Virus record (IMG/VR): IMGVR_UViG_3300008108_000654
Location: 1 to 28,312 of that record
DNA length: 28,312 bases
Source: a virus
Strand: one strand, 5' to 3'
In this document: positions 1-28,312 of the stretch, piece after piece
Layout of the letters: each line of letters begins with the position of its first letter
Numbering within the stretch: the first letter of the stretch is position 1
Notes under the pieces: generated by a model
Seen by the model: only the letters and a program-made list of their open reading frames with translations
The model's database searches: none
Told to the model about the DNA's origin: nothing
Made by a program: the position numbers and the translations under genes

Positions 1-1
1 A

Positions 2-208
2 CAATTGCAAGCACAAATTAATTCTTTGTCCAAGCAATTATCAGATGCTAATTCAGTAATTGCTGCAAATAAAATTGCAGCAGATGCAGCAGCAGCAGCA
101 AAAGTTATTGCTGATGCAGCAGTAATTAAGGAAAAGGCTGACTATAATAAGTTAGCTACAGCCTGGAATAAGGCATTTCCTAAAAAGAAGGTTGCTTTAA
201 AGAAGTAA
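2..208 (+). CDS. 3' end of an Ala/Lys-rich coiled-coil-like protein (partial)
   Basis: The reading frame is open to the left edge of the window, so only the C-terminal ~68 residues are present and the TTG at position 5 need not be the start. The visible part is rich in Ala, Asn, Asp and Lys with heptad-like spacing, suggesting a helical or coiled-coil segment, and ends in a basic tail (PKKKVALKK). I do not recognise a family. Alanine-rich helices of this kind occur in secreted and structural proteins. A strong rho-independent terminator follows 16 bases after the stop, so this closes a transcription unit. Confidence 0.6.
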   Translation, partial: QLQAQINSLSKQLSDANSVIAANKIAADAAAAAKVIADAAVIKEKADYNKLATAWNKAFPKKKVALKK

Positions 209-222
209 ATTCTTTATATTAA

Positions 223-251
223 AGGGGCAAGGGAAACCTTGCCCTTTTTTT
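223..251 (+). terminator. Rho-independent terminator
   Basis: GGGCAAGG (225-232) pairs with CCTTGCCC (237-244) around a GAAA tetraloop and is followed by seven T residues. This is a classical terminator for the partial gene ending at 208. Confidence 0.93.
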
Positions 252-261
252 ATATTAATGA

Positions 262-267
262 TAGAAT
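262..267 (+). promoter_or_regulatory. -10 element, leaderless-type
   Basis: TAGAAT lies six bases before the GTG start at 274, so transcription would begin at or next to the start codon. It directly follows the terminator at 223-251. Confidence 0.5.
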
Positions 268-273
268 ATACAT

Positions 274-408
274 GTGGAATATATTGAAGATCAAATAAGA
301 GAAAAAATATTAAACGAAATTAAATATTTAGAGTTACCATATGAGTGGAAACCTAATGAAGTAATAAATTATATATATAATAAATTAAGTAGAGGAAATA
401 ATGGATAG
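274..408 (+). CDS. Small hypothetical protein (44 aa)
   Basis: A GTG-started frame encodes 44 residues beginning MEYIEDQIREKI. It is mostly charged and helical, with no recognised family. The start is chosen because a TAGAAT -10 element ends six bases upstream, a leaderless arrangement seen repeatedly in this window. The stop lies inside the start of the next gene (ATGGATAG, 8-base overlap), which supports translational coupling to the DUF2061 gene. Confidence 0.55.
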   Translation: MEYIEDQIREKILNEIKYLELPYEWKPNEVINYIYNKLSRGNNG

Positions 409-619
409 CAAAAAAAGAAGTGCTTATAAATCAATAACATGGCCAGCAGTACATATTTTATTTGTTGGTACAATGGTATACTTTTTTGAAAAATTAATTA
501 CTGGTGAAGCTCATTGGGAGTATGCTGGTGCATTTGCAATAGTATATACTGGGTGTGAAATGATTGGTTATTTTTTACATGAAAGAGTCTGGGCTAAGTT
601 TGGTAAAAAAATTAAATAA
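401..619 (+). CDS. DUF2061-family small membrane protein
   Basis: This 72-residue protein has a basic N-terminus (KKRSAYKSITWPAVH), two hydrophobic segments at about residues 15-30 and 41-58, and the family's C-terminal signature ending in FLHERVWAKFG. That layout fits DUF2061, a small predicted inner-membrane protein of unknown function. The conserved HERVW element near the last membrane segment makes the family call fairly secure. It overlaps the upstream 44-aa gene by eight bases. A phage copy of a host-type membrane protein may be accessory cargo. Confidence 0.75.
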   Translation: MDSKKRSAYKSITWPAVHILFVGTMVYFFEKLITGEAHWEYAGAFAIVYTGCEMIGYFLHERVWAKFGKKIK

Positions 620-624
620 ATAAT

Positions 625-738
625 ATGGAAAAAACCTGCGAAAAAGACAAATGTAGCAATAAAGCAACTAGGATAATTAAAGATTTAAACATATATTCAT
701 GGGTTTGTGAGTCCTGCTATGGTAAATATAGGTCTTAA
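625..738 (+). CDS. Small four-cysteine zinc-knuckle protein (37 aa)
   Basis: ATG at 625 opens a 37-codon frame reading MEKTCEKDKCSNKATRI and ending near CESCYGKYRS. Four cysteines in two pairs (CxxxxC and CxxC) suggest one bound zinc. It starts six bases after the DUF2061 stop and is probably co-transcribed with it. Several similarly sized cysteine-pair proteins are scattered through this window. Function unknown. Confidence 0.6.
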   Translation: MEKTCEKDKCSNKATRIIKDLNIYSWVCESCYGKYRS

Positions 739-747
739 ATCTATAAA

Positions 748-756
748 TGCTATAAT
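748..756 (+). promoter_or_regulatory. Extended -10 promoter element
   Basis: TGCTATAAT is an extended -10 in the gap after the 37-aa gene. It would drive the operon starting at 812, with a leader of about 50 bases containing a hairpin. Confidence 0.5.
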
Positions 757-763
757 ATAGGGA

Positions 764-787
764 TAGATGGACTTCTAGACCCATCTA
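764..787 (+). other. Hairpin in the leader of the 812 operon
   Basis: TAGATGG (764-770) pairs with CCATCTA (781-787) across a 10-base loop, between the -10 element and the AGGAGAA ribosome site of the next gene. There is no T-run, so it is not an obvious terminator. It could stabilise the transcript 5' end. Confidence 0.45.
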
Positions 788-811
788 AATACAACCTATA
801 GGAGAAATAAA

Positions 812-970
812 ATGTCAGACGGAAAAAATTTAACAGGCTTCAATGAAGCTAAGCCAGCAGGATCTTCACCATGGGCTACAGAGTCATACACAGAAGCACC
901 AAAGGCAGCATTCCCATCAACAGATAAGTCAGCACAAGATGGCGCTGGATTAAACAACGGCGGTAAGTAA
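812..970 (+). CDS. Small hypothetical protein (52 aa)
   Basis: An ATG-started frame with a clear ribosome-binding site (AGGAGAA, about six bases upstream) encodes 52 residues starting MSDGKNLTGFNEAKPAG. It is rich in Ala, Gly, Ser and Pro and lacks hydrophobic segments, so it is probably disordered. It begins a run of four tightly spaced genes that ends in the first dioxygenase at 1437. The leader hairpin and good ribosome site suggest strong expression, as expected for a virion-associated or abundant small protein. No family recognised. Confidence 0.65.
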   Translation: MSDGKNLTGFNEAKPAGSSPWATESYTEAPKAAFPSTDKSAQDGAGLNNGGK

Positions 971-972
971 TA

Positions 973-1122
973 ATGTGTTACGAATGCGGTTGCGAATCAG
1001 TAGGTAGCGAAACAGGAATTGTTTCTGCCCCTATGTTAGATGTAACAAGAGATGGAGAGGCTGGATTAACATTAAACATGACAGCAACTCCAGAACAAAG
1101 AACGTCATTTATTAATGAGTGA
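973..1122 (+). CDS. Small Cys-rich-headed protein (49 aa)
   Basis: ATG at 973, two bases after the previous stop, opens a 49-residue protein beginning MCYECGCESVGSETG. The three N-terminal cysteines (C2, C5, C7) could bind metal. The rest is polar. The stop overlaps the next start by eight bases (ATGAGTGA), so the genes are translationally coupled. Function unknown. Confidence 0.6.
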   Translation: MCYECGCESVGSETGIVSAPMLDVTRDGEAGLTLNMTATPEQRTSFINE

Positions 1123-1333
1123 TAATGGAACTGGAATGCAAACTCCACCAAATAATGAACCTGCTGGAGCAGTAACTTCTCAAGAAGCTACTCGAAAAAA
1201 TCCAAATCAAGGTAAATTTAGATCTGGAATTGCAAATCAAAGATCAATGACAAGAATTGATCGTAACAAACATGGCATCCGTAGAGAAACAAATCTTGGA
1301 GCCAAAAAAACAGGTAGACCAAAGAAGGTCTAA
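1115..1333 (+). CDS. Small basic hypothetical protein (72 aa)
   Basis: This 72-residue polar protein has an acidic/Asn-rich N-terminus and a very basic C-terminal half ending KKTGRPKKV. The GRP-type basic tail resembles an AT-hook and may bind nucleic acid, but that is inference. It lies in the 812-2105 run and overlaps the upstream gene by eight bases. The next small gene begins two bases after its stop. Confidence 0.6.
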   Translation: MSDNGTGMQTPPNNEPAGAVTSQEATRKNPNQGKFRSGIANQRSMTRIDRNKHGIRRETNLGAKKTGRPKKV

Positions 1334-1335
1334 TA

Positions 1336-1440
1336 ATGTGTTCGTCTACATCAATATCTAGTTCTTCGGATCTAGATATTGATGTATTAAATACCATAGA
1401 TGATCAAATTGATAGGGCCGAAGGAACTGGATTAATATGA
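1336..1440 (+). CDS. Small acidic hypothetical protein (34 aa) containing a long hairpin
   Basis: A 34-codon frame starting MCSSTSISSSSDLDIDVL ends in TGA overlapping the ATG of the dioxygenase at 1437 (ATGA). The protein is Ser/Asp-rich with no recognisable domain. Much of its coding DNA (1347-1386) is a near-perfect 15-bp inverted repeat. The reading frame may therefore matter less as a protein than as a translated structured leader that controls the downstream dioxygenase. Confidence 0.45.
   Translation: MCSSTSISSSSDLDIDVLNTIDDQIDRAEGTGLI
1347..1386 (+). repeat. Long inverted repeat (15-bp stem, 10-base loop)
   Basis: The left arm 1347-1361 and right arm 1372-1386 are exact reverse complements. 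They lie within the 34-aa gene, about 50 bases before the dioxygenase start. No T-tract follows, so a terminator is unlikely. Confidence 0.85.
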
Positions 1441-2105
1441 TAGAGATAGTGCACAGGCCAGACATTGTTGAGTATAGAAATGTATTTACAAAAGAAGACT
1501 GTGATTATATAATTTCATATTGGAATAGTTTAGACGACTGGATGCTTTCTTGTTTTTATAATATGTATACAATTGCTGGAAGTAAGCCACATACTAAAGA
1601 AGGCGGAGAATCTTTAAGTAAATTTAAAACAGTTTCACAAAATTTAGCCGAAAAAGTATTTAATAGAAAATTAAAACAAATCAGTGTAAGCTCTCATATG
1701 TGGAAACCAGGAGCATTTGCAGCAGATCATGCAGATAATGCTGAGCTAGATGGCACTCCAAATGCATGGATTGAAAATAAACTAGTTACAATGATTTATT
1801 TAAATGATGATTTCGAAGGTGGCAATCTTACATTTAGAGATCATAGATTAGCTTTTAAACCACAAATTGGAAGCGTAATTGTTTTTGATGTTGGGATAAA
1901 TAATGTACATGCAGTTACTGAAGTTACCTCTGGCACCAGATATACCATGATGGCTTCATATGATTATGCAGATAGTGTTTATGATATAGATTATAAAAAG
2001 ATTAAACAAGAAAGCGAAGAATCTAGAAAAAAACTACAAGAAGAGTGGTCGAGAGGTATTATAATGCCGAAAAGTTCGGCTACCAAATATACTCCAATAA
2101 ATTAA
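1437..2105 (+). CDS. 2-oxoglutarate/Fe(II) dioxygenase (prolyl-4-hydroxylase-like)
   Basis: This 222-residue protein has the double-stranded beta-helix signature of the prolyl/lysyl hydroxylase branch of 2OG-Fe(II) oxygenases. The iron triad is H98-x-D100 and H158, and R168, ten residues after the distal His, would hold 2-oxoglutarate. The strand motif YLNDDFEGGNLTF (about 121-133) is typical. Such enzymes hydroxylate protein or small-molecule substrates using O2 and 2-oxoglutarate; the substrate here is unknown. The start overlaps the preceding 34-aa gene by four bases, and a TauD-like oxygenase follows one base after the stop. It is one of eight such genes in the window. Confidence 0.85.
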   Translation: MIEIVHRPDIVEYRNVFTKEDCDYIISYWNSLDDWMLSCFYNMYTIAGSKPHTKEGGESLSKFKTVSQNLAEKVFNRKLKQISVSSHMWKPGAFAADHADNAELDGTPNAWIENKLVTMIYLNDDFEGGNLTFRDHRLAFKPQIGSVIVFDVGINNVHAVTEVTSGTRYTMMASYDYADSVYDIDYKKIKQESEESRKKLQEEWSRGIIMPKSSATKYTPIN

Positions 2106-2106
2106 T

Positions 2107-2973
2107 ATGCATACAATAAAAGTTATAGAGTTTCCTGGATACGAAGAATTAAAAAATAATTTTAGTATATATAAAGATATATTTATCAACGATGCAATAA
2201 TTGCTTTTAGAAATGCAAATTTAGATTATGATATGCAAGCTAAAGTAATGCATTTATTTGGAGATAATTTAAACTGGTATCCTAACTCCTTAAACTCAAA
2301 TCCCTCTGATTACATTGAAGATCATCATAAACATATGGACAGCAATAATATTGTTGAAAAGGATTCTATTATGTTAGGTTGGCATCAAGAGCATATAGCT
2401 CAAGAGCATAACCCCTACGTAAGTGGAGTATGGAATATGACATTGTTTAAATGTAACCCAGAAACAGGAAAAACCTATTTTATCGATATGTCAAGGGTAT
2501 TTAATATGTTTAATGATGAAGATAGAGAGTTTATGCTAAACTGTAAAGTAAATATAATTAATTACAGATGGTTTAAAGATAAAGCCTACTATTACTATAT
2601 CCCAGAAAAAAATAAATTAAACAATAAAGATGAAGATGTAGTTTATAGTTTAGTTTCAGAACATTGGTTAACTAAAGAAAAAACTATAAGAACATATTTA
2701 TCTCGTGATGAAACTACTGAACTTTATAAATTTAAAGATAAAGATCCTTCTGAAAATGATATTAAAAAATATATAGAAATTTCTAAAAAAATAAATGATA
2801 TTGTAAATAATAATGAAGATGTAAGAATGCAACATATTTGGCAACAGGGAGACCTACTAATTCCAGATTTATTTAAATTAGCACACGCTGTAAGTGGTGG
2901 TTTTGATAAAGATCAAAGAAGATTAGACGGAATGTTTGGTACATTAAAACCTTGGCCAGTTAAACCAAACTAA
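2107..2973 (+). CDS. TauD/TfdA-like 2-oxoglutarate/Fe(II) dioxygenase
   Basis: A 288-residue protein related to the TauD/TfdA/clavaminate-synthase branch. The first iron ligands appear to be H93-x-E95 (GWHQEH) rather than H-x-D, and the distal His is probably H260 (FKLAHAVSGG) with R271/R272 for 2-oxoglutarate. An N-terminal TauD-like segment (YKDIFINDAIIAFRNAN, about 22-38) supports this. HxE is known in clavaminate synthase-type members, so activity is plausible. It begins one base after the previous oxygenase stop and overlaps the convergent leftward gene by four bases. Substrate unknown. Confidence 0.7.
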   Translation: MHTIKVIEFPGYEELKNNFSIYKDIFINDAIIAFRNANLDYDMQAKVMHLFGDNLNWYPNSLNSNPSDYIEDHHKHMDSNNIVEKDSIMLGWHQEHIAQEHNPYVSGVWNMTLFKCNPETGKTYFIDMSRVFNMFNDEDREFMLNCKVNIINYRWFKDKAYYYYIPEKNKLNNKDEDVVYSLVSEHWLTKEKTIRTYLSRDETTELYKFKDKDPSENDIKKYIEISKKINDIVNNNEDVRMQHIWQQGDLLIPDLFKLAHAVSGGFDKDQRRLDGMFGTLKPWPVKPN

Positions 2974-3527
2974 TAATTAATAGAATAATTTGGATCTTTT
3001 GTTAGCCACATAAGCATTGCATATCTGTCGCTAGATATTTTTTGTATAGCATGATCATTATTTACGCCCAAAGAAGGCCAACAAACTAAGTCTCCACATT
3101 TTGGTTGGTAGGTAAAAGATAATCTTGGAAACCAAAGTTCACCATCTTTAAATATATCATTTAAATAAATACCAGCACTATATGCAAAATGTGTATTTTT
3201 TCCTTGATCGTCATCATTATGTAATCCAAGATTTGACCCATCTTCTTGTTTAGCTAACCAAAAAGAGCTAATGTATAAATCAGAATTATCATTAAACTTT
3301 ATTTTAATCTCATTAATTGTTTTTTTAAAATATTTTATTATTAATTCTCTATTTTCTTGTATATTAAAATTAGTGCTAGACAGATGATGATTATCTTTGC
3401 CAAAAGTTAATATATGATATTTATTGTCTTGAAAGGATTGAAATTTATTTAGATTAGAGTCTATATAATTTATTAATATTTCTGCCTCTGACTTGTCCAT
3501 GAATTTATTTGATATTTTTATGTCCAT
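2970..3527 (-). CDS. 2-oxoglutarate/Fe(II) dioxygenase
   Basis: A 185-residue oxygenase with an intact catalytic set: H103-x-D105 (LHNDDDQ), distal H159 and R168. The strand motif YLNDIFKDGELWFP (about 121-134) belongs to the prolyl hydroxylase-like group. It is the only leftward gene among rightward neighbours and is convergent with the TauD-like gene (4-base overlap at the stops). Its start is fixed by a TACAAT -10 element (3534-3539) six bases upstream of ATG, a leaderless arrangement. The reversed orientation and private promoter suggest separate insertion as a cargo gene. Confidence 0.83.
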   Translation of the reverse strand: MDIKISNKFMDKSEAEILINYIDSNLNKFQSFQDNKYHILTFGKDNHHLSSTNFNIQENRELIIKYFKKTINEIKIKFNDNSDLYISSFWLAKQEDGSNLGLHNDDDQGKNTHFAYSAGIYLNDIFKDGELWFPRLSFTYQPKCGDLVCWPSLGVNNDHAIQKISSDRYAMLMWLTKDPNYSINY

Positions 3528-3533
3528 AGTGTT

Positions 3534-3539
3534 ATTGTA
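3534..3539 (-). promoter_or_regulatory. -10 element of the leftward dioxygenase, leaderless-type
   Basis: On the minus strand TACAAT ends six bases before the ATG at 3527. It forms a compact divergent promoter pair with the TATAAT at 3550-3555. Confidence 0.5.
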
Positions 3540-3549
3540 TCATTTATGG

Positions 3550-3555
3550 TATAAT
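3550..3555 (+). promoter_or_regulatory. -10 element for the 3564 gene, leaderless-type
   Basis: TATAAT ends eight bases before ATG at 3564. A second TATAAT (3558-3563) abuts the start codon and is too close to act as its promoter. Confidence 0.55.
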
Positions 3556-3563
3556 TTTATAAT

Positions 3564-3746
3564 ATGAGAAAGCTACTAGACGGCACAGAAACAGAAGCTT
3601 ATGAAAATCCAGTTGATTTAATAATACACACAAAGGCACCAGGAAAATGGAAATTAATTGATATGGAAACTGGGCAGGAATATGTTGGTTCTCCACATCC
3701 CACTAAATATGGAATTTGGATTAGAATTAAAGACAGGATAAATTAA
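3564..3746 (+). CDS. Small hypothetical protein (60 aa)
   Basis: The protein begins MRKLLDGTETEAYENPVD and is probably a small beta-rich domain (KWKLIDMETGQEYVGS). No family recognised. A TATAAT eight bases upstream of the ATG points to leaderless expression. The next gene, a dioxygenase, starts two bases after its stop, so the two form a bicistronic unit. Confidence 0.6.
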   Translation: MRKLLDGTETEAYENPVDLIIHTKAPGKWKLIDMETGQEYVGSPHPTKYGIWIRIKDRIN

Positions 3747-3748
3747 TA

Positions 3749-4459
3749 ATGGAATATAATCTTGATTTGACGACAATTGAGGGAGATCTTCAATATATTG
3801 ATAATTTTTTAACACAAGAAGAATTAGATTTTTTTAAGCCATATATGGAAGACCATCAGGGATGGTATACGACTATGCGCTCCCCATATAAAAATATTTT
3901 AAATAAATTCATTTCATTTAATATGGAAAGAAGGTCAGACGGTAGCACTGGTGTTCCAACTAATGAGCCATCTATAAATCACGAAATTTTTCATAAGCCA
4001 ATGGGGATATACGACAGATTATTTAAGGTTATGCCACCAACATACAGACCACACAACGCTCTTCAGACATTTAAATATTGCACAGATGAAGAAATTGAAA
4101 GAGATTTAAATGAAAGAGAAAAAAATGAATTAACACAAAATGGAACAATACCTTTAGATATAAGTAAGGTAGACTGGGCTATGAATTGGCACAGTGAGTT
4201 TGGTGATGGAAGCACAGTCCCTCCATTTAACAGGTCTTTGTCTATTTATTTAAATGATGATTTTGAGGGTGGAATTTTAGAATTTAAACATAAGCCATAT
4301 AAAATTAAACCAAAGGCTGGCATGCTAGTCCTAGTTCCAGTAACAAAAGAATTTACACATAGGGTAACCAAAATAACTTCTGGTAATTGGAGACATACCC
4401 TATATGGTGCTTCATGGAATGAAGATTTTCCTCCACAGAGCACAGAAGAAACCTGTTAA
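3749..4459 (+). CDS. 2-oxoglutarate/Fe(II) dioxygenase, H-x-E variant
   Basis: A 236-residue prolyl hydroxylase-like oxygenase. The core strand YLNDDFEGGILEF (about 167-179) closely resembles that of the 1437 gene. The first metal pair reads H148-x-E150 (NWHSEFGDG), a Glu in place of the usual Asp. The distal His is H204 (FTHRVTKITSGNWRH) with R215 eleven residues later. Glu can serve as the carboxylate ligand in some family members, so it may be active, though reduced activity is possible. It is co-transcribed with the 60-aa gene before it. Confidence 0.75.
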   Translation: MEYNLDLTTIEGDLQYIDNFLTQEELDFFKPYMEDHQGWYTTMRSPYKNILNKFISFNMERRSDGSTGVPTNEPSINHEIFHKPMGIYDRLFKVMPPTYRPHNALQTFKYCTDEEIERDLNEREKNELTQNGTIPLDISKVDWAMNWHSEFGDGSTVPPFNRSLSIYLNDDFEGGILEFKHKPYKIKPKAGMLVLVPVTKEFTHRVTKITSGNWRHTLYGASWNEDFPPQSTEETC

Positions 4460-4465
4460 TATTTA

Positions 4466-4495
4466 TTGACTAAACTAGCACATATATTGTATAAT
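4466..4495 (+). promoter_or_regulatory. Sigma-70-type promoter for the 4505-4961 operon
   Basis: TTGACT (4466-4471), an 18-base spacer and TATAAT (4490-4495). The ATG at 4505 begins nine bases after the -10, so the transcript is leaderless or nearly so. The sequence is strikingly similar to the katG promoter. Confidence 0.75.
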
Positions 4496-4504
4496 AAGTA
4501 ACTA

Positions 4505-4636
4505 ATGACAAATAATCATGAAGTAAACTGTATGTGCACAGCGTGTAACTCTTATCACGCTGGATATTCTGTTGGCAAATGGTCAGATGATGATGATTGG
4601 CACCCTATAATTCCATTTAGAGGGAAAATAAGATGA
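4505..4636 (+). CDS. Small Cys/His-containing protein (43 aa)
   Basis: Starts MTNNHEVNCMCTACNSYHAG. Three cysteines (C9, C11, C14) plus histidines could form a zinc site, followed by an acidic stretch (SDDDDW). It is the first gene after the promoter at 4466-4495 and overlaps the next gene by four bases (ATGA). Function unknown. Confidence 0.55.
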   Translation: MTNNHEVNCMCTACNSYHAGYSVGKWSDDDDWHPIIPFRGKIR

Positions 4637-4791
4637 TCAAATTTAGAAGTCCAATATATTGGGAATATAAATTTAACGGTTCAGTAAATAAGCTTTGCTA
4701 TACATGTGGTATTAGATATACAACTACATTTAAAAAAATAGAACAAAAAAAAGATAGATGTCCTGTTTGCACGTATAATGAGTCAGAATAA
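4633..4791 (+). CDS. Zinc-ribbon mini-protein (52 aa)
   Basis: Encodes 52 residues with two CxxC pairs, CYTCG at about 22-26 and CPVC at about 43-46, separated by 17 residues: a compact rubredoxin/zinc-ribbon-like layout. It is translationally coupled to its neighbours by a 4-base overlap upstream and a 1-base overlap (TAATG) downstream. Probably a small nucleic-acid or protein adaptor, by analogy only. Confidence 0.6.
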   Translation: MIKFRSPIYWEYKFNGSVNKLCYTCGIRYTTTFKKIEQKKDRCPVCTYNESE

Positions 4792-4961
4792 TGAAAGAGT
4801 TTGACGCATATTGTAAATATTGTGAAATGGTTGTAAGGGGTAAAACCACAGCCATCAATGCTTTAGAATCTGGGAATTACCTATATATAGGAGAATGCCT
4901 AATATGCTGTTATGAAATTAGAAGAATAGTTCCTAAAAATAAATATACCATCATTGACTAA
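4791..4961 (+). CDS. Four-cysteine mini-protein (56 aa)
   Basis: Begins MKEFDAYCKYCEMVVRGK. CKYC at about 8-11 and CLICC at about 36-40 form two cysteine pairs consistent with one zinc. It is the third gene of the 4505 operon. The -35 hexamer of the katG promoter (4954-4959) lies inside its last codons, so the two units are packed without spacer. Confidence 0.58.
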   Translation: MKEFDAYCKYCEMVVRGKTTAINALESGNYLYIGECLICCYEIRRIVPKNKYTIID

Positions 4962-4983
4962 ATCAACATAAATATTGTATAAT
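4954..4983 (+). promoter_or_regulatory. Sigma-70-type promoter of katG
   Basis: TTGACT (4954-4959), an 18-base spacer and TATAAT (4978-4983), giving a leader of about 20 bases before the ATG at 5011. No operator-like inverted repeat is evident. Confidence 0.8.
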
Positions 4984-5010
4984 AAAGTCCTACTAGTAGA
5001 AAGATAAATA

Positions 5011-7047
5011 ATGAGCGAATCTAAATGCCCATTTACGGGTAATGCTTTAAATAATGAAAAAACATCTAATAAAGACTGGTGGCCTAATCAATTAGACTTA
5101 TCAGGACTAAGAAAACATTCAGAAAAATCTGACCCAATGTCGGATGATTTTAACTATGCTAATGAATTTAATAGTTTAGATCTTGATGCTGTTAAAAAAG
5201 ATATTGATCAACTTTTAACTACTTCACAAGAGTGGTGGCCTGCAGATTATGGTAACTATGGTCCATTCTTTATTCGTATGGCATGGCATTCAGCAGGTAC
5301 ATATAGAGTTTCAGATGGTCGTGGTGGTGCTGGAGAAGGTTTACATAGATTTGCTCCGCAAAACTCTTGGCCAGATAATGGTAATTTAGATAAGGCCCGT
5401 CGTTTACTTTGGCCTATTAAACAAAAGTATGGAAAGAAAATTTCATGGGCAGACCTTATGATTCTTGCAGGAAATGTTGCTCTTGAAAATATGGGATTTA
5501 AAACATTTGGTTTTGCTGGTGGTCGTGAAGATGTTTGGGAATCAGATGATACATACTGGGGATCAGAAAAAGAATGGCTTGCAGACAATCGTTATAGTGG
5601 AAATCGTGAATTAGAAAATCCACTTGCTGCGGTTCAAATGGGATTAATTTATGTTAACCCAGAAGGCCCTAATGGAAATCCAGATCCAGTTCTTTCCGCA
5701 AAAGATATTCGTGAAACCTTTGCTCGTATGGCAATGAATGATGAAGAAACAGTTGCACTTATTGCAGGTGGACATGCATTTGGTAAAGCACATGGCGCTG
5801 GTGATCCATCACATGTTGGTCCAAATCCAGAAGCTGCTCCAATTGAAGATATGGGTCTTGGATGGAAAAACTCATTTGGAAAAGGTAATGCAGAAGATAC
5901 AATTACTAGTGGTATTGAAGGTGCATGGACTGCAACTCCTACTAAATGGGATAATTCATATCTTAAGTTATTATTTAAATATGAATGGAAGCAAACAAAG
6001 AGTCCCGCAGGAGCTACACAATGGATACCTACAGATGAATCTGCCACTAGTTTAGTTCCAGATGCTCATATTGAAGGTAAATTCCATGCTCCAGTAATGA
6101 CAACAGCAGATCTTGCTTTACGATTTGATCCAGAATATGAAAAGATTTCAAAAAGATTTCTTGAAGATTTTGATTACTTCTCAGATGCTTTTGCTCGTGC
6201 TTGGTTTAAGCTAACTCATAGAGATATGGGTCCAATTGCAAGATATCTTGGTAAAGATGTTCCATCAGAGGAATTAATTTGGCAAGATCCAGTTCAATCA
6301 TCTAACACAGATATTGAAATAGATTCTATTAAGAATAAGATTAAGTCTTGTAATATACCTATGTCACATTTTGTAGAGACCGCTTGGGCCTCTGCATCTA
6401 CTTTCCGTAAAACAGATAAACGTGGTGGGGCAAATGGTGCTCGTATTAGATTGCAACCTCAAAATACATGGGAAATTAATAACAAACCATCAATATTAAA
6501 TGTTATTGATTTTCTAGAATCTATTAAAGATCATTTTGATATATCACTTGCTGATTTAATTGTTTTAGCAGGATGTGCAGCAATTGAAAAAATTACTGGA
6601 GATCAGATAAAGGTTCCATTTACTGCTGGTCGTGGGGATGCCACACAAGAACAAACAGATATTGAATCATTTGCTGTTCTTGAGCCAAAGTTTGATGGAT
6701 TCCGTAATTACGTTCAGGAGGGTATATCAGCACCAGAAGAAGTATTGTTAGTAGAAAAGTCTAATTTATTAGGTCTGACTCCAGTAGAGATGGTTTTGCT
6801 ATTATCTGGAATGCGGATGCTAAGTAATGAGAAGTTAGATAATAGTTATTTAATTGATCTACTTTCATATATTAATGCTGATCAAGCAAATGGTATTCCT
6901 AGAATAGATCTAATTATTGCATCTAACTCAGAACTTCGTGCAATTGCTGAAGTGTATGCTTCAGATGATGCAAAAGATAAATATATTAAAGACTTTGTCT
7001 CAGCGTGGGACAAAGTTATGATGCTAGACCGATTTGACGTAAAATAA
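5011..7047 (+). CDS. katG: Catalase-peroxidase
   Basis: A 678-residue, two-domain heme enzyme that removes hydrogen peroxide by catalase and peroxidase reactions. The N-terminal domain has the distal-pocket motif RMAWHSAG, the YVNPEGPNG element with the cross-link Tyr, the RMAMND Met, and the proximal heme ligand in [12 protein letters not shown], so the Trp-Tyr-Met adduct and heme site look intact. The C-terminal domain (from about residue 420) is present, ending [13 protein letters not shown], but is shorter than in typical ~730-residue KatG, lacking part of the insert before [14 protein letters not shown]. It has its own promoter and no OxyR/FurA-like neighbour. Arginine is often CGT here but mostly AGA in nearby genes, suggesting a different origin or selection for expression. 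A complete katG on a phage is unusual. Confidence 0.96.
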
Positions 7048-7055
7048 GGAGATAT

Positions 7056-7160
7056 GTGTTTTATTTATTACATTCAGCAGCTATCGTATTATTAATGCTA
7101 GGTTCATATGGACTAGGCGTTAAACAGGCTACTCAAAAGGTAAAATCTAAAAGTAATTAA
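7056..7160 (+). CDS. Single-pass membrane mini-protein (34 aa)
   Basis: A GTG start is preceded by AAGGAG five bases upstream. The product is a hydrophobic segment (FYLLHSAAIVLLMLGSYGLG) with a Lys-rich tail (KQATQKVKSKSN). It sits eight bases after katG and is probably co-transcribed. The ATG at 7054, in another frame, gives only 13 codons and is rejected. Could be a small membrane regulator or holin-like peptide; undetermined. Confidence 0.55.
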   Translation: MFYLLHSAAIVLLMLGSYGLGVKQATQKVKSKSN

Positions 7161-7168
7161 CCTGTCAT

Positions 7169-7369
7169 ATGATACCAGACCTCAGAAATGAAACTTTAGA
7201 TCTTATAGATAGTTTTATATTAGATCATATAGATGATTTTACTAATGAGGAATTATATTGGATTATAGATGAACTAGAAGGCTTAAGCAAAAGTTTCTAT
7301 AAAAAGTTTAAGCCTTTAATAGATGAAGATTTAGAGGCACTGGCAGATGAAATTGAAGAGGAAGAATGA
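7169..7369 (+). CDS. Small acidic hypothetical protein (66 aa)
   Basis: A strongly acidic, predicted all-helical protein starting MIPDLRNETLDLIDSF and ending ADEIEEEE. It contains no cysteine or membrane segment. It overlaps the next gene by four bases (ATGA) and heads a run of five coupled small genes leading to the two dioxygenases at 8020 and 8864. The ribosome site is weak. No family recognised. Confidence 0.6.
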   Translation: MIPDLRNETLDLIDSFILDHIDDFTNEELYWIIDELEGLSKSFYKKFKPLIDEDLEALADEIEEEE

Positions 7370-7611
7370 TTAGATACTTTAAACTTAGAAAAGCCATGAA
7401 AGAAGTAATTAAAAATAATCATGAATTTTTAATGGCGTTGGCGGAAGCTGAAAGAAATGAACAGGCATCTAATTTAACATGGGATGAAGATGGTAAATGG
7501 AAAGGCTGGACCTATAATAGAAATAAAAATAGATACTATTTTGATGATATAGGTAATGAATCTATTATGGGCTTATGGGAAAATCAATGGCTTAAAGAGG
7601 ATGATGAATAA
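7366..7611 (+). CDS. Small hypothetical protein (81 aa)
   Basis: Basic N-terminal helix (MIRYFKLRKAMKEVIKNN) followed by an aromatic, Trp/Tyr-rich C-terminal half (WKGWTYNRNKNRYYFDD). No family recognised. It overlaps both neighbours (4 bases upstream, 8 downstream), consistent with one polycistronic message. Confidence 0.6.
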   Translation: MIRYFKLRKAMKEVIKNNHEFLMALAEAERNEQASNLTWDEDGKWKGWTYNRNKNRYYFDDIGNESIMGLWENQWLKEDDE

Positions 7612-7753
7612 ATTAACCTGTCATGGGTGCCAGAAGTCTAGTAAATTATATCTTCATGTAATGGATGATAATTTTATATATGCTTTATGTAGAAAATGTG
7701 TAATAGTACAATTAGAAATAGAACATTATATGAGAAAGGACGGGACTCTATGA
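7604..7753 (+). CDS. Zinc-binding mini-protein (49 aa)
   Basis: I place the start at the ATG at 7604 (MNKLTCHGCQKSSK), not at an in-frame ATG 48 bases upstream, because this keeps the short overlap with the preceding gene typical of the operon. Two pairs, CHGC (6-9) and CRKC (about 29-32), suggest one structural zinc. Overlaps the next ATG by four bases. Confidence 0.58.
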   Translation: MNKLTCHGCQKSSKLYLHVMDDNFIYALCRKCVIVQLEIEHYMRKDGTL

Positions 7754-7890
7754 AAAAGCTATTGCTACTAATAATGGCGGTAGTAGGATTTACTGCAGGT
7801 ATAATTGGATATGCTATGGTTAAATTCTCTAAAAATATGGAAAATTGGGAAATGGCTTGGGATGATGAAGAGGACAAAGAAGTAGTATAA
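7750..7890 (+). CDS. Single-pass membrane protein with acidic tail (46 aa)
   Basis: ATG at 7750 follows a GAAAGGA ribosome site and overlaps the previous stop (ATGA). The product starts MKKLLLLIMAVVGFTAG, a lysine-capped hydrophobic segment, and ends in a very acidic cytosolic or periplasmic tail (WDDEEDKEVV). It could be an anchored or secreted peptide. An in-frame upstream ATG at 7696 lacks a ribosome site. Confidence 0.58.
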   Translation: MKKLLLLIMAVVGFTAGIIGYAMVKFSKNMENWEMAWDDEEDKEVV

Positions 7891-7897
7891 TAGGAAT

Positions 7898-8023
7898 ATG
7901 ATCCCTCCATGTTTTTATTGTGATAAAGATGCCAAATATACAGGTCCTGTACAAAAAGTACAAGATTCCTACGCCGTTGTAGATGTTTGCGAGGATCATT
8001 TTGTATATAATGAGGCGTCATGA
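7898..8023 (+). CDS. Cys/His mini-protein (41 aa)
   Basis: Starts MIPPCFYCDKDAKYTGPV. CFYC (5-8) with a later Cys and His (VCEDHF) gives a CCCH set that could bind zinc. The stop overlaps the start of the dioxygenase at 8020 by four bases, so it is translationally coupled to that enzyme. Confidence 0.55.
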   Translation: MIPPCFYCDKDAKYTGPVQKVQDSYAVVDVCEDHFVYNEAS

Positions 8024-8862
8024 AAGTAGAAAAATTAGATGAAAATGTGTACTACTACACAGAAACAGTTACAGAAGAAGAACTTAAACTAATATTAAAT
8101 TTAGTTAAAGAGGAATCTGGATGGAAGCGTGTATATGATGAGGGTAAGGTATATAACCCAAACAGAGATCCAGATGCATTTGAAAGCCAAAGCATATTAA
8201 TTGCAGCAAGAAAAAAGTTTATTGATTTAAGTAAAAATGAATTAACCCCTGAAAGCAAAATATTTGACAGGGTATTAAAAGAAGCAACTGAACATTATAG
8301 GATAGATAAAAATTTGTCTGGTGATGGTAATATACCACCTTTTACCCATGTAGATAGGCACTCATTAGGGTCAATATATAGATCCCATATTGATACGGCA
8401 CCACTAGATGTCAAAGGATATACGGTTTTGCTTTATATAAATGATGACTATGAGGGCGGAGAGCTATCATTTACTATATTTAAAGGCGGTGAGGTGGTTC
8501 ATAATGGATTATGGTTTGATGGGCCCAAAGGAACTTATAGGCCATATGATGAAAAAAATAAAGATTTAATTAGTTTTTGGATTAAGCCTAAACCAATGAG
8601 TGTAGTGATATTTCCACCATTACATCCATATCCACACACCTCACATGAAATTACATCTGGTGATAAATATATGGTTAAATCATTCTGGCAATTAGAAAAT
8701 AAACAACCAAAAGCTTGGTCTAGTACCCCATATAATAACTTGAGCAAGGAAGATATTGCTAGAATAAATCCAGAGGCATTTCCAGTAGACTCACAACAAT
8801 CTCAAAAGTTACAAGGTGAATTACCTGCAGTCCCAGATGAATGGAAGGTAAAAAAATACTAA
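8020..8862 (+). CDS. 2-oxoglutarate/Fe(II) dioxygenase, tandem copy 1
   Basis: A 280-residue oxygenase with H123-x-D125 (SHIDTAP), distal H206 (PYPHTSHEI) and K216 at the position usually held by the 2-oxoglutarate-binding Arg. The strand YINDDYEGGELSF (about 139-151) is typical. An extended N-terminal region (about 1-110) and C-terminal tail distinguish this pair from the shorter oxygenases in the window. It is clearly paralogous to the next gene along its length (shared YYYT, YNP..RDPDA, PPLxPYPHT and WSS.PY elements). Substrate unknown; prolyl/lysyl hydroxylation is the family default. Confidence 0.83.
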   Translation: MKVEKLDENVYYYTETVTEEELKLILNLVKEESGWKRVYDEGKVYNPNRDPDAFESQSILIAARKKFIDLSKNELTPESKIFDRVLKEATEHYRIDKNLSGDGNIPPFTHVDRHSLGSIYRSHIDTAPLDVKGYTVLLYINDDYEGGELSFTIFKGGEVVHNGLWFDGPKGTYRPYDEKNKDLISFWIKPKPMSVVIFPPLHPYPHTSHEITSGDKYMVKSFWQLENKQPKAWSSTPYNNLSKEDIARINPEAFPVDSQQSQKLQGELPAVPDEWKVKKY

Positions 8863-8863
8863 A

Positions 8864-9724
8864 ATGAATATAGAAAAAATTGATAAAGATTTATATTATT
8901 ACACAGACATATTAACACAAGAAGAGCAAGAAATTGTTATGAAAACAATTAAAGAAGATTCTAATTGGAATAGGGTCTATGACTTCGGAGACACCTATAA
9001 CCCAGATAGAGACCCAGATGCAGAATCTAGTCAGTCCTGTATGATTGCATATAGAAAGAATTTTAATGGACCAGAATATTCTCAATTTATTAGCATAATT
9101 GATAAAGGATTTCAATTAACTACCAAGCATTATAGAGAAGATAAAGGAATTCAGGGTGGACGTAACTTCCCACCATTTAAAGATTTTGCTCATGTTGATA
9201 AACATTTACAGGGTACTACATACGCAACTCATATTGATACTGCCCCAGTAGACTTCGAAAGTTATACAGTACTATTTTACATAAACGATGACTATGTTGG
9301 CGGAGAGCTATCCTTTAGTAGTCCAGAATCTAATGGAGAAATAACCGTTAACAATGGAATACTTAACTATGGATCTTTACAAGCGCCAAAAGGAACTTAC
9401 CCACCAGATCACGAAAAAAATGCTGGAGTTATAAGTCATTGGATGAAAACAAAACCATGCAGCATAATTATATTCCCCCCATTAAAACCTTATCCACACA
9501 CTGCTCATGAAATTAAAGAGGGTACCAAATACATGATCAAAGGTTTCTGGCAAGTAACAGATGAGAATTCAACCAAATGGTCTTCAAACCCATATGAGGG
9601 TCTTTCAGATGAAGAAATTAAATCCCATAATCCTGAAGGTTTTATTTATAATGGAGAACAACATTCATTGATGCTTAAAGGAATAGATATTATTCCTGAT
9701 GAGTATAAGAATTTAAAGATATAG
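8864..9724 (+). CDS. 2-oxoglutarate/Fe(II) dioxygenase, tandem copy 2
   Basis: A 286-residue paralogue of the gene ending at 8862, one base downstream. Catalytic positions are H123-x-D125 (THIDTAP), distal H212 (PYPHTAHEI) and K222. The core strand is YINDDYVGGELSF. Differences cluster in insertions around residues 95-110 and 150-175, so the copies have diverged and may act on different substrates. The tandem layout indicates local duplication. Confidence 0.83.
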   Translation: MNIEKIDKDLYYYTDILTQEEQEIVMKTIKEDSNWNRVYDFGDTYNPDRDPDAESSQSCMIAYRKNFNGPEYSQFISIIDKGFQLTTKHYREDKGIQGGRNFPPFKDFAHVDKHLQGTTYATHIDTAPVDFESYTVLFYINDDYVGGELSFSSPESNGEITVNNGILNYGSLQAPKGTYPPDHEKNAGVISHWMKTKPCSIIIFPPLKPYPHTAHEIKEGTKYMIKGFWQVTDENSTKWSSNPYEGLSDEEIKSHNPEGFIYNGEQHSLMLKGIDIIPDEYKNLKI

Positions 9725-9786
9725 ATATAATATGTATACATATAGATCCCAATTAGTGAAGTCGTCGGCGGTAGAGAGGAAATTTT

Positions 9787-9948
9787 ATGAGATGTGAATG
9801 TGATGGATCTTATATATTTCCTAGATGTAATAAAAACCAAGAATATTGTATTAAATTAGATAAAAATGAACCACCAGATTGGTGCGATGATTGTAATGCT
9901 CATCCAGGAGAAAGATGTCTGGATTGTGGATATACTCATAATTGTTAG
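9787..9948 (+). CDS. Cysteine-rich zinc-binding mini-protein (53 aa)
   Basis: Starts MRCECDGSYIFPRC and has nine cysteines, including CDDC (about 33-36) and CLDC (about 44-47), enough for two metal sites. A GAGAGGA ribosome site precedes the ATG, and a TATAAT at 9726-9731 upstream could give a ~50-base leader. Function unknown. Confidence 0.6.
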   Translation: MRCECDGSYIFPRCNKNQEYCIKLDKNEPPDWCDDCNAHPGERCLDCGYTHNC

Positions 9949-9963
9949 TCGACTAGGATTAAT

Positions 9964-10317
9964 ATGAAGAAATATATGATTGCTGATTTAATTAAAGCTA
10001 CTGATGTAGACTATATAGAACTCTGGAGAAAAAATGGTTATCCAGAACAATTCAATTTTAAAATTAAGCCATCTAAGTCTTCATGGGGTAGAAATATGGC
10101 GGAGGATCCAGCTGAGGTAGATGCATACCCTATATACGAATCAATAGGATCAGATGGAACAGATACTCCATATTATTATGTAGATGTAAATTGGCCTAAA
10201 GGATCAACAAATGCTAAATATATCAAAACATATGAAATGGATATAGATACCATAGAGTCTTGGTCAAATGATACTTCAGGCACTTATTTTAATGCCAACA
10301 TACGTGGCAAAATATAG
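9964..10317 (+). CDS. Hypothetical protein (117 aa)
   Basis: A 117-residue soluble protein starting MKKYMIADLIKATDVDYIELW, aromatic and acidic, with probable beta-rich structure in the second half. No family recognised. AGGA lies about five bases before the ATG, preceded by the palindrome TAGTCGACTA (9946-9955). It is the last rightward gene before the long gap and is convergent with the leftward module. Confidence 0.6.
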   Translation: MKKYMIADLIKATDVDYIELWRKNGYPEQFNFKIKPSKSSWGRNMAEDPAEVDAYPIYESIGSDGTDTPYYYVDVNWPKGSTNAKYIKTYEMDIDTIESWSNDTSGTYFNANIRGKI

Positions 10318-10846
10318 CCTCATATCCTAGGTTACCCCCACTCTTAAACCCCCCTCAAATCGCCTTATATGCCTTTTTAGAGCCATATCTATCATATATC
10401 TATGGATATAAATACTATTAATTTATGTCTAAATACTATCAATATCTACTCAGATATATATACATGTAATGGGACGAGCCCTCCACTTTACTCCACATAA
10501 TCCCACATGGCCCCATATATACTATATATTCCAGGATTTGTCAATAGCTCTCGTAAATGCATATTTTTGCCCACATGTCAAGAGATTTTTATGACAAATT
10601 TGGCATAAATGTATGCTTAAATATGTAGACATTTTATATATATTTTGCTATATTTTATATACTTTTTGTTATATTCTATATATGTTTATTCATATTATTA
10701 AACATTCTTATATAAATTTCAGGGATTTTTTATAAGCTATCGTAAAGGAGATATTATGCCCACATGCCCATAGCAAAATAGGACATATATATCCAAGATG
10801 TACATATAGTACAAATCGGACATTATGTCCTAATATGATTATACTG
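10318..10846. other. AT-rich gap between convergent transcription units
   Basis: No credible gene is seen on either strand. The tract is dominated by TATA/ATAT runs (especially 10630-10720). It holds two copies of a dispersed element related to TTYCAGGGATTTTTT (around 10529 and 10720), a good ribosome site (AAAGGAG, about 10745) that opens only a five-codon frame, and ACAAATCGGACATT at 10811-10824, which recurs at the far end of the leftward module. It may be a replication, recombination or transcription-termination zone. Confidence 0.6.
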
Positions 10847-11026
10847 TTATTTATATGTTATTGTTACTGGACCACATAGTTCATTGTATCTATCTATCTC
10901 TGCAGTCTTCCGTGCCTTTTCCGCCTTCTTCCATTTTCTAAAAGAAGCTAGGGCGTGATTCTTATCCCGCCCATTGCCCTTCCATTTACGGGGTTTGCGT
11001 TGGCTAGAGCCCATACTTTTGGTCAT
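10847..11026 (-). CDS. Small very basic protein (59 aa)
   Basis: The start is placed at ATG 11026 (MTKSMGSSQRKPRKWKG), which overlaps the previous gene's stop by four bases (ATGA). A longer in-frame start at 11107 would overlap that gene by 85 bases and is unlikely. The protein is dense in Lys and Arg (RKWKKAEKARKTAEID), probably nucleic-acid binding. It is the promoter-distal gene of the leftward module. Confidence 0.6.
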   Translation of the reverse strand: MTKSMGSSQRKPRKWKGNGRDKNHALASFRKWKKAEKARKTAEIDRYNELCGPVTITYK

Positions 11027-11292
11027 GCTATGGGTTCGTGCATTTCTATTACTTCGGCAAGATGTGAGGCTAACATGAGAGCCTCTGAGGTAATACCCTC
11101 TGCCCAATATGGCTCAAAATTACCTGCTTGTTGCCTAATGATTTCTTTCATTAACTCCATTAGCCTGTCTTGGGTATATAGAGGAAATCTATTTACAATA
11201 ACACTAGCACAAATCATTGGATTAAACCAATGGTTGTCTAATACCGCTTGTAGTTGTTCTGCTATTTTATCTTCATCTGTTTTTTTAGCCAT
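11023..11292 (-). CDS. Hypothetical protein (89 aa)
   Basis: Starts MAKKTDEDKIAEQLQAVL and is predicted helical with no membrane segment. The start follows a GAAAGGCGGA ribosome site. A sigma-70-type promoter with TTGACC and TATAAT separated by 17 bases lies just upstream, and its -35 hexamer is within an inverted repeat. No family recognised. Confidence 0.65.
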   Translation of the reverse strand: MAKKTDEDKIAEQLQAVLDNHWFNPMICASVIVNRFPLYTQDRLMELMKEIIRQQAGNFEPYWAEGITSEALMLASHLAEVIEMHEPIA

Positions 11293-11309
11293 GTCCGCCT
11301 TTCACAAAG

Positions 11310-11338
11310 ATTATACCAAAAAGGTTGAAGAGGGTCAA
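11310..11338 (-). promoter_or_regulatory. Sigma-70-type promoter
   Basis: On the minus strand TTGACC (11333-11338), 17-base spacer, TATAAT (11310-11315). It drives the 11023-11292 gene. The -35 is part of the inverted repeat 11330-11357, so the site could serve both as upstream terminator and operator. Confidence 0.75.
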
Positions 11339-11357
11339 TATGGGGGTGTTGACCCTC
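11330..11357 (-). terminator. Inverted repeat: terminator and/or operator
   Basis: GAGGGTCAA (11330-11338) and TTGACCCTC (11349-11357) form a 9-bp stem with a 10-base loop, between the Lsr2-like gene stop and the next promoter. The following T-tract is weak and interrupted. Confidence 0.6.
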
Positions 11358-11373
11358 CCCAATGTTAGATAGT

Positions 11374-11520
11374 TTACTTAGACTTGGTAGGAAGCTCTTT
11401 AGTAAACTGTACGCCATTCTTTACAGCCTCTGATAGAGCCTGCTTAGCGGCACCTGAGAAGCGACCACGCTTTCCTACAGTAATGCCTTTGCTTACAAGA
11501 TATTCACGCTTTGTTGTCAT
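11374..11520 (-). CDS. Lsr2-like mini DNA-binding protein (48 aa)
   Basis: Encodes 48 residues: MTTKREYLVSKGITVGKRGRF and a basic helical remainder. The layout of an EYLVSKGI helix, then RGR, then a second helix resembles the C-terminal DNA-binding domain of actinobacterial Lsr2, which inserts an RGR loop into AT-rich minor grooves. No dimerisation domain is present, so it might compete with host Lsr2. The start has GAAAGG about seven bases upstream. The function is inferred from motif similarity alone. Confidence 0.6.
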   Translation of the reverse strand: MTTKREYLVSKGITVGKRGRFSGAAKQALSEAVKNGVQFTKELPTKSK

Positions 11521-11542
11521 TTGTGTTACCTTTCTAAAAACT

Positions 11543-11569
11543 GAGCTCCGCCTTGAAGACTCAGGTCCT
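11543..11569 (-). terminator. Terminator-like hairpin
   Basis: On the minus strand CTGAG...CTCAG with inner pairs and one mismatch is followed by TTTTT. It separates the 11590-11970 gene from the Lsr2-like gene. Confidence 0.5.
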
Positions 11570-11589
11570 GCGTTCTATATTAAGTTGTC

Positions 11590-11970
11590 TTACTCTGACT
11601 CTTCGTCAGAATTCTCTTCATCTAGCCAGTTATCATTTTCGAGGGCTACCAGGAAGTCGTTATCTCTCATCCAATCACGGATAGTCTCATCAATGATCTC
11701 AGATCCTAAATCTATTTGTATACCCAGACTTTCTGCGTCATCCCAGAATTTATCAAAAATTTGTCTGAATGAGACACCTTCAGCAATTACCTCATCTAAA
11801 TAATCTTCAGCCGTTTGATGTTGTTTAAAAATGTCATATAGGACATCAAATACCCAAACCCATACTAATGAAGGAAATACTGATAAATTAGATATCTGTG
11901 CCTGTATTTCTAATAAGTCATTAAATGTGTCATCCCTACGAGTTTTCTCCTGCATATCTAGTTCAGCCAT
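11590..11970 (-). CDS. Acidic hypothetical protein (126 aa)
   Basis: I choose the start MAELDMQEKTRRDD (ATG 11970) because GAAAGGA lies at the right distance and the start overlaps the upstream stop by eight bases; an in-frame ATG 18 bases earlier would place that ribosome site inside the gene. The protein is aromatic in the middle and ends in an acidic tail (DEENSDEESE). No family recognised. Confidence 0.62.
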   Translation of the reverse strand: MAELDMQEKTRRDDTFNDLLEIQAQISNLSVFPSLVWVWVFDVLYDIFKQHQTAEDYLDEVIAEGVSFRQIFDKFWDDAESLGIQIDLGSEIIDETIRDWMRDNDFLVALENDNWLDEENSDEESE

Positions 11971-12217
11971 TTTTTGCGGTCCTTTCATTTAGGGCGAATG
12001 CTAAATTATACGTCATAATATACAAATCTGTCAATGCGTCTAGTCGACCTGAAAGATATTGATATTGAGGATTATCATGTAATTCAGATGTGTCTAATAG
12101 TTTAGTTTCACATTCATACATCCAATTCTTTAATTCACCATGCATTATATTAGTTCCTGTTTCTCCCATATCTACCAGCTTTTGAAGATGTGGACTTAAT
12201 TCATCAGACATTATCAT
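11963..12217 (-). CDS. Hypothetical protein (84 aa)
   Basis: Starts MIMSDELSPHLQKLVDMG after a GGAGG ribosome site seven bases upstream. Predicted helical and soluble; no recognised domain. It overlaps the gene upstream by 14 bases and the gene downstream by eight. A complete sigma-70-type promoter (12005-12034) lies inside its coding sequence. Confidence 0.6.
   Translation of the reverse strand: MIMSDELSPHLQKLVDMGETGTNIMHGELKNWMYECETKLLDTSELHDNPQYQYLSGRLDALTDLYIMTYNLAFALNERTAKNG
12005..12034 (-). promoter_or_regulatory. Internal sigma-70-type promoter
   Basis: Minus strand TTGACA (12029-12034), 18-base spacer, TATAAT (12005-12010), about 35 bases before the ATG at 11970. It would allow independent expression of the 126-aa protein. 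Confidence 0.65.
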
Positions 12218-12374
12218 TTGCTACCTCCAATAGATGTTGAACGGTTTCAATAGAAGCCATAGTCTGTAGATAACCACCGTCATCCTCAGAGTAATATGTT
12301 TCCAGATCTTGTTCAAGACTAATTAAATGAAGTTTCATATATTCAATAATACTAGTAAGATTCACCTTGGACAT
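12204..12374 (-). CDS. Small hypothetical protein (56 aa)
   Basis: A 56-residue helical protein beginning MSKVNLTSIIEYMKLHL. It overlaps the stop region of the 53-aa gene upstream and the start of the 84-aa gene downstream, as expected in a coupled operon. No family recognised. Confidence 0.58.
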   Translation of the reverse strand: MSKVNLTSIIEYMKLHLISLEQDLETYYSEDDGGYLQTMASIETVQHLLEVANDNV

Positions 12375-12513
12375 ACCCTTCTGCTAATAGACCTTCGAAG
12401 AAGTCCCATATTGTTAGTAAACCTTGTTTTACTTTTGGGTCTGTGGCGGAATCAATAGCAGCAGTCAAAGCAATACCAAACTCCTGTATATCCCTATATG
12501 TATAACCTAGCAT
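12352..12513 (-). CDS. Small hypothetical protein (53 aa)
   Basis: Encodes MLGYTYRDIQEFGIALTAAI and a helical remainder of 53 residues in all. The start overlaps the upstream gene's stop by seven bases; the stop overlaps the next gene by 23 bases. No family recognised. Confidence 0.57.
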   Translation of the reverse strand: MLGYTYRDIQEFGIALTAAIDSATDPKVKQGLLTIWDFFEGLLAEGYVQGESY

Positions 12514-12725
12514 AAGAAATACTCATCCCCTTCTTTATATCCATAATATTCATTATAAGATTGTCTTACATTATCAGGAGCAAACTCCATAAATTTAAAT
12601 TCAGCATATTCTTCGCCTTCATCTAAATTATTATTTGACCAGTCCTCAAATAATTGTTGCTCTATATCAGCCTGGATTGCGTCTAATAACATTTGATTCA
12701 TGTTATCTGTAAACATTTCCGCCAT
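12507..12725 (-). CDS. Acidic hypothetical protein (72 aa)
   Basis: Starts MAEMFTDNMNQMLLDAIQAD and ends with a Tyr-rich tail (YNEYYGYKEGDEYFLC). It is the first gene of a five-gene leftward operon, has the CGAAAGGA leader and lies about 25 bases from a PafBC-type promoter. Its net negative charge invites comparison with DNA-mimic phage proteins, but this is speculative. Confidence 0.62.
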   Translation of the reverse strand: MAEMFTDNMNQMLLDAIQADIEQQLFEDWSNNNLDEGEEYAEFKFMEFAPDNVRQSYNEYYGYKEGDEYFLC

Positions 12726-12751
12726 ATATATCCTTTCGTTAGTATGACCTA

Positions 12752-12774
12752 ATTATATAACAGACCACTGACAT
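12752..12774 (-). promoter_or_regulatory. PafBC/RecA-NDp-type promoter
   Basis: Minus strand ATGTCAGTG-N8-TATAAT, matching TTGTCRGTG-N8-TAnnnT at all but the first base. Drives the 12725 operon. Confidence 0.8.
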
Positions 12775-13031
12775 TTGTATATAGGATATTGGTGTGTTTC
12801 ACACCACATTGTCCAAAGCTTGAGATTTCCAGGAAATATATTTGACTTCCGTAAAGCAAATATGCTACCCTCTCCAATTTGTGGGAAAAGGAAATCCCCC
12901 TTGGGACAAAGGGGGATTAAGATGAATGGCTGCTAGGACCTCAACGAAAGGAAAAACCTGCTTTACTTAGCATCTAGAATAGATGCACCATTCGTTTAAA
13001 TAGGCACAGGGCCTATCCAAATTATATCATA
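12775..13031. other. Gene-free segment with several hairpins
   Basis: No gene is seen. Hairpins include TGGTGTG/CACACCA near 12792, AATCCCCC/GGGGGATT (12893-12918), GCATCT/AGATGC (12970-12986) and ATAGGC/GCCTAT (13000-13016). GAATGG (12924-12929) and CCATTC (12988-12993) could close a larger multi-branch fold. The last hairpin probably terminates the gene ending at 13032. The rest may be a structured RNA. Confidence 0.5.
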
Positions 13032-13436
13032 TTAGACTAGCAGTCTTTCCAACGCATACTTCTCACAGAATGCTGTCAAGTCCATGGTAAAGATTGCTTC
13101 GTTTTTCATTCCTAGTACTTTGTTTTCTAGGTTCCTGTGATCGTCTTCTTCATGCAATGAGAACGTTTGGTCCTTCCAATTAATAACGGCGATCTTGTGC
13201 TCATTATCTCCAATTGAATTTACCTGCAGACCCCAGCCTGTCTCCATGTTCCATTGATCTCCGATTAAATAACTAATAGCAATGCGTGTTGCATATGATT
13301 CGTCATTCCATCTAGGACGTGCTGCTATTACAGCATCCGCCAATTTGCCTAGCATGTTATATCCAGCCCAGTGTCCGTATAAACAGATTGTGTCACCTGC
13401 TCCGTCTACGAATACAAAGTTTGCTCTGTCTCCCAT
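13032..13436 (-). CDS. Phage hypothetical protein (134 aa), MGDRANF-type
   Basis: Begins MGDRANFVFVDGAGDTICLYGHW, a start I associate with a family of uncharacterised actinobacteriophage proteins. Length 134 residues, mixed alpha/beta, no membrane segment. The ATG follows AAAGGCGG and lies two bases from the previous stop. The name reflects general recollection, not a search. Confidence 0.65.
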   Translation of the reverse strand: MGDRANFVFVDGAGDTICLYGHWAGYNMLGKLADAVIAARPRWNDESYATRIAISYLIGDQWNMETGWGLQVNSIGDNEHKIAVINWKDQTFSLHEEDDHRNLENKVLGMKNEAIFTMDLTAFCEKYALERLLV

Positions 13437-13437
13437 T

Positions 13438-13626
13438 TTAAACCGCCTTTTCTAGTTGAGGTACTTCTTCCGTTTTATTTAATTCTATCATTTCAAAGGC
13501 CCATTTGTCTAGGGTCTCTGAATTTTTATTTCTGTGATGTCCACAGAATGCCAGCTCACCACTTGTGCCACGAGCCAGCCATTTTGCCTGAGCTGAACAT
13601 TGATCACATTTGATCCATTCGCTCAT
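13438..13626 (-). CDS. DUF7455-like zinc-ribbon protein (62 aa)
   Basis: Starts MSEWIKCDQCSAQAKWLARG and continues to FCGHHRNK. The set CxxC (7-10) and CGHH (about 28-31) is typical of the short actinobacterial/phage zinc proteins grouped as DUF7455, whose role is unknown. It overlaps the 48-aa gene upstream by four bases and precedes the MGDRANF gene. Confidence 0.72.
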   Translation of the reverse strand: MSEWIKCDQCSAQAKWLARGTSGELAFCGHHRNKNSETLDKWAFEMIELNKTEEVPQLEKAV

Positions 13627-13769
13627 ATCTTATTGCTCTCTATCATGTCTGATAGTCTATCTATTAACCAAGCATCAATATCGTTGATATCAATCTCTCT
13701 TAGTTTTTCGATAAGTTCTTCACGGGCAAACTTATACCCGTCTTTGAATCCATCTCTATAATCAGACAT
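13623..13769 (-). CDS. Small hypothetical protein (48 aa)
   Basis: Encodes MSDYRDGFKDGYKFAREELI and a helical remainder. The DGF.DGY.FARE pattern is common in short phage proteins of unknown function. It overlaps both neighbours by a few bases. Confidence 0.6.
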   Translation of the reverse strand: MSDYRDGFKDGYKFAREELIEKLREIDINDIDAWLIDRLSDMIESNKI

Positions 13770-14001
13770 TTATCATCCTATCATATCTATATGCTAATTC
13801 ATTATCAGCATATTTACTTTCGATTAAAACCTTAAGTTGGTGCTTAGATATTAATCTAGTTACCTTCTCAATATTACCAGTTCCAATCTCGAAAGTCAAT
13901 GCATCTTTATCATATGAATCAGGATCTAAACCTCCAACCTCAGCGTCCCAAATAGAGAATTGGAACGCTTTGGCTGAATCTGCTTTTAACTTATAATACA
14001 T
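13762..14001 (-). CDS. Hypothetical protein (79 aa)
   Basis: The start is placed at MYYKLKADSAKAFQF (ATG 14001), which shares one base with the preceding stop (TAATG); the longer in-frame start overlaps the upstream gene by 37 bases. Mixed alpha/beta with acidic centre. No family recognised. Confidence 0.6.
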   Translation of the reverse strand: MYYKLKADSAKAFQFSIWDAEVGGLDPDSYDKDALTFEIGTGNIEKVTRLISKHQLKVLIESKYADNELAYRYDRMINV

Positions 14002-14456
14002 TAGTCCCAATCCACATCTGTGTCTTCGATTGACCAATCATTTACTTCAACATCATTTCCGTATGACGTTAAAGAAAGTTCATCACCAAGTTTATAATGA
14101 GCGTCAAAGTTATCAATCTCATCAAGTGGCACCTGGACCGTTACTTCAAAGTTAATAGTTCCAGTTACTGTAACTGTCTTTGATAGTTCAAATCCAAATA
14201 GTTCTGCTATTTGTTGAAGCGCTTCCTCTTTTGTATAATTAGGATTATACAATTCAACTAGAAGTTCTTCTAGGTCATTAACCTTAGATTTAAGGCTATT
14301 ATAGTTATCATTAGCACGGCGACCTTGATCTAAGGCCCACTCCAAATCAACTACCTTTTCGGTAATATATTCAGGTGCTTCAGGAGCAGCAAATGTTCCT
14401 GCGATCTTCTTATATGTAACAAGAAGATTTGGATTATATTCTACTGTTGTTTCCAT
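14001..14456 (-). CDS. Hypothetical coiled-coil-containing protein (151 aa)
   Basis: True start is METTVEYNPNLLVTYKK (ATG 14456), directly after GAAAGGAAATGA; an upstream in-frame extension to 14660 overlaps another gene. Residues about 35-75 look coiled-coil (LKSKVNDLEELLVELY), followed by a beta-rich domain with a Thr/Val repeat (VTVTGTINFEVTVQVPL). The acidic C-terminus ends DTDVDWD. Driven by the PafBC-type promoter at 14485-14507. Confidence 0.65.
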   Translation of the reverse strand: METTVEYNPNLLVTYKKIAGTFAAPEAPEYITEKVVDLEWALDQGRRANDNYNSLKSKVNDLEELLVELYNPNYTKEEALQQIAELFGFELSKTVTVTGTINFEVTVQVPLDEIDNFDAHYKLGDELSLTSYGNDVEVNDWSIEDTDVDWD

Positions 14457-14484
14457 TTCATTTCCTTTCGTTGTTGTTGGGAGT

Positions 14485-14507
14485 ATTGTAGCATCTTCTA
14501 CTGACAA
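14485..14507 (-). promoter_or_regulatory. PafBC/RecA-NDp-type promoter
   Basis: Minus strand TTGTCAGTA-N8-TACAAT, followed by the AACGAAAGGA leader and the ATG at 14456. Confidence 0.78.
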
Positions 14508-14565
14508 TAGGTTGCATTCGACACCACAGTGCCATATATTCCTAAACTCATCTTTACGTGTTACC

Positions 14566-15261
14566 TCAGCCTTGGTTACATTCAGAGCAGAATTCGCCAC
14601 AGTCATTATCACAGTAAGATAATGTATTAAAAGATTGGCAAGCATAACAACGGTTCTCATATTCTAAGAGTTCTGTTACCTCACCACGAAGAATCTCATA
14701 TTCTCCACCCCAACCTGTTTCTTCCTCAAACTCAAGAGTCAATACAGAGTTTGGAACCATGTTAGATAGTTTAGTTAAGATTGTAACGGCAGGTGACCAT
14801 GCAGTATTATACTTGTATATAACCCAGTTGTCTTCACCCTCTGATTTATATTCAAGTAATTCTGTATCAGGATATTCCTCATCATCTGATACGGCTACAT
14901 CCCACTTGGTTCCCCAATTAGAATTATTCCATGAATACCAATCTTTAGCAGTTTTAGCACGTTCAACAGATTTAGCAAACCAATCAGGTGAATCTAAATC
15001 TATACCTGTTCGGTCAGGTTGCTGTGCATACTCCTCATCTGTAATACCGTCATCTTTATATGAGTGGATATTAAAGAAAGCAAAGACAGGATTACTATAA
15101 GTAACCTCTTTAAATTTGGTCGGGAACCCATTAGCATTAATATCACCCATACCATGAGTCTCTATTGCTAATGTGAATGGAGCATTTAGTCTATCCTTGA
15201 TATAATCAATTTCTGACTTAGGTCCTTGGATAGTTAATGTGTTATATACCCAGTTTGGCAT
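14566..15261 (-). CDS. Api92-like phage protein with C-terminal zinc ribbon (231 aa)
   Basis: The start MPNWVYNTLTIQGPK (ATG 15261) follows AAAGGAAACAA; an in-frame ATG at 15345 lies upstream of the promoter and is rejected. The N-terminal MPNW..N.LT..G motif is typical of Api92-like/DUF1281 phage proteins, which have a ferredoxin-like fold and unknown role. The last ~30 residues carry five Cys (CYACQSF, CDNDC, CSEC), probably a zinc ribbon fused to the Api92 domain. Confidence 0.75.
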   Translation of the reverse strand: MPNWVYNTLTIQGPKSEIDYIKDRLNAPFTLAIETHGMGDINANGFPTKFKEVTYSNPVFAFFNIHSYKDDGITDEEYAQQPDRTGIDLDSPDWFAKSVERAKTAKDWYSWNNSNWGTKWDVAVSDDEEYPDTELLEYKSEGEDNWVIYKYNTAWSPAVTILTKLSNMVPNSVLTLEFEEETGWGGEYEILRGEVTELLEYENRCYACQSFNTLSYCDNDCGEFCSECNQG

Positions 15262-15286
15262 TTGTTTCCTTTCGTTGAATGTCGCA

Positions 15287-15309
15287 ATTGTATCAGAGTC
15301 GACTGACAT
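15287..15309 (-). promoter_or_regulatory. PafBC/RecA-NDp-type promoter
   Basis: Minus strand ATGTCAGTC-N8-TACAAT upstream of the Api92-like gene; AACGAAAGGA leader present. Confidence 0.75.
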
Positions 15310-15346
15310 TATCAAGGATTTTGGGGGATTAATTTTGTTTCTCATA

Positions 15347-15365
15347 AAGCGCCAAATTGGCGCTT
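15347..15365 (-). terminator. Terminator-like hairpin downstream of tRNA-Asp
   Basis: AAGCGCCAA and its complement TTGGCGCTT flank a single base, so a 7-bp stem with a 5-base loop would form. On the minus strand it follows tRNA-Asp by about 18 bases. Confidence 0.65.
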
Positions 15366-15383
15366 ACCTCTTGCGGGCATTTG

Positions 15384-15457
15384 CGACCCATAACGGACTT
15401 GAACCGTCGACCTCTACCGTGACAGGGTAGCGCTCTAACCAACTGAGCTAATGGGCC
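15384..15457 (-). tRNA. tRNA-Asp (anticodon GTC)
   Basis: Full cloverleaf on the minus strand: acceptor GGCCCAT/ATGGGTC with one G-U pair, anticodon stem CTACC/GGTAG around loop CTGTCAC, a TTC-type T-loop and discriminator G. The CCA end is not encoded. It lies between two hairpins in the leftward module and reads in the same direction. Confidence 0.95.
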
Positions 15458-15464
15458 TAGATGT

Positions 15465-15482
15465 GGGGCCCTTGCGGGCCCC
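15465..15482 (-). terminator. GC-rich hairpin after the DUF932 gene
   Basis: GGGGCCC (15465-15471) and GGGCCCC (15476-15482) pair around TTGC. It lies between the DUF932 stop and tRNA-Asp. There is no clear T-tract, so it might be a processing or partial termination signal. Confidence 0.65.
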
Positions 15483-15488
15483 ATTTAT

Positions 15489-16505
15489 TTATACTAGTTG
15501 CAATTTATTTTGTACAACTTTTAGTAAACGATTTTTTTCTGCGTTAATTGCAGGATCAAAACCGCTTGCAGATGCTAACATGTTTTCGGTGTTAGTACCA
15601 CGGGCATTGCGATGCCAGTCTAAACGCTCCGTTAAAGCATTAAGCGCACCCCATGCATTACCAGCGATTGTATGATTAAATTCGCCAGTATAAATATCGT
15701 TAATTAAATTAACTTTATTTTCCCATTTCTTGATTGCACCCTTAACGTCTTTATCAGGCTTTGGATATGCAGCAAGAATGATTTCGTTAAATTGTTGAGC
15801 GGTAATCTCCGTCTCAATCATTAACTTAGCCATTTGATCGAATTTATCCATGTATGCATTAGCAAGACCTAAAGTCTCACGGGCAACTTGAATGCGACCT
15901 TCTGCTGATTGTGTATGGCGGATTTTGAAAGTTTGCTTAACGCCATCTCTCTTTTTAATATTACCCAATGCAAGATTGAGAGTATTAGCACACACAACAC
16001 GAACGGGTGTTATAGATGCTTGAATTGCAATTGATCCATCATGTGATGTATTGATTAGCAAATATGTTTTAACCACATCTGCCACGCCACTAGGATCCAG
16101 CACGGTCTCACGCTCTAAAGCAAGAGATCCAAATACAACACGTCCGCCACGGATTGAGCCAGCGGTCTCCCATCGTCCACCACCATCTAGGATATTATCG
16201 CCGAATGCGAATAAATCCTCATTTTGCAATGGTACATAACGCTCACCGACAATTCCTAAAACATCGGTTTGTGTTGCATCCGTAGGATTAGTACGAACGA
16301 CATATTGATAATTCTTATCGGATGTTAAAGTATTTGGAATTTCTAAATCTTCCAATCTAACATTCCATCCATTAAGATTTGCAGCAACTAGCATTTCGCT
16401 AGTATTTTTTTCTTCTGTGAACACGGTACCTAAACCATGCCATGCAGGTTCACGAAATGATGCAAAACTTGCAACACCATTTTGTGATTCTAGTTCATGA
16501 GCCAT
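15489..16505 (-). CDS. DUF932 phage/plasmid-like protein
   Basis: This 338-residue protein starts MAHELESQNGVASFASFREP and shows the DUF932 pattern: WHGLGTVF near residue 22, a central region with YVPLQNEDLFAFGD, GGRVVFGSLAL and a conserved CANTLNLAL segment (about 172). The family is widespread in actinophages and plasmids. Its function is not established, though it often sits near replication and early genes. The start has GAAAGGA, and a PafBC-type promoter lies about 30 bases upstream. Confidence 0.88.
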   Translation of the reverse strand: MAHELESQNGVASFASFREPAWHGLGTVFTEEKNTSEMLVAANLNGWNVRLEDLEIPNTLTSDKNYQYVVRTNPTDATQTDVLGIVGERYVPLQNEDLFAFGDNILDGGGRWETAGSIRGGRVVFGSLALERETVLDPSGVADVVKTYLLINTSHDGSIAIQASITPVRVVCANTLNLALGNIKKRDGVKQTFKIRHTQSAEGRIQVARETLGLANAYMDKFDQMAKLMIETEITAQQFNEIILAAYPKPDKDVKGAIKKWENKVNLINDIYTGEFNHTIAGNAWGALNALTERLDWHRNARGTNTENMLASASGFDPAINAEKNRLLKVVQNKLQLV

Positions 16506-16532
16506 TTTTATCCTTTCGTTTTGAGTTGCCTT

Positions 16533-16555
16533 ATTCTAGCATACATGACTGACAT
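16533..16555 (-). promoter_or_regulatory. PafBC/RecA-NDp-type promoter
   Basis: Minus strand ATGTCAGTC-N8-TAGAAT, driving the DUF932 gene; AACGAAAGGA leader present. Confidence 0.77.
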
Positions 16556-16610
16556 CTGGCAATACTGTTAGACATTCCAGGGATTTTTTAAACTTGACAT
16601 AAACGCAAAA

Positions 16611-16634
16611 ATGCCCCCACAGCTTTTGCGGGCA
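16611..16634 (-). terminator. Terminator-like hairpin
   Basis: On the minus strand GCCC...GGGC with a mismatched stem is followed by ATTTTT. It is the second of two tandem hairpins after the 16675 gene. Confidence 0.5.
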
Positions 16635-16641
16635 GGGAAAT

Positions 16642-16667
16642 GGGCCAGGGAGCAAGGACCCTGGCCC
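16642..16667 (-). terminator. Strong terminator hairpin
   Basis: GGGCCAGGG (16642-16650) pairs with CCCTGGCCC (16659-16667) around eight bases, directly after the stop of the 16675 gene; followed on the minus strand by ATTT. Confidence 0.75.
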
Positions 16668-16674
16668 AAGATTA

Positions 16675-16887
16675 TTAGATTAGAGAATGAATCTCTTCAG
16701 GAAAATATGCAGCAAATATTTTTTTATTTTCTTTTGTATCAACTACATATGCTTTTATTGTTCCTTGAAAACGTTTTAAGTTTTCTTTTACTATATTAGT
16801 TATCTTTGCACGATTTAAGTTTTCAGTATAGTATAAAGTTAAATCATGAGATTTATTTGCGTCGTAGATTTCTACACGATACCGCAT
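16675..16887 (-). CDS. Small hypothetical protein (70 aa)
   Basis: Starts MRYRVEIYDANKSHDLTLYY; mixed alpha/beta, basic. AAAGGAAA precedes the ATG. Its promoter may be TAGACA-N18-TAAAAT, with the -35 inside the upstream terminator stem. It is one of the few leftward units lacking the PafBC-type motif. No family recognised. Confidence 0.62.
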   Translation of the reverse strand: MRYRVEIYDANKSHDLTLYYTENLNRAKITNIVKENLKRFQGTIKAYVVDTKENKKIFAAYFPEEIHSLI

Positions 16888-16926
16888 CTGTTTCCTTTGT
16901 TAGTAGGGATAACTATTTTAACATAA

Positions 16927-16949
16927 GGGGCTAGATTTTGTCTAGCCCC
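16927..16949 (-). terminator. Terminator hairpin
   Basis: GGGGCTAGA (16927-16935) and TCTAGCCCC (16941-16949) pair around TTTTG, after the 16958 gene stop. The stem also contains a plausible -35 (TAGACA) for the next gene. Confidence 0.78.
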
Positions 16950-16957
16950 CCATTTAA

Positions 16958-17380
16958 TTACAAGTATCTTGCGATAGCGTTGTAAGTGCTTGTGCTGACT
17001 ACTTCCTCATCGGTCATTTTGAGAATACGGATAGCGTTCTCCATCTCCTCTTTCATTTCACGATAAGTATGAGTATGTATTTGCTCATAATCACGCTCAG
17101 GCTCTTTTGGAAAATCCTTCTCATCGCATATAAGGTCAAAATCTACATTGAGAGTTTTGTTCCAAGAGCGATAGTTGGTGCGTAGGTTTTCTGCTTTTGC
17201 TATTTGAGCAACGGCATACTTCCCAAGTTCCTTTGACCATTTTTCATGGGCTTTTTTATACTTTGCTTCGTTTTCATCTTGTTTTTTATAGTCAGCCTCT
17301 ACTTGTGCTAACTTTGCTTCTAAGGCTTTAATAACCTTAGCAGTAGGTATTTTTACCTGTATTGCTTTTCCTCTTGCCAT
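16958..17380 (-). CDS. Coiled-coil hypothetical protein (140 aa)
   Basis: Starts MARGKAIQVKIPTAKVIKAL. Residues about 15-60 are Lys/Glu/Ala-rich and strongly helical, consistent with a coiled coil; a second helical region follows (YREMKEEMENAIRILK). No domain recognised. ACGAAAGGGA leader, and a full-consensus PafBC-type promoter upstream. Confidence 0.65.
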   Translation of the reverse strand: MARGKAIQVKIPTAKVIKALEAKLAQVEADYKKQDENEAKYKKAHEKWSKELGKYAVAQIAKAENLRTNYRSWNKTLNVDFDLICDEKDFPKEPERDYEQIHTHTYREMKEEMENAIRILKMTDEEVVSTSTYNAIARYL

Positions 17381-17406
17381 TGTGTCCCTTTCGTTAGGTT
17401 GTTTGT

Positions 17407-17429
17407 ATTATAGTGGATACCACCGACAA
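17407..17429 (-). promoter_or_regulatory. PafBC/RecA-NDp-type promoter, full consensus
   Basis: Minus strand TTGTCGGTG-N8-TATAAT. The motif lies inside the inverted repeat GTGGATACC/GGTATCCAC (17413-17440), so upstream terminator and promoter share the same DNA. Confidence 0.88.
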
Positions 17430-17440
17430 GCGGTATCCAC
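17413..17440 (-). terminator. Hairpin overlapping the PafBC-type promoter
   Basis: Nine-base arms (17413-17421, 17432-17440) around a 10-base loop, just after the stop of the 51-aa gene. A run of T is lacking. Confidence 0.55.
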
Positions 17441-17446
17441 CAAGTA

Positions 17447-17602
17447 TTAGTTAGCGTATGCGCTAGTCCAGCGTTCCTTACCATTTACATCTAATAAGAT
17501 GCGGTAAGTTCCAGATGGGTGATTATCAATAGCCTTGATAATTCCAGTAATACCACTTTGGGTGGTTGTGTAGGTTTGACCTACTTCTAGTATGTCTTTC
17601 AT
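17447..17602 (-). CDS. Small hypothetical protein (51 aa)
   Basis: Encodes MKDILEVGQTYTTTQSGITG and a beta-rich remainder (YRILLDVNGKERWTS) resembling a small SH3/KOW-like barrel; this resemblance is inference. AAAGGAAAAAA precedes the ATG, with a full-consensus PafBC-type promoter upstream. Confidence 0.65.
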   Translation of the reverse strand: MKDILEVGQTYTTTQSGITGIIKAIDNHPSGTYRILLDVNGKERWTSAYAN

Positions 17603-17626
17603 TTTTTTCCTTTCGTTTGAGGTTGT

Positions 17627-17649
17627 ATTATAGCACCAGCCACCGACAA
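17627..17649 (-). promoter_or_regulatory. PafBC/RecA-NDp-type promoter, full consensus
   Basis: Minus strand TTGTCGGTG-N8-TATAAT, abutting the stop codon of the upstream gene (17650-17652). ACCGAC/GTCGGT (17642-17661) forms a small inverted repeat across the junction. Confidence 0.88.
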
Positions 17650-17919
17650 TTAGTAGTCGGTTTCAGGTAGCCACGATTCTAGGTGATGCGCCTCTATGAT
17701 TGCTGAGGCAGGTGCTTGATCTCTACCCTTCCACAATACGCCTTGAGGTAATACGATCATTTTATCGTAGTCGTCCTCATAGTAGGCATCGATAGCATCG
17801 ATACATGGTTGTACCATTGATGCGGGTACGGGCGGGTAATGATTGCTTTGTAAGTGTATTAGGATTGCTTGATCTAAGTCAAAACTCTCCGCTAAGTCCA
17901 TTGCTGTATTTAGTCCCAT
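17650..17919 (-). CDS. Hypothetical protein (89 aa)
   Basis: Starts MGLNTAMDLAESFDLDQAIL. Predicted helical, acidic, with a C-terminal EAHHLESW motif. GAGGAG lies about 12 bases before the ATG. The start adjoins the stop of a 23-aa frame. No family recognised. Confidence 0.62.
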   Translation of the reverse strand: MGLNTAMDLAESFDLDQAILIHLQSNHYPPVPASMVQPCIDAIDAYYEDDYDKMIVLPQGVLWKGRDQAPASAIIEAHHLESWLPETDY

Positions 17920-17991
17920 TTATTCTAACTCCTCTAGTATAGTTTCGGATAGGTTTTCCATTTCGCTAATACTATCAACAAGGTCTGACAT
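17920..17991 (-). CDS. Possible micro-protein (23 aa)
   Basis: A short acidic frame (MSDLVDSISEMENLSETILE plus three residues) whose stop abuts the next ATG, with AGAGAAAG upstream. Plausible as a coupled micro-ORF but too short to be certain. Confidence 0.35.
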   Translation of the reverse strand: MSDLVDSISEMENLSETILEELE

Positions 17992-18002
17992 TTCTTTCTC
18001 TG

Positions 18003-18065
18003 TTAATCCTCATCATATATTGCTTTCTTTGTAGCCTCTGCTAATGATATTGCTGTTGCTAACAT
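18003..18065 (-). CDS. Micro-protein (20 aa) behind a PafBC-type promoter
   Basis: A 20-residue helical peptide (MLATAISLAEATKKAIYDED) has the module's standard AACGAAAGGA leader and a near-consensus promoter directly upstream. This supports translation despite its length. Confidence 0.45.
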   Translation of the reverse strand: MLATAISLAEATKKAIYDED

Positions 18066-18091
18066 ATTTTCCTTTCGTTGGTGATGGGCTG

Positions 18092-18114
18092 ATTATACAC
18101 CAGCCCACCGACAT
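18092..18114 (-). promoter_or_regulatory. PafBC/RecA-NDp-type promoter
   Basis: Minus strand ATGTCGGTG-N8-TATAAT, three bases after the upstream gene's stop codon. Confidence 0.83.
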
Positions 18115-18116
18115 TA

Positions 18117-18377
18117 TTAGGCTAGTGTTATAAGAGCCTGCGTAGCAAACTCGTTGGCAATATCTAACTTTGCCTGGATTTCATCCTTTGTCATATCAGC
18201 AGGATTACCCATAAACTCATAAATTGCGTCTTTGTTAAATTTTAAAAATACGCCAGCAGGTAATTTTTCTACCCTTGGATAGAATTCCCCTTTTGGGTCA
18301 AGCATAGAGTTAAATTTAACTCCATTAACTTCGAATGGGTAAGAGACCCAAGTCGTCGTGTCTAGCATTGTTATCAT
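18117..18377 (-). CDS. Hypothetical protein (86 aa)
   Basis: Starts MITMLDTTTWVSYPFEVNGV; beta-rich N-terminal half then a helical C-terminus (DEIQAKLDIANEFATQAL). AAAGGA is correctly spaced for the ATG at 18377. Own PafBC-type promoter. No family recognised. Confidence 0.62.
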   Translation of the reverse strand: MITMLDTTTWVSYPFEVNGVKFNSMLDPKGEFYPRVEKLPAGVFLKFNKDAIYEFMGNPADMTKDEIQAKLDIANEFATQALITLA

Positions 18378-18403
18378 TTATTTCCTTTCGTTTGATTAGT
18401 GGA

Positions 18404-18426
18404 ATTATAGCAGGACTAACTGACAT
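18404..18426 (-). promoter_or_regulatory. PafBC/RecA-NDp-type promoter
   Basis: Minus strand ATGTCAGTT-N8-TATAAT, upstream of the 18117-18377 gene. Confidence 0.78.
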
Positions 18427-18480
18427 TTTATAACGACACGCTGTAAATTTCAGGGTGTTTTATATCACATTCTTAACGAC

Positions 18481-18510
18481 ACGCCCGACCCCGCAGCTTT
18501 TGTGGGCGCC
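18481..18510 (-). terminator. GC-rich imperfect hairpin
   Basis: CCCGCA and TGTGGG flank GCTTTT, within the gap after the 43-aa gene. It resembles the hairpin at 16611-16634. Probable terminator for the 19425-18528 operon, though the T-run is poor. Confidence 0.45.
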
Positions 18511-18527
18511 GAACATTTGTTCTAATA

Positions 18528-18659
18528 TTATCTAGAAGCTTTTTTGTGTTTTATTTTTCTAGTATATTTTTTTTTATTGCGAATAGGTTGCGCCGCATTT
18601 GATCGACGCAACTCTTGAATTCGTTTTACTTTATCTAGAATTAAATTGGGGGATATCAT
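18528..18659 (-). CDS. Small very basic protein (43 aa)
   Basis: A frame starting MISPNLILDKVKRIQELRRS and ending in a Lys/Arg-rich tail (RNKKKYTRKIKHKKASR). GAGG lies upstream within the preceding gene, which it overlaps by 29 bases. The charge suggests nucleic-acid binding. Easily missed because of its size. Confidence 0.5.
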   Translation of the reverse strand: MISPNLILDKVKRIQELRRSNAAQPIRNKKKYTRKIKHKKASR

Positions 18660-18822
18660 AACCGCTAGCCTCGTAGAATTTATTTACATTAAAATTAGAA
18701 TTCTCTTTAGCACACAACTCCGCAAAATCTAAAACCATTTTAGAAAAAATAGCGGGGTGAGTTTTATCTGAGTTATATTTTAAAATTGCAGCGATTTCGT
18801 TAAAGTGTTTTCTTGTCATCAT
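18631..18822 (-). CDS. Small phage protein, MTRKHF-type (63 aa)
   Basis: Starts MMTRKHFNEIAAILKYNSDK and continues through a helical stretch (MVLDFAELCAKENSNFN) to a short NKFYEASGY element. This MTRKHF...FA.....N.NF.. layout is common in small phage and plasmid proteins of unknown function. ATGA overlap with the upstream gene. Confidence 0.7.
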   Translation of the reverse strand: MMTRKHFNEIAAILKYNSDKTHPAIFSKMVLDFAELCAKENSNFNVNKFYEASGYDIPQFNSR

Positions 18823-19019
18823 TTTGCTGATACCAATCCAATCTGATTAAAGTTTTTTGTGTACATTTTGCCACTAGGCATTTCTAAATTATATGTTGCG
18901 TATTCTTTAGCAAACCCATGATCTTTACATTTAGCAAAAGCCTCAAACGCTTCTAATGCGTCAGAGAATTGATGTGTAAATTCTAGGTTTCCGTCGTAGT
19001 AAGTAAATAGTTTAAACAT
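18819..19019 (-). CDS. Hypothetical protein (66 aa)
   Basis: Start chosen at MFKLFTYYDGNLEFTHQF (ATG 19019), which shares one base with the upstream stop (TAATG); an in-frame ATG at 19052 overlaps more. Small alpha/beta protein, no recognised family. Confidence 0.62.
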   Translation of the reverse strand: MFKLFTYYDGNLEFTHQFSDALEAFEAFAKCKDHGFAKEYATYNLEMPSGKMYTKNFNQIGLVSAK

Positions 19020-19222
19020 TAAATCCCCCAAGTTTCTAAAGCGCAATCGCAACTTTTAACGTCAAATTCTTTTTCATCTCCATAGAATACAAATCCTGCG
19101 CCACCGCATTCATCCAACTCTAACCCAATTTCTAAATTTAATAATTCTGAAGGGGTGGCTTCAGATAAATCTACCCAGCCAGCACCCTCATCATTTAGGC
19201 GAAAAATTTCTATATATCCCAT
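19019..19222 (-). CDS. Hypothetical protein (67 aa)
   Basis: Starts MGYIEIFRLNDEGAGWVDLS; acidic, with a late CDC pair (KSCDCALETW). Coupled by one-base overlaps to both neighbours. No recognised family. Confidence 0.62.
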   Translation of the reverse strand: MGYIEIFRLNDEGAGWVDLSEATPSELLNLEIGLELDECGGAGFVFYGDEKEFDVKSCDCALETWGI

Positions 19223-19425
19223 TACTCACCAACTTTCACCGCTATTGTGCGGAATTTATTCTTTAGAGTATGAGCAGAATAAATTTCTACCAAATACGCT
19301 TCCGTATTTTCTCCATACCAAATTGGTTGATTAGATTTCTCTGCTGAGATAATTTCTCCAGTAAGAGTTTTTGAATTATAGGTTTTACCAATTAATAAAT
19401 CCTGAATTGTGTATAAATTAGCCAT
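19222..19425 (-). CDS. Hypothetical protein (67 aa)
   Basis: Starts MANLYTIQDLLIGKTYNSKT; beta-rich. First gene of a five-gene coupled run, with the AACGAAAGGA leader and a PafBC-type promoter. Lies immediately left of the DnaA-box cluster. Confidence 0.63.
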   Translation of the reverse strand: MANLYTIQDLLIGKTYNSKTLTGEIISAEKSNQPIWYGENTEAYLVEIYSAHTLKNKFRTIAVKVGE

Positions 19426-19451
19426 TTAAGTTTTCCTTTCGTTATGTCGTT

Positions 19452-19474
19452 ATTTTAACATAAGCCACCGACAA
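19452..19474 (-). promoter_or_regulatory. PafBC/RecA-NDp-type promoter
   Basis: Minus strand TTGTCGGTG-N8-TAAAAT. A second GTGTCGGTGG lies just upstream (19488-19497). Confidence 0.83.
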
Positions 19475-19491
19475 TTACCACCGACACGCCG

Positions 19492-19657
19492 TAAATTACA
19501 AGAATGTAATTATGTGTTCTTAATCACATGAGTTATCCACGACACGCCCGAAGTTTTCCACAGATTTTCAGGGTTTTCCACAATCTGTTCATAAACCTGT
19601 GGATAACCGCCCACAAAAAGCTAGGGGCAGCTATCGCCTTTGTCAAGGCGACACGCC
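19492..19657. other. Candidate replication origin: DnaA-box cluster with CGACACGCC repeats
   Basis: Four DnaA-box-like 9-mers lie within 74 bases: TTATCCACG (19533-19541), TTTTCCACA (19554-19562), TTTTCCACA (19574-19582) and, inverted, TTATCCACA (19598-19606). Three match TTWTNCACA exactly. CGACACGCC occurs at 19492, 19540 and 19649, with further copies at 18434 (partial) and 18477. The segment is free of convincing genes. Confidence 0.65.
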
Positions 19658-19659
19658 GT

Positions 19660-19758
19660 TTATTCTTTGTTAGTTTGCTCACACACGCATTTAGTATATG
19701 CGCCAGCGTTAAGCCTACCGCATTTAGGGCATGTATAGAAACCGCTAGGGTTAGCCAT
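19660..19758 (-). CDS. Zinc-ribbon mini-protein (32 aa)
   Basis: Encodes MANPSGFYTCPKCGRLNAG followed by a second Cys pair (KCVC). A one-zinc ribbon of 32 residues. TAATG overlap with the secreted-peptide gene upstream; the right edge of the candidate origin adjoins its stop. Confidence 0.6.
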   Translation of the reverse strand: MANPSGFYTCPKCGRLNAGAYTKCVCEQTNKE

Positions 19759-19892
19759 TACCTACCCCACTTATATCCTACTAGATCGCAAGCGTATCCG
19801 TCTGCGGTATTGTGGCAGTTAGCATAGATAGGCTCTGAGAAGGCGGAGAAGGTGAGTAGCCCTATTACTAGGGCTAAGCATAGTTTAATCAT
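19758..19892 (-). CDS. Small secreted protein (44 aa)
   Basis: Starts MIKLCLALVIGLLTFSAFSE: a short basic N-terminus, hydrophobic core and small residues before a possible cleavage site, i.e. a signal peptide. The mature part (about 20 residues) has two Cys (NCHN, YACD) that could form a disulphide. Function unknown; one-base overlaps with both neighbours. Confidence 0.6.
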   Translation of the reverse strand: MIKLCLALVIGLLTFSAFSEPIYANCHNTADGYACDLVGYKWGR

Positions 19893-20032
19893 TACTTACG
19901 ACCTCTCCACAATTTAACACCAACTACAACAACTAGAGCGGTGGCAATACTTAGCCAATTAAACTCTGTATAAAACCACTCTGTAGAAATTGTTAATCCG
20001 AAATCGCTTACCTCTAAATCAAAGTAAATCAT
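19892..20032 (-). CDS. Single-pass membrane protein (46 aa)
   Basis: Starts MIYFDLEVSDFGLTISTEWF and has a membrane segment at about residues 26-40 (LSIATALVVVVGV) followed by a basic tail (KLWRGRK), suggesting a cytosolic C-terminus. Overlaps neighbours by one base. Unknown role. Confidence 0.58.
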   Translation of the reverse strand: MIYFDLEVSDFGLTISTEWFYTEFNWLSIATALVVVVGVKLWRGRK

Positions 20033-20205
20033 TATTCAGCACTCTCCCAATCTAGTGTTAATTCATTTTCGATTATCTCATCAAGGCTAATTATGTCCTC
20101 ATCAAATAGCGTTTCGCTATTGTGTTTATCTAACGCCTCTAATTCGTCTAAGTGGCGATAAGCGTCTGATATGTCTGCTTGAATAGTGTCCCATTTAGTC
20201 ATCAT
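20032..20205 (-). CDS. Acidic hypothetical protein (57 aa)
   Basis: A very acidic helical protein starting MMTKWDTIQADISDAYRHLD. Coupled by one-base overlaps to both neighbours. No family recognised. Confidence 0.58.
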   Translation of the reverse strand: MMTKWDTIQADISDAYRHLDELEALDKHNSETLFDEDIISLDEIIENELTLDWESAE

Positions 20206-20297
20206 TAGTTATCCTCACTTTCGTCAATTCCGAACATCTCAGCAAACACTTTGTTTGCTTGTTGTAGTGCCTCTAGGGCTTCGTTTATCTTATCCAT
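20205..20297 (-). CDS. Micro-protein (30 aa)
   Basis: Starts MDKINEALEALQQANKVFAE; a single acidic amphipathic helix. It is the first gene of a five-gene run and has the module's CGAAAGAAGG leader and a PafBC-type promoter, which supports expression. Confidence 0.55.
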   Translation of the reverse strand: MDKINEALEALQQANKVFAEMFGIDESEDN

Positions 20298-20330
20298 TTT
20301 CTTACCTTCTTTCGTTGTTGTTATGGTGAA

Positions 20331-20353
20331 ACCTTAGCATACCCTACCGACAA
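20331..20353 (-). promoter_or_regulatory. PafBC/RecA-NDp-type promoter with weak -10
   Basis: Minus strand TTGTCGGTA-N8-TAAGGT. It lies inside the inverted repeat GCATACCC/GGGTATGC (20337-20368). Confidence 0.72.
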
Positions 20354-20368
20354 GGCGCAAGGGTATGC
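20337..20368 (-). terminator. Hairpin overlapping a PafBC-type promoter
   Basis: GCATACCC (20337-20344) pairs with GGGTATGC (20361-20368) around 16 bases, after the stop of the 36-aa gene. Confidence 0.5.
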
Positions 20369-20381
20369 GGTGTGATGTTGC

Positions 20382-20492
20382 TCACCAACAAGATGAGCAA
20401 GAGCAATGGGACTTATGTCCCTTAGTAAAGGGAACATGAGCAGGGCCTTGACCCTGATAGTCCTCACATGTTAAGCATGTATTGTTATTCAT
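20382..20492 (-). CDS. Cysteine-rich mini-protein (36 aa)
   Basis: Encodes MNNNTCLTCEDYQGQGPAHV and a C-terminal cluster HKSHCSCSSCW, five cysteines and three histidines in total, so metal binding is likely. GAAAGGA lies about eight bases before the ATG. It is the first gene of the whole leftward module. Confidence 0.58.
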   Translation of the reverse strand: MNNNTCLTCEDYQGQGPAHVPFTKGHKSHCSCSSCW

Positions 20493-20525
20493 AGTTATAT
20501 CCTTTCGTTGATATTGTTTGAGCGG

Positions 20526-20567
20526 TTATTTGCTAGGCTCACCTTTCGGATTATTTGCTAGGCTCAC
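20526..20567. repeat. 17-bp direct repeat, two copies
   Basis: TTATTTGCTAGGCTCAC at 20526-20542 and 20551-20567, 25 bases apart, in the long leader of the 36-aa gene. Possible operator or RNA-level element. Confidence 0.85.
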
Positions 20568-20598
20568 GCTCTAATTCTTATTTAATTGTTATAGTATA

Positions 20599-20621
20599 AC
20601 TCTACACGCAAGGACTGACAT
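20599..20621 (-). promoter_or_regulatory. PafBC/RecA-NDp-type promoter
   Basis: Minus strand ATGTCAGTC-N8-TAGAGT; the first leftward promoter of the module, with a ~100-base leader containing the 17-bp repeats. Confidence 0.7.
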
Positions 20622-20809
20622 TTTTCAAGTCGCAAATCGGACATGTCGGACATTTTGAAAAAAACTTTTAAAAATATAGGTGATATACCTCACATATGGT
20701 CGCTCTATCTGGACAAATCGGACATTTCAAACATGTGTATCATACAAATAAAATCTCTATTAACATTTTATGAAATCTGATATTATAGTCGACTAGAATA
20801 TATATAAGA

Positions 20810-20815
20810 TATAAT
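20810..20815 (+). promoter_or_regulatory. -10 element, leaderless-type
   Basis: TATAAT six bases before ATG 20822. A possible -35 (TCGACT, 20789-20794) is 15 bases upstream. Confidence 0.55.
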
Positions 20816-20821
20816 AAAGAT

Positions 20822-21484
20822 ATGTCTGAAATACCAAAAATAATGTGGCAGACCCATGAGTGGGAATATGAAAACCTACCAGATATATATCTAAAAAATA
20901 CTCAATCCTGGAAAGAGCATAATCCAGATTGGGAGTATAGATATCATAATTCGGGGGAACGGAGATCTTTTTTAATTAAAAATAAATTCTTACGTTCTCA
21001 GAAATCAATAGATCTATATGACAAAATGGACAAACAGCTTCAGTCTGAAATATGGAGAGCTGGTGTTATATGGTTCTATGGTGGTGCTTATATTGATATG
21101 GATTCCGTCCCAAGAGAAATGAATCTTTTAAACAAATCTATAGAAAATGCAGAAAGTTTAAATAAGCCATATAGCATTATTTGTACAAATGATTCGATGC
21201 ATCTTAAAATCGGCTGCAATAACGCTCACTTCATAGGTAAGAAAAACTCAGAGTTTCTTAGGGCGCTTTTGGATAAATACGAATTACCGCTTCATAAAGA
21301 ATGGCCAGCGCACAATGAAGATATACATATACAAAGAATAGAGTTTATTGTAAATTCAAAAAATTTTGCGAGGATGGCACTTTATAGAGATGATATAGCT
21401 TTTGTTTTTGGCGATGTCTTTCATGGAGATGATTACAAACCAGAAAATTGGCGTGAATTAACTGACGCTTTTTATAAAATATAG
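20822..21484 (+). CDS. GT32-type glycosyltransferase
   Basis: A 220-residue protein starting MSEIPKIMWQTHEWEYENLP. The N-terminal IPKIMWQT, the central WRAGVIWFYGGAYIDMDSVP with the metal-binding D92-x-D94, and the preceding SWKEHNPDWEYR are the hallmarks of the GT32/OCH1-like mannosyltransferase fold (sugar-nucleotide transfer to glycans). A phage copy might decorate virion proteins or alter host surface glycans. Leaderless-type start. tRNA genes follow 14 bases after the stop. Confidence 0.87.
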   Translation: MSEIPKIMWQTHEWEYENLPDIYLKNTQSWKEHNPDWEYRYHNSGERRSFLIKNKFLRSQKSIDLYDKMDKQLQSEIWRAGVIWFYGGAYIDMDSVPREMNLLNKSIENAESLNKPYSIICTNDSMHLKIGCNNAHFIGKKNSEFLRALLDKYELPLHKEWPAHNEDIHIQRIEFIVNSKNFARMALYRDDIAFVFGDVFHGDDYKPENWRELTDAFYKI

Positions 21485-21498
21485 TATACTGAGCAAAA

Positions 21499-21571
21499 TG
21501 GTCCATAGCTCAGTTGGCAGAGCGCAGAGCTGTTAACTCTGATGTCCCAGGTTCGAGCCCTGGTGGACCAG
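21499..21571 (+). tRNA. tRNA-Asn (anticodon GTT)
   Basis: Cloverleaf with acceptor TGGTCCA/TGGACCA, D-stem GCTC/GAGC, anticodon stem CAGAG/CTCTG around CTGTTAA, T-arm CCAGG/CCTGG and discriminator G. CCA is not encoded. Confidence 0.95.
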
Positions 21572-21576
21572 CATAT

Positions 21577-21648
21577 GGCTTCATCGTCTATCGGTTAGGA
21601 CATCGCCCTTTCACGGCGGAAAGACGGGTTCGATTCCCGTTGGAGCTA
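21577..21648 (+). tRNA. tRNA-Glu (anticodon TTC)
   Basis: Cloverleaf with acceptor GGCTTCA/TGGAGCT (two G-U pairs), anticodon stem TCGCC/GGCGG around CTTTCAC, T-arm ACGGG/CCCGT. Five bases after tRNA-Asn, so both probably come from one precursor. Confidence 0.93.
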
Positions 21649-21655
21649 CTTTTGC

Positions 21656-21661
21656 TATAAT
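21656..21661 (+). promoter_or_regulatory. -10 element (TGCTATAAT), leaderless-type
   Basis: An extended -10 ends six bases before ATG 21668 and begins within eight bases of the tRNA-Glu end. Confidence 0.58.
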
Positions 21662-21667
21662 GATGAT

Positions 21668-22276
21668 ATGAATCCCTATAAAATTAATGATGTATTTACG
21701 CAAAATCAAATAGATGTTTTAAATAAAATAATTAATAATACTAAAAAAAGTGTAGATAAAGTTCTTGGAAGAGCTATGATTGGCGATATTAAAAATAGTT
21801 TTACTGAAGATATTATGGACAGGCTATATCAGATATCTAAAGAGGCCACTGGTCTTTCATTGTCTATAGATCATGCTTTATATGTAGAATACAGCAAAAG
21901 GTACGGAATACCTAATCTTCCTCCACATTTTGATAGGGATAAAAATTGTTTAATTATTAATTTTCAACTATCTGCTAATACCTCTTGGGATCTAGGTTTA
22001 AATGAAGATACTTACAAAATAGAAGATAATTCAGCAGTTTTATTTAATGGTAATACTGAAATACACTGGAGACCACATAAAGTATTTAAAGATGGTGAAT
22101 ATGTAAAAATGATATTTATAAGATTCTTTAATCCTAAAAATATTGTAGATAACTCTCATTTAGAAAGTATTCAAGATAGCGATTTTTTCAAAAGTATTAA
22201 TAAACTTAGGGACAGTGGTTTGACAGACATTGAGAAAAATGTTATTCTTCAAGCCTTGGACAGTTTTCGGAGATAA
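21668..22276 (+). CDS. 2-oxoglutarate/Fe(II) dioxygenase-like protein
   Basis: A 202-residue protein with H87-x-D89 (PPHFDRD), a probable distal H137 (HWRPHKVF) and K147 ten residues later in the 2-oxoglutarate position. Between them a strand NCLIINFQLSANTSW and a WDLGL turn fit the family's beta-helix but diverge from the YLNDDFEGG pattern of the other copies. The call is therefore softer; a structural comparison would settle it. It has its own extended -10 directly after the tRNA pair. Substrate unknown. Confidence 0.68.
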   Translation: MNPYKINDVFTQNQIDVLNKIINNTKKSVDKVLGRAMIGDIKNSFTEDIMDRLYQISKEATGLSLSIDHALYVEYSKRYGIPNLPPHFDRDKNCLIINFQLSANTSWDLGLNEDTYKIEDNSAVLFNGNTEIHWRPHKVFKDGEYVKMIFIRFFNPKNIVDNSHLESIQDSDFFKSINKLRDSGLTDIEKNVILQALDSFRR

Positions 22277-22458
22277 TATCAAGGGGTTAAACTCCAAGTG
22301 CGACAATGACGGAAATGTTATTAGTCTGGTAATCTAATCCATAGATTATTCAACCGATGAATTGCAGGCTTACAACCTTAAAAGACAATTTCGGGGTCCT
22401 TTTCCAAAAAAGGGGTGTAGGGGTTGTATGCTCCAAATCTGGAAATACCAGTAAGTGA

Positions 22459-22464
22459 TATAAT
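22459..22464 (+). promoter_or_regulatory. -10 element, leaderless-type
   Basis: TATAAT nine bases before ATG 22474. Confidence 0.5.
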
Positions 22465-22473
22465 TATATATAT

Positions 22474-23175
22474 ATGAAAAAAGTAAATATAATAGGTGAT
22501 TGTCATGCAGCTCGTATATTAGAACATTGGAATCCAAAAATATGTCCAGTAGATTTAAAAGTTTGGGGTAAGGCTGGATTTAGAGCTTACGATTTAAATA
22601 TAAAAGAATTACATGAATATAATGAGCCATCTTCAGGCATAGAATCATTTAATGACAATATACTACAAACTTTTAAAAAACACGAAGACACTGTATTAAA
22701 TTTTCAAAATATTAAAAATGGCGAATTAATAATGCCTTGGGCGGGATACGTAGACATAAGACAATTTTTACCTAAATACAAAAATACAGATCTTATAGTC
22801 AAAAAATATGTAGAAGAATTTATCAATTTTTATGACAAGTCGGTAATTAGGTTTATAGAACCACTACCTCAGTTTACTGAAATGCTTTTAAAATATGAGG
22901 GTATCCATCCATCATACTCATATGAAGAAAGGCTAGAACAGAATAGAATTTTTATAGATTCCCTAAGAAAGTATTCAGAGGAGTATGGTCTTCAAAAACC
23001 TATATCTCAAGAAGAAATATATAAGGCGGTGGGGGTTCAAGAATTTACCACAGATCTAACTCCACAGAATGGTTCTCATCCAGTAGATGCTTTAACTCCA
23101 AATTACATGAATAAAATATATAAATTATTTATTGAAGAATCTGTGAATACTTTAGATAATCCATATATATTCTAG
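22474..23175 (+). CDS. SGNH/GDSL-hydrolase-like protein
   Basis: A 233-residue protein starting MKKVNIIGDCHAARILEHWN. The N-terminal VNIIGDCHAARI matches the block I GDSHA motif of SGNH hydrolases except that Cys replaces the nucleophilic Ser. A C-terminal NGSHPVDALTPNYM at about 208 is in the place of the D-x-x-H block. If the fold is right, it might act on esters or acyl groups of glycans, next to two glycosyltransferases, or be a non-catalytic relative. Not certain. Confidence 0.6.
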   Translation: MKKVNIIGDCHAARILEHWNPKICPVDLKVWGKAGFRAYDLNIKELHEYNEPSSGIESFNDNILQTFKKHEDTVLNFQNIKNGELIMPWAGYVDIRQFLPKYKNTDLIVKKYVEEFINFYDKSVIRFIEPLPQFTEMLLKYEGIHPSYSYEERLEQNRIFIDSLRKYSEEYGLQKPISQEEIYKAVGVQEFTTDLTPQNGSHPVDALTPNYMNKIYKLFIEESVNTLDNPYIF

Positions 23176-23204
23176 TTGACTAAGATATATATCAGATATA
23201 TAAT
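23176..23204 (+). promoter_or_regulatory. Sigma-70-type promoter
   Basis: TTGACT (23176-23181), 17-base spacer, TATAAT (23199-23204), six bases before ATG 23211. The -35 starts one base after the upstream gene's stop. Confidence 0.72.
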
Positions 23205-23210
23205 ACATAT

Positions 23211-23294
23211 ATGAACTCTATTTATCAGAAATTAGTGGCAAGCTGTTTAATCATTATGATGGCGTATATAGCATTTGCCTTCATTGCAGGTTAA
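23211..23294 (+). CDS. Single-pass membrane micro-protein (27 aa)
   Basis: Encodes MNSIYQKLVASCLIIMMAYI plus AFAFIAG: one membrane helix. A good promoter places its start codon at the transcript 5' end, which supports it as a gene despite its size. Confidence 0.5.
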   Translation: MNSIYQKLVASCLIIMMAYIAFAFIAG

Positions 23295-23438
23295 ATTTAA
23301 AATAGCCTTTAAAAGCCTTCTAAGGCCTATATCCCAATTTATTGGGTATATTGGTAGGGGTAAGTATGGGTCTTCTACTTCCGCCGCACTGAAATTTTTG
23401 CAATTGCACTTATTGAGAGGATTTAGTACTCTATAACC

Positions 23439-23936
23439 ATGGAACAATATATTAGAGGAGATGAACCCCTCTGGGAGTATTTAAATGAAGAGCCATACAC
23501 TATCAGACAAAGGATGGCTGAATATTTTTTAGCTGATGAACCGTTGGTGGTAGATATAGGTACCTATAAAGTTCCACTTAAGACTAATCAACAATTAATA
23601 TCTATAGACCCACTTAAGACTTTTGAGGGTGGATACAATAAGGATGTTAAAACATTTTTAAAAGAAGTAAATCCAATTAATTTTTCATTATCTTGTCTAG
23701 GACTAGCTATCGAAGGCGGTCAAGATCAATGGGATGCATTTATAGAATTATTTAAAAGATCTAAGATAGCAGTAGTAGAGTATTCTAGAGATGTACATGA
23801 TCATTCGTATTTTGATCAAATAGAGACCTTATGTAATTATAAGAAGGTTTATTTTAAAGCATTTCTAGATATGCCACATGTTGAGGTTGAAGGTATTAAA
23901 CCATACCCTAGAAGGAAATTTTTAGTTTTTAAATAA
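23439..23936 (+). CDS. SAM-dependent methyltransferase-like protein
   Basis: A 165-residue protein starting MEQYIRGDEPLWEYLNEEPY. A Rossmann-like glycine motif (LVVDIGTY, about 36-43) followed by an acidic strand end (LISIDP, about 53-58) resembles SAM-binding motifs I and II, and later strands (IAVVEYSR; KKVYFKAF) fit an alpha/beta fold. Catalytic residues cannot be identified. GAGAGGA lies about 20 bases upstream. Convergent, with a 15-base overlap, with the 50-aa leftward gene. Confidence 0.55.
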   Translation: MEQYIRGDEPLWEYLNEEPYTIRQRMAEYFLADEPLVVDIGTYKVPLKTNQQLISIDPLKTFEGGYNKDVKTFLKEVNPINFSLSCLGLAIEGGQDQWDAFIELFKRSKIAVVEYSRDVHDHSYFDQIETLCNYKKVYFKAFLDMPHVEVEGIKPYPRRKFLVFK

Positions 23937-24074
23937 CCTATTCCAGAAAAATATTTTTTTTAGAAATTTTTCAAATTTATTTTGCATTTTAAGCTCAAAG
24001 CTTTCATTTTTATAATGCTCTGACTGGAAGTATGGGCTAAACATTTGATCACTAAAATATCTTCTTGGAGTCAT
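23922..24074 (-). CDS. Small basic protein (50 aa)
   Basis: Starts MTPRRYFSDQMFSPYFQSEH and ends in a Lys/Phe-rich amphipathic tail (KFEKFLKKIFFWNRLFKN). TATAAT (24081-24086) lies six bases before the ATG, matching the leaderless pattern, which supports it as a gene. Function unknown; membrane association is possible. Confidence 0.55.
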   Translation of the reverse strand: MTPRRYFSDQMFSPYFQSEHYKNESFELKMQNKFEKFLKKIFFWNRLFKN

Positions 24075-24080
24075 AATATA

Positions 24081-24086
24081 ATTATA
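24081..24086 (-). promoter_or_regulatory. -10 element, leaderless-type
   Basis: Minus strand TATAAT six bases before ATG 24074, just beyond the stop of the tail-fibre-like gene. Confidence 0.52.
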
Positions 24087-24090
24087 CCAC

Positions 24091-24726
24091 TTAAACTATA
24101 GAAGTAATAATTCCGCTAGATACTGTTACTGTTTTCCCATCACTAGATGTAAAAGATCCAGTGGCACCATGAAAATTAACCCAAGTAGTTCCATTCCACT
24201 TTAGCATATCTCCAGATGTTTTACCATTTAATACTACGTTATGAAGTTCTTCTACTTCAAAACCATTTTGTACTTTTACAAATATTTCTCCATTATTTTG
24301 TTGAGCTCTAGTTACAATTCCTATAAATACTAAATGTGCAGGTGCTACTGGTTTATTTGCTAAACCATATATTAAATTACCGTCTACGCCCAACCAAACT
24401 GGATCTCCAGGATTGGCTCCGTTTGTATTTAATCCAGCTAGCAAACCTTCTGTAACTACATATCCTATTCCATTTTTGTTTAAACTTTCTTCAAGAAGAC
24501 CCATTGTTTTAGAAGAAGTCATTTCTATAGTATTACTAGCTCTATTTACCAGCATGTTAGTTCCAGATAGACCAGTAGAGCCAGTTACATAAACTGCCTG
24601 ACCTTTATTTATAGTTCCGTTATAATCGCTTTTAACTAAATGTTTTACAGTGCTTACATATGAAGGAAATACAATTGTAGATGGATCAAACGGTGGAGTA
24701 GTAATTCTTATTCTTGGTTGAGTCAT
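24091..24726 (-). CDS. Phage structural protein, fibre/baseplate-like
   Basis: A 211-residue protein starting MTQPRIRITTPPFDPSTIVF. The region NKGQAVYVTG...SKTMGLLEESLN..GIGYVVTEGLL and GDPVWLG.DGNLIYGLANKPVAPAHLVFIG is a recurrent module in virion proteins of aquatic phages, found in tail-fibre or capsid-decoration proteins. It ends in a short beta-repeat (GKTVTVSSGIITSIV). The start overlaps the preceding gene's stop by four bases, so the pair is co-translated. Confidence 0.8.
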   Translation of the reverse strand: MTQPRIRITTPPFDPSTIVFPSYVSTVKHLVKSDYNGTINKGQAVYVTGSTGLSGTNMLVNRASNTIEMTSSKTMGLLEESLNKNGIGYVVTEGLLAGLNTNGANPGDPVWLGVDGNLIYGLANKPVAPAHLVFIGIVTRAQQNNGEIFVKVQNGFEVEELHNVVLNGKTSGDMLKWNGTTWVNFHGATGSFTSSDGKTVTVSSGIITSIV

Positions 24727-24992
24727 CCTATATCCAATTTAAATAAGGCTATAGATACCCCAGCATCGCCTACTGCAAATATTTTATCATTAGGTGCAAG
24801 TTCTATAGTAAAAGATTGCCCAGGATAAAGTTTATGTCCATAATCTGAAGAAGATACAGATTGATTACCCAAATAAGCATATCCAGAAGCCACTATATTT
24901 TGAATTGATAAAACAGAAGGCCTATCCAGAGGTCCAGTATAGGTTAGGTCTATTGGGTTGCTATCAAGAGAAATTATAGATTGTCTTATCAT
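24723..24992 (-). CDS. Small virion-associated protein (89 aa)
   Basis: Starts MIRQSIISLDSNPIDLTYTG; beta-rich with a jelly-roll-like pattern ending KIFAVGDAGVSIALFKLDIG. Usually found next to the fibre-type gene in aquatic phages, by recollection. TAGAAT (25000-25005) lies seven bases before the ATG. Confidence 0.65.
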   Translation of the reverse strand: MIRQSIISLDSNPIDLTYTGPLDRPSVLSIQNIVASGYAYLGNQSVSSSDYGHKLYPGQSFTIELAPNDKIFAVGDAGVSIALFKLDIG

Positions 24993-24999
24993 ATACTAT

Positions 25000-25005
25000 A
25001 TTCTA
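25000..25005 (-). promoter_or_regulatory. -10 element, leaderless-type
   Basis: Minus strand TAGAAT seven bases before ATG 24992, immediately beyond the terminator at 25010-25043. Confidence 0.5.
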
Positions 25006-25085
25006 TCAGAAAACCCAATCAGAGGCGGATCCGATTGGGTTTTAGGCATCTTATGATGCTGTGTAAGGAGCTAGGCTCGACCTAC
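25005..25085 (-). ncRNA. Candidate small RNA (~80 nt)
   Basis: A promoter (25092-25120) is followed by about 40 bases with a GCATC/GATGC hairpin and then the strong terminator at 25010-25043, with no reading frame between. The ends given are estimates. Also possible: the terminator serves only the upstream dioxygenase and the promoter match is chance. Confidence 0.5.
25010..25043. terminator. Strong bidirectional terminator
   Basis: AAAACCCAATC (25010-25020) pairs with GATTGGGTTTT (25033-25043) around 12 bases. A/T ends give U-runs in both directions. Confidence 0.9.
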
Positions 25086-25091
25086 ATAATA

Positions 25092-25120
25092 ATTGTATAA
25101 TTAATAAATTTTAAAGTCAA
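25092..25120 (-). promoter_or_regulatory. Sigma-70-type promoter of the candidate small RNA
   Basis: Minus strand TTGACT (25115-25120), 17-base spacer, TACAAT (25092-25097). The -35 overlaps the stop region of the dioxygenase gene. Confidence 0.65.
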
Positions 25121-25917
25121 GAACTAATTCTTAGTTTATCTTGAGCTTCTATTTTTTCTTTAATCACGTCAGCAAATTTAGGATTTACTTTTAAAGGAGA
25201 TGCCCATTCATTTATTTGCTGTAAAGTTGGATCTTCATATTTTCCAATTTGCTCATACCATTCTGAACTTTTATAGTTATAAAATGTTCCTGGATTATCT
25301 GAAGCATTTAAAGCAAAATTTGAAAATACAAATCGAGTTCCACTAGAAGTTGGCTTAGTTCCATGATCGTATGGTTTACATGCTCCATGTATCACTATAT
25401 CCCCAGGTTCAGGGCTAACTACCAAGCATGGCTCTTCTAATCTTTCTTTGCTTAGATCAGTACCATTTTTTATAGTTCCATCTGGATTAATATTTGGATA
25501 ATAAATTTCTCCGCCAGTAAAATTACCAAAATAGGCACAAATTCCATATTGTAATGAACAACAGGCAGACCATACATCAATTTCAAAGATTTCGTCTTCT
25601 TTACCCATTCCAGGACTATCGGCATGTACAAACATTCCTTCGTCTCCAGGCTCAGACACCATATATCTTTGACAAGGGTGTATTGCTATTTCTGGATATA
25701 CAAGATCAGACATAAATTTCCATACTAAATATGTACTTTTCATTGGCGGAACAATTTTATCTTCATACCAGCCATTAGAACTCCACAAATTATGCGGATC
25801 ACGTTTATAGGTAGAAAGATCTTTATTTACTTCATCAATTATATCTTGAGGAATAATGTTTTTAAATACATATATCCTGTCTGAAAGCTTTGTGCATCTA
25901 GGGTCATTATAAAACAT
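25117..25917 (-). CDS. 2-oxoglutarate/Fe(II) dioxygenase
   Basis: A 266-residue oxygenase with H98-x-D100 (FVHADSPG), distal H185 (PYDHGTKPT) and R195 ten residues later. The strand CAYFGNFTGGEIYYP (about 127-141) and SPEPGDIVIHGA are typical of the prolyl hydroxylase-like branch. It differs from the left-arm copies in length and spacing, so it is probably a separate acquisition rather than a recent duplicate. A TATAAT nine bases before the ATG gives a leaderless-type start. It lies next to virion protein genes, so a structural protein could be the substrate. Confidence 0.85.
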   Translation of the reverse strand: MFYNDPRCTKLSDRIYVFKNIIPQDIIDEVNKDLSTYKRDPHNLWSSNGWYEDKIVPPMKSTYLVWKFMSDLVYPEIAIHPCQRYMVSEPGDEGMFVHADSPGMGKEDEIFEIDVWSACCSLQYGICAYFGNFTGGEIYYPNINPDGTIKNGTDLSKERLEEPCLVVSPEPGDIVIHGACKPYDHGTKPTSSGTRFVFSNFALNASDNPGTFYNYKSSEWYEQIGKYEDPTLQQINEWASPLKVNPKFADVIKEKIEAQDKLRISS

Positions 25918-25946
25918 AGTAATTATATTATATCACTATATATATA

Positions 25947-26132
25947 CTATTTTAAAAGATTGTTTTTTACAAGTCTTTCATAAGTATTTGAGCAGATATA
26001 TTCAAAAGACATCATTCCCTGTTCAAGATGAGACTTGGATTCTTCCTCACCTAGCCCAGCATTTGTATACATGAATTTCATGTCCTCAACGAATCCATCA
26101 AGCATCATTTTAATAATTTCTTCTCTATTCAT
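25947..26132 (-). CDS. Small hypothetical protein (61 aa)
   Basis: Starts MNREEIIKMMLDGFVEDMKF; helical, acidic, with one CS pair late. It overlaps the upstream gene by eight bases. The third gene of a coupled run behind the lysozyme-like gene. No family recognised. Confidence 0.6.
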   Translation of the reverse strand: MNREEIIKMMLDGFVEDMKFMYTNAGLGEEESKSHLEQGMMSFEYICSNTYERLVKNNLLK

Positions 26133-26346
26133 TTACTGGCTCCTTTTCAGCAGTTAAAGCAGGTGCAGGTCCTAGCAAAAATCCTTGCTCATGATATTCA
26201 ATTAATTTAGCAACCTCATCGCCATTGTCTGTTGATGAATATTTTGCTAATAATGTTAATACGTCATAAATTCTATGAAGCATAATATAATTTACCATTG
26301 GCAAATTATCTTCTAGGTTTTTAGATTCCGAGTTATTCTCAGACAT
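26125..26346 (-). CDS. Phage hypothetical protein (73 aa)
   Basis: Starts MSENNSESKNLEDNLPMVNY and continues IMLHRIYDVLTLLAKY, then a C-terminal EYHEQGFLLGPAPALT. The NLPMVNYIMLHRIYD and GxLLGPAP elements recur in uncharacterised phage proteins next to lysis or tail genes, as I recall. Overlaps both neighbours by eight bases. Confidence 0.65.
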   Translation of the reverse strand: MSENNSESKNLEDNLPMVNYIMLHRIYDVLTLLAKYSSTDNGDEVAKLIEYHEQGFLLGPAPALTAEKEPVNE

Positions 26347-26551
26347 TGCTGTCCACCTTTTCTTTAATACTATTATACAATTTTTCTCCTATAAAATTTT
26401 TATAAGAGCATGATAAACAATATAAATAAATATTGTCATCTAAATCTAAATTAGGTTGAAGAAGGCCTTGGTCCATTGGGCATTCTAGCCTAGGCACAAG
26501 ACCCTCTTCTGATAAAGCTATATATTGAGATACATACTGTATCTGTCGCAA
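26339..26551 (-). CDS. Zinc-binding hypothetical protein (70 aa)
   Basis: TTG start with GGAG about six bases upstream. The protein begins MRQIQYVSQYIALSEEGLVP; CPMDQG (about 24) and CLSC (about 45-48) supply three cysteines that could bind zinc. Lies nine bases after the lysozyme-like gene and is probably co-transcribed. Confidence 0.6.
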   Translation of the reverse strand: MRQIQYVSQYIALSEEGLVPRLECPMDQGLLQPNLDLDDNIYLYCLSCSYKNFIGEKLYNSIKEKVDSNV

Positions 26552-26560
26552 AATTGCTCC

Positions 26561-27127
26561 TTAAGCTTTAGGGAATTGACTAATCAACTCCTTGGCCTTT
26601 CCTATTGAGTTAGGCCATGATGACCAATCTTTACCGCCCTTGGTCATATAGTACGTTATCTCTGCATTTGTTACTGGATCAAATAATTCCTTATTTGACA
26701 CTAAATTGAATTTATCTAATCTATCTACACCTAGTTGCCCAAGCATATTAATTTGAAAAATTCCGTAAGATTTATCACCAGTTGATTTGTTGTCATTTAA
26801 AGCCATTGGTCTCCCATTTGACTCTACATTAGCAACAGCCCAAGCTGTCTTTAAAGCATTTCCCTCAAAACCCACTGCCCACAATAAATCTTTTAAATCT
26901 TCAGGCGCAAGCATTTCTGAGTGCTTATAAGTATCATTACTGAACTTATTTAGTATTTCTCTTTTTAGTTGTTTTTCGGTTTTCTGTACCTTCTCAGGTA
27001 TAGTTGTTAAAGCTTGAGTTACTGTTGGTCCAGGCTGGACGGAAAACATAAATAATGTTATCATTATTATTGCAGTCCAACTATGAACAACATCGCTCAA
27101 ACGTTGTTTGATTCTCTCCATTGGCAT
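26561..27127 (-). CDS. Membrane-anchored lysozyme/transglycosylase-like protein
   Basis: A 188-residue protein: N-terminal amphipathic region and hydrophobic segment (about 15-30, SWTAIIMITLFMFSV) acting as anchor or signal peptide, a charged linker, then a lysozyme-like domain from about residue 78. AWAVANVESNGRP places E102 as the likely catalytic acid, with SYGIFQINM (about 120-128) matching the lytic transglycosylase/Rpf-type substrate motif. It would cut peptidoglycan, as a signal-anchored lysin or a virion-associated wall enzyme. AAAGGAGGAA precedes the ATG. It begins a four-gene leftward operon. Confidence 0.82.
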   Translation of the reverse strand: MPMERIKQRLSDVVHSWTAIIMITLFMFSVQPGPTVTQALTTIPEKVQKTEKQLKREILNKFSNDTYKHSEMLAPEDLKDLLWAVGFEGNALKTAWAVANVESNGRPMALNDNKSTGDKSYGIFQINMLGQLGVDRLDKFNLVSNKELFDPVTNAEITYYMTKGGKDWSSWPNSIGKAKELISQFPKA

Positions 27128-27154
27128 TTCCTCCTTTAGAGATAACGGACTATA

Positions 27155-27184
27155 ATAATAACATTGTTTTTATGGATGTGTCAA
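27155..27184 (-). promoter_or_regulatory. Sigma-70-type promoter of the lysozyme-like operon
   Basis: Minus strand TTGACA (27179-27184), 18-base spacer, TATTAT (27155-27160). The -35 overlaps the palindrome GTCAAC-CTA-GTTGAC (27180-27194), a possible operator shared with the divergent gene. Confidence 0.65.
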
Positions 27185-27206
27185 CCTAGTTGACCAGAAA
27201 GATTAT

Positions 27207-28196
27207 ATGAATATTTCATTTTCTACTCCAATTGTTAATTTAAAAAGTAATAATGGATATGGATATGCTGCAAAAAATATAGTAAAATCTTTAAATAAAC
27301 TAGGACACTTCACACCATTTCAAGATCCAAAGTCAAAAATACAATTAAATTTTTCACAACCATTACACTATAAATTACATAGAAATCAATATCAAATTAG
27401 TTATACCCCATGGGAATCTACAGTAATTCCAAAAGAGTGGAAATATTATATGGACGCATGTGATGAAATATGGACAACATCAAATTGGTGTGCTAATGTA
27501 TTTGAAGATAATGGATTTAAAGTTTCTAATGTTTATCCACATGGTATTGATCCTATGTGGATTCCAAATAAAAGACAAGATGACGGAATAATTAAATTTT
27601 TACACGTAGGAGAACCAGCTCCAAGAAAAGCTGGACAAATGGTAGTAGATGCTTTTGTGTCTTTGTTTGGAAATAAAGAGGGTTATTCTTTAACAATAAA
27701 AGCAGATCAAATAAATACCACTAGAATTTATAATAACTATATAGATAGAAATATCATTGGTCAGCCCCAAAATATTTACAGTAATATTTCATTAATAACT
27801 GATGTGCTAAGTGATGAAGAGTTAGTAAATTTATATCAATCTCATGATGTTTTAATTTATCCAAGTTATGGAGAAGGTTTTGGATTTATTCCATTACAAG
27901 CACTTGCAACAGGAATGCCAACAATATGCACAACTGGATGGGCACACTATGAAAATTATTTAGGTCCTTTAAAATTAAAATCTGAATTAATAAATTCTCC
28001 GTGGCCTTTTCCACATGAGGGCAAAGTTTTAGAACCAAACTATCAACATCTACTTGAACTTATGAGAGATGTTTCAATTAATTTTAACGCATACTCTGGG
28101 TACTATTTTGCACAGTCAACTAAAATACATAAAGATTATAATTGGGATCAGTTGACTAAGAATTCATTTAAAAATATTTTTAAAAAATTTTCTTAA
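27207..28196 (+). CDS. GT4-type glycosyltransferase
   Basis: A 329-residue GT-B-fold enzyme. It starts MNISFSTPIVNLKSNNGYGY (Gly-rich acceptor loop), with WTTSNWCANVFEDNGF and the PHGIDPMW turn (about 110-120) closing the N-domain. The C-domain has FLHVGEPAPRKAGQ and the nucleotide-sugar signature YPSYGEGFGFIPLQALATGMP. It would transfer a sugar from a nucleotide donor, perhaps to virion or cell-wall glycans. Divergent from the lysozyme-like operon. Only a weak AGAAAG precedes the ATG. Confidence 0.88.
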   Translation: MNISFSTPIVNLKSNNGYGYAAKNIVKSLNKLGHFTPFQDPKSKIQLNFSQPLHYKLHRNQYQISYTPWESTVIPKEWKYYMDACDEIWTTSNWCANVFEDNGFKVSNVYPHGIDPMWIPNKRQDDGIIKFLHVGEPAPRKAGQMVVDAFVSLFGNKEGYSLTIKADQINTTRIYNNYIDRNIIGQPQNIYSNISLITDVLSDEELVNLYQSHDVLIYPSYGEGFGFIPLQALATGMPTICTTGWAHYENYLGPLKLKSELINSPWPFPHEGKVLEPNYQHLLELMRDVSINFNAYSGYYFAQSTKIHKDYNWDQLTKNSFKNIFKKFS

Positions 28197-28283
28197 ACTC
28201 TTCCCCTTGTGAATAACATTTGATACACTTATATCTCATCTAAATTTTAAAAACTGCACAGGCGGAGAAAAGGTCGTATATAA

Positions 28284-28312
28284 ATGCCATTTACAATTGA
28301 AAACCCATATGA
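28284..28312 (+). CDS. 5' end of an unknown gene (partial)
   Basis: ATG at 28284 opens MPFTIENPY and runs off the window. GGCGGAGAAAAGG lies upstream, about ten bases from the ATG, as a possible ribosome site. Too short to identify. Confidence 0.45.

Follow-up and report, generated by a model that had tools for sequence, protein, structure and literature searches.

A leftward phage gene module with repeated promoters that match the host PafBC (RecA-NDp) DNA-damage class

What controls a phage gene module in which one promoter-like element recurs in front of gene after gene? The question arises from a 28.3-kb IMG/VR virus record, a fragment that was analyzed over its full length (hereafter the window) and whose leftward genes had been described in an initial annotation as preceded by eleven promoters of the type used by the host DNA-damage activator PafBC. 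An exact search for TGTCRGT-N9-TAnnnT recovered precisely the eleven sites listed there, all on the minus strand and none on the plus strand, and the comparison with shuffled sequence that had been proposed as a check gave an expectation of 0.13 and a maximum of one match in 100 dinucleotide shuffles of the window; with one mismatch allowed, 16 sites were found and 3.6 expected. The full form, TTGTCGGTG-N8-TATAAT or its TAAAAT variant, was indeed present at three sites (17407, 17627 and 19452), and the common leader also bore scrutiny, with AACGAAAG downstream of all eleven sites, AACGAAAGG at ten of them and AACGAAAGAAGG at 20331. The placement just before leftward genes holds for ten sites, at which about 23-33 nt separate the -10 element from the start codon, but this distance is 106 nt at the outermost site (20599), and several of the promoter-led genes are very short (20-51 aa). 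Similarly, the reported absence from the rightward arms stands: of the genes beyond the module, 17 were tested and none has a site upstream. Leftward genes at 24-27 kb are among these 17, however, so that the signal is specific to the module rather than to the strand. We conclude that the eleven-site observation is real and strongly non-random (Table 1). Control of the module by LexA and the SOS response was rejected, as the window contains no LexA box (CGAAC-N4-GTTCG).

Table 1. Features of the leftward module, with their positions in the window
Feature	Position	Strand	Remarks
PafBC-type promoter (-26 to -10) TGTCAGTCCTTGCGTGTAGAGT	20599..20620	-	-35-like TTGAAA-N18; 106 nt to 36-aa ORF
PafBC-type promoter TGTCGGTAGGGTATGCTAAGGT	20331..20352	-	30-aa ORF; leader AACGAAAGAAGG
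PafBC-type promoter TTGTCGGTG-GCTTATGT-TAAAAT	19452..19473	-	full consensus, weak -35; 67-aa gene 19222-19425
PafBC-type promoter	18404..18425	-	gene 18117-18377
PafBC-type promoter TGTCGGTGGGCTGGTGTATAAT	18092..18113	-	weak -35; 20-aa ORF
PafBC-type promoter TTGTCGGTG-GCTGGTGC-TATAAT	17627..17648	-	full consensus, weak -35; 51-aa ORF
PafBC-type promoter TTGTCGGTG-GTATCCAC-TATAAT	17407..17428	-	full consensus, weak -35; gene 16958-17380
PafBC-type promoter of DUF932 gene	16533..16554	-	also -35-like TTGCCA-N18
PafBC-type promoter	15287..15308	-	also -35-like TTGATA-N17; gene with DUF1281_C/Api92-like domain
PafBC-type promoter	14485..14506	-	weak -35; gene starting 14456
PafBC-type promoter TGTCAGTGGTCTGTTATATAAT	12752..12773	-	gene 12507-12725
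DUF932 protein, 338 aa	15489..16505	-	best phage match Streptomyces Stanwilliamsviridae, 54-55% identity
Conserved structured small RNA	12886..13015	-	-10 TATAAT 13021-13026; terminator ~12893-12918; CCUUUCGUU at 12943-12951
AACGAAAGG leader, example	12732..12740	-	
Nine further AACGAAAGG leaders (plus-strand start coordinates)	14464, 15268, 16512, 17387, 17609, 18071, 18384, 19435, 20501	-	
Leftward module	11023..20620	-	promoter-bearing part 12752-20620 (~8 kb)

The published PafBC (RecA-NDp) consensus reads tTGTCRgtg-8 nt-TAnnnT (PMC5656591), and both the sites in the window and the profile of 371 non-redundant sites from related viruses, WWWTGTCRGTGG-N4-yTGcTATAAT, conform to it in sequence and spacing. 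Viral contigs were scanned for TGTCRGT and TAnnAT separated by 4-14 positions and followed, after a further gap, by AACGAAAGG, which gave at least 120 stretches; since the pattern itself had a part in the choice of these loci, 80 loci obtained through DUF932 protein homology served as the independent set. Among the viral-contig matches listed, TAnnnT followed exactly 9 nt on in 339 of the 340 TGTCRGT copies with a leader and, within these partly pattern-selected loci, in 596 of all 724 copies, with offsets of 8 and 10 near zero; across relatives, the distance from -26 to -10 hardly varies. The DUF932-homology loci contained 378 sites versus 2 reversed-pattern matches, and a chance origin in AT-rich DNA was rejected on the basis of the shuffles, the reversed-pattern controls and the spacing histogram. 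The number of sites per DUF932 locus ranged from 0 to 13, so phages of this group can do without the element, and motif-rich, near-complete contigs (112-117 kb) carry 10-17 sites each, almost all on one strand and within a single 13-kb stretch. At positions left free in the selection, the 371 non-redundant sites show G at +7 in 64%, G at +8 in 61% and the extended -10 G in 75% of cases; where TGTCRGT has no -10 close by, position +7 is mostly occupied by A.

The composition of these promoters suggests that the -26 and -35 elements substitute for each other. GG-class -26 sites have a weaker -35 than other sites (p 8e-6), with -35 hexamer matches of 2.90 compared with a background of 2.49 and with 3.74 at sites that have C after TGTCRGT; the -35 is near background where the -26 is strongest and better at the other sites. 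The compensation weakens under stricter thinning: the -35 difference between G and non-G sites persists (p 0.001 and 0.02), but the more frequent extended -10 of non-G sites is lost at the strictest setting (p 0.08). Within the window, all three sites with a 5/6 match to the -35 have C at +7. Among relatives, the region upstream of the DUF932 gene combines a -35 with a decayed -26, a -35 with a -26, or a -26 with a weak -35. About a third of the promoters have the better -35, and these may work partly without PafBC.

The likely host order is acI/Nanopelagicales, an assignment made at order level from Stanwilliamsviridae synteny, WhiB and KatG similarity. The synteny rests on a near-complete 113-kb relative (G066), whose DUF932 protein is 90% identical to that of the window and whose genome is syntenic throughout with Streptomyces phage Jay2Jay of the Stanwilliamsviridae (capsid 58%, portal 57%, terminase 57%, ribonucleotide reductase 66%); the window itself shares just the DUF932 gene, one small ORF and the adjoining glycosyltransferase, and its Megablast comparison with phage records gave no match. 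The same relative encodes WhiB (E 2e-11), which is regarded as an actinophage marker (PMC10202952), and the catalase-peroxidase (KatG) encoded in the window is closest to that of the acI isolate IMCC25003 (64%), with a member of the Saprospiraceae next (63%). We are probably dealing with a large virus of freshwater actinobacteria.

WYL genes were detected in all 61 Nanopelagicales genomes tested, mostly as adjacent pairs of the PafB-PafC type. The pair in IMCC25003 adjoins a gene that we take, from its sequence, to be tatC. The pair itself matches M. smegmatis PafB (E 4.5e-40) and, in the PDB search, the crystal structure of Arthrobacter PafBC (E 6e-27), and a search of NCBIfam returned no name for acI PafB/PafC. 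PafB and PafC are, by these matches, present in the inferred host order. Moreover, IMCC25003 has the same promoter before recA and carD, and its carD leader, AACGAAGGG, resembles the phage leader. Across the Nanopelagicales, about half of 30 recA upstream regions contain TGTCAG...TAnnnT followed directly by a LexA box. A stricter, phage-derived consensus found 30 sites in 20 of 41 host-order genomes, with 0 reversed-control matches, and where the downstream gene could be called, it was mainly recA, with the LexA box just downstream, and then carD.

The assignment to PafBC made in the initial annotation is strongly supported by the shared consensus and spacing, the recA promoter of the inferred host order, the occurrence of a PafBC-type pair in all tested genomes of this order and the lack of WYL proteins in the related phages, and we consider it quite probable that the phage module co-opts the PafBC of its host. 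Single-stranded DNA (ssDNA) activates PafBC, which by itself does not bind its promoter; the activator allows the housekeeping holoenzyme to work from a -26 instead of a -35 element (PMC11804915). The eleven sites would represent PafBC-dependent (RecA-NDp, P1-type) promoters, composed of the -26 element TGTCRGTGG and an extended -10, at which host PafBC loaded with ssDNA would insert between the -26 DNA and sigma region 4, with the host housekeeping RNA polymerase then binding. A Stanwilliamsviridae-like actinobacterial phage would in this way place one module under a host ssDNA-sensing activator, and ssDNA building up during DNA damage or copying would probably switch the block on. A phage-encoded PafBC or sigma factor was rejected, with WYL proteins in 0 of 24 related phage records and no sigma region 4 above the cut-off in the 13 tested; these results and the compensation between -26 and -35 fit the proposed mechanism. 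The earlier suggestion that host DNA damage or replication intermediates serve the phage as a timing signal agrees with the activation of PafBC by ssDNA (PMC11804915), but the signal, its timing and the dependence on PafBC in vivo are what we infer from promoter sequences, with the host placed at order level and a third of the promoters endowed with a better -35.

The mycobacterial recA RecA-NDp/P1 promoter, a member of the PafBC regulon (Gamulin 2004 as cited in PMC5656591; PMC11804915), resembles the phage sites in its consensus, tTGTCRgtg-N8-TAnnnT, in its spacing and in having its activator represented in the inferred host order. Unlike this promoter, which is found at DNA-repair genes, the phage version would drive a phage module, is AT-rich, usually has an extended -10 and reads TGTCRGTGG. 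The middle promoters of T4, with their MotA/AsiA sigma appropriation, likewise form a module-wide class; there, as the -26 element may do here, an upstream element stands in for the -35 when the housekeeping holoenzyme is used. Unlike in T4, the activator of the module would here be host-encoded and ssDNA-sensing.

Could the same sites serve an activator other than PafBC, or none at all? As ordinary sigma-A promoters, they would be fired at entry by the host holoenzyme, with TGTCRGT as a spacer element that aids the extended -10 and no role for PafBC. Extended -10 elements are common, Streptomyces relatives have -35/-10 promoters at the homologous place, and several acI-phage sites show TTGACA or TTGCAT 17 nt from the -10. 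Yet the element equals the RecA-NDp consensus down to the free positions and the exact spacing, the same consensus is rare in the host order, where it lies at recA and carD, and the -35 is weaker where the -26 is strong, which makes a purely sigma-A-driven module unlikely.

Phages often encode their own middle-gene activators, and a phage protein of PafB-like specificity, analogous to T4 MotA, might use the sites instead. Motif-rich phages do have clade-specific small genes that are missing from motif-poor ones, including a candidate Lsr2-like DNA-binding domain of ~50 aa, but this comparison of gene content is confounded by phylogeny; given also the negative searches for WYL (24 records) and sigma region 4 (13 records) and the coincidence of the motif with the host recA promoter, including its extended -10, we regard such an activator as very unlikely. 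Finally, the many PafBC promoters on replicating phage DNA could act as decoys that pull activated PafBC-RNA polymerase off host repair genes, with gene expression being secondary. The 10-17 sites per motif-rich phage genome do compare with less than one strict-consensus site per host genome on average, but all eleven sites in the window are followed by a leader, and for most of them the start codon comes at a fixed distance, as in working promoters, so that a decoy function as the main role appears highly improbable.

Jay2Jay resembles the window in its homologous DUF932 gene, its leftward orientation and its promoters before many genes, but these promoters read TTGTAT/TTGCAT-N17-TAGACT, and TGTCRGT-N9-TAnnnT is absent. 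The layout is thus shared with Jay2Jay, and the aquatic lineage is probably alone in having the -26 element. Among eight isolated DUF932 actinophages, six had no motif; TunaTartare has one match, but control matches occur there too, and Microbacterium phage Bush has two without AT-rich context. In Jay2Jay, the DUF932 gene and the leftward module lie inside an exact 11,438-bp terminal direct repeat. A block of many small genes with repeated promoters is also typical of the SPO1-type host-takeover module in the terminal redundancy; by analogy, the small-gene block, the repeated promoters and the terminal repeat of a relative liken the present module to it, although the promoter class here would be of the DNA-damage type. 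To judge from other phages, a module in a terminal repeat may be early; this would call for ssDNA at the time of entry or for the promoters that bear a -35.

The transcripts of the module would share the AACGAAAGG leader, with which a small RNA encoded in the same module could pair. This RNA has its own TATAAT, an intrinsic terminator and a z-score of -4.2; a search of Rfam returned tRNAs only and no known family for it. Its homologs align with compensatory changes in a GGUGC...GC helix and contain an invariant CUUUCGUU, which together with a 5' C forms CCUUUCGUU. In the window, CCUUUCGUU occurs once on its strand (0.06 expected) and is exactly the reverse complement of AACGAAAGG. CCUUUCGUU is thereby complementary to the leader that follows ten of the eleven promoters. 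A covariance model detected the small RNA in 30 of 100 pattern loci and, within the DUF932 set, in 4 of 4 tested loci with many AACGAAAGG leaders and 0 of 73 with few or none. Another phage (G083) has ten leaders and no homolog of the small RNA, its sole CUUUCGUU on that strand forming the loop of an unrelated 14-bp hairpin. The predicted consensus structure also permits internal pairing of the CUUUCGUU element, so that pairing of the small RNA with the shared leaders is hypothetical. Somewhat short of even confidence, we tentatively envisage a lytic phage with a two-layer regulon, in which PafBC, sensing ssDNA from phage replication or host DNA breakdown, would fire about a dozen promoters and the small RNA, through CUUUCGUU, would pair with the AACGAAAG leaders and set translation.

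Most of what is known of how phages connect to the DNA-damage control of bacteria concerns RecA/LexA and prophage induction. The module described here appears to be wired to the other damage pathway, whose activator is switched on directly by ssDNA. The promoter class as such is already known; the literature searched contained no report of phages using PafBC promoters, for a gene module or otherwise. If our interpretation is true, the module would be expressed in step with replication or with the breakdown of host DNA, and no phage regulator would be needed, an idea that is directly testable in Mycobacterium smegmatis, for which PafBC mutants and in vitro systems exist. It would also open a way to study phages of acI, a group that ranks with the most abundant bacteria of fresh water. 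The leader and the small RNA suggest a second common control, and if the two-layer regulon is true, whole groups of aquatic actinophages would carry such control.

The leftward gene block that bears the PafBC-type promoters encodes a conserved, structured small RNA, which matched no family in Rfam and displays the sequence CCUUUCGUU. This segment is complementary to the AACGAAAGG leader, which occurs ten times in the module. The related phage G083 likewise has ten such leaders and lacks a homolog of the small RNA. It carries a different, 14-bp hairpin whose loop shows CCUUUCGUU, a single occurrence that could be due to chance.

Several short repeats occur in and around this block. GCGTGTCG recurs close to some of the promoters, and many genomes of acI, the inferred host order (Nanopelagicales), carry the reverse complement of this repeat, CGACACGC (or CGACACAC), ~20 nt upstream of the -26 element at recA. 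Copies of ATGTCCGATTTGT flank the module at either end, and similar elements, ATGTCCGATTT, are found upstream of the promoter of the DUF932 gene in many relatives. The long leader of the outermost promoter contains a short direct repeat, GTGAGCCTAGCAAATAA (two copies).

An ORF of roughly 50 aa is similar to the DNA-binding domain at the C-terminus of Lsr2; five phages rich in the promoter motif have a homolog of this ORF, and five motif-poor ones lack it. The phage contig also contains tRNA and glycosyltransferase genes and several genes of 2OG-Fe(II) oxygenase-like appearance, an identity confirmed only for one of them (PF13640, E 5.9e-6), as well as a full-length catalase-peroxidase gene, whose KatG-like product is 64% identical to that of the acI actinobacterium IMCC25003.

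Locations of the features (window positions, except for G083)
Feature	Position	Strand
Small RNA	12886-13015	-
G083 hairpin	L399:15695-15770	-
GCGTGTCG repeats	18440-19700	-
ATGTCCGATTTGT repeats	~10820; ~20640-20730	
GTGAGCCTAGCAAATAA repeat	20530-20570	-
tRNA-Asp, tRNA-Asn, tRNA-Glu	15383-15457; 21499-21649	-; +
Lsr2-like ORF	~11420-11520	-
Catalase-peroxidase (KatG-like)	5011-7047	+
2OG-Fe(II) oxygenase-like	1437-9724; 21668-25917	
2OG-Fe(II) oxygenase, confirmed	8020-8862	
Glycosyltransferases	20822-21484; 27207-28196
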